Made by a program: the position numbers and the translations under genes
The notes under the pieces: generated by a model
Database searches by the model: none
The model's input: the letters and a program-made list of their open reading frames with translations, nothing else
What the model was told of the DNA's origin: nothing
In this document: one piece after another, positions 1 through 64,000 of the stretch
Position numbering within the stretch: position 1 is the stretch's first letter
Layout of the letters: each line of letters begins with the position of its first letter
Assembly: GCA_963575645.1 (NCBI GenBank)
Contig: OY754471.1
Span: forward strand, 48,114,820 to 48,178,819
Reading direction: 5' to 3'
From: Xanthostigma xanthostigma
Taxonomy: Eukaryota > Arthropoda > Insecta > Raphidioptera > Raphidiidae
Length of the DNA stretch: 64,000 nucleotides

Positions 1-480
1 ACTGTTTTTTTTAATATATTCTATTACTTTATTTGATCATTAACGTGTTGTTTTTTTTTTTTTTTTTTTGATAAGCTACCCATATTATTAAAAATTCACT
101 GCCTTAAATTAAAATAGTTATGGACATCAATAATAGTGATTTTGCGATAAATTCCTGTTGCCAGAAATTGTCGTTGCGACAAAGTGTCTCGCGATAAACT
201 GTCGTAGCAATGAATTGTCGGCTATGAGTCGTGCGACGTACTGTCGCGCGATTAATTCACGTAAGACCAACAATGACCCACCAATCGCAATGTCCCCGTC
301 TTAAAAGTTGTTTCAAAAATTTGCTAAGCGATTTTCGACATACGCCGGCTTGCCTCTTCGACCACTTGTATTTACTTAACTATTTCACAACAAATTTCAT
401 ATTCCACTATTCCAGTTATTTAGATAAACAAATAATTTGTATGCAATATACAGTCTGAGTTAAATTCTGCTCGTATCGTA
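1..480. other. No gene recognised; AT-rich intergenic DNA
   Basis: Short open frames only, with no family signature. A degenerate repetition of 'gtcg/cgataa' words lies at about 160-255. The stretch ends at the left edge of a foldback MITE. Confidence 0.5.
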
Positions 481-995
481 TATACAGGGTGTCCCACGAC
501 ATGACTGCCATAGCCTGGGACTATGTTGCTGGGGTGATTTCAAGTCAACAATGTCTAATGAAGATATACCCGGAACGCTATCCCTAACTGAGCTAGAAGC
601 ATTTGAAATTTTAAATAAGTAAGCCCACTAATGCAGGTAATAGGTTCGGCTGTTGGTTTTACTATTATTAAAAAGACCAGGTGGCTGTGAATCACCATTA
701 GTATTTATTCGTGCTGATCCTGAGACTCTTCGCAGAGCTATACCACTTCAATTCTAAGAAGAGCTAGATATGTATACAGCAACTGGGTGGACATTTTGAG
801 CAACTACGATTTCTTTTTAAATGGTTTTTAAATTAGTAAGGAATTCCTACTACTATACTTATATAAAATTTCAAATGCTTCTAGCTCAGTTAGTTTGGCG
901 TTTCGGGTATATGTTCATTAGACATTTTTTACTTGAAATCACCCCAGCAACACAGTCCCAGGCTATGGCAGTCATGTCGTGGGACACCCTGTATA
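481..995. mobile_element. Foldback MITE with TA-type ends
   Basis: The left end (tatacagggtgtcccacgac) is the reverse complement of the right end. The match continues inward for roughly 120 bp, through the 'catagcctggga' and 'ttgctggggtgatttcaagt' words. The outer TA on each side fits a TA target duplication, as in Tc1/mariner-type elements. No transposase is present inside. Confidence 0.75.
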
Positions 996-1373
996 TAAAC
1001 ACAAATCATATACATAATGCGGATGTCGCAATATTGAATTAGAATGAATATAGGAATATATAAATGAGAATACGGTTAATTTAACCCGTATACCGGCGTT
1101 TCCGTTAAAACGGCGTTGGGATTAAGAATGACTACACGAGTACCCGAGCACAGTCAAGTACCCGTAAGTTAATAAAAATGTAATTCAAACAATAACAATA
1201 TGCGTATCATTGTTAGAAAAACAAAACGATTGTTGTCCCACAACAATCTGTGTGTCGTTGTTAGAACGACGAGCCGATTGTTGTGTCACGAAATTCTTTG
1301 TCGTCGCCTGCTGGAGAGTCTCTGTTACAATAGATAAACATTTTCCGGTTTGTATTTATATTTTTCATGCACA
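996..1373. other. No gene recognised
   Basis: Intergenic DNA between a MITE and a Helitron. The words 'cgattgttgt' and 'cgttgttagaa' recur at 1205-1285 as a short degenerate repeat. No coding signature is visible. Confidence 0.5.
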
Positions 1374-1596
1374 TCATATATACTAATACGCTAAGGTTAA
1401 AGATGTTTGCCTCCCTTTTTAGAAAAAACCTCACAATTTCTCCACATAAATTATATATCATTTTACAAATAATTGCTTGCTCTACTGACATCGACAACTA
1501 AAAAATTTATTATTGCTTTTGTCTTTGTAAATTAATTTTGTAAAGTGATAATTATTATACTTATTTAGTGCGAATAATTCGCACAGGTCACACTAG
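1374..1596 (+). mobile_element. Non-autonomous Helitron, copy 1 (internally deleted)
   Basis: It begins A|TC (tcatatatactaatacgc) and ends with the hairpin gtgcgaa-taa-ttcgcac, then an 8-nt spacer and CTAG|T. These are the 5' TC, 3' hairpin plus CTRR and A|T target that define Helitrons. At 223 bp it lacks the central block with 'cgtcagatggca' words seen in the 470-600 bp copies, so it is an internal deletion derivative. Confidence 0.85.
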
Positions 1597-2111
1597 TATT
1601 AATTATTAATAAGCCATATTTTTGGACAGACGATCTTATTTTTATATCGAATGAATCACCTGATGCTTAGCTTTTAAGTTTTAATAGCTTTTAATGTTCG
1701 TGTAGTTAATTTTAGTTTAATTGCACCTTCAGACAGATAGTCTTTTCAACTTAATTAGTAATCGCGCTAAAATTATTCTCGATATTCATTTTAATATCTG
1801 CCATAAAACTGTGTTTATAGTTTCCACCGCGTGCACCCATCAAATTAACAATCTATAAATATAGAAGGCGATGTTTATTTTCTTTCAAAATAAAATTCAA
1901 CTTAATACTTTTCTTTGCTGATTTTATAAAGTTTGAGTAGACATTTAAAATGCACGCTACAATGTCGGATTCCTGCAAGACTTGAAAAATGCATCAATAA
2001 TTGTGTCTATATGATTAACAATTAAATATTACTAATTAATATGTAAACTATTGTTGCTAAATAATATTTAAGTACCTGATGACGCGTATATTATACTTAT
2101 TATTCTTCATA
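1597..2111. other. No gene recognised
   Basis: AT-rich spacer between a Helitron copy and a small foldback element. No open frame of useful length and no repeat was recognised. Confidence 0.45.
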
Positions 2112-2307
2112 CCTCGATCGAAAGTACGTACTTTCGTCCCTTATAGCAAGGACGAAAGTTTGACATTAATTACTCCCTGTTATTTATTATATTAAATGAC
2201 AGTTACGAGTATAAATACGCATGAGAAATTTTTTCCTCCCGCCGTTCTCACTGGGAGTATATGTCAATCTTTCGTCCCTGCTGACGAAAGTACGTACTTT
2301 CGAGCGG
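2112..2307. mobile_element. Small foldback MITE
   Basis: Both ends carry the self-complementary word cgaaagtacgtactttcg. The inverted similarity extends for about 50 bp through 'gacgaaagtttgacat' on the left and 'atgtcaatctttcgtc' on the right. A separate GC-rich hairpin (cctcggcttcgcctcgggc) lies just outside at about 2380-2420. Confidence 0.65.
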
Positions 2308-2580
2308 ATATGAAGAGAAAAATCGTATACACCACACGGGCCTTAAAAGTTGAAATCTCGGCCCTGCGCGTCATAATGCCCTCGGCTTCGCCTCGGGCTC
2401 ATGACGCGCGGGGCCAAAAAATAAACTTTCGGCCCTTGTGATGTAATATACTATTTTTATGGTCTGCATACAAATACATATCTTATCTTATTCCTTTTGG
2501 ATATAAGGATACGGGACAGCAATTTTTAAGCGTTATTCCAAAAAAATGTTTAAAAAAACAGAAAAAAATTAATCATATAC

Positions 2581-3001
2581 AGCGTGACCGGTGATTGCCC
2601 GTATTCCTCTTGGGAGAAGAAATTATGGTTGATTTGGAACGATTTAATCTCTATCACTTAGTGGTCGGAAATGCGTCAATTTTTTATGGTAATGACACTC
2701 TTGTGAAGAATTTTTATTTTATTTTTTTTATTTATTGTAAGTTTTAACACACAACATAAAAGTTAACAGTAAATTCGTGGTTTTTAGTTTTAAGAAGGTT
2801 GGTCAATTAGGACCTAAGATAATCAGACCATGGAAAAATTCAGGCCAAAAAGTGAGAATTTTTTTTTAAATTTTTAACACCCAAATTTCGGATATTCTCG
2901 AAAATGACGCATTTCCGACTCCCAAGTGACAGAGGTTAAATCATTCCAAATTAGTTATAGTTTCTTCTCCCGAGAGGAATACCAGCAATTACCGGTCACC
3001 T
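2581..3001. mobile_element. Foldback MITE with about 110-bp inverted ends
   Basis: The left end (agcgtgaccggtgattgccc) and right end (ggcgacc-type complement at 2975-3001) are inverted copies. The match includes 'attcctcttgggagaagaaa' against 'tttcttctcccgagagga' and 'ggtcggaaatgcgtca' against 'tgacgcatttccgac'. The interior is AT-rich and has no transposase. Confidence 0.7.
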
Positions 3002-3620
3002 TCTATATTGCTCAATAAACTTTCACACGATGCCATCGAGAGATTTTTGTCCATTTTTCAATTCAAAAACATTTTTTTATGATGTAACTACAAAACGGTT
3101 TTCGGATTGACAGACAGGCGGACGGACAACAAAATGATCCTATAAGGGTTCTTTTTTTCCTTTTGAGGTATACAGAACCCTAAAAACTAACTTTCCAATA
3201 CTCTTGCACTTTTTTGTCACGAAATCTTGGCTATTTTGTTTTTAACAACATTGTCTTCATTGCTAGAAGTCACGATATAAGTGGTAAACAACTGTTAAGT
3301 TTTATTGCACAATTTTCCATAGTGTGTTCGGAGCTTTTAAAAGCTCTGTAAACGATGCTAACAGTCTCTCAACTGATCTCCGATTCGCGTGCTTGTCAGC
3401 AATAACTTGATTATCTGTTTTTAGTCTTTAAAGACATACTATTACTACTGTTTACTGGGTAAGTACTTTACCGCTTAAAGTATTGAAATCAATTTCCACC
3501 AAAAACATAAATGTTAAAGAGGGTCAAGTTTGATACAAAGAACAGGTGGGTTTTCAAGCTTTGCCGAAAAAAAAAGTGCAAATATATGCAGAAGGTGTCA
3601 GTTTTTCATGTCTTCTGTAC
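3002..3620. other. No gene recognised
   Basis: Spacer with a fragment 'gattgacagacaggcggacggac' at about 3105, the kind of word common in 3' ends of arthropod interspersed repeats. No coding region is supported. Confidence 0.4.
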
Positions 3621-4035
3621 TAATATTATAAAGAGGTAAAGTTTGTAAGTTTAGATGTACGAGGTAATCTCCGAAACTACTCATCCGATTTCAAAATTTT
3701 TTTCAGCAATATTTAGAATGGATCTTCAGGATGGACTTAAGGTATATATTATCACGTTAAAAATAACGCTCGTCGCGGAGACCAATTTTGCAACATAAGT
3801 CGACAATATTATAGAGAGGTAAAGTTTGTAAGTTTGGATGTAGGAGGTAATCTCCGAAACTACTCATCTGATTTCAAAATTTTGTTTACCAATATTTAGA
3901 ATGGACCTTCAGGATGGACTTAGGCAATATATTATCACATTAAAAAAAACGCTCGTCGTGGAGACCAATTTTGCAACGTAAGTCGACGAAAAAAACGGTA
4001 GCGATTTATACAAGTTCGGGCGAAGCCGGACCGGA
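3621..4035 (+). repeat. Interspersed repeat family A, two tandem partial copies
   Basis: The block 'gaggtaaagtttgtaagttt ... ctccgaaactactcatc' occurs at 3631 and again at 3819. It is followed by 'cttcaggatggactta', 'gagaccaattttgcaac' and the terminal word 'cgggcgaagccggaccggac'. Related blocks lie at 19500-19575, 51110-51315 and 52135-52290, and the terminal word alone recurs at other sites. It is a non-coding dispersed repeat of unknown class. Confidence 0.6.
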
Positions 4036-4433
4036 CCGCTAGTACATTGTAAATAAATGGCTCGGGTATATAAACTTCCCAAGTAAAAACTTGGCATCTT
4101 CGAGATTTCACTTCTTTTTTTTGACAAAGCCGGCAAACCAACTTGTTTGTTGTATCGAATTTGGCCTTTTTTCACATTTAAGTTGTTGGTAGGAATTTGG
4201 GAACCTGCTCTATATTAAAAACAATTATTTATTACTCTGCTCTAGTGCCGGATAGATCTCATAGGAAAAAGTGGACTGAATCGACTAAGCGTACCTCTAT
4301 CTATTCGTTTAGAAAATACGACCGCTGATTTTTTCGGTTTAGATGCTACGGTGGCGGTTTTAAATTTCTCAAAAAAAATATACAAAAACAATAAATATAC
4401 AAAAACAATATAGAAACAACTTGCGTAATGAAT

Positions 4434-4769
4434 TGTAGTGGATACATCAATAAGTAGGCTATAATTACGTATATCATTTGAAATGTAGAACTGCAAGATA
4501 TGTTGATTTAAAGCGGTTATAGTAATAATCGTTCTAGTTAATAACGCGACGTTTGCATTTTGAATGATATAAATATATGTGTATTTGGAAGGAAGGAAGA
4601 AGTCAGGTGGTGGACGCACGTGGCTATGCCAGCGCTAGCTGGCGTAGGTCAACGTTGGTAAAGTAAATAAAGCAATATTAAACCAAATTTAAAGAGTATT
4701 ACTAATTTAAAAGAACCTGATAACCACCAACACTACATGGCGATCCTGCCAGTTAACGGCAACACTACA
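4434..4769 (+). repeat. 5' LTR
   Basis: Begins tgtagtggatacatcaataa and ends caacactaca. It is almost identical to the 3' LTR over the first 300 bp. The last 32 bp (tggcgatcctgccagttaac...ctaca) are one unit of a tandem repeat that continues into the leader. Confidence 0.85.
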
Positions 4770-4900
4770 TGGCGATCCTGCCAGTTAACGCCAACACTAC
4801 ATGGCGACCTTGCCAGTTAACGCCAACACTACATGGCGACCCTGCCAGTCAATCAAACACTACATGGCTAACTTGCCAGTTCAAGCCAACAATAAATGGC
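4738..4900 (+). repeat. 32-bp tandem repeats spanning the LTR/leader junction
   Basis: Four to five units of the form 'tggcgaccctgccagttaac...caacactaca' run from the LTR end into the internal region and then decay. Because the unit carries both the LTR terminus (ctaca) and the candidate primer binding site (tggcga), the exact LTR edge was fixed only with the help of the GAAT duplication. Confidence 0.7.
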
Positions 4901-6851
4901 TATCTTGCCAGTTCAAGACAACAATACATGGCAACCGCAACAGTCGGCATCAACTTGGCAGTTAAAGGCAACAATAAAGGCAAACAATACAACACAGACA
5001 GCTCGATGAAAATCAACAACAACAACATTCTCAAGACGATAACAGCAACCAGTCGATGGACAGTCAACGATCTGAAGAAAGTCAATCATCTGAAGAAGAC
5101 AGATCATCAACTAACGGTCAACGGCGTGAAAGAAAAGACTCACAAAACGATTGTCAACGACATGAAAATAACAAACAAGACCTGCGCAACATTCAAGTAA
5201 ACGTCCACAGCAATACAATGTAAGAATTTTTTTAAAATAGAAAATAGTAAAATATGAAATAATTTTTTTGAAAGCGCAGCAAAATAATTTTATGTTGATA
5301 AAGAAATAATTTATGTACAATTCAAATTGATGTTACAGTAGAAAATTTTGCAGAATTGGTTGAAATTTTTTAATAACATATATTGAAATTAGATTCGTCA
5401 TGTCTGAGATTGGTTTTTATTTGCAACATTTTAAGATTATTGAAACTGTGTAAAGAATTTGCTACGTGGTCACTTAGAGCTGAAAAGATTTTTGTAATAA
5501 GAATTTTCTGTTGAATTATAAGAAATTTAAATATCGTTTGTTCATTGAAAATTGATATTAGTAAATTCCGTTTTTTTTTTAAATTTATTGAGTTATCTTT
5601 TTGAATATTAATAATTATTTAAGTTTATTAATGACTAATTTTGAGAAATGCGTTGAATTTTCTATAAAGGGACGGTCAGCATTATTAACATTGTTTTGTG
5701 AAGTATGATTTTTTTATGTGAATTTGTTAATTTATGATTTTGATGGATTTATAAGTGAATTTGAGAGGATAAGAAAGTTAACAAGTAGAATTTGACGAAA
5801 TCAGTAAAGAATATTATCAAAATCAATATATTTTAAAATAGAGTATTTGAAGTAAAGGAATTTTTTTTCACATGTTTGTTTTTGTATCAGGTTTTTGTTT
5901 AATCAAAAATGGTTAGCATTTATGTACCTAATTGAATTTTAAATGAAAATTTTAATCACGGGAAAACTTTTGTCTGTGAATATTTCTTTGGTGAATCACA
6001 CTATAATATCGTAAATGTCACTCATATGTGTTATTGTTCTTCATAAATAATATTATAATCAGTAATTGTTAATTGCATATATGAAGCTAAAATATTTGAT
6101 CTACTAATTTCACACGTAATAGGCAAATTGTAAAATGGCAACTCTGCACAATTCAGCAATAAAGAATACACGAGCGCAAACAGAAACCTTAACAAAAACA
6201 ACCATAGGCAGTTTAATGTTTATAACTAATAGATAAAATTACAGTCAGCGAAATTTTAATCAAAGATAGATGTAATAATTACAATTTTGGTCAGGGATGT
6301 TATAATTATATATTTAAAAAAAAAAAAAACTCCGGGTCGCAGTGCGAAACCCTGCCGACATATAGTGTATTTGCTTTTATAAGCAGTGTGGCTCTATTAT
6401 ATGAACTTAACTATGTTTTTGGACAGAATAAAAAAAATTACCCCTTAATACAACCCTTAAAACATTTTTTTACTTAATTTCAATACTACATATCAATTCA
6501 ACATCTGTACCAAATTATATACACTCTTCAGTATGTAAAATCCATATCAGAAACTTGTGTTTTCATAAAATTTGTAAGTCCGGTCCTGTCGGGCCGATTT
6601 TATTAAAATTTTAGCAGCACATTTTAATAATTACTAAAGGGTTAAATTTCAAATTTGAAACGGTTCCGAAAATTTTTTCGTTATTTTTGGGCCCGAAAAC
6701 TTTTTTCAACCCCTAAATACCACCCTTAACATGGCCCGATTGGGCCCATTTTAAATAGGCTTCGTGCGGTGATGGATTTCAACATGTGGTCCAAATTTCG
6801 TTAAAATCAATTAACTCCTTCGAAAGTTATAGCCCGCACACATATATATAT

Positions 6852-6937
<86 letters not shown>

Positions 6938-7864
6938 TATATAAACATTTCCAAAAATGGTGCCAAACTTCTTAGAAAGTTATGAAACGTCGAGAAATTT
7001 TGGTCCGACCCCTAGGTCCCGCCATCCGACCGACGCCAATAGTGTAAGTGCCTTATGGCAAATACACTAAAAATAGTCCTAATGGAAATTACTAAAATAA
7101 TGAACCAAGATGTATGTATTTATAAATAATTGCAATTCTATTTTGTAGATAAGTGAAATTTTATTTTGAATAGTTAGTTATTTAATAGATACTTTGCATA
7201 TTATAATGAGTAATATTAAAATATGATATATTTAGAAAAGATTAATACTTATGAGAACATATATTAAAAGTATATAGAAAAATTATATTGACAAGAATAA
7301 AGGAAGATATATAATATGTTATATTATTGTTATGACAAAGGAATAGGAAATTTGTATGATTAATTAATAAATCCTTTTACTCGATCGACACTCACGCCAG
7401 ACGTATTGTTGAGAGAATTGGAAAAATGATGTAAGAAAATGAATAATTGAAGGAATATGTATTAAAATAAATATTGAATATTGAAGAAATAATAAAGAGA
7501 CGAATATTAATAAAGTGGAAAAATGATGTAAGAAAATGAATAATTGGAGGAATATGTATTAAAATAAATATTGAGAAAGAATTAAATAATGAAGAAATAA
7601 TAAAGAGACGAATATTAATGAATTGTAACAATTATATATGAAAGAAAATGAATATTGAAGAAATATATATTAAAATGATTAAGACGAATTTAATGATTAT
7701 TGAAAAAAAAATGTGTTAATATCAATAATGAAACAAATTTTATTGTAATAGTAATGTAATTATATTTTTTTTGTATATTTAGATTAAGAATTGTATTGCT
7801 TATGAGTATGTAAAAACAAAACACATCCTTCGAATATGTTTTATTTTTAAAATTTCGGGGGAGG
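4901..7864. other. Interior of the LTR element, no gene recognised
   Basis: AT-rich interior with many short frames and no gag-pol motif. It includes a (TA)n microsatellite, a repeat-like segment at about 6340-7075 with related 'tagtgtatttgc'/'gcaaatacacta' ends, and two near-identical blocks of about 85 bp at 7425-7510 and 7515-7610. The polypurine tract lies at 7855-7864. Confidence 0.6.
6845..6930. repeat. (TA)n microsatellite
   Basis: More than 80 bp of nearly uninterrupted TA dinucleotides, followed by an imperfect continuation. Confidence 0.95.
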
Positions 7865-8199
7865 TGTAGTGGATACATCAATAAGTAGGCTATAATTACG
7901 TATATCATTTGAAATGTAGAACTGCAAGATATGTTGATTTAAAGCGGTTATAGTAATAATCGTTCTAGTTAATAACGCGACGTTTGCATTTTGAATGATA
8001 TAAATATATGTGTATTTGGAAGGAAGGAAGAAGTCAGGTGGTGGACGCACGTGGCTATGCCAGCGCTAGCTGGCGTAGGTCAACGTTGGTAAAGTAAATA
8101 AAGCAATATTAAACCAAATTTAAAGAGTATTACTAATTTAAAAGAACCTGATAACCACCAACACTACATGGCGACCCTGCCAGTCAATACAACACTACA
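7865..8199 (+). repeat. 3' LTR
   Basis: A near-identical copy of the 5' LTR, entered from a polypurine tract and followed by the GAAT target duplication. Its terminal 32-bp unit reads 'tggcgaccctgccagtcaat', which differs from the 5' unit at a few positions. Confidence 0.85.
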
Positions 8200-10071
8200 G
8201 AATTAAAACAAGCCGAGGAGTCGTACTATTTAAAACTATTTGAAAAATTTCACGGTAACAGTCGCGAACAATGGCGCATTATAAATGAAATCACCTGTGC
8301 CCAGAAATCAGCCAAGGGTATTGATTCCATTATTATTGATGATATTAGTATAAGTGATTCAGTTATTATCTCCCATCATTTTAGTAAACATTTTACCAAC
8401 GTAGTAGACGTTGTACGTGCAGACTTGAACTATAATCATAACAATTTTTTTGATCCAAAATTCGAACCAAATAATTATTCTAAATCATTTTTCTTACAGC
8501 CTACAACACCTGATGAAATTATAAGCTTAGTCAATTCATTCAAAACTGGTAAAGCTCCTGGTTCTGATGGGATCTCATCAAATATACTAAAAAATATTGT
8601 AGACATCTTAGCCCCAACAATTTGTGAGCTAATCAATTCTAGTTTTAGTTCTGGAGAGTTTCCACATATTTTAAAAAACGCAGTTGTCATTCCTCTTTAT
8701 AAAAAAGGTGATCGTTCAAATATATCTAACTACCGTCCGATTTCTCTTCTGCCCATCTTTTCAAAACTTTTAGAGTCCCTAATGAAGACAAGACTAGTAC
8801 TTTTCTTAAACAAATGCAACTTTTTTAGCTTAAAACAATTTGGATTTACAGCAAATAAAAGCACCGAAGAAGCCCTGCTTGAATTCACAAATAGACTATA
8901 TAATGGTATAAACGTAGGCAATAAAATAGCAGGACTGTTCATTGATATTTCCAAAGCGTTCGACACATTAGATCATAAATTGTTGTTAAATATGTTATAT
9001 AAAGCAGGAATCAGAGGTGTCAACTACAAATGGTTTAAAAGTTATCTTTTAAACAGGACCCAGCAAATTAAAATCTCTAACCAACTTAGTGCTGCATCCG
9101 TAATAAAATCTGGAGTTCCACAAGGGTCAGTCCTAGGCCCAGTTTTGTTTTTAGTATACATAAATGGCTTATGCAATATCGACTTCAACGGCTGCTTAAC
9201 AGCTTTTGCAGACGACATCGCACTATGCTATTCCGGTAAGACGCATGAAGAAATCATTAGTTGCATGCAAGCCGATTTAAATATCTTAAGGAATTGGTTT
9301 GCTTATCATCGACTCAAGCTTAGTGACAAATCCAAATACATTTTGTTTAATATTTATGGTAGTACAGCATGTAATATTGACCTGATTTATCACTCTGTCA
9401 GGTGTAACAACATAGACACCATAGCATGTAAAAATGACGAGTGTATTGTTCTAGAAAAAGTATCCAACTATAAGTATTTAGGTGTATATATCGATGCAAA
9501 ACTTAATTGGGAATGCCACATAACTAATTTGTCTAGATCTTTACGCTACGGCCTATGCAAAATGTATTTTTTGAGGTCTCGTTGTCCAGTCAATCTTCTC
9601 AAATCATTTTATTATGCACTCATCCAATCAAAATTGAATTATGGTATTGCATGCTGGGGCGGTGCTTATCTCAACTTTTTCAATCGTGTATCCATTATCT
9701 AAAAGAAAATTATAAGAACATTACTATTCAAGAATAACCGTGAACATTCATTTCCATTATTTCAATCCTTATCGCTGTTGCCCGTTAGACATTTATATAT
9801 TTATAAGGTTCTAAAAATATTTTATATTAGAAGTGGTAATACACGTCTTACTGTGGAACATCCTTATAGACTCAGGCACACAAAAATGGGTGTACCTAGA
9901 CCTTATAAATCATTATTTAGAAGATATTTTTTATTTACTGCTCCCTTTTTGTTTAATATATTACCTGTCCATATTCAAAATTGTCACAATAAAAATATTT
10001 TTAGTTCATTACTCAAAACTTGGCTCTTGAACCAAGCAAATGTTGAAAATTTATTTTGTATTTGCCAGTAA
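8200..10071 (+). pseudogene. LINE reverse transcriptase (ORF2 C-terminal part), one nonsense codon
   Basis: The frame is open from position 8200 to a TAA at 9700-9702 and then continues in the same frame to 10071. RT blocks are visible in order: GKAPGSDGIS, YRPISLLPIFSKLLE, LFIDISKAFDTLDH, SGVPQGSVLGPVLF and the catalytic FADDIA, followed by the YLGVYID and LNYGIACWG thumb/connection motifs. The downstream part has the usual LINE C-terminal pattern 'PLFQSLSLLPVRHLYIYKV'. The upstream endonuclease is missing because of truncation and the LTR insertion at the 5' edge. The single in-frame stop and the insertion make it non-functional. Family placement (CR1/Jockey group) rests on motif style and the ATT-type tail. 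Confidence 0.85.
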
Positions 10072-10302
10072 AATGTATATAATGTGCTTTAGTTTTTCTT
10101 TTGATATTACATTTATTTTTTTTTCTATTCAAATGTTTTGTGTCCAGGGTAATTCAACCCACTTAAGCTTTAATTAAAATGTCCACATCATCTCTTTTTT
10201 TCTTAATGGTTTCTTCAGCACAGGTTTTCCTTGGAAGGAACCTATATACTTTCATTTATGTGTATTTTGTTTGTTTATAAATAACTGTATTTTCATGGAA
10301 GT

Positions 10303-10332
10303 AATAAATTATTATTATTATTATTATTATTA
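10303..10332 (+). repeat. (ATT)n tail of the LINE
   Basis: About ten TTA/ATT units follow 'gaagtaataa' at the LINE 3' end. The SINE family here ends in the same type of tail (see 43802-44031 and 56367-56797). Confidence 0.85.
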
Positions 10333-10845
10333 CTTCTCATCTCGTGTCGTTTTTCTTGCGGGAATTTTTGCACACAATACGTTACTGTTATTTTGACAAT
10401 CCTTGGAGTAAATAAATTTTGTTTAGTTTTAAAAAAAGCTAGTTTTGTCCATAATATATTTTTATCCAACATATAAAATACTGTTACTACTACTTTTTTC
10501 TGTGCTCATACATTCTGCGCGTGCATTTGTATAGGCAAATATTTTTTCATAAGGTTGACATCAATTTCTTACAATGAATTTATTATGAGCAACCATCTTT
10601 CAGTGGCCTGTTATTTTATAACAGTTATTTAGAACTTGGCTGTTCTAAATAACTGTTATAAAAAAGCGCTGACACTTACGTCGTTTCGTTTGTTTTCAAA
10701 TAAAATTAAACCAAGCATCCAATGGATGTTTGATATTGTCAGTCCAGGGCGCGTAAATGTCTTAAGACGGGCCTGACAAATGCTGTTATTGAAGAAAAAA
10801 AAATGTTTTTGCCCATCTTTAACATGTATGCGCTGTTGTTTCATA
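10333..10845. other. No gene; contains an 18-bp-arm hairpin
   Basis: At about 10617-10663 the sequence ataacagttatttagaac is followed after 6 nt by its reverse complement. This is probably a tiny MITE relic. The rest is AT-rich without coding signal. Confidence 0.5.
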
Positions 10846-11300
10846 CAATGCCGGATTAAGACTCCTTGATGCCCTAAGCATTTCTTGCTTATGTGCCCCA
10901 TCTCTAATATGTTCAGTATATAAAAAAATTAAAATTGATAGAAAAAAGTTAAAAAGCATAGATTTTTAGGAAAAAGATTGAATTTTACAATCAATGCTCT
11001 CATTGAAAATTTGGCTGTCTATAAAATCGATCCATAGGCATTTTTATACAATTAATAGAGAAAGTTTCAAAACTTTAAAATATACCCGAACCCTTAAGAA
11101 ATAATGTTTTTCGTTTTCATTTTCAAAAATAAATTATTTATTTTTAACTTTTATACTTCTAAAGACATACCAGTATAAATCAAATTTTTGAGAACATGAC
11201 AAAAAGAAAAAAAAATTGTTGAAACGGTTTAATGAGGTACTTTTCGTTTCTGAGTTGTGCTTCTTGGCGCCCCCTGAGACGTGATGTTAATCCGGCACTG
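10846..11300. mobile_element. hAT-like MITE
   Basis: The ends are 'caatgccggattaag' and 'gttaatccggcactg', an inverted pair of the CAGTGCCGGATTAA type, with 'gcgccccctgag' near the right end and 'gatgccctaag' near the left. No convincing 8-bp duplication was found, so the edges are approximate. Confidence 0.55.
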
Positions 11301-11542
11301 GACTTACATATTATGTAATCGATAAAGATATAAATATTGTTGACACACTACGAAAAGTAAACATAAAAAAACAAGTTTATTAATTAGTGTAAAACATGCC
11401 ATAATATAAGACTTTCGTAATAAATTGTATGCGTAATTACACATTGGGATCCGATAATAGATTATTGTAATAAGCTTTATGACTTATGTGCCACTGGCGC
11501 ACCTAGCGGTTCGCTTACTGTAGCTAGAACAATCGCTGTACA

Positions 11543-12397
11543 GGCCGCTGCACACGAGGCTAAATTTCTTGCTAGATTTGCCTACTAGTTTTCTAGCGCT
11601 GGTTTTCTTGATTGCTGTTAAGTGCTCGCTTCACACGAGACTATTTTTCAAGCGTGTTTTGTGGATAGATCTGGTGCGCGCGTAGTGACAGTTCGAATAT
11701 AAACATTAAGAGTATTCGTCCCTGCACCCTTCATCTCAAATCTTTTCCCCTGGCCTAAAAACGGTTCGCGCTCTCCCGACGCTATTTTTAAAGCTAGAGG
11801 GTTCTGGTAAACGCCAAATGAAAGACAAAGAATCAGACTACAGATCCTTCAGGCGAATTTTTTGAAAAAAATTCCTGAAAAAACTTACAACCTTTTGAAA
11901 AAAATAAGAAGTTACGTAATATTTCACACGTAGGCGAAACTGTTTTTCAAAAAATTCGCCTGAAGGATCTGTAGTCTGATTCTTTGTCTTTCATTTGGGG
12001 TTTACCAGAACCCTCTAGCTTTAAAAATAGCGTCGGGAGAGCGCGAACCGTTTTTAGGCGAGGGGAAAAGATTTGAGATGAAGGGTGCAGGGGGTATTTG
12101 CAGGGACGAATACTCTTAAACACGGAGCAAAACGGGTCTGTTGTCTGGCAGAATAACGCCATGTGGGCGTTCGTTAAAGTGCCCACGTGACAAGATACTG
12201 CTTCCTGATTGGTTCTTGCTCATACCTAGCAACAAATGTAGCAGGGAAAATAGCAGGGAAAATAGCCCCTGTTCTAATTTTAAAACCTATCTTCTGAACT
12301 AGCAAGGCAGCCCGCAGTGACGTCATTTCCTGCTTTGTATCCAGCCTACCGGCTAGCAGAACTCCTAGCAGCGTTTCTAGCCTCGAGTGCAGCGGCC
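11543..12397. mobile_element. TIR element family G, copy 1, carrying a nested insertion
   Basis: The ends 'ggccgctgcacacgaggct' and 'agcctcgagtgcagcggcc' are inverted. The body matches the uninterrupted copy at 15671-16099, including 'tagcgctggttttcttgatt' and 'gatctggtgcgcgcg'. A TTAA-flanked foldback element (11710-12115) splits it. A third, truncated copy starts at 63049. Confidence 0.75.
11710..12115. mobile_element. TTAA-flanked foldback MITE (piggyBac-type target)
   Basis: The element lies between TTAA at 11706-11709 and TTAA at 12116-12119. Its arms are inverted copies of about 150 bp or more: gagtattcgtccctgc at the left and gcagggacgaatactc at the right, continuing through 'ttcgcgctctcccgacgcta' and 'ggatctgtagtctgattc'. 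A diverged half-copy lies at about 54865-55020. Confidence 0.8.
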
Positions 12398-12526
12398 TTA
12401 CTTTTATTAAATAATTGAATGTGTCGTTCGATTCCGCCCGATTGTCATTTATCTGTCATAATTCGCGTTATTCGAGCTCTATCGTAGCGCCTTGTAGAAT
12501 CGTCATTTGTTTTACACTTTTATAAC

Positions 12527-12770
12527 CACGGTGAACACTTTTATGTCCTCAGTGAACACTTTTGTTCACGATGGACACTTTTATGTCCTCAGTGAACACT
12601 TTTGTTCACGATGGACACTTTTATGTCCTCAGTGAACACTTTTGTTCACGATGGACACTTTTATGTCCTCAGTGAACACTTTTGTTCACGATGGACACTT
12701 TTATGTCCTCAGTGAACACTTTTGTTCACGATGGACACTTTTATGTCCACGGTGACCATTTTTATTGGGA
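12527..12770. repeat. 40-bp minisatellite, about six units
   Basis: The unit 'ttatgtcctcagtgaacact' plus 'tttgttcacgatggacactt' repeats at 12541, 12581, 12621, 12661 and 12701, nearly without change. The last unit decays at 12741-12770. Each unit contains the inverted pair gtgaac/gttcac. Confidence 0.95.
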
Positions 12771-12789
12771 TGATTTTATTGTTATCCCT

Positions 12790-13107
12790 GTATCGCACAA
12801 GGATACAATAATTTGGGCAACTAAGAATATGATAACTTATCGATAAGCAGCTGAAAGATAATGCCAACAAACAAAAGAACGAATTTCTCAGAATCTTCGG
12901 TACGCATGATGCCGACAACAAAGCAACAAAATAACAAACCAGTACTATTCATTGCTTTATGATGACGTACTGTTGTTGTTTAGAGTGGGTGTGTCGTTAT
13001 TTAGAGTGTATCATTGTATGAGCAACAATGTAAACCAAATAAGTAATTTCGACGTTTTAAGGAGTTTTTCGTTATATCGAGGGACATTAAATGAAGTTTA
13101 CACTGTA
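12790..13107 (-). mobile_element. Truncated pogo/Tigger-like element
   Basis: The right edge (agtttacactgta) is the pogo-family terminus seen at 16497 and 57084 in the opposite orientation. Internal words such as 'cttatcgataagcagctga' and 'cgacgttttaaggag' match those copies. The other end is missing. Confidence 0.65.
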
Positions 13108-13679
13108 CTTTTAATCTACCTAAGAGACGCAACATCTTGAATCTTTCGTGGTAATTATTATTATTAAGGCAATAATAAAATGCCCACAAAATTAAATTTC
13201 CGCTTGCCTGGGTTTTATTAAAAGAAAAATCCGTCTTAGAGAAAATAAAAATAAAAGCAAAAAAAATCAAATAATGTTTGCTATACAGCCATACAAAATG
13301 TAATAAAATATAAAGTTTTATATTATGAGGTCGTATAAACGCCTCGACAATAAAATTTGTATACCTACGTATATATATGAGTTATACCTAAAGCTAAACA
13401 CGCCGAGCCGGACGTCGCGGCCGTTTCATGACGCAACGGAGAAATTAAAATTACTTCCATTGTACCTACTTGCGCTTGTTTTAAAAAGATTTTAACTTTA
13501 CATTTCTCGGCCAATTTGGTTTACGATCGCACTGCGATATAAATGTAATCTGATTTATTTTAAAATCACTCGTGTCACTGTGCGCTGCACGCGCCGGCAC
13601 AGGTGGCGGCGCGTATCGGTAAAATGTTGCGTTTTTTACGGACATATTTCCATAGCGACTGTATACTATTTCATACACC
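13108..13679. other. No gene recognised
   Basis: Spacer between a pogo fragment and a SINE. It is GC-richer at 13400-13620 but has no recognisable product. Confidence 0.4.
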
Positions 13680-13947
13680 GAGCTGTCTAGCGTAGTGGTG
13701 AGAGCGCTAGACTCGAATTAGGGAGGTACCGGGTTCAAATCCCGGCGAGGGCAGATGTGGCCGGGACTTTTTCCTGCCATGCCTCTCGCCGAGAAACGGT
13801 AATTCCTGTACGTCCTTTGACGTCTTCCGTGGTTTCCCTCAATAATTCCAGATAAATATCGAGATGGTTCCTTATTCAAGGCCATGGCCGATTACCTGTC
13901 AAACTCCTATGCTCTAAATTTGCCTACCTTATCCTAATTTCCTAAAA
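13680..13947 (+). mobile_element. tRNA-derived SINE, copy interrupted by a Helitron
   Basis: The head at 13682-13755 resembles a tRNA, with an A-box-like 'tagcgtagtggtgagagc' and a B box 'ggttcaaatcc'. The body includes 'cctctcgccgagaaacggta', 'aataattccagataaatatc' and 'ccttattcaaggccatggcc'. A second partial copy resumes after the Helitron at 14479. Confidence 0.75.
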
Positions 13948-14478
13948 CTAGTGTGACCTGTGCGAATTATTCGCACTAAATAAGTATAATATATGTCACT
14001 TTACAAAATTATTTTTTAAATATGATTGCAGGTATTCAGTTCGTTTCTAATTTTGCACACTGCTTATAACGTTCTTCTTTTTGTTGTATTACAATATAGG
14101 TAAAGCTCAGATGACAGATAGAAAAAATAATTTACTAAAATTGTCGTATAGAGGTGCAAGTAGCAAAAGCGTTGAGCTACGCCGTCAGATAGCATCATGC
14201 AGCATTGCTGTGACGTTGTTCAGCGTTGCTCGCTCTTTCAAAATTAAAGCCGTCAGATGGCAGACGTTGTTCAGTGTTACTGTATTGTGTCTTAATGTAA
14301 TTTTAATAATTGATTAATTTACAAAAACAAAAGCAATAATAATTTTTTTAGTTGTCGATGTCAGTAGAGCAAGCAATTATCTGTAAAATGATATATAATT
14401 AATTTATGTGGAGAAATTGTGTGGTTTTTTCTAAAAAGGGAGGCAAACATCTTAACCCTAACGTATTAAGATATATGA
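13948..14478 (-). mobile_element. Non-autonomous Helitron, copy 2
   Basis: Read on the minus strand it starts A|TCATATATC, ends with the GTGCGAA/TTCGCAC hairpin and terminates CTAG|T (13948-13951 on plus). The interior carries the 'gttgttcagcgttgct' and 'ccgtcagatgg' words shared with the other copies. It sits within SINE sequence. Confidence 0.85.
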
Positions 14479-14700
14479 TTCCTTCAGGTTTTCCATGGTT
14501 TCCTTCAATAATTCCAGATAAATATCGAGATGGTTCCTTATTCAAGGCCATGGCCGAATACCTGTCAAACTCCTATGCTCAAAATTTGCCTACCTTATCC
14601 TAATATCCTAAAATTCCTTCATTCGCCCATTGCTATTAATTGGATGAAGTTGAAAAAATGTAGAAAATAACGGGAAGTGTTGATAGATGGAAAATAGTAA
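14479..14700 (+). mobile_element. SINE body, headless
   Basis: It repeats the SINE body from 'ttttccatggtttcc' through 'ccttattcaaggccatggcc' to 'gaaaataacgggaagtgt'. No tRNA-like head is present, so it is either a second copy or a duplication linked to the Helitron insertion. Confidence 0.65.
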
Positions 14701-15106
14701 TTTTAAAATCCATCTTGTGAGCTAGCAGGCGAGCGCGCAGTGACGTCATTTCCAGGCTCGTCGCCCGTCTGCTGGCCAGCAGAAGTCCCGGCAGTGTTTC
14801 TAGTCTCGTGGTTAGGTCACGGCAGTGTGAACGTGGTATAAACAGACAGGGAAAAAATAATGTTTTTCTTTCTGACGCAACGTGGCCTTAACCTATTAAA
14901 TACTGCGAGCTTCTAAGCATTTTATGTGATCGGCTTCGAGTTGATGCCTACATGTAGACAGTGCATCAGGTGCTAGTAATGTCATCTCGTTATATCCGCA
15001 ACGGTCACAAGACAAAACTGTTCATGTCATATATTTCAGTCAAACCAATCAAACGCTCCAGTTTAGAATCATGGAAGACGTTCTCAGATATCGAGCGTCT
15101 ATACCA
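14701..15106. other. Fragment of family G right end, otherwise nothing recognised
   Basis: At 14712-14822 the words 'gagctagcaggcgagc' and 'tgacgtcatttcc' match the right part of the family G element. The remaining sequence shows no gene. Confidence 0.5.
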
Positions 15107-15114
15107 GGGGCGGG

Positions 15115-15366
15115 AAAATCTTTTGATCGTTGGGCCACAATGAAAATTTGACCGTGGGTCAAAATTTTAAGACCAAAAAAAAGGGCCTTTCATTTTAGCT
15201 ACAAAAAGGTCTTTTTTCGTCTGTTGTGGCTCTTGCTATTTACTATTTTTCTGAATTTATTTATGCGCCAAATTATATTGGCAAACTATATAAAATGCTT
15301 CGCGAGCCGGATAAAATTCCACTGCGGGCCGAATCCGGCCCGCGGGCCCCCATTTGCCCAAGCCTG
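15115..15366. mobile_element. hAT MITE with near-perfect 8-bp duplication
   Basis: The ends are caggggcgggaaaat and cccaagcctg, a hAT-type CAGG...CCTG pair. The flanks GTCTATAC (15107-15114) and GTCTATAA (15367-15374) match at 7 of 8 positions. The interior is GC-rich near the right end (gggccgaatccggcccgcgg). Confidence 0.7.
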
Positions 15367-15670
15367 GTCTATAAATTTGTAACCGAACATTTAATAGGCA
15401 TACAAACAAACATTATTTTATACAAATACCAGCGGTCCGTCCCTGTTTCACCCGGGTGCGATAGACATAATTCTGCAAAATGTTCTTTTGGTTTGTTTCT
15501 GAACTAATAGCTTTGAGTAAATTCTATCAGATGTCGTCACATGTTACTAAAACAGTTTTTTTGAGAAAACACCGTAATTTTGCACACAATATTTAATAAA
15601 AACAAGCAATTAGCAAGACACAATTACAACGGACTTAAAAAAAATTTAATCCGATTTACCAAAAACTAAA
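15367..15670. other. Repeat fragments, no gene
   Basis: A copy of the dispersed 'agcggtccgtccctgtttca' word (15431) and the segment 'gatgtcgtcacatgttacta' (15530) recur near 25050-25230 in the opposite orientation. No coding region is supported. Confidence 0.45.
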
Positions 15671-16099
15671 GGCTGCTGCACACGAGGCTACATTCCTTGC
15701 TAGATTTGCCTACAGTAGTTTTCTAGCGCTGGTTTTCTTGATTGTTGTTATATGCTCACTTCACACGAGACGTTTTTTCAAGCTTGTTTTGTGGATAGAT
15801 CTGGTGCGCGCGCAGTGACAGTTCAAATATAAACACGGAGCAAAACATGTCTGTTGTTTGACACCATGTTGGTTTGTGGGCGTTTGTTCATTTCGCCCAC
15901 GTGACACAATACTGTTTCCTGATTGGTTATTGCTCATATCTAGCAGCGGACGTAGCATGAAAAATAGTTCCTGTTCTGATTTTAAACTCTATCTTGTGAA
16001 TTCGCAGGCGAGCCCGCAGTGACGACATTTCAAGCCTCGTACCCAGCCTGCCGGCCAGCAGAACTCCAAGCAGTGTTTCCAGCCTCGTGTGCGGCGGCC
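15671..16099. mobile_element. TIR element family G, uninterrupted copy
   Basis: At 429 bp this is the reference copy, with ends ggctgctgcacacgaggct and agcctcgtgtgcggcggcc. It contains 'ttgattgttgttatatgctc' and a 'gcccacgtgacacaatactg' block shared with 12180 and 63205. It has no coding capacity. Confidence 0.75.
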
Positions 16100-16493
16100 A
16101 TAACATAGACGATTTTTCTTTGCGACGGCAGATATAATTGTTTCCATACTTTAAAGGTTAAATGAACAATTGGTTGACATATACCCGTCGTTCCATTTGT
16201 TCAAGTCTCATTACCGGCCGCCATTATTAATGAAGGAAAGGATTTGTTGAACGCGGCGGCGGTAATGGGACACGTGATGGAAAACTTTATTTGATGACAT
16301 GCGTTGAAGCAATCAAATGTTTGCTGTTTACTAATTCACGCTAATTCTAATACTCATTACCGGCGTTTATTCTCTTAATGCAGGCAATGATTAATTAATA
16401 CATTCGCGGAAGCACAGACAAGTTCGCTAATAATTCACGCTTAACTCCGTGGTCAACAGACGTATAGTATTTTATTCGCTGTTAGTATATTTA
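16100..16493. other. No gene recognised
   Basis: Mixed-composition spacer with the short repeated word 'ttaccggcggccgcc' type. No open frame of interest. Confidence 0.4.
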
Positions 16494-17098
16494 TACACAG
16501 TGTAAACTCCATTTAACGTCACTCTATATAACGACAAACTCCTTAAAACGTCGAAATTACTTAACTCTAGTTGCTTTACCTTGTTGCTCATACAATGATA
16601 GATTCTAAATAACGACAACAATACGTCATCATTGTTTGTTATTTTGTTGCTTTGTTGTCGGCATCATGTGTAACGAAGATTCTAAGAAATTCGTTCTTTT
16701 GTTTGTTGGGATTATCTTTCATATGTTTAGCTCAGCTGCTTATCGATAAGTTATCATATTTTTAGTTGCCCACAAACTGTGAACATAGCGACTAAAAGAA
16801 AATCTTTGTGTTTTGACAAAAAAGTTTTATTAATACGCGCCATAGAGGCGGGATAAAAGATAAGTGTTGTTGGAAGACGCTTTGGATTCAGTCGCTCGAC
16901 CATATGGACAATACCTATGAAAGAACGAAGAACAAATTCTAGAAGCAGAAGAGAATGAAAAATCTTCTACCTATACATAGGTATTATAGTAAAAAAATAT
17001 TAGTGGGTTATTTCTTCTCTCCGTTTACCGACAACTCTCAATAACGCCACAAAGTGCATAGTCCCTTGAGTGTCGATATATAGAGTTTAGACTATGTA
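16494..17098 (+). mobile_element. pogo/Tigger-like DNA transposon remnant
   Basis: It starts cagtgtaaactccattta and ends in 'cgccacaaagtgcatagtcc' followed by 'gagtttagactatgta'. At about 16785-16905 a degraded frame carries the CENP-B/pogo N-terminal helix-turn-helix pattern (KVLLIRAIEAG), which is better preserved at 57400-57510. The rest of the transposase is missing. Confidence 0.75.
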
Positions 17099-17202
17099 CC
17101 TATCTCTATATTAAATTTCATCAAAATCGTCCCAGTGGTTTGGCTGTAAAAGGGAAACAGAAAGACAGACAGTTACTTTTGCATTTATAATATTAGTATT
17201 AG

Positions 17203-17238
17203 ATCCGTGGCGCGTATTATATACGCGCCACGGATCTA
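17203..17238. repeat. Near-perfect palindrome
   Basis: The arm gatccgtggcgcgtat is followed almost directly by its reverse complement (atacgcgccacggatc). The GC-rich arms stand out in AT-rich surroundings. It is probably a hairpin tip or a MITE relic. Confidence 0.8.
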
Positions 17239-17704
17239 AACGGTTCGGAAGCTAGTCGCAAAGGCACATTTTCGAACCGTTGTGACTCTCACCACCTCCC
17301 AGCTACCTGCACGGAACGTGCGCTCGTCGGTGATTGGCCGTAATCGCTCGTTGCCTTTGTCACTTGTCGATTTCCTGCTTTAAAGTATAATACAGTCGAG
17401 TACGCTATTGTCACGTTGTTATTGATATTTTAGTTTTGTTGAGTTGCGAGTTTGTATTTTTTCAACAGACTGTACAAGCGCAAGCCCGCATTTGCATCTA
17501 ACTTCCGAGCCTTTTAGATTCGTGGCTTAAATTCACTTATTGCTTAAACCTTGACATTTTTATAAACAAATGTCCCTTGCTTTAATCACCTCCGCTGATG
17601 ACAAGTTCCATAACAAAAATGTAAACAAACAATCCACATGTCATTTCAAAATGTTTTTAAGTACGCATCTGTGTCCTAACGGCAAAACAATGTATGTCAA
17701 AATT
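17239..17704. other. No gene recognised
   Basis: Moderately GC-rich spacer (17270-17400), then AT-rich sequence. No coding or RNA signature was recognised. Confidence 0.4.
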
Positions 17705-18170
17705 TTAATAATTTTACCATTCCAACCCACAAGTGGGGAATAATACTATTTAGGTCAAAATTCACTTTTCAGAAATTATACAATATTTTTTCGTTTTGAG
17801 GTCCCCTGAATCCAAAAAACATATTTTTTGAAAAACTATTCTGTTTGTCTGTGAGCACGATACAGGTCAAACGGATGAACGGATTTATACCAAATTTTGG
17901 GAGGTTGTTTGGTATGCAAATATGAAGATCCCTATTGTTTTTGGGGAAAATCGGCGCATGCGCAGAAGATATGTGTGCTATAACGATGTTTTTTACATAA
18001 TAATGGTATACTTTTCATAACAGCTTATTATTCTATTTATTATGTCCAGACAGTTTCGTTAAAAACAGTTTTTTCTAAACTTTATAGTTTCGGAAATATT
18101 TAGAAAATAAAAAAAAATCAGCTGGTCTTTTGTTTTATGAATCTGTCAGAAATAAACTAGTTAGGCATGC
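17705..18170 (+). repeat. Interspersed repeat family C, copy 1
   Basis: The block from 'ttccaacccacaagtgggga' through 'ggtcaaacggatgaacggat' and 'aaaatcggcgcatgcgcaga' is repeated in the same orientation at 18880-19325. A short piece (accaaattttgggaggt) also lies at 56085. It has no coding capacity. Confidence 0.75.
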
Positions 18171-18879
18171 TTTGATTAATTGTTACATGACGTGAAACAC
18201 ATTATGTAGAAAACCATGGCAACGAGTAGCAAATATCATATTGAATACTTGCCATTACCCGCGTCACCTCACGCGATATCAGAAATTTTATTTTCTTTAT
18301 TATACTACATCAAATGTCAATACTTATTTTTGAAGTTGGAATGGTCCCGTCGCCCAATTGGCTGGAATTTTCTTCTTCAACTTCTAAGGAAAGAAAAGTG
18401 ACCCCCTTTTCTTTCGCATAATATTATAACAATCCTGGGAAACCGTAGTCTGTGCACATTCTTTGGACAGGCATACTTTTCTCAATCACAGTGTACTGTA
18501 CACGATTATCTCCGGTCATTTTAGAGAATCCCTAGGAGCTATGTCGAACCCTTCGACCGAACATCAATAAACTTAAATGCCAATAGTTACAGTTGAATTT
18601 TAATTTACAAATTATTTTGAACTCAGAAACTACAAACTAAGAGGAAAGCTTAAAGGTTTAATTATTCCGGGGGAATTCCAGTGGACCAGTACACGTACTT
18701 AGTGGATATTAATTTCCGGTCTGAACATCCCAATTCCACTTCCCTTTTGTGTGTCATGCATTTGTAATAAATGAAGCCTTTTCAGTGCAAAAACTTAACC
18801 CGGCCTCCTAATAAGAGAAACACAACCCGAGCATCTGCACTGTACGTTCACTAAACAAAGCAATAGAATTGAGTGAAAT
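18171..18879. other. No gene recognised
   Basis: Unique-looking spacer between the two family C copies. The longest frame (18216-18401) is short and shows no family signature. Confidence 0.4.
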
Positions 18880-19325
18880 ATTTTACCATTCCAACCCACA
18901 AGTGGGGAATGGTACTAGTTTAGGTCAAAAATCACTTTTCAAAAATTTTACAATATCTTTCCGTTTTGAGGTCCCCCGAATCCAAAAAACATATTTTTGA
19001 AAAAACTCGGTGCGTCTGTTAGTCTGTGAACACGATACAGGTCAAACGGATAAGCGGATTGAAACCAAATTTTGGGAGGATGTTTGATATGCAAATATGA
19101 AGAGCCCTATTGTTTTTGGCGAAAATCGGCGCATGCGCAGAAGGGATATATGCTATAACGGCGTTTTTTATATAATAATGGTATACTTTACATAACAGGT
19201 TATTATTCTATTTATTTTTTCAAGAAAGTTTTGTTAAAAATGTTTTTTTCTAAAATTTATAGTTTCGGAAATATTTTGAAAATAAAAAAAATCTACCGGC
19301 TTTTGTTTTAAATCAAGCCGACTGT
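18880..19325 (+). repeat. Interspersed repeat family C, copy 2
   Basis: Direct repeat of 17705-18170 with scattered substitutions, including the shared 'gcatgcgcagaag' and 'tgctataacg' words. Confidence 0.75.
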
Positions 19326-19616
19326 AAGCTTTCGTCGAAAACGCTGCCTAATCCTTTTGAGATATAACAAAACAATGTATGGTGGAATTGTCCCTCTTTT
19401 ATAGGTCTAAATAAAAGTCCGCAAAGGCATAATATGTCTATCTTTTAAGGATAACTTACTATACCCATTATATTAAGCGCTTTTCGTGGATATCAATATT
19501 TGCAACGAATAAGTCGACGAAAAAAACGGTGACAATCTATAAATTCGAGCGAAGCCGGGCCGGGCCGCTAGTGATTTAATAAAATGAGGAGAAAACCCAT
19601 TCACAGAAATTGTCTA

Positions 19617-20360
19617 TAATAATAATAATAATAATGATTTTTATTTCCAACATTACAATAATATACACTTTTAGATGGTAGCCTGAAATTGTAAAACACG
19701 ATGAAAGCATTCTATACAATAGTAATTCTAATATCCAGAACAACAATAATATGGAAATTACTTTCTCCCACTGGAGTAAAAACTCTGTGTCGGGAGAAAG
19801 ATTACTAATATGTACATACTATTTTACTGGATTTCAGTATCATTCACACTTCCACAAATATATCATCATTCACACATTCGCACAAATATATTACCTCAAT
19901 AATCACTCATATGCGCATACATTCTAAAACATCATTCAATCCACATTACTTCTTTGCTGCATTTCAATCTACACGCTGACGCTCATCCAACAACTGCTCA
20001 TACTTATTTTCCTACACAGTTACACACAACCACCATAGATCAAGATCTCACACCGTTTCTCAAAAAAGTACCCGCTCCTACTCATTAATGGAATATCGTA
20101 AATCCCACACCATTTGGATATCAACTCCAAAAAGTTACAAATAAAGAAGGTCGTATAATATTTGCCAATTAGTCGCCAATAGCCATTTTGTTATTTGTCT
20201 GTTGTATGCTTTACCGGCAGGAATAAGTCGTATTGAGTTCGGCAGTTTGTTATAGATTTTTGGTGCTAAGTAGCTATAATGTCTATGTCCGAATTCTAAA
20301 TTTGTTCTTGATGAACGAGTAATATTCGAAAGTACATTATAAATAGGTACTCACGCAGAT
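19617..20360 (-). mobile_element. 5'-truncated LINE, 3' end with C-terminal coding remnant
   Basis: On the minus strand the segment ends with 'atgttggaaataaaaatc' and an ATT tail (19617-19634 on plus), a typical LINE 3' terminus. Upstream at about 20150-20350 the minus strand encodes a LINE ORF2 C-terminal pattern (FGHRHYSYLAPKIYNKLP, then ITKWLLATNWQILYDLLYL). Everything 5' of this is missing, as expected for incomplete target-primed reverse transcription. Confidence 0.8.
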
Positions 20361-20773
20361 ATCATAATATATACTCTTTGAAAGTAAAAACTTTCAAATG
20401 TATTTAGTGGCATTTCTTGTAAATCCATTTATATATGAAATTTACGTAATGAAGGTATCCAAAACTTGAAAACACGAACAAAACATGCTCACAAAACTTT
20501 ATTTATATAGTATTTATAAAGATATATAATCCAATTTGTTAAAACGAAGGCGTATTTTATAAGTTTCTGTCAAAAGTAAATGATGGATAATATTACAGAA
20601 TTTATTGTATTCGTATTTTCAGTTTCTCCAACCAGTTTTACAGATTATTTCAAAGTTTATGAAAGTAACACAGACAACATTACTCACTGATTTTTTCACC
20701 AAATATTCCTCACAAAAAACAAAAAACAAGTTTTAAATTGTAAATATTATTTAATTAAGGCCCCTCATTGTTA
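20361..20773. other. No gene recognised
   Basis: AT-rich spacer with no recognisable coding or repeat structure. Confidence 0.4.
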
Positions 20774-20844
20774 TCTAAATCAGGGGTGTCAGACTGATTT
20801 TTCTAAAGGGCCATTTCTAAGGGTTCCGCGACTTTTCACCCCCC

Positions 20845-21115
20845 GACAAAATATCCCCCGACAAAATATCTCCGCGACAAAATACCCCCGACAAAATATC
20901 TCCGCGACAAAATATCTCCGCGACAAAATATCCCCCGACAAAATATCTCCGCGACAAAATATCTCCGCGACAAAATATCTCCGCGACAAAATATCCCCCG
21001 ACAAAATATCTCCGCGACAAAATATCTCCGCGACAAAATATCCCCCGACAAAATATCTCCGCGACAAAATATCTCCCCGACAAAATATCCCCCTACAAAA
21101 TATCTCTAGACAAAA
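20845..21115. repeat. 17-bp minisatellite, left array
   Basis: About 15 units of 'gacaaaatatctccgc' or 'gacaaaatatcccccc', the two variants interspersed. Confidence 0.9.
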
Positions 21116-21189
21116 AAACCACAACTATTGAAAGCCTCCCGTCTCTTATCTAATTCGCATACCCCGTTATCGTTCACCCCGGAATTGTT

Positions 21190-22040
21190 TTTTTTTTAAA
21201 CTCAACATTTGCCCCTTCCCGTTTCACTGCGAGACAATTCGCATACCCCTTTATCGTTCACCCGGAATTGTTTTTTTTTTTTAAACTCATCATTTGCCCC
21301 TTCCCGTTTCACTGCGAGACAATTCGCATACCTACCCCTTTATCGTTCACCCCGGAATTACAATTCGCATACCCGTTTATCGTTCACCCCGGAATTGTTT
21401 TTTTAAAAACTCCACATTTGCCCCTTCCCGTTTCACTGCGAGACAATTCGCATACCCCTTTATCAAAAAAAGCGATGGTTTTCAATCTTCATGAAAATGT
21501 GAGTTTTAAGTTGGTCTCAAAGTAAAAAAAAATTAAAAGTAAAAACAAAACTCATTCCGGTACCGGGAATAGTTTAGGAAAAGATTTCAATCTAATTCGC
21601 ATACCCCGTTATCGTTCACCCCGGAATTGTTTTTTTTTTTAAACTCAACATTTGCCCCTTCCCGTTTCACTGCGAGACAATTCGCATACCCCTTTATCGT
21701 TCACCCGGAATTGTTTTTTTTTTTTTAAACTCATCATTTGCCCCTTCCCGTTTCACTGCGAGACAATTCGCATACCCCTTTATCGTTCACCCCGGAATTA
21801 CAATTCGCATACCCGTTTATCGTTCACCCCGAAATTGTTTTTTTAAAAACTCCACATTTGCCCCTTCCCGTTTCACTGCGAGACAATTCGCATACCCCTT
21901 TATCAAAAAAAGCGATGGTTTTCAATCTTCATGAAAATGTGAGTTTTAAGTTGGTCTCAAAGTGAAAAAAAAAAAATAAAAAGTAAAAACAAAACTCATT
22001 CCGGTACCGGGAATAGTTTAGGAAAAGATTTCAATAATTA
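21190..22040. repeat. Direct duplication inside the foldback element
   Basis: Two copies carry the words 'cccgttatcgttcacccc', 'tttgccccttcccgtttcac' and 'tgcgagacaattcgcatacc', both ending with 'ctcattccggtaccgggaat'. The same words are themselves reiterated two to three times per copy. A related array lies at 53325-53640. Confidence 0.8.
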
Positions 22041-22305
22041 AAAAATAATTTGAATAATTAAGTAAACGATTTAATTTGATGAGCGTGTTTTTCATGAAAA
22101 TTTTATGTTTTTATTTCTCTTATTCAATTCAGACGTTCTTTTGTCGGGGGATATTTTGTCGCGGAGATATTTTGTCAGGGGATATTTTGTCTATAGGATA
22201 TTTTGTCGGGAGATATTTTGTCGGGGGCTATTTTGTCCGGGATATTTTGTCGGGGGTTGAAAACGCGCAGTACCATTTCTAAGATTTAGGGTGTGTTAGC
22301 GGGCC

Positions 22306-22779
22306 AGGCTCTAAACTAAAACACATACTAAATTATTTAGTTTAAATCAATTTTCATATAAAGGAACTAAAAAGGTAAATTACCTTGAGCTTGAGGATCC
22401 AGACACCTGAATATCTTGTTTTTGATAAGCTCATTTTGTCCCATCGTTACCCGTAATTATTTTACATAATGAAAATGAAAACAACAATCGCAAGCATTGT
22501 TTTAGGAGTGGAAATTTTATCAAAGTTTTTAATTGAAGTAGATATTTGTATGAAATCTAAGATCTGATAACAAAGTATTTAATTCTATTAATTTGTAAAC
22601 TTTGCCAATTTATATTAATTTTTCTACTGAATGTAACAAAATATTCGATATAGGTAGCTACTATATATTTATTGATTTATTCCACTAGCAAAACAATTAA
22701 TTAATATTTTTGATAAATACTTTTCAATGAAAAAATTCTACGGAAAGGATATTATGTCATCGGAAATGTATGAAAATAC
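22306..22779. other. No gene recognised
   Basis: AT-rich spacer with only short open frames. Confidence 0.4.
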
Positions 22780-23155
22780 AATTTTATTCAACACGCGTGA
22801 GTAATATGTAATTTCGGGGCCCTGCTAAACTCGGGAGAAATAATAAATTACTTCATGTTGACGCGTAGAGTGCTAATAATAAGCCGTACAGTGTGATAAT
22901 GAATTTTCTGGACCAATAGAAACTCAGTAGCAAGCCCAAGCGTGCAATAATGAAAAAAACTGCACGCAGCTTCTGGACCAATAGGAACGTGGTAGGCGGT
23001 ATTGTATATATGAAAACAGCATCGCAATTCAGTGAAAGTCATGGCAATCTTGTGTGCATACACTGACGGTGAGTACGTCAATCAATGAAGTGATTTATTA
23101 TTTTTCCCTCTTTTATCAGGGCCCCGATTACATATTACTCCTGCTAGTTGAATAA
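22780..23155. mobile_element. MITE with 'gggccc' inverted ends
   Basis: The left 'agtaatatgtaatttcgggg' with 'ccctg' pairs with the right 'cagggccccgattacatatt'. Outer words (ttcaacacgcg / tagttgaataaa) are also roughly inverted. The interior has two direct 'ctggaccaatag' blocks and no transposase. Confidence 0.6.
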
Positions 23156-23559
23156 AGTATTATGTGCGACCATTGATCGAAGGAGAATATTCCACTCGCG
23201 TGCGTTTTACGCTCATGGAATGTTCTCCTTCTCTCACTAGTCGCACAATATACTATTAATTACTGAATTGTTTGTTTCAAGTCATGAAAAATATTTAATT
23301 CTTTGACGTATTTTTGAAAAATCATTATTTATTATTTTAATTTTTAAAATAAGATTTCTTTAGTGATGAAGATGGAAAAAATGTGATTCAAGACCACCAA
23401 CAGCTGATTATTTAGACCTAGTACCAATCCATAGTCACAATGCATTATTTTTTTTAAATAATAAATTGAACTTGGATTATAACTTGTAACTAAGAGATTG
23501 TAATTGATATTTGTTAAAACTAAAACAATGTTTTCCCTTTTGCTAACTCAATCTGGGAA
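23156..23559. other. No gene; one hairpin
   Basis: At 23170-23235 the word 'aaggagaatattccact' is mirrored by 'tggaatgttctcctt'. No coding region is seen. Confidence 0.45.
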
Positions 23560-23825
23560 CATTCGGTATAGTACCCGCGGTGAGAGTAGAAGTCAGGTAC
23601 GTCATCAATAATATGGTAGTGAACGCCTACTTGCCCGCAGACAGTGGCGTGTGGAATAAATTCCACCATTCCATTTATAGCGGTAGATATAGCGATAGAA
23701 TAAAAATAAACACTCGACGCACATCATGGATCTCCGAAACAGCCAACATCAAGCTAGAAGGCGGGCGCAATGCGTTCACGTCACTATGACGCGGTGGCTT
23801 CATCTTTCGCCGCAGCTATTCTATA
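23560..23825. repeat. Interspersed repeat family D, copy 1
   Basis: About 250 bp, including 'acgtcatcaataatatggta', 'cagacagtggcgtgtggaat' and 'gaaggcgggcgcaatgcgtt', recurs in inverted orientation at 49690-49915 with few differences. An open frame crosses this copy but is not maintained in the other, so no protein is claimed. Confidence 0.75.
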
Positions 23826-24212
23826 ATGTAAAATGGATTTCTTCCTTTTCGTTTTTGAAAATTTAATAAACGTGTCACTTGTACAACTTCTTTATTTTGA
23901 AACAATCAAAAGTTTGATATATTAAAGAAAATATTATACATTTTTTATGTATAATACAGAATGAATTCCTTGCGGGAATCCAAAAAATATTAAAAATCTA
24001 AAATATGTAAACCGCACTGAAGAATTATGTGCAAAGTTGGCCGACATGTTATTTATGTAGATACACTCCATTCTGTTTTTAAATTAAAGTTAGAACACTC
24101 TGTTAATATTTCTTTTAGCTTTATTGTTCACATGTATGAGTCATCGCCGTTGACAGATCACAATGGATGCCTTTCTTTAAACCATTCCCATATTCTGGTA
24201 AAGACATATGAA

Positions 24213-24781
24213 TCATATAATATATTAATACGCTAAGGTTAAAGATGTTTGCCTCCCTTTTTAGAAAAAACCTCACAATTTCTCCACATTTTACAGATAA
24301 TTGCTTGCTCTACTAACATCGATAATTGCTTTTGTTTTTGTAAATTAATTAAAATACAGCAACGCTGAACAACGTCTGCCATCTGACGGCTGTAATTTTG
24401 AAACAACGTCAACACTTCGATCTGTCATCTGACCTTCATATTGTAATACAACAGACACAATACTGCATACTGCCATCTAACGGCTTTAATTTTGAAACAG
24501 CGAGCAACGCTGAACAACGTCGCAGCAATGCTGCATGATGCCATCTGACGGCTTAGCTCAACGCTTTTGCTACTTGCGCCTCTATATGACAATTTTAGTA
24601 AAATATTTCTTCGATCTGTCATCTGAGCTTCATATTGTAATACAACAAAAAGAAGAACGTTATAAGCAGTGTGCAAAATTAGAAACGAATTGAATACCCG
24701 CAATTATATTTAAAAAATAATTTTGTAAAGTGATAATTATTATACTTATTTAGTGCGAATAATTCGCACAGGTCACACTAG
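24213..24781 (+). mobile_element. Non-autonomous Helitron, copy 3
   Basis: At 569 bp it starts A|TCATATAATATATTAATACGC and ends with the hairpin, 'aggtcaca' and CTAG|T. The interior alternates 'ccatctgacggct' and 'acaacgtc' words in both orientations. Short frames inside are shared with copy 6 but shift between copies. Confidence 0.88.
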
Positions 24782-25293
24782 TATATCTTAATTGTACAAC
24801 TGGAATTTGACAAAAAAACAATTACTCTACATCAGTGTTGTCCAAAGTGGGCGGTATCCACCCCCTGTGGGCGCTGAAGCGATTCAGAGGAGCCCTACAG
24901 TATTCTCAGAAACAATTGAGAAGCGTTGAATAAAAAGCAGGCGGCGGAGAAAGAAGACAATTTTAAAAATGTGCCTTGCTTGGTTCAACACTATAGGATA
25001 GTTTTTATTAAATATTTTGTACAAAATTACGGTGTTTTGTGAAAAAAAAAATGTTTTAGTAACATGTAGCGACATCTGATAGGATTTACTCGAAGCTATT
25101 CGTTCAGAAGCAACAAAAAAAACCTGTTTTAGTACCAAGTAGCGACATCTGATAGGATTTGCTCAAAGCTATTAGTTCAGACGCCGGACCGCAAAAGAAA
25201 TACATTTTGCAGAATTATATCTATCGCACCCGGATGAAACCGGGACGGGCCGCTATAGTAGGTACATAAAGGAAAGTAAGTTTTAATAAAGAA
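24782..25293. other. Repeat fragments, no gene
   Basis: A single hAT-like end (cagtgttgtccaaagtgggc, 24834) without its partner, a block shared with 15367-15670, and a family A-type terminal word near 25230. Confidence 0.5.
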
Positions 25294-25595
25294 GGGGGCG
25301 TTCACAAATTACGTGAGATATTTAGGGGGGGGGGGTCGAGTTGAACCTCACCTAATCTCATGTGGGGAGAGGGAGGGATCTCGGCAAATATCACGTAATT
25401 TTTTACTCAGAGGCAGAACAATAGACGTTAGCCTGGAAAAGGATAATTTCAAAAAAGCATAGATAAAATGCGCATTATAAAAAATCTCACGTGAGGTTAA
25501 AGAAGGAGGGGGGGTTTCGAGCAAAATTTCACGGCAACTCAGCAAGGGCAGAAGAGGGTCGAAAAATTTGCCTCACGGAATTTGTTAACGCCCCC
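25294..25595. mobile_element. MITE with 'gggggcgtt' inverted ends
   Basis: The ends gggggcgttcacaaattacg and gaatttgttaacgccccc are inverted. 'acctcacctaatctcatgtg' and 'atctcacgtgaggtt' are also inverted within. Confidence 0.65.
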
Positions 25596-25705
25596 GAAGG
25601 TATATTTCTAGGTGGCGTCGAACAATTTTCTATCTAAAAAGGGGGGGCGATAGGACAATTAATAAGTTTACGAGTCTCTAAGAATCGACTGAAGTAATAT
25701 TATTT

Positions 25706-25753
25706 TTATCCTGCTGCCTCTCGCCGAGAAACGGTAATTCCTGTACCGGCCAT
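25706..25753 (+). mobile_element. SINE fragment, left half of the Polinton target
   Basis: The words 'cctctcgccgagaaacggta' and 'attcctgtaccggccat' belong to the SINE body. The SINE resumes with 'ggccatcttgttgaggcc' at 43802, directly after the Polinton. The head is truncated. Confidence 0.9.
25748..25753. repeat. Polinton target-site duplication, left (GGCCAT)
   Basis: Six bases immediately outside the left terminus, identical to 43802-43807. Intact SINEs elsewhere (56660 in reverse) read through 'ggccatcttgttgagg' with a single GGCCAT, which confirms the empty site. Confidence 0.95.
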
Positions 25754-26306
25754 AGTAGTGTATATGCTCAGTACTGCCGCCACATTGAACTTTGACCTCC
25801 ACTCTGACGTCACTGCGACGTTTCAGTCAGCTCCAATCAGAGCCTTTGTTTTGTGAGCCAATCAGAGAGCATAACGCCCCCTTTTGTGAACCAATCAGAG
25901 AGCATGAAACAGTCATTATTCTCCAATCAGAGCCTTTGTTTTGTGAGCCAATCAGAGAGCATAACGCCCCCTTTTGTGAACCAATCAGAGAGCATGAAAC
26001 AGTCATTATTCTCCAATCAGAGCCTTTGTTTTGTGAGCCAATCAGAGAGCATAACGCCCCCTTTTGAGAACCAATCAGAGAGCATGAAACAGTCATTATT
26101 CTCCAATCAGAGCCTTTCCTTTTGTGAGCCAATCAGAGAGCATAACGCCTCCTTTTGTGAACCAATCAGAGAGCATGAAACAGACATCAAAACCTACCTT
26201 TTGTAAGCCAATGAGAGAGTACCTTTTGTGAACCAATGAGTTGATAGTTATAGCGTTAATCGACTATATTTTGTTGTCGACGGTTGTTACATATGACCAT
26301 CTGAAA

Positions 26307-26338
<32 letters not shown>

Positions 26339-26460
26339 AGAGTCTCTTAAAAGTTATACGTCGGCTGCTACTTGTTCATTACACGTTTAATTTATCAAGA
26401 ATGATGATAATGAGTTTAAATTAAGTACACACAGAGCCATCTCTGATCAAAAAACGAGGA
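25754..26460. repeat. Left terminal inverted repeat
   Basis: It begins agtagtgtatatgctcag and contains the CCAAT array, a GA microsatellite (26309-26333) and the inner words 'cgtttaatttatcaag' and 'gccatctctgatcaaaaa'. Inverted counterparts of these lie at 42745-43801. Confidence 0.9.
25831..26190. repeat. 90-bp CCAAT-box array, left
   Basis: Four units start at 25831, 25921, 26011 and 26101. Each contains three CCAATCAGAG words spaced about 25-33 bp apart, in the contexts ctCCAATCAGAGCC, gagCCAATCAGAGAGC and gaaCCAATCAGAGAGC. CCAATCAG is the consensus for the NF-Y (CBF) transcription factor. It may act as an enhancer/promoter or as an integrase or replication-protein binding region. Confidence 0.85.
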
Positions 26461-26575
26461 TATATGAAACACATACTTACCACATACTTCTTTAGTAATA
26501 ATATCTGAAATATAAAAGATTTCTTTCCCCAAGGTAGTTTTTAAATAAAAAGACATATAAAATACGTTTTTTATA

Positions 26576-26581
26576 TTTATT
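26576..26581 (-). terminator. Polyadenylation signal AATAAA after the last gene
   Basis: Minus-strand AATAAA about 42 nt beyond the stop codon of the PPP1R15-like gene. It is in the right place to end the leftward transcript. Confidence 0.6.
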
Positions 26582-26622
26582 GTAAAAAATCAATACAGAG
26601 TTAATAATATTATTGCTTAAAT

Positions 26623-27147
26623 CTAATTTACTGTATCCATGCTGAACGTTTCATTATCTACACGATCATAATTGTCATCATCGTCATCATTACCAAAATC
26701 ACAATCGGCGGAATCGTCTGAATCTTCGAGTAAATTTTCCGAAGTGTCAAAAATAATTTTAATTTTTAAATCATCAACCGTTAATATTTCTTTTTGCGGC
26801 TGTAAATCCGTACAATCGATATAGTTTGAAAGTAATATTTCGTTTGTGTATTTATTTCTTATAATTACTGTAATACCGGCCTCGTGCATTTCCATGTTGT
26901 TTTGATTATTATGCACTAAGCTTAGTATGTTCTCGACGGATGATGACGATGAATTGACAGTTCTTAGCACCGGACTGAGAATATGAGAGACTGCTTCTAT
27001 TCGTCTTTTAAACCGTTCACGATCCCTAGCAATCTGTTCCCACATTCCCACCCTTGCTTTTCGATATGCAAAACTCCAACAAACCATATATTTAATCTCT
27101 ACTTTATCGTTAAAACGTACAACTTTTTTTTTATTATTTTTATCCAT
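26623..27147 (-). CDS. PPP1R15/GADD34-like PP1-docking protein
   Basis: The 174-aa protein, starting at the ATG at 27147, has an N-terminal core that matches the conserved C-terminal core of PPP1R15 (GADD34/CReP). There is a PP1 docking RVxF-type motif K8-V-V-R-F12, then W24, then AR.G followed by MWEQIARDRERFKRRI (residues 35-50). In PPP1R15 proteins this segment binds protein phosphatase 1 and eIF2alpha/actin and restores translation after eIF2alpha phosphorylation. Several animal DNA viruses carry analogues. The Ser-rich linker (about 65-72) and an Asp/Glu-rich tail (about 137-168) are not part of the family core. The start overlaps the stop of the upstream 76-aa gene by 8 nt (27140-27147). 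The gene is last in the leftward cluster, a typical accessory position. The homology call is from motif recognition; activity is inferred. Confidence 0.82.
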   Translation of the reverse strand: MDKNNKKKVVRFNDKVEIKYMVCWSFAYRKARVGMWEQIARDRERFKRRIEAVSHILSPVLRTVNSSSSSVENILSLVHNNQNNMEMHEAGITVIIRNKYTNEILLSNYIDCTDLQPQKEILTVDDLKIKIIFDTSENLLEDSDDSADCDFGNDDDDDNYDRVDNETFSMDTVN

Positions 27148-27370
27148 TACAGCTATTAAAGTCAGATATAATTTTTTCACTACAAACTATGGAGATTTCA
27201 TAAAAGAGTCTTTCGTAATTAAAAATATCTTTAAGTATAAAAAAATCATTGGAACTTAAGCGTAGACAATTCAACAACTTACACTTATCTAAATACATTT
27301 TATAATAAATATTTATGCTGTTTGAGTTGTAAACGTACAAGCATAATAAACTGTTTACAAGGTCTTTCAT
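27140..27370 (-). CDS. Hypothetical 76-aa accessory protein
   Basis: Start chosen at the first ATG after the upstream gene's stop (27381). The longer frame back to 27433 has only a GTG at its head. The product begins MKDLVNSLLCLYVY and is rich in Leu, Tyr, Asn and Ile with five cysteines. There is no recognised domain. Its last 8 nt overlap the start of the PPP1R15-like gene, so the two may be expressed together. Confidence 0.5.
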   Translation of the reverse strand: MKDLVNSLLCLYVYNSNSINIYYKMYLDKCKLLNCLRLSSNDFFILKDIFNYERLFYEISIVCSEKIISDFNSCNG

Positions 27371-27380
27371 TTCAATATAT

Positions 27381-27938
27381 CTAAATCCCCTCCACTCGAA
27401 GGCCCGAGCTTCTGGTGAGATCCGTCTCGACACAACAGACCGTTTCGTTATTAATCGTTAAGTTTCGCTGCAGTTTATGTGTGAGATTATTAATATCTTG
27501 ACGAAAGTTTATATCAACGTTTAAAAGTTTCAACCGCTTCAAATAACTATGCAATTTTTCGTATAGTTGATCGAACGTCCTTTTATCGTTAACTCGCAGA
27601 TTGATCATTTTTACATAACGTGTATTTCTGATAAACACTTCGAAAACTACACGTCCGTCGTCTAGAACGAATCGCGCGAAACGTGGATCTGTCTTTAAAA
27701 ATCTTATACCCTCCTTCCAAGGAACGGGTGTTTTTTGCACAGCGTTATTTTCGTCGAAGCAAAATCCCCATTCTTCTAATTTTTGTTTATTGTCTGCAGA
27801 GAGATTGATAAAACGTCGTCTGTGATTGAACAGTTCTACGCTGAGAATTTCCTCTAAAGTGATCGCAGATGGTCTCTCAGGCACGAAACCAACACACCAT
27901 TCTTCATCATCACTCATAACGGTGCTGAATACACTCAT
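27381..27938 (-). CDS. Hypothetical accessory protein, about 185 aa
   Basis: No family was recognised. The start is uncertain: ATGs exist at 28004 (MWWGKQHK) and about 27938 (MSVFSTVMSDDEEW). I chose the second because a 40-codon frame fills the space before it. Visible features are EEWCVGFVPERPSAITLEEI near the N-terminus, an aromatic/basic middle (PWKEGIRFLKTDPRFARFV) and a helical Lys/Leu-rich segment (YEKLHSYLKRLKLLNV). There are no membrane segments. It lies just downstream of the capsid gene and upstream of the small accessory genes. Confidence 0.6.
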   Translation of the reverse strand: MSVFSTVMSDDEEWCVGFVPERPSAITLEEILSVELFNHRRRFINLSADNKQKLEEWGFCFDENNAVQKTPVPWKEGIRFLKTDPRFARFVLDDGRVVFEVFIRNTRYVKMINLRVNDKRTFDQLYEKLHSYLKRLKLLNVDINFRQDINNLTHKLQRNLTINNETVCCVETDLTRSSGLRVEGI

Positions 27939-27970
27939 TTTTTCCCAAAGACTGAATTGATTAAAAACAG

Positions 27971-28093
27971 TTATGTAGTATTTATGTTGTTTTCCCCACC
28001 ACATAAATTGCAAAATATCACTTCCTTCACGAAATATTTGTGTCCGTTGCCCACGACGAATTGATCGTCACAAATTCCAATTCTATGACTCAT
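27971..28093 (-). CDS. Possible 40-aa protein directly after the capsid gene
   Basis: The ATG at 28093 abuts the capsid stop codon (28094-28096) with no spacer, the same tight tiling as elsewhere in this cluster. The product starts MSHRIGICDDQFVVG and contains a CNLCGG motif (residues about 28-33). Its three cysteines could form part of a metal site. It is short enough to be chance; the position is the main support. Confidence 0.3.
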   Translation of the reverse strand: MSHRIGICDDQFVVGNGHKYFVKEVIFCNLCGGENNINTT

Positions 28094-29323
28094 TTACACT
28101 ATTTTCGTAACCGTATTTTGCAGAGGATGATAGGTAAATAGCTTATCGTGCAAAATCAAACAGTAAGCCGTAGTGTCTGGATGGAAATTTTCATGAGATT
28201 CAATCATCAATTTGATATCCACAACGCCTTTCTTGATGGCTTCCGGTTGTCGCGAGCAATCGAATACAATTAGCGGTGATATGGTTTTGAATTCATTTTT
28301 ATTGAAAAGAGGCGCGTTTTTGTTTCCGTAAAAGTAGGCTTCTTGACCTTTCAGATATTTCTCGTAGATGACATTAAAGTCATTTTTATCAAAATTCATA
28401 GTGAGCGGTTCGTAGGGATACGATTCGGAATTTAAAAAGAGCTTGGCCGAGCGCAGTTTACAGTGATCGAAAACGCTACTGTCCTTCAGTTGAGTGCCGT
28501 AGCGTTTCGTTTGAAAGCCAACAATTATCATACGCGGCGTTTCGACTTGATTGGCGCTCGTCACAGTCCATGCATGCTTTGTTGTTGTCGGCAGCGTAGG
28601 ATATTCATACAGATCCCACGATCTAAACACAATGTTTTTATTCTTATTTGCCGTCTTCAAAAGTTTAATTTTCATATCGTTAGACGGTATGATATAAGGC
28701 ACGTTCCATTTGATGGATGTTAATTCTATTTTAGCCGATTTTTGAAGTTGTCCTGCGGGCGCCGCTGTTGTAAAAATTGCTGAATTATCATCCCTCTTAC
28801 GTATCAATATCAATTCTTGTTTACCGTTCATCATCGCTCTCTTATGATCGTGCGCGAAACCCAGAATGTATTTCAAAGGTAAGCTAACGCTAAAATTTCC
28901 CTCTGAATCCAACAAGTTGGCGTTGTTTGAACTTAAATCCCAACCGCAATTTGACAATGCCCTCACATCGTCCGGACTATGCAGCACATAACCGATCATT
29001 GTGGAGGTAATGCCCACATTTTTAGTCGAATCGATTTGCACGCCCCACAATTCATAGCGAATTTCCTCAAACAGATGCGCAATTCCGTTGTTGATAATTT
29101 TCGAAGTTTCTGCCGTTCCGCCGTCCTCGCCAACCAATTTTCCGCGCACTTCGAGCACGCTGTCGTGAGGAAAAGTTATGGTGTCCTGATTTTGAATGGC
29201 TATGCGAATTTCATCGTTGGTCTTCAACTGATTGGTGTTGAACGGTTCCTGCGAGTGTACGCGAATCGAGTCTATGCTTTCGTCTAGAACGATCGGAAAA
29301 TCAACAGTCAAAATGTCTTGCAT
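28094..29323 (-). CDS. Major capsid protein (double jelly-roll hexon-like)
   Basis: The 409-aa product has the pattern of Polinton/adintovirus major capsid proteins: an N-terminal strand region (VDFPIVLDESIDSIRVHSQE), then EEIRYELWGVQIDSTKNVG (residues about 87-105), a first beta-rich half ending in SVSLPLKYILGFAHDHKRA, and a second half with ELTSIKWNVPYIIPSN and PLIVFDCSRQPEAIKKGVVD. Trimers of such proteins form the pseudo-hexagonal capsomers of adenovirus-like particles. The length fits the compact insect Polinton type. The start is an ATG 6 nt after the stop of the small basic gene. The frame is intact. Confidence 0.85.
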   Translation of the reverse strand: MQDILTVDFPIVLDESIDSIRVHSQEPFNTNQLKTNDEIRIAIQNQDTITFPHDSVLEVRGKLVGEDGGTAETSKIINNGIAHLFEEIRYELWGVQIDSTKNVGITSTMIGYVLHSPDDVRALSNCGWDLSSNNANLLDSEGNFSVSLPLKYILGFAHDHKRAMMNGKQELILIRKRDDNSAIFTTAAPAGQLQKSAKIELTSIKWNVPYIIPSNDMKIKLLKTANKNKNIVFRSWDLYEYPTLPTTTKHAWTVTSANQVETPRMIIVGFQTKRYGTQLKDSSVFDHCKLRSAKLFLNSESYPYEPLTMNFDKNDFNVIYEKYLKGQEAYFYGNKNAPLFNKNEFKTISPLIVFDCSRQPEAIKKGVVDIKLMIESHENFHPDTTAYCLILHDKLFTYHPLQNTVTKIV

Positions 29324-29329
29324 TTTTTT

Positions 29330-29566
29330 TTAATTTTTTAATTCGAGTCCGATCGATTTTAGAAAATTTAAATTCTCTCTATTAATTTGATTCTTCCTTT
29401 TCGATTCGATTCCCGTTTTTCTTGTTGCCTTTCTACTTTTATTTTCAGTTGTTGCTGTTTCTACTGCTGTTTTCGCTGTTACCGATTCAGTGGACAACGC
29501 TCGACTGGCGTTACTTGTCGTTTGCAGCTGATCTTTAAAATAATAGTCTCCGTAATATATTCCCAT
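29330..29566 (-). CDS. Small basic protein between penton and capsid genes
   Basis: Start set at the ATG at 29566, whose first base lies 2 nt from the penton stop (29568-29570). A longer frame would overlap the penton gene. The 78-aa product begins MGIYYGDYYFKDQLQ, then has a Thr/Ser/Ala-rich stretch and a Lys/Arg-rich C-terminal third (about residues 44-65). The composition suggests a nucleic-acid- or capsid-associated virion component, but no family is assigned. Confidence 0.6.
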   Translation of the reverse strand: MGIYYGDYYFKDQLQTTSNASRALSTESVTAKTAVETATTENKSRKATRKTGIESKRKNQINRENLNFLKSIGLELKN

Positions 29567-29567
29567 T

Positions 29568-30284
29568 TTACAAGCGTTTAAGATGTAAACGCACGGTAAC
29601 GGGTTCGCCGTTGAAATCCACCGATCGATCGTCTTGATCAACAATAGTAATTGTAACGTTGTCTATCACGTTGCGATTGATTGGCAAATAAATAACGTTT
29701 CTCGGCGTTAAAGAGATTTTATAGCCCGGCTCCTCTTGCGGATAGAACTGAAACAAAGTGTGCTCGGGCTGTCCGTTTAAATAGGATCCGCTGACGATGT
29801 TACATTTCACTCTGACGGCGTTTATTTTTGAAATGTGTGCCGTAAAATCTGATTTGTGTGCACTGTTTGCCTCCAACACTTTTCGCGTCTTGCTGAAACC
29901 CAGCAGAGATCCCACGCTACCTTCAACTCCGATGTCTATAATCACATCGCTCTTTATTTCCGTTTTCAACGTGTTGTTATTTGCTTTGATTCTAATGTTT
30001 CTGTTCACTTTTTTCAATTCTTCGACAAGGAATTCGTTAATATCATGGATATCATACGTTCCTTTTGGTATCTCGATCGTTTTCCTATTCTCATCGATAT
30101 CTGGAAGGTCTGGATCACGGTAGACAAATTTATTGTTGGTCTCATCGATATTTGGAATCGAGTGCCACGACTCAAACTCAATCAGTCCCAATTGATATTC
30201 TTCGTTTTCGTCGAGCACGATCGATGGATAAAAGGAACTACTCATCACCGACTCAATTCCGCTCAGGGTAAACGTGAATGACAT
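29568..30284 (-). CDS. Minor capsid protein (penton-like, single jelly-roll)
   Basis: The 238-aa product matches the penton type encoded next to the capsid gene in virus-like Polintons: MSFTFTLSGIESVMSSSFYP at the start, a YQLGLIEFESWHSIPNID segment, then IEIPKGTYDIHDINEFLVEE (about residues 90-110), and a C-terminal beta-rich region with RNVIDNVTITIVDQDDR. Pentons occupy the five-fold vertices. The ATG is 3 nt after the protease stop, and the next gene begins at its own stop codon. Confidence 0.8.
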   Translation of the reverse strand: MSFTFTLSGIESVMSSSFYPSIVLDENEEYQLGLIEFESWHSIPNIDETNNKFVYRDPDLPDIDENRKTIEIPKGTYDIHDINEFLVEELKKVNRNIRIKANNNTLKTEIKSDVIIDIGVEGSVGSLLGFSKTRKVLEANSAHKSDFTAHISKINAVRVKCNIVSGSYLNGQPEHTLFQFYPQEEPGYKISLTPRNVIYLPINRNVIDNVTITIVDQDDRSVDFNGEPVTVRLHLKRL

Positions 30285-30287
30285 TTT

Positions 30288-30710
30288 CTAAGTTTCCAAT
30301 AGGAAAAACAAGCAGTGATGTCCGCACAAAACTGAGTTGAATTTCTGTCTTCTCTCGTAGTTATATACTATTTTGCAACCTTTCAAATAATCGACGAGCT
30401 CTCTCGGTGGTCGCAAGTTACCGAAACTGTCAAAGTACTTAACATTTTTGCCGACTTTTTTGTACGCAACCCAGTGTGTTCCGGGACCGTCTCTATCATC
30501 CAAATTTACTACGGCGCTCTCGTTCTTTTTCGACTTTTTAGGCAGCGCGTTTCTCATGTACACACCTCTGAACAACTTAACGTTTAACATTTTTGCATAG
30601 CGTTCGATCTCCGCATCGGTGAGCGCGTGTTTCGGCAATATTTTTAAAAGTTTTTTGAAGTCGTCGTGGGTCGGTAAGGTCTTAAAAAAAGCCCATAACC
30701 TCTTCTATAC
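30288..30710 (-). CDS. Adenovirus-type cysteine protease (maturation protease)
   Basis: Counting from the codon at 30638 (116 aa), the catalytic triad is His55 in GTHWVAY, Asp70 in YFDSFG and Cys105 in VLCGHHC, with a conserved Gln98 just upstream. This is the arrangement of adenain/Ulp1-type proteases that process virion proteins. The start is unclear: conserved-looking sequence (ALTDAEIERY) precedes the first ATG (residue 17), and no ATG exists in frame back to a TAG at 30705-30707. The first 70 bases of this frame overlap the end of the PLA2-like gene, which contains a T7 run (30684-30690 on plus). Initiation at TTG (30638), frameshifting from the upstream gene, or loss of a start codon are all possible. 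Confidence 0.8.
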
Positions 30711-31519
30711 GGCTTCAAATACAAGCCGCTTCCTTTTTTACCGATGGCTATGGCTTCCATTGTTTCATTGTGACGATTCGCTTCGGCAAGTTTATCCCTG
30801 GCCCCCTTTGCATCTATAACGGTTCTGGCAACGTTCGCAGCTCCGCCGGCCAGAGCTCCCAACGCCGACAGGCCTGCAAACAGCGGGATTAGCGGTAAAA
30901 ACCCCCCCGTTTTGGGTACGGGTATCACTCGAGATTCACCGCCGTTTTTTTTTATTGCAGCAGCATATTTGTTCACACCCGTCGAGCTTATAGCGTCGAG
31001 TTCCCGCTGTGCCTGCTTAATAAGACTGTTCTTGACGTTGGAATTTCTAGTTTTCACACTCCTTCTACCTTGTCTCAGCGTCGACTTTGCTCGTCTGCTT
31101 GAGCGTTTGCGTTTTGGTGTAACGTCTGCGGATGATGAAGAAGTTCTCTTTCTTTTCATACCCATGCCGAGTTTAGTTTTAATTTTCATAGCTGTCGCCG
31201 TAAGCAACGCGGCTGTCTTTTCACCCAAACTAGCGTCTTTGGCCTTCACACGGTCCCAAGCTCTTTCGAGAAGTTTGCGATCGGCTATGTGACGTTCTTT
31301 TAAATTCTTTGTGTTTGCGTAGGCTATGTCGTGCTCTTTACAACCTTCGTCCAATCTATTCACACCTACGTCACCTCTGTCCAAACGCTTCTCCAACTTT
31401 GTTCCGGGTCCGCAGAAACGATAGCCGGGTATATGTAGTTCGAGCGGTAATTTGTTGATTAACGTGTTGACAAGTCCACGTCCGCTAACGAAATCCCCTA
31501 ATGAATGGATGAAGACCAT
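30644..31519 (-). CDS. Virion protein with PLA2-like domain and PX-type C-terminus
   Basis: This 291-aa product has a phospholipase A2-like N-terminal domain of the kind found in parvovirus VP1 and adintoviruses: Ca-loop-like YRFCGPGT (33-40), then GCKEHDIAY with the His63-Asp64 pair. It continues with a very basic segment (about 120-165; KRKRTSSS, PKRKRSSRR), a hydrophobic Ala/Gly-rich segment (about 210-228; LIPLFAGLSALGALAGGA) and C-terminal GxGLYLKPY and GYGLFLRPY repeats. In related viruses such proteins are packaged and help membrane penetration or core binding. The ATG is 3 nt from the integrase stop. The function is inferred from the motifs. Confidence 0.8.
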   Translation of the reverse strand: MVFIHSLGDFVSGRGLVNTLINKLPLELHIPGYRFCGPGTKLEKRLDRGDVGVNRLDEGCKEHDIAYANTKNLKERHIADRKLLERAWDRVKAKDASLGEKTAALLTATAMKIKTKLGMGMKRKRTSSSSADVTPKRKRSSRRAKSTLRQGRRSVKTRNSNVKNSLIKQAQRELDAISSTGVNKYAAAIKKNGGESRVIPVPKTGGFLPLIPLFAGLSALGALAGGAANVARTVIDAKGARDKLAEANRHNETMEAIAIGKKGSGLYLKPYRRGYGLFLRPYRPTTTSKNF

Positions 31520-31522
31520 CTT

Positions 31523-32497
31523 TTATACCACGTCTTTCTTGAGTATCCACGAGTTGTGACTATCGTCAAAACCTAGCCACTTAATAAACAATTTATCACC
31601 TTTTGTTTTCAAGACTTTTTCCACCAAATAGACGTTATTGTTCTTGTCGGGCACTTTTTGAAGTTCCTCCTCGTAAAAGCCGCCCTTGATCGGTGTTTTG
31701 TTTGCGTCGATCAGCTCGTAAGTGCGCGGATTGGTGGTCAGTTTTACTTTAAATACCGTAAAAATTTCAGTCGTCCAATTGGGAAGGTAGCCTTTGTCGA
31801 ACAAATGTTTATATTTACTGATGCGCACGCGATCGCCAACGTGTATTTTTTGTTTTCTAGCGTCCACTATTTTTAAATTGGAGTAAACGGTCTTTAATAA
31901 TTTTTTTTCATTTTTTGCATTCACCTCTCTCGGTTTCATTTTTATAGTACTGTGTTTGGTGTTGTTGTATTCGGCTACAATGTCCGGCAACGCCTTAAAC
32001 CATTTGTAATTTCCTTCGATGCCAAAGTGTTTCCACAATCGCGTCTTCAGCGTTCTTATGAAGCGCTCGACTATGCTGCTCTTTAAATTGCTAAAAGATG
32101 AATAGTGATTTATGGAATATTTTTTCATTAAATTTTGAAAATTTGAATTGTAAAATTCCGTTCCGTTGTCCGTTTGCAGATTACGAGGCGGCTTTTTAAG
32201 TGTTTCTAAAATTTTCAACATGGCGTCCGCAACCTCCTTTCCACGTTTGCTTTTCAACGGCTGCGTCCACGCATACTTGGAAAAGGCATCGATTACAGTG
32301 AGAATATATCTGTAGTTGTTGTTCACGCCGGCGTACGGAATCATTTCGGCCAAATCGGCTTGATAGAGGTCGTAGAGACCCTTGACGATCACGCGTCTGC
32401 GTCGATAGTTCTTTCTCGCCGGCTTGTGCAGCTCGTTGACAATTCTGATTTTTTCTGCAGAGGCTTTTTGCGGCGACTTGTTATTTGTACGTTTCAT
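31523..32497 (-). CDS. Retroviral-type integrase with chromodomain
   Basis: The 324-aa product shows the rve catalytic triad D48 (YQADLAEM), D110 (LQTDNGTEF) and E144 (SSIVERFIRTLK), with 34-residue D-E spacing. After an SH3-like segment (IHVGDRVRISKYKHLFDKGY) it ends in a chromodomain (about 283-324; KVLKTKGDKLFIKWLGFDDS). Polinton integrases act on the terminal repeats and give 6-bp duplications, as seen at this element's ends. The chromodomain may guide insertion through histone marks. The start is an ATG 3 nt after the upstream stop. A zinc-binding N-terminal domain is not evident. Confidence 0.93.
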   Translation of the reverse strand: MKRTNNKSPQKASAEKIRIVNELHKPARKNYRRRRVIVKGLYDLYQADLAEMIPYAGVNNNYRYILTVIDAFSKYAWTQPLKSKRGKEVADAMLKILETLKKPPRNLQTDNGTEFYNSNFQNLMKKYSINHYSSFSNLKSSIVERFIRTLKTRLWKHFGIEGNYKWFKALPDIVAEYNNTKHSTIKMKPREVNAKNEKKLLKTVYSNLKIVDARKQKIHVGDRVRISKYKHLFDKGYLPNWTTEIFTVFKVKLTTNPRTYELIDANKTPIKGGFYEEELQKVPDKNNNVYLVEKVLKTKGDKLFIKWLGFDDSHNSWILKKDVV

Positions 32498-32499
32498 TG

Positions 32500-33309
32500 T
32501 TATTTTGGTGTCTGAAATATGGGATTTAAAAACAATTTTCTGTGCTGCACGTTTGACCGCGACGTTTTCACAACGGGACTGTGCAGTCTCTCTTTAACAA
32601 CAGACGCAATTTTTAAGTTCGTGTTGGTTAATATAGGTTCTAATCGGCTAACACTAATAGAGTCGTTGGTAAAATATTTTACAGTGGTTTCCGATTTTTG
32701 TGTATTGTCGTTATGAAATGATAGAAATCGAAATGATGTTCTCTCTCCTCTATGCGGAATGTTTATTATTTCATTGGTCTCATCTAGATATTTAGTATAA
32801 TGTTGAAATGATGACACGTCTCCTTTTCTCTTCAACTTTTTTGCTTCGCTCAAAACCGATAGTTGCAAGGGGAGATTTTTTTTATAAAAACGTCTAATTA
32901 ACGGTTCTCTCGCGGTCATCGATTCGTACCGAGTTTCCATGCCCGTAAGAAAACTCACAGATTGTTCTCGATAATTGTGGCTGTTATCATCATGAACTTT
33001 TTCAGCATCATCATTTTTTCTTATTTCATCAATATTTTGCAAAAATGTTGTTTTTTTTTGTGTATCATCATTTTGTATAATAGTATAGCCGTAGTCGTCA
33101 TAGTTGTTCCTTTTTATTCTCTTTGTTGCACTAGTCTGCTGCAACAAACTATTGAACGGTGCAAGCTGTTTTCTTTTGTACAATTCAGCTGCAGCAGTGC
33201 GTTTTCTTAGATTAGCGTAAATAGTTCTCGCCGCCCTTTCTGCACTTGTTAAATCTCTCATAGTTGCTATGTCAACATCAGCTCTGCCATGTCTATTGAG
33301 CGACAACAT
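32500..33309 (-). CDS. Hypothetical 269-aa protein
   Basis: No family was recognised. The protein is rich in Arg, Lys, Thr and Asn, with a helical basic N-terminal part (SAERAARTIYANLRKRTAAA), a putative nuclear signal (KRIKR), and a C-terminal half of short Ser/Thr-rich stretches, suggesting a largely disordered virion- or DNA-associated protein. It is wedged between the fibre-like gene (1-nt gap) and the integrase (2-nt gap) and is fully open, which supports its being a real gene. Confidence 0.65.
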   Translation of the reverse strand: MLSLNRHGRADVDIATMRDLTSAERAARTIYANLRKRTAAAELYKRKQLAPFNSLLQQTSATKRIKRNNYDDYGYTIIQNDDTQKKTTFLQNIDEIRKNDDAEKVHDDNSHNYREQSVSFLTGMETRYESMTAREPLIRRFYKKNLPLQLSVLSEAKKLKRKGDVSSFQHYTKYLDETNEIINIPHRGERTSFRFLSFHNDNTQKSETTVKYFTNDSISVSRLEPILTNTNLKIASVVKERLHSPVVKTSRSNVQHRKLFLNPIFQTPK

Positions 33310-33310
33310 T

Positions 33311-33898
33311 TCATTGACTTAACAACGGATATCGTAGGTATATTTCCACGCCTAGCGTAACCCTGTCTTTTATTTTTAACTGTGTTGTTTTAGCACTAGC
33401 TGAAAATTTTATGCGATCACCGTTGCTGATTTTTGTAGAGTCGAGCGTCGTATACAATTTATCGTTGATGAATATATTCGTGTCCACGGGCGATGTTCTT
33501 ATAGACTGTATTTCCATCCCGTTGACCTCCTCACCGAATATATACTCTACGAATCCTTCGGCCAGAGTATAATGATTTTCGGGTGTTAATTTAGCATCGC
33601 GACTGAACAGACGAATTATAAACCGTCCGCTATATTTTTTCAAAAAATCCATAATCAATAGTGGTATTGATTCGTTCATGTAGCAGAGCATCACTTCTGT
33701 TATTTTTTGGTTAAAATAGTCTACCGTAACGGCATCCTGTTGATTTCCTGTCGATGTACCGACATTTATCAGTTTTTTACCATTAAAGTCTAACGTATCA
33801 TTATTTACAATTTTAAATCCTACTGCTGCAGGAGGAGGAGGATTGTGAACTAGTTTCCGCAGGCGTCTACTGTGTCTACCGAACTTATCTACGGGCAT
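33311..33898 (-). CDS. Fibre- or spike-like protein, 195 aa
   Basis: After a basic, proline-containing N-terminus (RRLRKLVHNPPPPA), residues 37-65 read DFNGKKLINVG...QQDAVTVDYFNQK. That is the 'N-x-K-L-x-N-V ... DAVT-x-x-Y' signature of trimeric bacteriophage tail-fibre shafts. A beta-rich C-terminal domain follows (about 85-195; FIRLFSRDAKL, TLDSTKISNGDRIKF, VTLGVEIYLRYPLL). The layout tail-anchor, shaft, head would suit a vertex fibre that binds a host receptor. This is an inference from pattern. The gene ends 1 nt before the next start. Confidence 0.5.
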   Translation of the reverse strand: MPVDKFGRHSRRLRKLVHNPPPPAAVGFKIVNNDTLDFNGKKLINVGTSTGNQQDAVTVDYFNQKITEVMLCYMNESIPLLIMDFLKKYSGRFIIRLFSRDAKLTPENHYTLAEGFVEYIFGEEVNGMEIQSIRTSPVDTNIFINDKLYTTLDSTKISNGDRIKFSASAKTTQLKIKDRVTLGVEIYLRYPLLSQ

Positions 33899-33940
33899 GT
33901 CGAAAGGGCACTGAAGATCTAGTCAAAAACAAAACTCAAT

Positions 33941-34870
33941 TTATACAATAACGTTTGCTTTTCTCAATTCCTCCATGATCGAGACAATTTCGTTGTGATG
34001 AGACGTATTGCCGGCTACTTGGGAAGCGTACAACAATTTCAGTCTGTCTACCAATTCGTTCAAATCATTCCAGTACACATATTCTTTCTTCTTGTTTCTG
34101 TTCATTTTCAAAAATATTCCCTCGCCGCTAGGCAGAGCTGCTCCAGCTCTGCTCCTGTTCTGTTCTGACTCTGCTGCTATCCTATCGGTATTTTGTTTAT
34201 TCGCAAACAGAGGCATGATTATATTTTTATATTTAAAACCCGCGTTGCTCTTAATTTTACCATCAGCTTTTAGATGAGCGCCTGTATATTCCAAAATCTT
34301 CATGTATATGTCTTTATCCGTTTGCGTATAATTTTCGGGTTTTTTCATGAAAATCAATTCATAAATTCCCGGAGTACCGTCGATCTTGAGCTGATCGATA
34401 ACAAGATCGTTTTTATGAAAAGTTATTTTCTTATTGCCAATCATGTATTTTCCATCGCCGTCGCTGTTGTCTATATTATACTTAACACCATAAACGTAAT
34501 CCTTATCAGTCACGGGTTTTCTATTTAAATATAATTCTGAAAGACTTGTGGTGGTGGTAGGCGTACTAGATGAAATCGGTGATTGAAAATCAATTTTACG
34601 GCTCAAAGCCGCTCTTCTTGTTGTCGTAGACACTTTCCGTGGAGTTTCGTCTGATTTTATTTCTCTCTTAAGACACGCCCGTTCTTCTTCATCCTCCTTC
34701 CTCACATGATCGATTAGAACTTTTATCGGTTCGATGAGCGGTTTCAATTGCGTCTCGACACTTCTACTCTTCTCAAAATCACCAGATTTTATTTGATTAT
34801 ACTTATTTCTAACAGATTTAATAGCTCTCCTCAAACGCCTACGCAGAGAAATTTCGCTTTTTTTCTTCAT
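33941..34870 (-). CDS. DUF8207-like protein
   Basis: The start was set at the ATG at 34870 (MKKKSEISLRRRLRRAI); the frame extends further upstream but without an ATG. The 309-aa product has a basic N-terminus, a Ser/Thr-rich middle and a C-terminal domain of about 180 residues with the words PGIYELIFMKKPENYT, KYKNIIMPLF and YWNDLNELVDRLKLLYASQ. That domain is repeatedly found in insect Polinton-derived proteins (DUF8207, as I recall the name). No function is known to me. The acidic/basic patterning suggests a structural or core component. It lies between the ATPase and the fibre-like gene. Confidence 0.7.
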   Translation of the reverse strand: MKKKSEISLRRRLRRAIKSVRNKYNQIKSGDFEKSRSVETQLKPLIEPIKVLIDHVRKEDEEERACLKREIKSDETPRKVSTTTRRAALSRKIDFQSPISSSTPTTTTSLSELYLNRKPVTDKDYVYGVKYNIDNSDGDGKYMIGNKKITFHKNDLVIDQLKIDGTPGIYELIFMKKPENYTQTDKDIYMKILEYTGAHLKADGKIKSNAGFKYKNIIMPLFANKQNTDRIAAESEQNRSRAGAALPSGEGIFLKMNRNKKKEYVYWNDLNELVDRLKLLYASQVAGNTSHHNEIVSIMEELRKANVIV

Positions 34871-34926
34871 GATACACAAAGAGAGAAGTAGTATGACTGT
34901 GAAATAACTGAACAAGACGTGTATAT

Positions 34927-35628
34927 TTATACTTCCCGTTTCACGGCTATGAATTTATCAAAATTCATCCTATATCTGCCTGAGTTTATGTCAGAGTCTT
35001 TGTCGATCACGAAAAAATTATACTTGTTCTCCGCCCAGCATTTGGCGCACAAATTTTTAAACTCTTGAAACGACATGTCCGTATTGACATAGTCGTCGTA
35101 GACATGACGCAAATTCATGTCATCCTGTTTGAAGAGTATAATAAAATTCGCATTGTCTCTGACGAGCTGCTTAGGTATTCTACTGTACGATTGACACAGG
35201 TAAAAACTGTCTACGTCAGCATGTCGTCCCATACTGAAATATTCGCGAATGTTACTTTGACTTTCACACGCTACGTCGTCGAAAATAAAAATTGAATTCG
35301 GCTTTGCCTCGTTCGGATGCATTATTGTTTCGCTGGCGGTGAAGGTGTTATAGCCCAACCCGTTGCCTACGCCCTTTAAAATCTCTGCAAGCATTCGATA
35401 CTTTTCCTGTTGAAGTGATTTTGAGTAGACGTAGACGTTTTCAAATTTGAGCGCGTTTTCGTCAATTAACAGCGAAATCATTACATTAGTCTTACCACAA
35501 TTCGACGGTCCTACAATAATGCACCTTACTGTGCCGGGAAGTAATTGTCCATGTTTTTTAATTATTGATTCATTATTTTGATCTAGATTTAAAATTTTAA
35601 TCTTTACAGGTTGTTGTATCAATTTCAT
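34927..35628 (-). CDS. Genome-packaging ATPase (FtsK/HerA superfamily)
   Basis: The 233-aa protein has Walker A GPSNCGKT (40-47), Walker B IFIFDD (113-118) and an arginine/sensor-like region CQSYSRIPKQLVRDN. These are the hallmarks of the A32-like packaging ATPases of Polintons, adintoviruses and large DNA viruses, which pump the genome into the capsid. The length is typical. It is the first gene of the structural cluster, about 70 nt downstream of a TATA-like element. The start is the only in-frame ATG near the 5' end. Confidence 0.93.
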   Translation of the reverse strand: MKLIQQPVKIKILNLDQNNESIIKKHGQLLPGTVRCIIVGPSNCGKTNVMISLLIDENALKFENVYVYSKSLQQEKYRMLAEILKGVGNGLGYNTFTASETIMHPNEAKPNSIFIFDDVACESQSNIREYFSMGRHADVDSFYLCQSYSRIPKQLVRDNANFIILFKQDDMNLRHVYDDYVNTDMSFQEFKNLCAKCWAENKYNFFVIDKDSDINSGRYRMNFDKFIAVKREV

Positions 35629-35696
35629 TTTTTTTTAACAATGCACTGCGTAACGTTTCACAAAGACAACTGATCATAGGGAACGGGAAAGAGGGG

Positions 35697-35705
35697 TTTT
35701 TATAT
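35697..35705 (-). promoter_or_regulatory. TATA-box candidate for the structural gene cluster
   Basis: The minus strand reads TCTCTATATAAAAACCCC about 70 nt before the ATPase ATG. It is the best TATA element between polB and the structural genes. Confidence 0.5.
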
Positions 35706-35749
35706 AGAGAAAAAAAATGCGAACTTTTAAAGTTATTTTATTTGTGAAA

Positions 35750-36468
35750 AAAAATCATTCAACTTTTTATATCAACGGTAATTAATAAAAAAAAACACAA
35801 ACTAAAATATGCTAATTAAACTCGAATTCAATTATTGAACAAAATTCACATTTAAATATAATAACCTATATTAATTTTGTGAAAAAAATCAATTTAACAT
35901 TAACGCAACTTTTTTTAAAAAAAAATTACATACACTAAAATATGCTAATTAAACTAGAATTATACTAAAATATGATAATTAAACTCGAATTCAATATTAT
36001 TGTATAAAATGCACATTTAAATATAATAACCTATATTAATATGTGAAAAAATCAATTAACATTAACGGTACTTTTTAAAAAAGAAATACATTCACTAAAA
36101 TATGCTAATTAAACTAGAATTATACTAAAATATGATAATTAAACTAGAATAATACTAAAATATGCTAATTAAACTAGAATTATACTAAAATATGATAATT
36201 AAACTCGAATTCAATATTATTGTATAAAATGCACATTTAAATATAATAACCTATTTTAGTTTTGTGAAAAAATCAATTTAACATTAACGATACTTTTTAA
36301 AAAAAAAATACATACACTAAAATATGCTAATTAAACTAGAATTATACTAAAATATGTTAATTAAACTAGAATTATACTAAAAAATTGTCCTTCTTAAACA
36401 TTATTTAAAAAATAGTAATGTTTTTTTTATTATTTAAAAAAATAGTAATGTTTTTTTTTTAAATCTCG
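35750..36468. repeat. AT-rich repeat spacer between polB and ATPase genes
   Basis: Contains at least eight copies of the word 'aaaatatgctaattaaact' or its 'gataattaaact' variant, plus longer repeats such as 'gcacatttaaatataataac' and 'cattaacggtactttttaaa' spaced roughly 130-230 bp apart. No coding region lies here. Possible roles are promoter/enhancer, replication element or transcription boundary. Confidence 0.8.
36426..36431 (-). terminator. Polyadenylation signal AATAAA after polB
   Basis: Minus-strand AATAAA about 38 nt beyond the polB stop codon (36469-36471), consistent with a separate polymerase transcript. Confidence 0.5.
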
Positions 36469-39400
36469 TCACTCTTTGATTTTACAGTGACCCCACGCTA
36501 GAGTTTTGTGAGAGTCTGCCAATAAACACCTCTTATCGTCCGCTGCACTGAGACAGATTTTATTAGTTTTTTGTACAAAAACGTCATGCTTCACCGATCT
36601 AAACACGCACATTTCACACATTAAAGTCTCACCGGTCTGCAAGCAGTGCAAATAGTCGTCGAACTTCAATTGATTGTTAACAACGTTCTTTTTGACACCT
36701 TTTGCTCTCTTGTGACAATGACTAGCGCTGCCAAACAGTCTGAAACAGTACATTTTCGAGCGCAGGCCTACAAATTCAGCGATCAGGTTAGAACCCGTTT
36801 CAAATTTGAATTTGCCGAGAACTTTTTTGTTGACCAGCGGAAGACCGTACTCGTTGTCGACGGGAAAATTGGATGTGTCGAACAAGTGTAGGTCAGCCTT
36901 TATGTCCTCATAAATGTCGTCTGTCATCACCTCGAGAAAAAAGCTGTCCGTGTCGGTGTAAACCAAATTGACGACATTGTACTTTTTCTTTAAATAATTA
37001 TAGAAAAAATCGTACATTAAGCATTTGGACAGGTCGAGAACTGCTGCGCCGATGTAGTTTGGCTTGTTATATTCTACGGTGAGTCGTTTCATCTGCACGG
37101 CTGCCAGCTCGCTGTCAAAAATTGCTATTGAATGAAAATTTGGCTGACTGATGTAGTGTTCGGCGCCGCGCTTTTTTCCTTGACGCTCCCAACGGCTCAC
37201 CAAACGCACGTCTACGCGCTTTTCTACGCTTTCAATAGATTTTCCATAACACGCGTTGTTCTTCATCTTGTACATATCCTTTTCGAATTCAGACTCGGCT
37301 AGAGCACGCAGCTCCGTATTCCTATCAATATACTTTTTCAAAAAGCACGATTGGGCAAATTTCAACACTCTGTGAATTTTTTTCACCTTGAGGCCATGTT
37401 CCAAACACTGTTTGAGGTATCTATAGTGAAGTATGTAGCGGTCTTTGTCATGTAGCGTACTTATCAATTTTGTCTGTTTTGATTTAGTGGTCGGGGGAAT
37501 TTTTTTTTCCGCGCAAAATGGGAAGTCGTTGTGTCTGTCGTGCAAATGAGTCGGGTATTCCAAGTCAACCTCTAAGAAATAACCGCTCTCGCCGTTTTCG
37601 TCGTTTAAAATTTGTTTCAAATCAAAATTTTCAATTTCGTCCTCGCTCAGCCAGCTAAACCCACCTGTCGGCAGAGGCTGAGACATTGCCCAACCGTACT
37701 GATTGTTTGCGTCTAAGTATACGAGAAACGAGGACGGTTCATCGGGGTTGTATTCGTTTCTCATATATTTGTTGTTGGCGACGCAATGACGTTTCGCGCA
37801 ATAAGAAATACCACCACGCAACGATTTCCGAATAAAGTGTACCATATCAATATCAGACATCAGTTCAAGTTCCACCTGAGTATATTTCAACATCGCATCC
37901 CACGACATTCCCGGCAGCGTATAATAGCACGCGGGATCGAGTTGGTATGTTGCGAGTTCTAGTTTGCGAAATTTTTCAAAGATATCACAGAGGAGAATCA
38001 CATCCGTTTTCAAATAGTTATTCGAGTAGTCGAGCAATGTTTCACACTCGAAAACCGTCCATACTTTTTTTGCACGTTCGTATTCCTCCTCTGTGATATT
38101 TTCGTCATTTAATTGAGAATAAAACGATTCAATGGGCGGTAGTTCCTTTTCGTTTAAGACATCGAGCGAAGTGACATACTCGTATGGAAAAATGCCTTTG
38201 TCTGTGACCAGTTGAAATTGTTCCATGTCCGGATATTGATTTCTGAGCTCGATAAAGTCTTCTTCCTGCATCGTTTTTGCCAATTTGCTCAAACTACATG
38301 AAAGAAAACGAAACGAGTCCAGAAATCTGATTTCAACACACTTTTTACTTTTAAAATGATTATTTTCATCCTCATCATCATCATCATCGCATTCAGACAA
38401 AGGAAATTTCGCACTAAACGATATGTACTTCTCTTTATTTACAGGTATAACCGAAATATTATCACAAACCGATGCCAACTGTTTTATGAATAGATGACTA
38501 TCGAAATTGCTCAAGTTATGAAAAAATACCGGAAGAAATTTTGGAATTTTATAATTTAAATTACAAATGCTATGCGCATATCCGCGAGGTTCGCCCGTCA
38601 AATGATCGTGATCCAAAACAATCGAATTACTCTCTTCGACGGTGAAACTCTTCTCGCAGATATGGCATTTGTCTTTGCGCAACCGTTCGATATCTTCGCT
38701 TTTGAGTTTACGTAAAGGAACTACCCGGTTTACAATTTCATAAATTTGCTTCGCATCACTCACAAGACTTTGAATGAACTGTATTGTGCAGTCGCTGCCG
38801 TTAAAAATTCTCAGTTTGGAGAGCGATGCGTCATAGCTACACTTTATATAGTAGGAAAAACTGTGCGGTACGTGTTGATTCAACGACACTGTAAACGAAC
38901 TGGTAGAGTCAGGCATTGCCGTATGTATGGGTTTCAGTATAGTTTCCGAGTCGGCGTAAATTACAAAAGGCAACAGCTCTTTTCGTTCATAATTTTTAAA
39001 TGATATAATGTTGCCGGGACTTTCGCGCCCTAAACGGTCTTTTTTTAAATCTGCGGTAGGCAACTTTACCCTCACCTTTCCGCAATCGTATTCACAATGT
39101 CGTTGAAGCAAATTTTCACTGCTGAAATACGACAAACAACAATCACACAGGAATTTTTTATATTGATTGTTCGTCAATTGGCTTGAGACCAATCGTGATA
39201 AATTCTTAATCCAGACATAGTGATTGTTGCTTGACGCGTCGTCGCTTAAATATAACAAGTTTACGTGATTGATTTTTTTCTCTCGTGTACAGTAGAGAGG
39301 ACCCACGATGTTACAACGGTCATCGAGTCCGAAAACGTTCACGCTGCAAAAATCGTTCAATTTTTCAAACTGTGCAATGTTTTTTATTTTCATTGGAAAC

Positions 39401-40386
39401 TCTAAACCGTTTAAATTTAAAACTTCGCTGTAATGCGGATAGGATGTGATGCGGTCACTGTCCTTGCTAACTGGAAATAGTGCGCTGACGATGGCCCAAA
39501 CAAAGCAAAATTGATCATTATTTTTAACATTTATGCAGACTCCCTTGTTTTTGATTTTTTTCGGTAAATCTATATAGGAAGAAGCGTGCAGCGGATTATA
39601 CTTCATGACGTTGAGTTCGAAACAGTCGATTTTTTGCAGAGCCCAGCCCGAATCGCGCTCCTGAAATTCCTCTGCTTTTTTAATAATTTTGTTTTTAAAA
39701 TCGGTCAAGTGAGCGTCAATATCTGTGCCGGCGTTAAAGATTACGTTTTTCGTATTGAACGATTTTAGTTCGCGTGCGATCTTACCATTTTTCAGTAAAA
39801 AGTAAAAAGCAAAAAGTTCAAAATTTACTTTAACCGTTATATGTTTTTCGAGGTTAAATTTTATCAAGTCAACGAATGCGGTTCTGTTGCTCTCGAAAAA
39901 CTCATCAATATTCAAACAACTGTAATTTGTGTTATTGATTTTATAAGTTACTATACGGTGTTTAAAAGCAAACTTCGAAACTTCTATATTATCGCGATGA
40001 TGCACGTAAATATTCGCTTTATGACTAGTGCTCTTTTGATGAGCGCCAAACGAACCGGCCGACACTTCAACACCACAAACTTCGCACAAGATTGTACCAC
40101 TGCATTTTTGTCTTTTTGTCGACGATGACGTCGACGGTTCATTATCAGTTTGCAGTTGTCGCTTCATTGTGTTCGTAACGACTGAAATGTCGGTTGGTTT
40201 TTCAGGCTTTTTTATATTGTGAGAGCGAGCCAAATGCGCAACTAACTCGTCCGTTTGCAAGACTTGTAGCCCGCACATAATACATTCGTGTAATCCATCT
40301 TTGAAAATATCAGCGTGAACGTTTTCATGTCTTTTTCTACTGTCACGTCTAGTAAATGACTTATCACATACAGCACATTTAAACAT
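36469..40386 (-). CDS. polB: Protein-primed family B DNA polymerase
   Basis: The 1305-aa product has N-terminal C2H2 fingers (C4-C7-H20-H24; a second at about 33-56; a third at about 96-122) and another Cys/His cluster near 420-440. The exonuclease motifs are IYADSE (about 477), FFHNLSNFDSHLF (about 629) and YLKTDVILLCDIF (about 795). The polymerase motifs are VYLDANNQYGWAMSQPLP (about 890), MKNNACYGKS (about 1048) and VYTDTDS (about 1145). Between Exo I and Exo II lies a CxxC...DHDHLTGEPRGYAHSICN segment (about 571-612) like the recombination endonuclease VII/HNH fold. The protein-primed type implies a terminal protein on the AG...CT ends. Length and domain order fit Polinton PolB. It is transcribed separately from the structural cluster and has no frame breaks. 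Confidence 0.95.
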   Translation of the reverse strand: MFKCAVCDKSFTRRDSRKRHENVHADIFKDGLHECIMCGLQVLQTDELVAHLARSHNIKKPEKPTDISVVTNTMKRQLQTDNEPSTSSSTKRQKCSGTILCEVCGVEVSAGSFGAHQKSTSHKANIYVHHRDNIEVSKFAFKHRIVTYKINNTNYSCLNIDEFFESNRTAFVDLIKFNLEKHITVKVNFELFAFYFLLKNGKIARELKSFNTKNVIFNAGTDIDAHLTDFKNKIIKKAEEFQERDSGWALQKIDCFELNVMKYNPLHASSYIDLPKKIKNKGVCINVKNNDQFCFVWAIVSALFPVSKDSDRITSYPHYSEVLNLNGLEFPMKIKNIAQFEKLNDFCSVNVFGLDDRCNIVGPLYCTREKKINHVNLLYLSDDASSNNHYVWIKNLSRLVSSQLTNNQYKKFLCDCCLSYFSSENLLQRHCEYDCGKVRVKLPTADLKKDRLGRESPGNIISFKNYERKELLPFVIYADSETILKPIHTAMPDSTSSFTVSLNQHVPHSFSYYIKCSYDASLSKLRIFNGSDCTIQFIQSLVSDAKQIYEIVNRVVPLRKLKSEDIERLRKDKCHICEKSFTVEESNSIVLDHDHLTGEPRGYAHSICNLNYKIPKFLPVFFHNLSNFDSHLFIKQLASVCDNISVIPVNKEKYISFSAKFPLSECDDDDDEDENNHFKSKKCVEIRFLDSFRFLSCSLSKLAKTMQEEDFIELRNQYPDMEQFQLVTDKGIFPYEYVTSLDVLNEKELPPIESFYSQLNDENITEEEYERAKKVWTVFECETLLDYSNNYLKTDVILLCDIFEKFRKLELATYQLDPACYYTLPGMSWDAMLKYTQVELELMSDIDMVHFIRKSLRGGISYCAKRHCVANNKYMRNEYNPDEPSSFLVYLDANNQYGWAMSQPLPTGGFSWLSEDEIENFDLKQILNDENGESGYFLEVDLEYPTHLHDRHNDFPFCAEKKIPPTTKSKQTKLISTLHDKDRYILHYRYLKQCLEHGLKVKKIHRVLKFAQSCFLKKYIDRNTELRALAESEFEKDMYKMKNNACYGKSIESVEKRVDVRLVSRWERQGKKRGAEHYISQPNFHSIAIFDSELAAVQMKRLTVEYNKPNYIGAAVLDLSKCLMYDFFYNYLKKKYNVVNLVYTDTDSFFLEVMTDDIYEDIKADLHLFDTSNFPVDNEYGLPLVNKKVLGKFKFETGSNLIAEFVGLRSKMYCFRLFGSASHCHKRAKGVKKNVVNNQLKFDDYLHCLQTGETLMCEMCVFRSVKHDVFVQKTNKICLSAADDKRCLLADSHKTLAWGHCKIKE

Positions 40387-40562
40387 TTTTCCAATTATAT
40401 ATTTAAACTAGTTATGTTCGATAAACTTATTTTTTTCTGAAAAGAAGCAATACACAAGATCTAACAATAATTTTCTAAAGTACTTTCATGAATTTACACT
40501 CTTCAAATGTCTCTGTGCAAAATTAACGTTAAATGAAAGCGAAATAATAAACGTGATAAAAA
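40387..40562. promoter_or_regulatory. polB upstream region
   Basis: The minus strand has a pyrimidine-rich acceptor-like 'tattgcttcttttcag' about 55 nt before the polB ATG and an AT-rich 'tttaaatatataatt' just before it. Either a TATA-like promoter or the end of a 5' UTR intron is possible. Confidence 0.35.
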
Positions 40563-40863
40563 CTATTTCACTAAGAAGCAATAGCGACGTAATTTTTCTT
40601 CGGCAGTGATGTTCACTGTTAATGGAGTTCGTGTTCTTTTATTCGTTTCACATTCGTCTGTAAAAAAAATACTATTTATTATGTTGCAAAAAAACATCAA
40701 TGATATTGTTCGTTGTAGTTTTACATACTTCTTATAATAATATGTATATTGCGGATGTTTTCTCAATCTTACGACAGCTGGGTGCGATTTTCACGTTCTG
40801 AAGCAAAAAAGAAAAGTATTACAAATCTTTTTTTAAACAGATTCAAAATATTTTCTTACTTAC
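40563..40863 (-). other. Candidate small spliced exons upstream of polB
   Basis: On the minus strand, consensus splice sites bracket two putative introns: GTAAGTAAG (40863) to TTTTTGCTTCAG (40798), and GTAAGATTG (40772) to TTTTTTTTACAG (40658). Joining the 25-nt exon (40797-40773) to the last exon keeps one frame open to a stop at 40563, the product ending in EEKLRRYCFLVK. The first upstream exon has an in-frame stop and no ATG was found, so these may be 5' UTR exons or relics of a gene. Confidence 0.3.
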
Positions 40864-40920
40864 CGATAATTATGATAAATTTCGGTTAATGCCGGACAAA
40901 TTGTTGTTTCCCTTGAAGAC

Positions 40921-40980
40921 TGCACTTTTTTCACTTGCAACACGAAAGACTGCACTTTTTTCACTTGCAACACGAAAGAC
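40921..40980. repeat. Perfect 30-bp tandem duplication
   Basis: The unit tgcacttttttcacttgcaa plus cacgaaagac occurs twice without change. It lies upstream of polB in the leftward direction. Confidence 0.95.
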
Positions 40981-41885
40981 TGCTTAAATCAAACTGATAG
41001 AAGAATCATGGAATGCTATGTGATATGAAATACAGTAATACCGCGCTTAACGCGGGGTGGGGAGATTCTATAAGCGAAACGAAGTTATCTTAACATGTCA
41101 ATAAGGGAAAGATTAAATCTATTAATGATTATGTTTTTTTTAATAAAACCAAACATTGTTTCTTATAAAAAATATAAACGATTATACTTAAAAAACAAAA
41201 AAAATTCAGATAAATGCTTTTTTCTGTTTGCTTTCTTTTCTTGTTATCACCCATGATAAAGTAAAGAACATAATTTATCACTGTATTATTCGTTATAGTT
41301 TTATATAAAATACAAACGCTAATCCGAACAGTATTAAGCGAGGTCTTACTATACTTGAAATTATACGAAAGAGAAATATGACACTTTTTAAAATTCTGAG
41401 CTGGTGTCTTCGTATCCGATGTAATGTAGATATAACGGTTGTCATGAAAAAGTATTTTTTTTCGTCTTCTTATTTATCATAAACCGTTAACTATTTTATT
41501 TCAGACTTGTTGTGTTGAACTATTTTATTTTTTATATCAGACTTGATGTGTTGAAACTATGCCTGTTTGCCGGAAGTCTGATGTTTTTTATAATTAATAA
41601 TTAACCTGTGAAATAAGTGTGTAAACAAAATATAATAGTATAATATTATATTACACCTTGTATAACGATCACATCCGCTTCAGGTATGCGTGACGTCATT
41701 ATGATGTGAAAAAATGAAATACTCTTGTAAGAGAATATGATGCCGACGAAAACAATTTAATTACGACCTCAGCAGAATGCATAATCTGGACTTTGAACTG
41801 TTATTACAAAACGCTAAAAAGACAGAGCCGGACTTTACTTGGGTAATATTATTATGTTTGTATCCGATATTCTTCTATCACTAGA
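40981..41885. other. Non-coding part of the Polinton, no gene recognised
   Basis: AT-rich DNA with repeated 'tcagacttgttgtgttgaac'-type words (41503-41565) and no usable open frame. It separates polB from the right terminal region. Confidence 0.5.
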
Positions 41886-41889
41886 ACCT

Positions 41890-42216
41890 GTTATTACAAG
41901 GTGGGGCATTCGATCAAATTTTATACCCACCATTTTGATTGATTATAGCTGAAGCCGATTGGTTCACTGGCTGGAAAGGGACGGTTGTCTAATTGGAGAA
42001 TAACGTCTGTTTCAAAACATCTAATTTGGGTAACTGCCTGATTGGAATATAATTAACACCCACCCGCCATTTTTGTTTGTATAAAGCCCCCCCTGATTGA
42101 TTAAAACTATCATCTCATCGATTCACGGAAAGAGGGCGCCATTGATCGTCACTGAAACGTCGCAGTGACGCCAGAGTGAAGGTTAATGAGCAGAGCTGTA
42201 AGTCCGTACTGAGGAT
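41890..42216. repeat. Degenerate internal copy of the Polinton right terminus
   Basis: The words 'tgattgattaaaactatcat', 'ttcacggaaagagggcgcca', 'actgaaacgtcgcagtgacg' and 'ccgtactgagg' correspond, in the same orientation and order, to the true right end (43175-43790). They are diverged and shortened, and CCAAT-type words (ctaattggagaata) are also present. This is an older or duplicated terminus inside the element. Confidence 0.75.
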
Positions 42217-42744
42217 AAAATATCAGTTTTTTTTATTATTTTGCATTAAAATTTGTAAATGTAATCTCTACTTTTTTTAATTTTTTTATTCTAATGTTTA
42301 TTATAAATAAAATTTTGTAAATTATTAATAAGTGTCACTCTATGTGCGGCACGCCAAAAAATTTTAAAATCTAAATTGGGTCCGTTGATTAAAAAGGTTG
42401 CACACCCCTGATCTAGATTAAAAAAAAAATGTTATGTTAGACTAATAATTTAATAAAAGAACACGATTCTACCTGCCACATTAAGTTCTCATGATGAGAT
42501 TTTTTAAGGCCGGACCTGTTTTAGTAATATAAGTATCGTATTACAATTCTATGTGCACAAATCAACAGAAAAGTCCACCTGTCGGCCGAACACATAAGCT
42601 TACATCGCGAGCAGTCGCTTCCGTTTTTTGATCAGAGATGGCGCGAACAGTCTAGTGCTCATCTCATGTTACAAGATGTAACAGAAAAAGTCCATCTTGC
42701 GGTTTATCATATAAGCATGCTTCGCATCGATAATGTCGCGAGCA
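42217..42744. other. Spacer with a hAT-like end and a duplicated block
   Basis: 'ggttgcacacccctg' at 42398-42412 is a single hAT-type terminus. The block 'tcgcgagcagt...gcttccg' with 'gatcagagatggcgcg' occurs at 42607-42645 and 42733-42780, a direct duplication of about 125-bp period. No gene is present. Confidence 0.55.
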
Positions 42745-42843
42745 GTGTTGCTTCCGTTTTTTTGATCAGAGATGGCGCGGTGTGTACTTAATTATCCTCA
42801 TTATCATTAAACGTGTAATGAACAAGTAGCATCCGTTGTATGA

Positions 42844-42922
42844 CTCGCTAAGTGGCCGAGCGGATAAATACACTGCGCTTGCAGCATCATCGAACCCTGT
42901 TCGATTCCTCAGCTCGCTGATA
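42844..42922 (+). other. tRNA-like sequence inside the right inverted repeat
   Basis: A-box-like 'tggccgagcggataa', an anticodon-arm-like 'tgcgcttgcagca' and a B-box 'gttcgattcctc' are in tRNA order and spacing. The acceptor arms do not pair well, and the left inverted repeat lacks this segment. It is probably a SINE head or tRNA pseudogene. A functional tRNA is not claimed. Confidence 0.4.
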
Positions 42923-43199
42923 TATTAAATTATATAATTATTATTTTATTGAATATAAATTAATTAAATAAATTATGATTTTACTAAATATAAATTATTT
43001 AATTAAATTATGATTTTACTAAATATAAATTGAATCGATTTATTAAGCATGTGTTCCCTCCATTCTCTCTCTCTCTCCCTCTCTCTCTCTTCCTCTCTCT
43101 CTCTCTGATCTCCCGCTCTTTTCAGATGGTTATATGTAACAACCGTCGACAACAAAAAAAAAAAAAATATAGTCGATTAATACTATAACTATCAACTCA

Positions 43200-43733
43200 T
43201 TGGTTCACGGAAAGGGGGCGCCATGCTCTCTGATTGGTTCACAAAAGGTACTCTCTCATTGGCACACAAAAGGAAAGGCTCTGATTGGAGAATGATGATT
43301 GTTTCATGCTCTCTGATTGGTTCACAAAAGGTACTCTCTCATTGGCACACAAAACAAAGGCTCTGATTGGAGAATAATGACTGTTTCATGCTCTCTGATT
43401 GGTTCACAAAAGGGGGCGTTATGCTCTCTGATTGGCTCACAAAACAAAGGCACTGATTGGAGAATAATGACTGTTTCATGCTCTCTGATTGGTTCACAAA
43501 AGGTACTCTCTCATTGGCACACAAAACAAAGGCACTGATTGGAGAATAATGACTGTTTCATGCTCTCTGATTGGTTCACAAAAGGGGGCGTTATGCTCTC
43601 TGATTGGCTCACAAAACAAAGGCTCTGATTGGAGAATAATGACTGTTTCATGCTCTCTGATTGGTTCACAAAAGGGGGCGTTATGCTCTCTGATTGGCTC
43701 ACAAAACAAAGGCTCTGATTGGAGCTGACTGAA
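43200..43733. repeat. 90-bp CCAAT-box array, right
   Basis: Minus-oriented units of the left array, read here as 'gctctctgattggttcacaa', 'gctctctgattggctcacaa' and 'ctctgattggagaataatga'. Extra variant units with 'ggtactctctcattggcaca' make this array longer than the left one. Confidence 0.85.
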
Positions 43734-43801
43734 ACGTCGCAGTGACGTCAGAGTGGAGGTCAAAGTTCAATGTGGCGGCAGTACTGAGCATATACACTAC
43801 T

Positions 43802-43807
43802 GGCCAT
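43802..43807. repeat. Polinton target-site duplication, right (GGCCAT)
   Basis: Identical to 25748-25753 and contiguous with SINE sequence to the right. Confidence 0.95.
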
Positions 43808-44031
43808 CTTGTTGAGGCCTTCCATGGTTTCCCTCAATAATTCCAGATAATTATCAAGATGGTTCCTTATTCAAAATTTACCTAAGAATTACTTCATTCA
43901 CCCGTTGCTATTAATTAAGTTGAAGTTTAAAAATTATAGAAAATAACGGGAAGTGTGGTAGAAAAAAATAGTAATGGTGCGAATGGCGTCGAGAAACGGA
44001 CGTTAAACGCATTATTATTATTATTATTTTT
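43802..44031 (+). mobile_element. SINE fragment, right half of the Polinton target
   Basis: Continues the SINE body from 'ggccatcttgttgaggcc' through 'aataattccagataattatc' and 'aaaataacgggaagtgtgg'. It ends with 'cgagaaacggacgttaaacg' and an ATT microsatellite, the 3' tail of this family. Confidence 0.88.
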
Positions 44032-44054
44032 AAGTTAAATGGCCTTTATATTAG

Positions 44055-44932
44055 TCAGAGTGCCCGTCGGCAAAAATTTTATTGATCCATATACTCTCCC
44101 CAAACATTGTATATGGCTTCATTAGGCCTAGTCTGACACCTCGAATATGTCGAACATATTCGAGTTGTTAGACATTTTAAATGGTTCATGTTATTTGTCA
44201 GAGAACATTATATTTTAGCGTTTTGGTTGAAGTTTTTAAGCTATCCAATTAAAAAAACAAACAGTATCTATAAATTTTTACATGTCGTCAAAACGACATC
44301 TTTCGGAAACTTTAGAGGGAAAACGCCCCAAAATCAAGAAAAGTCATAGAGGAAATAGGTGTCAGACTAGGCCTAATGAAGTCATATACAAAGTTTGGGG
44401 AGAGTATGTATCAATAAAATTTTTGCCTACGGGCACTAGAGTTGGGGAAAAAATAACTTCACGATGAAAAAATCACTGTGACAAGCCGTCTAAAATAATC
44501 ACTGTGATCTGACAAGAGATATCTACGTTCCAAAGTAACGTATGTCGTTCCATGTCACCGCAGTCACTGTCGCTCAAACATGACACTATGATCTGACGAG
44601 ATATCTACGTTCCAAAGTAACGTATGTCGTTTCATGTCACCGCAGTCACGATGCTCGCTCCAAGTTCCAATAGATCTATGTTTCAAAGTAACGTATGTCG
44701 TTCCATGTCACCGCAGTCACTACTCAGTACTCACTGTCGCTCAAAGTCAAACATGAACGGGGTAGGCAAACAACGCCGTTGTGACGTCAGACCGTGCGGG
44801 CTTGTGATGTGAGTGATCGACGTGACAAAGTCACGATGATTTTTCACTGTGATTTTTGTGTAACCGGAATAACAGTCACTGTGATCTCATAGTAACGACT
44901 TTTCCCATGTCTAACGGGCACTCTGATTATAT
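44055..44932. mobile_element. Compound foldback element
   Basis: The outer ends 'cagagtgcccgt' and 'acgggcactctg' are inverted. Inside, a perfect-looking inner pair spans 44062-44440 (ccatatactctccccaaac against gtttggggagagtatgtatc, arms about 80 bp). A tandem array follows with the words 'gatatctacgttccaaagta' and 'gttccatgtcaccgcagtca' repeated three times (44515-44725). Confidence 0.7.
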
Positions 44933-45412
44933 TATATAGTGACGTTTGAAAACGACGTACCTATATATTTCTAGTTTATGGATCTGTCATTTTAACATCA
45001 TGAACACGTTTCAATTTCGAACCTACCAGTTCCATGCATTAAAGAAGAAAGCTAATCGATTTTTATATAACGCAACACGCGTGTAAATACTGTATATATA
45101 GGCAGTTATTTTTCCTCCACGTTACGTCATGTGGCGTGGCAGTGTTTAAGCGTTGTAACAACTTCCCTTAATACTGTAAAAATTCCCTGTAACTGATATT
45201 GACAAGCTGTTCATGTTAATTTAGCAACGTGATACGCGTGTACTTCAAATCCGTCAAATTCGTCTATTAATAAATATACACCTTCATAATAAACTTTATT
45301 GTTACACAAAAATAGACAGTTTACGATAAAGATATCCGTTACAGATTTAAGGCCATCGATCTGAATTTTGTCTTTTCACGTTTTCTAATTGTCGGTATTA
45401 TTTGTTGGAAGC
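44933..45412. other. No gene recognised
   Basis: AT-rich spacer between a foldback element and a SINE, with only short frames. Confidence 0.4.
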
Positions 45413-45760
45413 AGTACAGCGTAGTGGTGAGAGCATTAGACTCGCATTCGAGAGATACCGGGTTCGAATCCCTGCGGGGGCAGATGTGGCTGAGACTTTT
45501 TCCTGATGACTCTCACCGAAAAACGGTAAGTCCTGTACCGGACATCTTGTTGAGGTTTTCCATGGTTTTCGTCAATAATTCCAGATAAATTTTTGAGATG
45601 GTGCCTTATTCAACGCCATGGCCGATTACCTGTCAAACTCCGATACGCTCAAAACTTGCCTACCTTATCTTATTGTCCTAAAATTTCTTCATTCGCCCAT
45701 TGCTATTACCTAATTAGTTAAAGTTGAAAAAATGTAGAAAATAACGGGAAGTGTGATAGG
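45413..45760 (+). mobile_element. tRNA-derived SINE, nearly full length
   Basis: tRNA-like head (45415-45482) with 'tagtggtgagagcatta' and 'gggttcgaatccctgc', then the body with 'gaaaaacggtaagtcctgta', 'gacatcttgttgaggttttc' and 'gaaaataacgggaagtgtg'. The ATT tail is absent. This copy shows the uninterrupted target region of the Polinton. Confidence 0.85.
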
Positions 45761-45779
45761 GGGAGTCCGAATAAAATAA

Positions 45780-46285
45780 CACGGTGCATTATGAGATTTG
45801 GTTCTCGGTTAAATTGATCGAAAATGGCTATATTTTATAGTTTAAAGGTCACTAAGAAAATGTGCCCATGGGCGCATAGCCTAAACACCAATAGATCTTT
45901 ATAGCTACATATATGTTTATCGAGATTTTAGATATAGAGATATCCATTGAAATCACAAACATGTTCCATGTTCAACTTTTGTGCTTTTTTCTAGAAATAG
46001 AAAAATAGTAGAAAACTAGGTGATCTTAGAAGGTGTCACCCTGTATAAAATAATAATGTCATATTCGGATTCAGCGCACTCGAAAACATATTTCTAGAGC
46101 TTAGGATTTTTTAAGATTGTGAATTCAATGGATATCCCTATATCTAAAATCTCGCTAAACATACCTATCTGTAGCTAAAAATCCATTGGTTTTGTGTTTT
46201 GCTGTGCGCCCTTGGACACTTTTTCTTAGTGACCTTTCAACTATAAATTAAAACCATTTTCAATTAAATCCCATAAGGTTTGTGC
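45780..46285. mobile_element. Foldback MITE family E, copy 1
   Basis: The arms are about 150 bp or more. The left includes 'ggttaaattgatcgaaaatg', 'aaggtcactaagaaaatgtg' and 'gatatagagatatccattga'; the right includes the inverted 'tcaatggatatccctatatc' and 'tttttcttagtgacctttc'. A copy at 51580-51975 shares the same words. Confidence 0.75.
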
Positions 46286-46298
46286 GCTTGGTTCTTTA

Positions 46299-46768
46299 TC
46301 ATATATATTTATAGGCTAAGGTTTAGGATGTTTGCCTCCCTTTTTAGAAAAAAACCACGCAATTTCTCCACATAAATTATATATCATTTTACAGATAATT
46401 GCTTGCTCTACTGACATCTACAACTAAAAAATTTATTATTGCTATTGTTTTTGTAAATTAATTAAACTCTGAACAACGTCTGCCATCTGACGGCGTAACG
46501 TTAACACTTCGATCTGTCAATTGACCTTCATATTGTAAATACTGCATACTGCCATCTGACGGGCAACGCTGAACAACGTTTTTGCTACTTGCGCCTCTAT
46601 ATGTCAATTTTAGTAAAATACTTCTTTTACAACAAAAAGAAGAACGTTATAAGCAGTGTGCAAAATTAGAAACGAATTGAATACCTGCAATCATATATAA
46701 AAAATAATTTTTTAAAGTGATAATTATTATACTTATTTAGTGCGAATAATTCGCACAGGTCACGCTAG
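46299..46768 (+). mobile_element. Non-autonomous Helitron, copy 4
   Basis: Starts A|TCATATATATTTATAGGC and ends hairpin, 'aggtcacg', CTAG|T. At 470 bp it lacks part of the interior found in copies 3 and 6. Confidence 0.87.
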
Positions 46769-47510
46769 TAAGCACTAATTTTGTTGCGTTGCGTCGGTCC
46801 AGTGAGAATTGCTTCATTTGAAAACACGTACATTTTGGAAGCGACATTCTGTCGCGTAGTGCTATTCAAGTTAGATGTGTTGCATTTGAAAGCACGTAGA
46901 TTTTTAAAAGCCTTACAATATTCGGTGAGAAAGTTTTCCTTTTCTGATATCGAATATTTTCCTTTCACAACATTTTATTTCCACATCAATGGCCGCGTAT
47001 ACTAATGAAATAATTAATTATATTTCAGTGAAAATTTCTCCGTATAAATTAAATCGAAGACTGGCCGTTCGTGTATTTTAAACTTCGAATGGAATTTAAA
47101 GTTGGAAATGTTTTTGTCGAGATGAAAGCATCCCGGCATGCGGCATTCGTATTGTGTCGGTAAGGTAGGTCTCTTCCCACGACCTACACCTACAGAGTGA
47201 GAAATTTAATGGAATAATTAAATTTGATGTGACGATATTTAAATTAAGTTTGTAAGTAAAAATTAAATGACTGAGCGAACAATGCATATGTCAGATTCAG
47301 AGATTGTTGAGAAAAAAATATTACATAATATTTCTTCCGGGAAATATTTGTTGGTTCATTTATTCCGCATACAGATTTTACCTACTTTGTTTACATAATA
47401 TCTTTAGGTATAATTCGGCCGCATTCAACCAATAATAATTTTAAACCTTCGGCAAAAAACTCTCGGCTTCGGTTAGATTCAGGTTTTGACGAAGGCATTG
47501 TCGAATTTAC
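46769..47510. other. No gene recognised
   Basis: AT-rich DNA with short frames (46781-47005 and 47096-47287) that show no family features. Confidence 0.4.
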
Positions 47511-47514
47511 TTAA

Positions 47515-48222
47515 GGGGGGCACCTAGTGTAACAGCTCGAAAATATTTATTTTTTTTTTGCTTAAAAATGTTCGAAATATTATATGTAGAATATGCCTAC
47601 AAAATTTCAAAACGATATTCGTTACGATAATAGTTAAGATATTAATTGATCATTACAAACTATCAAACCTGACTTTTTTAAACGCGTTTTTCTCAAAACA
47701 TCATTTTCGAAGTTTGTGGGCGTAATATCTCAAAAACTATTAAAGATTTTGGGCTGAATTTTTTACCAGATATAAAAAACAACTTTTATTCGTAGTTGAA
47801 CCTACTTGTTTAGTAAATTATTGTTATAAATTTTAGTTATAAACATTTATAGATCAAAATTTTATGCGAAAAATCAAAAAAAAAAAAATTTCAAACTTCA
47901 AATTAAATACTTTTTTTTCAATTTTTTATATATTTTATAGGAGTAACTACGAATTATGAATGTTATTAACAATAAATTTTTTGAATGAATGTTCCAGGTT
48001 TATTCTAAGGGCTGTAATTACGCCCACAAATTGGACATCGCAACTGCAACGCGTCTGATAAAAATGCTTACTATGCCACCATTTTGTACCGAAAAAATTA
48101 ATACAATTTTTTTAAGAGCTTTAAAATATGTTCCTTAAGGCATTCATTAAAATATCATAAAAATATAGTTAGTCTAAAAATAAAATGTTTGAAATAAGCG
48201 TTTTTTTTTTGAGGTACCCCCC
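47515..48222. mobile_element. TTAA-flanked MITE with GGGGGG ends
   Basis: The sequence TTAA-GGGGGGCACCT at 47511 is mirrored by GAGGTACCCCCC-TTAA at 48214-48226. The 708-bp interior is AT-rich with a 'tgtgggcgtaat' word near one side and its inverse 'attacgcccaca' at 48016. No transposase is present. Confidence 0.7.
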
Positions 48223-48875
48223 TTAAGGAGAAATATCTCAAATTTTAGAACATATAGGACAGTGTCTTTTGTTGAAAAAAAAATTAAAAATATATTTTTA
48301 ATACGTTTTTATGAAAGAAACATTTATATATTTAAAACTGAAAACTTATTAAAAAGTGTCTCTTTTTATTTTATTTTTTTCGTCTTTATATTAAGTGCTT
48401 CCGTTAAAGAGAGCTTACATTAACAGAATCTCAAAGCTTCTCGCAAGCTCAATATAAGCTGGCACTAAACGTTTAAAGGCGTCGTAGGCGTCGGAATATT
48501 CTCTCAAAAACAGTTGCGTAATAATCGTTTCATGTATCCATTTTGTGTCGTCTTATAAGTCAACCCCAGAAGGGCCCCAGTGATAAAAGATGGGGTAATG
48601 GCGTAGATGAAGATAACATAAAACATTTGTAACGACATTAAATGTGATCACTGATCCAGTCTGATTGGTCTCTTTGTAATAGAATTTGTCTCAGTTTCAT
48701 TTGTCTTTTTCGGTCGCCGTTCTCTGTCTATGATTTATTCCGACATGCCGGACATTTCATAATTTAAGAGAGCTAGCGACGTCCATAACACAGTAAGGTT
48801 CAAAAAGGGTAAACCGATTTGCACGGTTGGGTAAAAAAACAAAAATATCGAATGAAATATTATCAACAAACTAAT
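48223..48875. other. No gene recognised
   Basis: Spacer between two DNA elements, with no coding or RNA signature. Confidence 0.4.
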
Positions 48876-49447
48876 CTATACAGTATGTAAACGCGTAAGG
48901 TGCACATAGGGAAATTAGCATCGGGAAAAATACTTGGATCAGAGTTAGCCATGACTGCATTAATTGTTATTTCTATTGAATTATCGTGGTAATCTTGAGG
49001 ATTTCTATTTTATTTTTATTTTACTTGGCTTTTTTAATAATAAAAAGCTCTTATAAATCATTATTTTAATTTTTTTGTACAAAAATAAAACAAAAAAACA
49101 ACTCCATCTGTTTGGAAACATTTCATTCAAAAATTGTCTGACTGGTATGACATATGCGCGTTGGTAAAACAGTGACCCAATGTCTTTAGGTTCAACATGA
49201 ATAGGCGGAGATATTTGATCTCGCACCATATTTAAGTATTTTTGGGAATTTAATGTCCCATTAATAAAAAAAGTCCGATTATGTTGTAATCATTTGAATA
49301 TTTTCTTCGGTAGTATACACATTCATTTTGCAAAAGAATATTATCTGTCAAATTGAAAAACAAGATTTCAATGCTCACTCTGATCCAGTCATTTTTTCCC
49401 AATGTTAATTTCCCTATGTGCACCTTACGTGTTTGCATACTGTATAT
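48876..49447 (-). mobile_element. Internally deleted Tc1/mariner-type transposon
   Basis: Inverted ends of about 70 bp (tatacagtatgtaaacgcgt on the left and its counterpart at 49428-49447, continuing through 'aaggtgcacatagggaaatt'), with TA at the edges. On the minus strand at about 49290-49095 a transposase remnant reads MVRDQISPPI and then FLNEMFPNRW, the 'VRxFLxxxFPxRW' region of the mariner catalytic domain. A frame break and a large deletion remove the rest. Confidence 0.8.
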
Positions 49448-49689
49448 TAATACTAGCGGTTCGTCTCGGTTTCACCCGGGTGCAAAAGAACGAATGGGGG
49501 AAGGGACATAAGTACGCATTTTCATCTTAGTTTACCGTGATGAATGTTGTGTCCAAATTTCATGATGATCGGAGTTACCGTTCAAAAGTTGTTGTCGGAC
49601 GGACAAATTTTGAGTTTTATATTTAGGTATATATTTTTTACGCCTTGTGTTACATTATTGGAGTTTTCGTAGGGATCCCTCAATATAGC
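49448..49689. other. Dispersed repeat tail, no gene
   Basis: Starts with the word 'actagcggttcgtctcggtt', the inverse of the family A terminus, then 'catgatgatcggagttaccg' and a run of unassigned sequence. Confidence 0.5.
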
Positions 49690-49920
49690 TGCAGCGAAAG
49701 ATGAAGCCACAGCGTCATAGTGACGTGAACGAATTGCGCCCGCCTTCTAGCTTGCTTATTGACTGTTTCAGAGATCCATGTGCGTCGAGTGTTTATTTTT
49801 ATTCTACCGCTAAAAATGGAATTTATTCCACACGCCACTGTCTGCGGGCATATAGGCGTTCACTACCATATTATTGATGACGTACCTGGCTTCAACTCTC
49901 ACCGCGGGCACTATGCTCAG
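49690..49920. repeat. Interspersed repeat family D, copy 2 (inverted)
   Basis: Inverse of 23560-23825, sharing 'gcgcccgccttctagcttg' and 'attccacacgccactgtctg'. Confidence 0.75.
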
Positions 49921-50474
49921 TGCTAATGTACCATTGTATTAGTGAAAGAATGTTGAAAATCGGTCCAGTAGTTTTTTGAGTTTATTTATTAAAAACAAAA
50001 ATACAAATCTTTTTGCTTAATAATATTAGTACCTATAGATCAGTTTGTCAACGTTTCGGGATGTTCTGAATAAACTTTAATTTCTTTACTGAACACGGAA
50101 GTAAATAATAAAATATGAAAGTAAAAATGTCAAATCAATTTTATAGAATATAACATCTGTGCTTTAATACAAAAGAAGAATATTTTAATTAAGTCCCTCG
50201 AGGTTTGAAATTACTTTGAATTTGAGCGGTGTATAAATTATATCAATTTTTTTATTATCTCCGCCTTTATAAAAGCTTCTATTACATTATATTGTATCAA
50301 TTAATGTCATGAGCAGTAGCTGGAGGGCGCAAGTTGCTAAATATTAATTCTTTTAAAATATAACGATGAATTTTTTTAAACGTAGGTACCTATATTTTGA
50401 AGTCCATATAATCTCAGATATACTTCAAATTGACGGATCGACATTCTACGACAATAGTGTTTATTTTATTTATT
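49921..50474. other. No gene recognised
   Basis: AT-rich spacer, with no recognisable repeat or coding region. Confidence 0.4.
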
Positions 50475-50880
50475 AAGTACCTGGGTGACCGAGCTTTGCT
50501 CGGAAAGTTAAATAAAATACTGATATTCAAATACGTATTTATTTTAAGTCTCACTTGGATAGTAATTAAAGATTAACTGTCATAATATTTTGAAAACAAT
50601 TGTTTCATTGTTTGTATAAAATTCCAAAACCTACTTACAATATTTAAGTATTTTCATACGTCAAAAAATTGATTTTTATATTGATAAAATTTGTAAGAAA
50701 ACGATTTTTTCGAGAGATGAGACCTAGCTAAAACGATTTTTTGCCCCCCAAAATCCCTTTTCAGTAAATTTCATCCAAATCGTTAGGGCCGTTTTCGAGA
50801 AAATATTTAGGGACATAAGTACATAGATAGATACAAGATTAGCTCGTTTAATAATATAGGGATATCACACAAGAATACTC
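50475..50880. repeat. Dispersed 3'-end-type repeat
   Basis: Contains 'gaccgagctttgctcggaaa' near one end and 'catccaaatcgttagggccg' with 'agatagatacaagatt' near the other. These are words typical of abundant short interspersed repeats in arthropods. No tRNA head and no coding region are visible. Confidence 0.45.
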
Positions 50881-51094
50881 ACGAAGGAAGGTGTCAAGCA
50901 AAATATTAATTCCCAAACTAATTTTGCAAATTTTTTTTCAAGAAGTATTTCTAAATTTTATTTTTTAGCCAGGTATTCGTATTATTTTCAGTTTTATTTC
51001 TGTATTATTATGATCCTGATATCCCCCTTTACCCCCCTTATCTACTCCCTTGACTCTGCAGTCATAAGGATATAAACAATAACAATTGATCGCG

Positions 51095-51315
51095 CTAGAA
51101 TTTTTTAATCCTGACAATTTTCGTTTCTCTGAAACTACTCATCCGATTTCAAAAAAAAAATTCACCAATATTTAAAACGAATCTTCAGGATGCTATGAAT
51201 TATCGCGTTAAAATAAAATTGCCTTACGTGGAGACTAATTTTGCAACGCAAGCCGACGATAAAACGGAGGCAATCTACAAATTCGGGCGAAGCCGGGCCA
51301 GTCCGCTATCGTTTA
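51095..51315 (+). repeat. Interspersed repeat family A, copy
   Basis: Matches 3819-4035: 'ctgaaactactcatccgat', 'cttcaggatgctatgaatta', 'acaaattcgggcgaagccgg' and a terminal 'ccgctatcg'. Confidence 0.6.
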
Positions 51316-51579
51316 CAAAGATAATAATAAATCAAGCTTGAAGTATGCACTGGGAAGGTGTTTAAAATAGCCGATACTTTCTCACTTGATAAACATTCGG
51401 TGACAGGCGACCAAGCAGCGAACCCAGAGGACGATAATACTCGACACAAATACCTAGATACCTACCTATCCTACATTATGTGCGGTCAAAAGACAAAACC
51501 GTTCACGTCGATTATTTTAGCACATGTAAAAATGCGAAAAAACGTTCCATCTTTACATACATTCTAATTTCTAATGGAA

Positions 51580-51980
51580 CTCGCACAAACCTTATGGGAT
51601 TTGATTCTCGGTTAAATTGATCGAAAACGGTTTCATGTTATAGTTTTAGAGGTCGCTTAGAAAAAGTGTCCATGGACGCATATGTTTAGATATGTTTAGC
51701 GAGATTTTAGTGTTTTGTGTTTTTTTTTTAGAAATAGAAAAATAGTCGAAAATAGGTAATGTTGGAAGGTGTCACCCTGTATAAAATAATGTCATATTCG
51801 GATTCAGCGCCCTCGAAAACATATTTCTAGAGCTTAGGATTTTTTAAGATCGTTAATTCAATGGATATCCCTATATCTAAAATCTTGCTTAACATATCTG
51901 TAGCTAAAAATCTATTGGTTTTTATGCTATGCGCCTATGGACCCTTTTTCTTAGTGACCTTTAAACTATGTATAAAAAAA
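51580..51980. mobile_element. Foldback MITE family E, copy 2
   Basis: Shares 'ggttaaattgatcgaaaac', 'gaaggtgtcaccctgtataa', 'attcggattcagcgc' and 'aattcaatggatatccctat' with 45780-46285, with a shortened left arm. Confidence 0.7.
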
Positions 51981-52129
51981 TTTAAAAAAATAAATATAAC
52001 AAATATATACATAAATAAATACTAAGTGGAATAATATTGAATATATGAAATAAAAAAGCATATAAATAAAAAAGCAACTGGAATAATACGGGAATGGATG
52101 TAAAAACAATAATCTTAATGTATATTAAT

Positions 52130-52290
52130 TATATAAAGAGGTAAAGTTTGGATGTAGGAAGTAATCTCCGAAACTACTCATCCGATTTCCAAATTTTTTT
52201 ACCAATATTTAGAATGGACCTTCAGGATGGGCGTAGGCTATATATTGTCGCGTTAAAATAAAAGCGCTTTTCGTGGAGTCCAATTTTGCA
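52130..52290 (+). repeat. Interspersed repeat family A, partial copy
   Basis: Contains 'aggtaaagtttggatgtag', 'gaaactactcatccgatttc' and 'tagaatggaccttcaggatg'. The terminal GC-rich word is missing. Confidence 0.6.
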
Positions 52291-53095
52291 ACGCAGCAAC
52301 TTGCAAAAATTCCATTAGTAATTAAATCGTTTTGAATCTGAAATACAGTTCGATCGGCGACGGCCGAACTGTACAAACACTGTCCATCAATACAGTACTT
52401 ATTTCGCCATAAGCGATTTTGCAACTACACCGCAGATATGTGTTTATCTTCATTGAACCATGAACATCTTATGTTGTCTTGTCTTTTTAACAAAGTTTCC
52501 TTAGCTAAAGTTTGTTACCAACTATATAGAAAACTTACACATCTGGGGACTTCTCAATTTTTCAGACACTATAAAATATATATCCAATTGCCACGCAGGT
52601 GTACGTACAGGCAAAAAGGTCAAATCTAACAGCTTTTGAAAGAGATAATTTCACATTGAATACAACAAAAGAAAAATTAATTCACTTTGACACGTACTAT
52701 GTTTTCTTCCCGATATAGAAACGCTTCGTAAACTAATAAAAAGATCCGGATTTTTTTGCGAGTACACATTGATTTGTAGCCGAGGTCGTTGGGACGTCGT
52801 CGTTCACGTGACACAACCGTGGCTCGTCTATAACAAACCCCCATTTCTAAGAAATTATATATTTTTAAAACGACGTACATTTTATGCGTTTACGTGTGTC
52901 ACAAACTATTTTAATATATTTTCAATAAGAACAAAAAATAATCGAGTCTTCATAAAAAATTGCAACCTGTACAGCTCGGACGTACGTACAAACCAACCGG
53001 CAATTACAATTTTAAGAGTTGGTATAATATGCAATCGACTTATTTTAAAAACGATTTTCCCTTTTTAGAAACGCTACAATGGATAAAACTGTAGA
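52291..53095. other. No gene recognised
   Basis: Short frames on both strands without a family signature. Confidence 0.4.
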
Positions 53096-53320
53096 CATAA
53101 TTATACTTGGGGTCCAGTACGAAATCTCGATGTGCCCAAATTTTTAGTTTTTTTTTAAAGTCATAGAAAACGCTAAATTTTGACGTTCAAAAAAGAAAGC
53201 TTTGCGGATTATTCACAAATTTTCTCAAAAATACGTAAAAACTTTACGTCTTTTTTTTAATCTAACCAATCAGAAATACCAACTGGTGTAGAATTACTGT
53301 ATTACTATCTCACTTTGTAT
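53096..53320. repeat. Repeat shared with the IS630-like remnant
   Basis: The words 'aaaacgctaaattttgacgt' and 'ttattcacaaattttctcaa' recur inverted at 59135-59215 inside the element at 58721-59816. Confidence 0.6.
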
Positions 53321-53324
53321 ACAC

Positions 53325-53640
53325 GACCCCGTAATTGTTTTTTAAAGAACTCCCCCAAACGTCCCCCCTTTTCACTGCGCAAAAAAAAACGTCACCGCAT
53401 CGACACGACTCCGTAATTGTTTTTTTAAAGAACTCCCCCCAAACGCCCTCTTCTTATCACTGCGCAAAAAAACGCCGCCGCATCGACACGACCCCGTAAT
53501 TGTTTTTTTAAAGAATTCCCCCAAACGCCCTCCCCTTTTCACTGCGCAAAAAAAAACGCCACCGCATCGAAAGGACCCCGTAATTGTTTTTTTAAAGAAC
53601 TTCCCCCAAACGCCCTCCCCTTTTCTCTGCGCAAAAAAAA
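53325..53640. repeat. Roughly 80-bp tandem array, four units
   Basis: Each unit reads 'cgtaattgtttttttaaaga', 'actcccccaaacgccctc', 'ttttcactgcgcaaaaaaaa' and 'ccgcatcgacacgacccc'. The word order (attgttttttt, ccccttttcactgcg, cgacac) parallels the block at 21190-22040, so the two arrays are probably related. Confidence 0.85.
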
Positions 53641-53766
53641 ATAATTTTTAAAAATTAATTTGCCGCACTTAAAACGGCTAATAACACTGTTATATATTAT
53701 TTAAAATAATAATTGTGTATTTCCAATGGATATTTTGCACATCGAGTAATCGTATATACTCTAGCC

Positions 53767-54132
53767 CAGTGTTTTTCAACCTGTGGGTCGCGACCCCCTG
53801 GGGGGTCGCGAAGCTTCTGTAGGGGGATCGCCAGAGGTCGAGAGAATTTTAGTAAAAAAACAATAAAGATAAAAAAGATTGATTTATTAAATAAGAGAAT
53901 TTTAACAAAAGGATATACGTATTCGATGTATGTCCATAATTGTAAAATAATGTGTTTTACGTACTATATTATGTACTTATATCCGAATCCTAATTATGGA
54001 GACGTATAAAAACGTCGTATGGAATATTTGTAACACTGTAACATACATGATAAAAAAGCGAAGGATCGGGGGGTCGCGAAATATTTTTTCATACCAGGGG
54101 GGTCGCATCATGAAAAAGGTTGAAAAACACTG
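53767..54132. mobile_element. hAT MITE with perfect 8-bp duplication
   Basis: The ends cagtgtttttcaacctgtgg and gaaaaaggttgaaaaacactg are inverted hAT-type termini. The flanks CTCTAGCC (53759-53766) and CTCTAGCC (54133-54140) are identical. Subterminal 'ggggggtcgcgaa' words occur in both halves. It is 366 bp and non-coding. Confidence 0.92.
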
Positions 54133-54140
54133 CTCTAGCC

Positions 54141-54864
54141 TTATACTTGCATAAACGAAACTCAATTCCGGGGGAGGACAGTGTCGTGTGTGCGACAAGA
54201 CGAAGAATCCTGTAAAATAGTGTCAGTTGATTTTTTTTTAAATAACATCGTTCTGAAAGGCTAAGAACAAAGTTAGGTTTCACAAACTTGAAAATGCATT
54301 GTCTTTTTTGCTATATATACCTATAGTTCTTGTCATTTTGCATTGGGTTTTGACATTCGCCTCGCGTGCAAAGCTGTCACATTTGCATAGAAAAGTGCGG
54401 AGCGTGTTTCTGCCACACCTTTGTCATAAATAAAAGTACTTTATACTAGTCATTACCCGCGACTTTGCCCGTTACGGTGTCTGCTTTCGACTGGAACCTT
54501 AAAATAATCCAAACGCAGCTGGTTTTAACTGGATTCACCAAAACCAGTAACAAAAGTGTAAAAAGTTTTCCACAAAATGCCTTAAATAGGCATTTTGCTT
54601 GATACCGAGGCAAATACAGGATGATTTTTTTAACAGCGTGTAGAAATCAAATAGACGAACAAATATTTCAAGTAACTTTTTTATCAAAACTCAAAAATAA
54701 AAGAAAAACGGGCTTTCGAAGTTTTATTAAATTTTATCAAATTTTGAGGTCGGTCCTGGCGTCATGTTATGTCACTATGGTAATATGTTATGTCATTATC
54801 AGGTATTCACAGAAATTGTTCGAATTTACTTTAAAATAAATTCGATAAAGTTTCTGTTAATCTC
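54141..54864. other. No gene recognised
   Basis: Spacer with only short frames and no recognised repeat. Confidence 0.4.
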
Positions 54865-55030
54865 CATCTCAAATCCTTTCCTAAAATGGTTGCAGCTCTC
54901 CCAACGCTATTTTTAAAGGTAAATGGTTCGGTTAAACACCAAATGAAGGACCAAGTTCTATAGGCGAATTGAAAAAAAAATCCGAAAAAACTTGCAATAT
55001 TTCACACGTAGTCCAAACCTTTCTTCAATT
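54865..55030. repeat. Diverged half of the TTAA foldback element
   Basis: Shares 'catctcaaatcctttcct', 'tctcccaacgctatttttaa' and 'aatatttcacacgtag' with 11725-11940. Confidence 0.6.
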
Positions 55031-56366
55031 GATACTTTTGAGAGTTTTTGGGGCTAGAATCTGATAACTGGGGGCTTGTAATAGAGGAGTCACGGAAATG
55101 CCATATAAACAACGGCTACACGTTCAACTATTCTCAATCTGATATGTCTACGTAATAAAATAAATTTACTACACAAGTAAAGCGGAGATATACACTGTTA
55201 AAAAGTTTGAAAAGTAATATCTTTTATGACACATATTATTATCGTGAAGGTTTGTTGAGTTTGTCACTTTTAAAACAACTAACTCCAATCAAATATAATA
55301 TTGCAGCAATAGAGAAAGGAGACACTCGTTTCAATCCATTAAACTGATTATCTTCCAAAAAGAGGAGACGCTAGACGAAATGTTGCTCCGAACAAGAACG
55401 AAGAAGCTTTTGATAATTTTACGAAGAAAGCACTTTAGAAGCTCAACTAGATTTCTTCGTCTTAGAAAACGTCGAAGACGTTTCGCGACTGACGTAACTG
55501 CTGAACATTTTTGACGTGATAACGTCTTATAAATTGATGAATCACCAATCTTATAAATTGATAAAACACCGGCTGCATGCACGAAAAAGTGTAACGTTCC
55601 TAAATCCTAACGTTCCTAACGTTCGTAACGCGTAACGCGTAACGTTCCGCCTGACCCTGTGCGTGCTTTTTGCTAATTTCTCGCTCAATTTAAATCAGAT
55701 CGGTTTGAAACCAGTCTTAAACGAAAGAGGAGAACATTTTACATAGATTTCGTATAACAGAATTTGCCTAAACAGTTTTTTTATACAAATTTATATAGAA
55801 AATTAGCTATATAAATGCAATGTTGTCTAATGCATGGCGCGACGCGGTCGGTCGTCTTTGTTTGCCGTACATGGAAATTAGAAAATAACGTATGTCTTGT
55901 CTTAACATGAAAACGGCTGCATTTCTAATGTTTAATTCAATTTTTTGACATTAGTATTTTGTGAAATGCAACGCCTTCTAAGTTAAGTATTGGAATAACT
56001 AATTATTATTAGAACATAATACTTTGACAGTTGCAAACGTCACTTTTGACATTTCTTATCATTCCGACACCAAGGATAAGCGGATTGAAACCAAATTTTG
56101 GGAGGTTAGGTTATGTATTACGGAATACGTTATCACGTAAAACTATCGTCCGTTAACCGACTTTACAGACAACCAATTTTTTTTTAACGGCGCGATCATT
56201 CGAATTTCCACGTGCTACAAAATACCGTCAGATTTGAATAGCTAATAACTACGAGATTAATAATGCGTCGATGAGCGATAGATCATGCCTGGTACGTGTT
56301 TGTCGCGCAGGATTTGCGTTGCACGCGTGACAGTCACGAATTAGCTTTGCGTAAAGTTTGAAATTA
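55031..56366. other. No gene recognised
   Basis: The sequence includes a small reiteration of 'aacgttcctaa'/'cgtaacgcgt' at 55592-55650 and a family C fragment at 56070-56105. No coding region is supported. Confidence 0.4.
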
Positions 56367-56797
56367 ATAATAATAATAATGCGTTCAACGTCCGTTTCTC
56401 GACTTTATCTCATAACAGACGCCATTCGCACCATTACTATTTTTTTTCTACCACACTTCCCGTTATTTTCTACAATTTTTAAACTTCAACTTATTTAATA
56501 GTAAAGGGCGAATGAAGGAATTTTTAGGAAATTAGGATAAGGTAGGCAAATTTTGAGCATAGGAGTTTGACAGGTAATCGGCCACGGCCTTGAATAAGGA
56601 ACCATCTCGATATTTATCTGGAATTATTGAGGGAAACCATGGAAAACCTCAACAAGATGGCCGGTACAGGAATTACCGTTTCTCGGCGAGAGGCAGTGAG
56701 AAAAACTCCCAGCCACATCTGCCCTCGCCGGGATTCGAACCCGGTACCTCCCGAATGCGAGTCTATTGCTTTCACCGCTACGCCACCCCGCTCGGTG
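56367..56797 (-). mobile_element. tRNA-derived SINE, full length
   Basis: Read on the minus strand: a tRNA-like head (56797-56725; B-box 'gggttcgaatcccggcg'), the body with 'gaaacggtaattcctgtac', 'ggccatcttgttgaggtttt', 'acgggaagtgtgg' and 'gaatggcgtctgttatgaga', and an ATT tail at 56367-56379. It gives the complete structure of the family, including the unbroken Polinton target. Confidence 0.88.
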
Positions 56798-57083
56798 TAA
56801 AGTTTTAAATTATTGTAGCGTGGAAACGCGTTTACCTAGGACGCTGATTCGGATGTCGTTGTCGCGGGGCTCTACTAGGACATAAAAGACAATAAAAATA
56901 GTCGCCGGAATTGGTATTGAATAGAAAATTACAAAATAATTAAAGATATCGTCTCATATGACGTGTAAATATTCTCGGAGTTATAGAAAATGCAAGTCAG
57001 TAGTTAAAGATCGCATCAAGAGGAATGCAATGAGCTTAAAAAAGTCCAGTGCCGAGTTTCAAGGTAACGAAAAAACACAAATA

Positions 57084-58190
57084 CAGTGTAAACTCCATTT
57101 AACGTCACTCGATATAGCGACAAACTCCTTAAAACGTCGAAATTACTAAACTCTAGTTGGTTTACCTGGTTGCTCATACAATGATACGCTCTAAATAACG
57201 ACGCACCCACTCTGAATAACAACAATACGTCATCATTAAGCAATAAACAGTACTTGTTTGTTATTTTGTTACTTTGTTGTCGGCGTCATGCGTACCGAAG
57301 ATTCTAAGAAATTCGTTCTTTTTGTTTGTTGGGATTATCTTTCATATGTTTAGCTCAGCTGCTTATCGATAAGTTTCTTAGTTGTCCACAAACTGAACAT
57401 GGCGAGGAAAAGAAAAGCTTTGTGTATTGAAGAAAAAGTTTTATTAATACGCGCAATAGAGGCGGGAGAAAAGATATGTGATGTTGGAAGACGCTTTGGA
57501 TTCAGTTGCTAAAAATATTAATGGTTTACTGTGGTTTACTGTGCGAATTATTCGCACTAAATAAGTATAATAATTATCACTTTACAAAATTATTTTTTAA
57601 ATATGATTGCAGGTATGCAATTCATTTCTATAATTTTGCACACTGCTTATAACGTTCTTCTTTTTGTTGTATTACAATATGAAGCTCAGATGACAGATCG
57701 AAGAAAAGTTTAGTAAAATTGTCATATAGAGGCGCAAGTAGCAAAAGCGTTGAGCTAAGCCAGATGGCATCATGCAGCATTGCTGTGACGTTGTTCAGCA
57801 TTGCTCGCTGTTTCAAAATTAAAACCGTCAGATGGCAGTATGCAGTATTGTGTCTGTTGTATTGCAATATGAAGGTCAGATGACAGATCGAAGTGTTGAC
57901 GTTGTTTCAAAATTAAAGCCATCAGATGGCAGACGTTGTTCAGCGTTGCTGTATTTTAATTAATTTACAATAATAAAAGCAATAATAAATTTTTTAGTTG
58001 TCGATGTCAGTAGAGCAAGCAATTATCTGTAAAATGATAGGTATATAATTTATGTGCAGAAATTGTGAGGTTTTTTCTAAAAAGGGAGGCAAACATCTTT
58101 AACCTTAGCGTATTTATATATATGATTTCTTCTCTCCGTTTAACGACAACTTTCTATAACGCCACAAAGTGCACAGTCTACCTACATATA
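57084..58190 (+). mobile_element. pogo/Tigger-like remnant interrupted by a Helitron
   Basis: Starts cagtgtaaactccattta. At about 57400-57510 a frame begins MARKRKALCIEEKVLLIRAI and continues EAGEKICDVGRRFGF, the CENP-B/pogo-type N-terminal helix-turn-helix. A Helitron then cuts in, and the pogo sequence resumes at about 58126 with 'ttcttctctccgtttaacg'. The catalytic DDE domain is absent. Confidence 0.78.
57541..58125 (-). mobile_element. Non-autonomous Helitron, copy 5
   Basis: On the minus strand it starts A|TCATATATATAAATACGC and runs to the GTGCGAA hairpin at 57541. The expected CTAG terminus is replaced by 'agtaaaccacagtaaacc', so the 3' end is altered. It lies inside the pogo remnant. 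Confidence 0.8.
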
Positions 58191-58720
58191 TCATTGGATT
58201 GGACCAGCGCTGCCAAACACTTGTTACACAAAAAATCCACTGCGCTTTTAATTTTTTTTATCAAAATAATTGTTTATGTAAGCGCAGAAAAGCAATATCT
58301 TTCACTAATAATTTCCAGTCGGTGTGACAGCATTCACACATCGCTGAATTCAGCGCACATTTGGTTCTTTGTTTTCTCGAAAGTTCAACAACTCGCCGCT
58401 CTGCCCGGACAGACTCTGCACGCTCTGCCCCCGCACTTATGTGTGTTTGTCTATTGAAAGCTCGCGAATCTCGATAATAATAATATAATGTTGTACTACC
58501 TCGGCGGAGATACTTTATGTATAGGAGAGAAACACAAAGCTTTTCACATTGAACAAATGTGTAATGCATCTTCGCTTGACAACACCTCTATTGATACATC
58601 CTTCACATATGTACATCGGCTGTGCATTGCCCCAACAGGACCGAACTACAAACTTTTAAATTACAGCATTATGGTATTGCTTTAGGACTAATCATGTCGT
58701 ACCATATACTTTTATTCTAC
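58191..58720. other. No gene recognised
   Basis: Short frames on both strands (58261-58569 minus, 58488-58685 plus) lack any family signature. Confidence 0.4.
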
Positions 58721-59816
58721 AGATTGTATCAAATCAAAACGGTCCATAGAACATTCTGTGTGTAAGACAGAGACGATATTATATAAAGCACTAAAGCAGT
58801 AAGTAAGAATGAGATAAATGATCGCTAATAGCTAGTTACTGTGGTTATACAATCTGATAGTATCGTCTTTGTTTTCTACAGTAAAAATCACAATTTTAGC
58901 AAATGTCAGTATTCACTAGTGAAATTATTGATAAAACGGCTATTTATACTGTTCGGGAAAAAATCCAAATAATTAAATGGTTTTATGGTGGTAATTCAAC
59001 CGCCGATATAATAAATTTATTGGTAAGAGTACGATAACTTGCTATGCAAAATATCCACTGTATTTGTGATTTTTGATTGGTTAGATTCAAAAAATGACAG
59101 TGAAAGACGAAAAGTAGTTCCATTTTTTTCACGTATTTTTGAGGAAATTTGTGAATAATTCGCAAAGTTTTTTTTTTGAACGTCAAAATTTAGCGTTTTC
59201 TATGACTTAAAAAAAAAAATTCAAAATTTGGGTGCATAGTGTTATCGAACTGGACCCAATTTATTTGTAGCTGCCTTTGAAAACAGACTGTCTCCGTCTA
59301 AAATAACAATTCGCAGTGTCATATGAGAATTGAATCAAATGGTTGCCTATCTCCGAAAAAAAATTTTTTTATGAGGATTTGTAAAATCCAAAATTTATGG
59401 CTTTTAAGAAAATAGAGCTAATAATTTGAACGAATTGAAAATACAGATTTCCAATGCATGTCAGTCCGTTGACCATGAGATGTCAGCCAATGTGAGGGAA
59501 AATATTTATAATCGATTAGGATATTGTTTGGCAGAACGTGGAGGTCTTTTTAAACATTTAATAAATTAATTATTAAAAGTACTATTAAAACTTTTGTACC
59601 AGATATAAATAATAATACGAATTAATATTACAGTTTAGTTGTTTTAATTGACAAATTGGTAAAAAGATTTAGAGTGTACGTAATTATTTATTTACGTAAC
59701 CACTGCAGTAACTATTAGCGATCATTTATCTCATTCTTACTTACTGCTTTATATATCGTCTCTGTCTTACACACAGAATGTTCTATGGACCGTTTTGATT
59801 TGATACAATCTGTATA
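58721..59816 (+). mobile_element. IS630/mariner-related remnant with 120-bp inverted ends
   Basis: The ends from 'acagattgtatcaaatcaaa' to 'gataaatgatcgctaatag' (left) are mirrored at 59720-59816. Inside, a frame starting at about 58901 gives MSVFTSEIIDKT and then REKIQIIKWFYGGNS, a helix-turn-helix domain often fused to transposases. A piece near 59425-59570 gives DHEMSANVRENIYNRLGYCL, the transposase C-terminus. The middle is deleted and replaced by the repeat shared with 53096-53320. Confidence 0.7.
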
Positions 59817-60099
59817 CTGAGCATAGGAATAAAATCGCAATCGAACCATTAGAGTGCAAACATATACTTCTGTATTTTTTTACGCCGTCAGCACTGGCGT
59901 ATCCAGGCGGGCAAAACAAGCACGAGAGACTCGGCTTAAGAAATTTCTAATGTGCCCCCTCCTGGGCCAAAAGCTGGGCACGCCCATGTTAACGTCCTAG
60001 AAAAGACAAAGTTTTTGAAACAGAGATACTTTATTCATATTGAATGCAAGTACATCAACCAATCCTAGCATCGGAGAAATCAGGGAATTACATCAAAGA
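59817..60099. other. No gene recognised
   Basis: A hAT-like word 'cagcactggcgtatccagg' at 59891 without a clear partner. Confidence 0.4.
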
Positions 60100-61120
60100 A
60101 AGAGACGCAGATATAATTTCGAAACGCTTTGTTGCGTTCATTCACCGCACATTGAGTAGATTCATTAATATATGTGTCAAACAGACGTCAATACGTAGAA
60201 GTAAAGAGCTATAAAAATAGCGATATAATACAATATAGATCACAATACGAAGAACTCGATAGAGGAGTTCCCCAGGGTTCAATCTTAGGACCATTACTAT
60301 TTGTTCTATATACCAACACCTTACTAATTTTATAAACGACTCAGTTACTATGTTCCATGCAAAAAAAGCACTAATCTGCTTTTCGAAAACATTAACAAAT
60401 CTATCACTTCACTTCTAGAATGGTTTGATAATAACAGCCTCAAGATCAATATTGATAAGACTCAAGCCATATGCTTTAATAATATTCCCATAAATTCAGT
60501 TCAGTTAGATAGCTCTAAGTCTATAGAATTGTATCCTTACACTAAATTTTTTGTGTCTATATACCTATAGACAATAAATTAAATTGGAAGTATCACAATG
60601 AGGCAATAATCAAAATTTCAAAATTTACGTACGCTTGTAGAGTGTTACGAAATAATGTATCGGATGAAATTTTAATAGACGTATTTAATGCTTACGTTCA
60701 ATCCGCGATAGGATTTAGTATAATCTTTTGGGGACACACTACATCAGTCTTAAATATCTTAAAAATACAAAAAAGATCGCATCATAAACCGATCAAATTC
60801 AAGAGAGCATTGTAGACCTTTGTTTAAGAAATTCAAAGTACTTACGGTATTCGACATTTATATATATGAATGTTCAGTATTGATTGTGAAGAGCAATCCT
60901 TATACTATCTCAAGAAGAATAACCATTTAACGCCCGATTTAAAAGCAGTACCCATCGATATTAAAAAAAAAAACTAAAAACTATTTTATAGTGTATCGAG
61001 TTACATTAAAATCAGTCGAACCATTTTCTAAGGTACAACAAAACAAAAAAAAAAACAAAAATTCTGGGAACGCGTAATCCCGTTCGGGTATCGCAGACAG
61101 TACCCGAAAGGACTGCACGG
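60100..61120 (+). pseudogene. Decayed LINE reverse transcriptase
   Basis: The RT motif RGVPQGSILGPLLFVLY is encoded at about 60255-60310, then in shifting frames WFDNNSLKINIDKTQAICF and ACRVLRNNVSDEILIDVF, the thumb/connection region. The catalytic FADD block is lost between them (about 60330-60380), and several stops and frameshifts are present. The remnant differs clearly from the LINE at 8200. Confidence 0.75.
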
Positions 61121-62057
61121 AAATGAAATTATAGATTGATCTCATTTTAGGGAAGTCCGTCTCTTTATATATTACTGGAACTCATCGTGTCGTGTGAAAA
61201 ATATAGTATTCTCGGACTAAATTTGACCATCAATAGAAAAATTACAATTATCATTATAAAAATATTAATAGTTACGCTCCTATAGCAATAATAGTAGGAG
61301 AGCTAACAAACATGTTTGGGGTACGTATTTGAGGCGCCGTGAAAATTTGTGTAACACCTCTTTTGTAATATCTGAACACAAAATCAAAGACCTGGCTATA
61401 GAATAGTAGGGCTAACCTAACCTAACTATATAAAAAATAGGCGAGTATTCGAACGCAACGGTGTGTCAAAATTTCAAAGACGAACTTTTGGAGATTGAAG
61501 ATTTTGAACAAACGACATTTTTAGGCTGTGTGCACGAAGCCTACTAGCGCCACTAGCGGGTAATAGAGAATTATTGAACTCACTTTTTATGGAAACCGCG
61601 ACATGTTTCTAAGGTGATAAGTTAAAAACTTTACTTGGCCATGATGTGTCAAAAAAAAAATGTAATAAGGAAAACTGATGTTAATTTGTTTACACTGACA
61701 GCGGAACGTCAAATTAGGGTGCCAGTGGTCTTTATTTTACTTAAATCGCCATCAGCGCAACAGCCCGGAACACAACAAACATTTCCAGATCGCTTAGTTT
61801 TCCTATGTTTTCTTTGTAATTAAAAAACTTCATAAAATTATAACTATTTTCACTTTTAAAAAACACTGCTCACTGACATACGGAAAATTTGAGTTTGAAG
61901 TTTGTCCTAGTGCTCACTACAAACGATCGCATCGAAAAATTGGTAACTCCGCCTCCCTGCACATAGCCCATAGGTTCGTTTAATTCTTGTTTGCAATAAA
62001 GAAGAAGGATATAGGAACAGAAACGTCGGTTAACAGTATTTGTTTATGAATTAGTAA
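61121..62057. other. No gene recognised
   Basis: Unassigned DNA. The open frame at 61635-61823 is short and shows no family signature. Confidence 0.4.
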
Positions 62058-62654
62058 CTAGAGAGACCTGTGCGAATTATTCGCACTAAATAAGTATAAT
62101 AATTATCACTTTACAAAATTATTTTTTAAATATGATTGCAGGTATGCAATTCATTTCTATAATTTTGCACACTGCTTATAACGTTCTTCTTTTTGTTGTA
62201 TTACAATATGAAGCTCAGATAACAGATCGAAGAAATATTTTACTAAAATTGTCATATAGAGGCGCAAGTAGCAAAAGCGTTGAGCTAAGCCGTCAGATGG
62301 CATCATGCAGCATTGCTGTGACGTTGTTCAGCGTTGCTCGCTGTTTCAAAATTAAAACCGTCAGATGGCAGTATACAGTATTGTGTCTGTTTTATTACAA
62401 TATGAAGGTCAGATGACAGATCGAAGTGTTGACGTTGTTTCAAAATTAAAGCCGTCAGATGGCAGACGTTGTTCAGCGTTGCTGTATTTTAATTAATTTA
62501 CAAAAACAAAAGCAATAATAAATTTTTTAGTTGTCGATGTCAGTAGAGCAAGCAATTATCTGTAGAATGATATATAATTTATGTGGAGAAATTGTGAGGT
62601 TTTTTCTAAAAAGGGAGGCAAACATCTTAAACCTTAGCGTATTAATATATATGA
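62058..62654 (-). mobile_element. Non-autonomous Helitron, copy 6 (longest)
   Basis: The minus strand starts A|TCATATATATTAATACGC and ends hairpin, 'aggtctct', CTAG|T (62058-62061 on plus). At 597 bp it is the most complete copy, with three 'gtcagatggca' and three 'gttgttcagcgttgct'-type words. Confidence 0.88.
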
Positions 62655-63048
62655 TAATGCGCACTGAAATTAACAATTTTTTATTCGTGGGTCGAACTTA
62701 GATCAAGAACGCTATATGGAAGCGAAGCTGTTGGTGCATTACGTACTGTTGACACACGAGGTCACATTTCTACTGTTTTAAAAAAAAAGAGAAAAATAAT
62801 GATAACAAAAGAACAAACAAAGGACATGATAGACAGTTTTGTTTTGCGCTTTGAACTTGCATATAGTACACACATATTTGTACTATATTTATTTGAAATA
62901 TGTTGGATAATGGTGTCTGCGCCGGCATAGAAAATATATCTGATATTGTTCTTTGCCATCGTAATTATTCTGTTTTCGTTTGAGTCAAATGCAATAAATA
63001 TTGGCTCGAAAATTTACACAAAAGTATCAGATCAAAGTGCCATCTTAA
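62655..63048. other. No gene recognised
   Basis: AT-rich spacer, with no coding or repeat signature. Confidence 0.4.
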
Positions 63049-63395
63049 GGCCGCTGCACACGAGACTAGAAACACTGCTTGGACTTCTGCTGGCTGGGTA
63101 CGAAGCTGGAATTAACGTCACTGCGGGCTCGTCTCCTAGCTCACAAGACAGGTTTTAAAATTAGAACAGGGGCAAGAACCAACCAGGAAGCAGTTATCTT
63201 GTCACGTGGGCGACATGAACAAACGCCCACAAACAAACCATGATGATGTGTTCTGTTCAGAGACAATAAACATGCACTTTTGTTACCAACTAGCACTGCG
63301 CGCGCACCGAATCTACCTGCAGATCAAGCTTGTAAAGATGTCTCGTGTGAAGCGAGCACATAACAGCAATCAAGAAAACCAGCGCTAAGAAAACT
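63049..63395 (-). mobile_element. TIR element family G, truncated inverted copy
   Basis: Starts ggccgctgcacacgagact and, read on the minus strand, matches 15671-16099 with 'gcccacgtgacaagataact' and 'cagcgctggttttcttg'-type words. The distal terminus is not recognisable. Confidence 0.7.
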
Positions 63396-64000
63396 AGTAG
63401 TGAAAGAACTTTTTCCCGGCTTTCATTCATAAAACACGAGGTTTCATAGTTCAAGAGCATATTTTACTGTCCCAATAATAATTAATCCATAAATAATAGC
63501 TCGTATTTACATATATGCATATTTTTTGTTACAGTTTATAAAAGGCGATCGTTCATAATAACGTAACTAACTTCCAGCCACCGCATTTTGGACGTGAGTG
63601 CCATCTAATCATACTATCAACGGTAAGTTAATGTTGAAATTATTTCCTTTTTCCAGTATGTATGACGTATGTATGTAAGTGTATGTATTTTTTTGGCACG
63701 CTCTGCAGCCTAAACGGCTCGATGGATTTCATATGGGGTGTCGTTAGCTTCGTCTTAATTATGGGAGTGACGTAAGGCATAATATTTAAATATGGCGTCA
63801 GCGAATCCAAAAAGAGGAGATAAAAAAAATATTTTGATATTAAAATATGCGTATCAAATAAATATTAATAAATAATCAATTCCAAACAAATATATTATAA
63901 CACTTTTTTAACGCTTTAAAAACCGTTCGAAGTACATTAAATACTCGTATTTGTCCGTCACACAAAAACACCACAACGGTGAACCTTGGTGTCGTGAAAT
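63396..64000. other. No gene recognised
   Basis: AT-rich end of the window with no assignable feature. Confidence 0.4.

Follow-up and report, generated by a model that had tools for sequence, protein, structure and literature searches.

The Polinton and its last gene

The window, by which we mean the whole 64,000-nucleotide stretch of Xanthostigma xanthostigma DNA analysed here, contains an 18,048-bp insertion that is a Polinton, and the last gene of this element is PPP1R15-like. The Polinton context reported in the first-pass annotation holds, with inverted repeats, a 6-bp target-site duplication, and capsid, integrase, protease, ATPase and polymerase motifs. By position in the window, the features of the element are as follows.

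25748..25753, no strand: left target-site duplication GGCCAT, 6 bp; same hexamer at 43802-43807
25754..26213, plus: left terminal inverted repeat with an approximately 90-bp repeat array, from an inverted-repeat search
26576..26581, minus: AATAAA polyadenylation signal, about 40 bp past the stop codon of the PPP1R15-like gene, read from the sequence
26623..27147, minus: PPP1R15-like gene of 174 aa plus stop, from the ATG at 27145-27147 to the stop codon at 26623-26625
27140..27433, minus: accessory ORF o97, overlaps the start of the PPP1R15-like gene; no family match
27381..28013, minus: accessory ORF o210, weakly FF-domain-like; match to TCERG1 chain 4fqg, E 0.0042
28094..29323, minus: double jelly-roll major capsid protein; PF21738, E 7e-94
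29568-30284: candidate minor (penton) capsid ORF, from position only; no Pfam, NCBIfam or PDB match
30288..30638, minus: adenain-like maturation protease; PF00770, E 9.7e-4, 19.3 bits, just missing the cut-off of 21.3
30644..31519, minus: phospholipase A2-like protein; PF08398, E 9e-12
31523..32497, minus: integrase (rve; PF00665, E 7.5e-13) with a weak chromodomain (PF00385, 0.0061, below cut-off)
34927..35628, minus: packaging ATPase; PHROG terminase match, E 2.6e-5; Walker A-like GPSNCGKT
36469..40386, minus: type B DNA polymerase, 1305 aa, presumed from motifs YADSET, DANNQY, KMKNNACYG and YTDTDS
43251..43801, minus: right terminal inverted repeat, from an inverted-repeat search
43802..43807, no strand: right target-site duplication GGCCAT, same hexamer as left

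The inverted-repeat arms at 25754-26049 and 43506-43801 are 99% complementary. We take the protein at 36469..40386 to be a type B DNA polymerase from its motifs; Pfam returned no polymerase family for it, the best matches being Endonuclease_7 and zinc fingers. A search of NCBIfam gave one weak, unrelated match. The chain matched by o210 presumably consists of FF domains, and the o210 of a second lineage (L043 4810-5385) matches the same chain at E 0.0093, with no FF hit for o210 in Pfam. Judging from these matches, a second host-like domain may adjoin the PPP1R15-like gene. Elsewhere in the window, tandem and direct repeats with a 15-16-bp unit and longer lie to the left of the element (20789-21124 and 21177-21989), and a 425-aa ORF at 8425-9702 (plus strand) is one that we take to resemble a non-LTR retrotransposon reverse transcriptase.

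The ORF with the PPP1R15-like core at 26623-27147 is confirmed as real. Its coordinates had been given correctly in the first-pass annotation, and it is an ATG-to-stop frame of 174 codons on the minus strand, which that annotation did not state. Among 1000 first-order Markov samples of the region, none contained an ATG ORF of at least 174 codons, and the longest sampled had 158. Codon usage, compared with six other genes of the element, lends modest support (z 2.3, with 31 of 2000 Markov samples equally high), the core segment alone lying at about background; this measure is weak here because it gives values near zero for o97 and for most of o210 although both ORFs are conserved. Coding is better shown by conservation between copies, described below, than by codon usage.

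The PPP1R15-like core and its contact residues

The encoded protein can be divided into the following parts.

27112..27126, minus: RVxF-type PP1 docking motif KVVRF, residues 8-12, a pattern match
26962..27126, minus: PPP1R15-like core, residues 8-62; 25/54 identical to human PPP1R15A; dN/dS 0.153 between two Polinton lineages
26998..27054, minus: eIF2alpha-binding motif RVGMWEQIARDRERFKRRI, residues 32-50; exact fit to the published motif as quoted in PMC5346070
26887..26961, minus: unconstrained linker, residues 63-87; dN/dS 0.90 between lineages
26740..26886, minus: new C-terminal domain with four predicted strands, residues 88-136; dN/dS 0.233
26626..26739, minus: acidic tail, residues 137-174; 16 D/E and 1 K/R of 38

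The motifs on which the gene was originally singled out are all present: KVVRF at residues 8-12, a Trp at residue 24 and MWEQIARDRERFKRRI at residues 35-50. A PPP1R15-type core, as proposed there, is borne out by a phmmer search of PDB sequences, in which residues 9-62 match PPP1R15A (7nzm) at E 4.9e-9 in a gapless alignment with 25 identities in 54 positions to the human protein; a shuffle control and the exact eIF2alpha-binding motif agree. Further matches are to PPP1R15A (4xpn, 1.8e-6), African swine fever virus (ASFV) DP71L (9nb9, 1.5e-4) and PPP1R15B (4v0u, 0.21). Searching in the other direction, with the human core as query against the 1170 stop-to-stop frames of at least 30 aa in the window, returned the frame of the PPP1R15-like gene as its sole match at E up to 10. 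When the protein was shuffled 5000 times, the highest score was 8.0 bits, compared with 42.3 bits for the real sequence, and a DNA motif of the core has one match in the window, none in 100 shuffles and no exact match in the prokaryote genome collection searched.

The first-pass annotation had proposed the Pfam PPP1R15 profile as a check on this assignment, and here the expected match was not obtained: PF10488 scored 16.1 bits (E 0.0092), under the curated cut-off of 26.1, and none of the three Polinton proteins tested reached that value (16.1, 16.7 and 13.8 bits). We therefore class the gene as PPP1R15-like and not as a formal PPP1R15 member. With Pfam sub-threshold, the case for PPP1R15 is supported by the pairwise matches, by the contact residues and by selection.

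To follow the contact residues between copies, we used 38 intact coding sequences, 26 of them distinct, from loci L001-L041, which were picked mostly for open frames and whose rate of intactness is not unbiased. An RVxF pattern stands at the core start in 26/26 distinct intact copies, with the variants KVCF in group 2 and KNVCF in L041 (the groups are described below); the alignment column of V10 reads C in 11 rows through a gap shift, the spacing pattern being intact in all 26. Four residues given as lying on PP1 in PPP1R15B, namely V641, F643, R658 and W662 (PMC4394352, section 6), correspond to V10, F12, R32 and W36, and both the Arg site R32 and the Trp W36 are kept in every distinct intact copy. 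The phi-phi contact region, K19-Y20-M21, is partly hydrophobic, and its spacing varies among PPP1R15 members.

The eIF2alpha-binding motif is that of Rojas 2015, as quoted in PMC5346070, and 26/26 distinct intact copies fit it. In human PPP1R15A, the contacts described in PMC8500838 are R587, D588, R591 and R594 for eIF2alpha and F592, R595 and R612 for actin. The Polinton residues R41, D42, R45, F46, R48 and R49 are the equivalents of human R587, D588, R591, F592, R594 and R595 and are invariant in 26/26 distinct intact copies. The actin contact Arg612 is lost, being Ser66 in all 26; it is a secondary actin contact outside the published motif, so we do not treat it as defining. The leucines of the DP71L LSAVL motif, stated in PMC5346070 to be needed for function, are retained as L57 and L61, again in all 26.

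Mammalian and fly PPP1R15 proteins and some viral ones carry an upstream eIF2-recruiting helix, according to PMC7615683 and PMC10998612. There is no room for such a helix here because just seven residues precede K8, and a pattern test for the eIF2gamma-binding helix F-x3-W found it in none of the 26 distinct intact copies. A core of about 70 residues of the mammalian PPP1R15s is described in section 6 of PMC4394352 as sufficient to suppress the stress response in cells.

Copies, lineages and selection

We searched the host genome (623 Mb in 28 contigs; match counts are lower bounds) and found at least 122 matches to the gene protein at E up to 1e-3 and at least 57 matches to the capsid protein. 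Of the capsid matches, 46 are full-length, with identities of 99-100% for 28 and 90-91% for 18, and downstream of each of the 46, in two lineages, the gene or what remains of it follows on the same strand within 10 kb. Capsid and gene lie 907-986 bases apart in the first set; in the second the distance is 2117-6073 (median 2130). The linked gene copies comprise 37 that are uninterrupted, eight with at least one stop and one that is partial (C5:22865721, residues 3-64 only). Six broken loci account for the remaining 11 capsid rows. Two of these loci have a gene match nearby (C8:31388879 and C8:31427552, one of them belonging to a third lineage); for the other four none is listed. For this linkage count, 76 of the 122 gene rows were used after exclusion of secondary partial rows, and 30 of these 76 records do not adjoin a full-length capsid match. 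When first-group loci were inspected with their flanks, 24 of 28 held the capsid gene, whole or in part, beside the PPP1R15-like gene, and four showed o97 and the gene with no capsid match. Accessory ORF o97 stays with the gene at L008, L058, L067 and L068, where the fetched stretch shows no capsid match.

Gene order in the second lineage (L043) is integrase, phospholipase A2, protease, o238, o104, capsid, o210, o97 and PPP1R15-like gene. The third lineage, seen at one locus (L041/L072), has the order capsid, o210, o97 and gene, with the capsid gene broken and identities of about 78-79% for the capsid, 59% for o210, 67% for o97 and 61% for the gene. Thus o97 adjoins the gene in three lineages. 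A diverged, broken second gene copy lies about 6 kb from several group-1 copies (for example L044 7445-7797), with no capsid match listed there.

Selection was estimated from dN/dS by the Nei-Gojobori count, using our own script, between 15 distinct sequences of group 1 and 10 of group 2. The ratio is 0.153 in the core (dS 0.605), 0.902 in the linker and 0.233 in the C-terminal domain; a ratio of 0.153 for the tail is untrustworthy, dS being saturated at 2.98. Departure from neutrality between the groups, calculated from rounded mean counts with an assumed neutral nonsynonymous share of 0.73-0.74 and with average pair counts treated as one comparison, gave p 0.002 for the core, p 0.017 for the C-terminal domain and none for the linker (0.69), and core and linker differ from each other by Fisher's test (p 0.013). 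Between group 1 and L041, the single third-lineage copy, dN/dS is 0.254 in the core, 0.645 in the linker and 0.251 in the C-terminal domain. Between group 2 and L041 the core is less constrained, at 0.43, a value with few changes behind it, and the C-terminal domain stands at 0.13; within group 2 the C-terminal domain reaches 0.74, a value drawn from fewer than one change per pair. For comparison, one pair of copies gave 0.062 for the capsid, 0.161 for o97 and 0.239 for o210. Between the main lineages, then, the core and the C-terminal domain are under purifying selection and the linker is not.

Within group 1, synonymous divergence climbs from 0.022 in the core to 0.157 in the tail, and some copies whose capsid protein is 100% identical differ by about 6% from the window in the PPP1R15-like gene, with most of the differences in the tail. 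This pattern of divergence suggests that the 3' part of the gene may have been locally exchanged between Polinton lineages.

A protein search returned a sole relative, P0001, which is 105 aa long, comes from a 1812-base ENA contig and matches the C-terminal half only; it is 80% identical across 49 aa (residues 87-135), is itself acid-tailed, and is modelled with four strands at a pLDDT of about 71-84 within its first 50 residues. No convincing solved or structural relative of the C-terminal domain was found, the best PDB sequence match having E 0.22, and a protein search with the N-terminal region found no relatives. The acidic tail also occurs in L029 and L041, that is, in other lineages. It had been singled out at the outset as new, which stands in that the searches found no relative of the acidic-tailed part except Polinton copies and P0001; what was missed is the separately conserved domain that is also present, at about residues 88-136. 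The whole-protein structure model is poor (mean pLDDT 44). A second RVxF-like motif, KIIF at residue 130, lies within a predicted strand, and we put it down to chance. Some copies, for example L045 1058-1837 (G000:C5:6041057-6041860), suggest a tandem doubling of residues ~64-174.

Proposed function and comparison with known systems

On this sequence evidence, we consider it very probable that the gene encodes a Polinton-borne PPP1R15-type PP1 adaptor through which eIF2alpha would be dephosphorylated with the help of G-actin, keeping translation on for the element. PP1 binding, eIF2alpha dephosphorylation and a role in counter-defence are what we infer from the PPP1R15 family. The N-terminal core would dock host PP1 via KVVRF, R32 and W36, and the helix R32-I50, braced by G-actin, would present the phosphorylated eIF2alpha domain to PP1. 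Removal of the eIF2alpha phosphate would then maintain translation during replication of the element and production of its capsid. The C-terminal beta domain and the acidic tail would be a Polinton-specific addition, the domain probably serving localisation or the binding of an extra substrate or partner.

That last feature opens an alternative, in which the protein is a PP1 adaptor for another substrate, its C-terminal beta domain redirecting PP1 to a viral or nuclear protein and eIF2alpha being secondary. A constrained domain (dN/dS 0.233) without a solved relative fits such a role, as does the missing N-terminal eIF2-recruiting helix, but the eIF2alpha contacts R41, D42, R45 and R48 are invariant in 26/26 distinct intact copies and would be needless for mere PP1 docking, and we regard this alternative as unlikely. 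It is considerably harder to see the gene as a passenger or a host-domesticated sequence, useless to the element and kept through the adjoining terminal repeat. In its favour are the 30 of 76 compared records that are not beside a full-length capsid match, together with the four of 28 inspected loci that resemble deletion derivatives in having o97 and the gene and no capsid match; against it, the gene holds the same position in three capsid lineages with 46/46 linkage, and its core and C-terminal domain are constrained where the linker is not, so that we give the idea very little credence. Finally, chance or convergent resemblance of a short RVxF and a basic helix, with no kinship to PPP1R15, might be entertained for a conserved stretch of just ~54 residues and a sub-threshold Pfam score, but is scarcely credible in view of E 4.9e-9 in the PDB, 42.3 bits compared with at most 8.0 in 5000 shuffles, the exact 19-residue motif, and a segment, AYRKAR, common to the core and the host PPP1R15 exon.

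An eIF2alpha-directed PP1 adaptor would matter beyond this locus. Polintons are widespread in animal genomes, and evidence for their viral behaviour in animals is mostly indirect. Polinton particles have not been observed, according to PMC8097293. The gene occurs in three capsid lineages, is under selection between them and accompanies each full-length capsid match found in one genome, which together argues that these elements meet translation shutdown in productive cycles. We raise only tentatively the broader possibility that a whole arthropod Polinton clade depends on an eIF2alpha phosphatase subunit of its own, with a new C-terminal beta domain and its acidic tail taking the place of the eIF2-recruiting helix. 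If so, Polintons would be, or would recently have been, true viruses under attack by eIF2alpha kinases, and dozens of intact germline copies could dampen the host's own stress response. A simple assay follows, in which the gene is expressed in arthropod cells and a stress reporter and phospho-eIF2alpha are read, and the C-terminal domain offers a new domain for the study of eIF2alpha phosphatase targeting.

The host's own PPP1R15 is represented by a last exon at about C11:3102542 (L042 4543-), on another contig, which follows a TTGCAG acceptor and ends in TGA; it is the only own-PPP1R15 match recognised among the at least 122 genome matches to the gene protein, passes PF10488 at 36.8 bits and matches PPP1R15B and A in the PDB. 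The Polinton core is 44% identical to this exon (25/57) and 46% identical to human PPP1R15A (25/54), and identity thus does not decide the donor. We lean towards an arthropod-type source because of the shared AYRKAR and because phmmer with the host exon as query gave 43.1 versus 32.2 bits, the higher score being that against the host exon; the sequence distance to the exon disfavours a recent capture from this host.

Several searches bear on how widely such genes occur. Among the papers listed in a literature search of incomplete coverage, none described a PPP1R15-like gene in insect Polintons or Mavericks, or joined PPP1R15 with Polinton or adintovirus with eIF2alpha; the passages searched in PMC11071296 and PMC6431247 likewise contain no Polinton PPP1R15, and those in the review PMC10743859 name no insect-virus PPP1R15 member. 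In the prokaryote genome collection no relatives were found, and the viral contig collection returned none by gene, capsid, capsid alignment, polymerase, gene alignment or two DNA motif patterns, the motif zeros saying little on occurrence elsewhere because known viral PPP1R15 genes were likewise not returned (there was no positive control). The element itself resembles the insect Polintons/Mavericks (adintovirus-like): among the best 120 of 1283 matches listed, its capsid is 42-47% identical to proteins of Microplitis, Diachasma, Cotesia and other wasps, a sawfly and ants, and the closest relative is P0002, at 82%.

Compared with the animal PPP1R15 proteins (GADD34/PPP1R15A, CReP/PPP1R15B and the single invertebrate PPP1R15), the Polinton protein is alike in its RVxF, Arg site, Trp and eIF2alpha/actin-contact helix, and the LSPxL of human PPP1R15A is also found in it. 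It differs in that its core is N-terminal whereas theirs is C-terminal, in the absence of the upstream eIF2-recruiting helix and of Arg612, in its extra beta domain and acidic tail, and in being encoded by a Polinton. The gene type is otherwise known from herpesviruses, asfarviruses and insect granuloviruses. The short form of ASFV DP71L is likewise a small viral protein, with a core match at E 1.5e-4 and the LSAVL leucines in common, but it belongs to another type of virus and its core fills most of a 71-aa chain, whereas about 110 further residues follow the core in the Polinton protein. A PPP1R15 core is also present in coGV-gp036, which we take from its name to be a granulovirus protein; this is an insect DNA virus of a different kind, and we liken the two by description and not by sequence. 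That protein is named 'insect virus PPP1R15' in PMC4394352, so viral analogues, which the first-pass annotation placed in herpes-, asfar- and poxviruses, are not limited to these. HSV-1 ICP34.5, a herpesvirus protein also compared by description and not by sequence, has a C-terminal core, the shared domain that steers PP1 to eIF2alpha according to PMC5346070. Set beside these systems, the core and an insect-virus PPP1R15 are known, and the features that appear from the sequence to be new are carriage by a Polinton, the N-terminal position of the core and the extra conserved domain.
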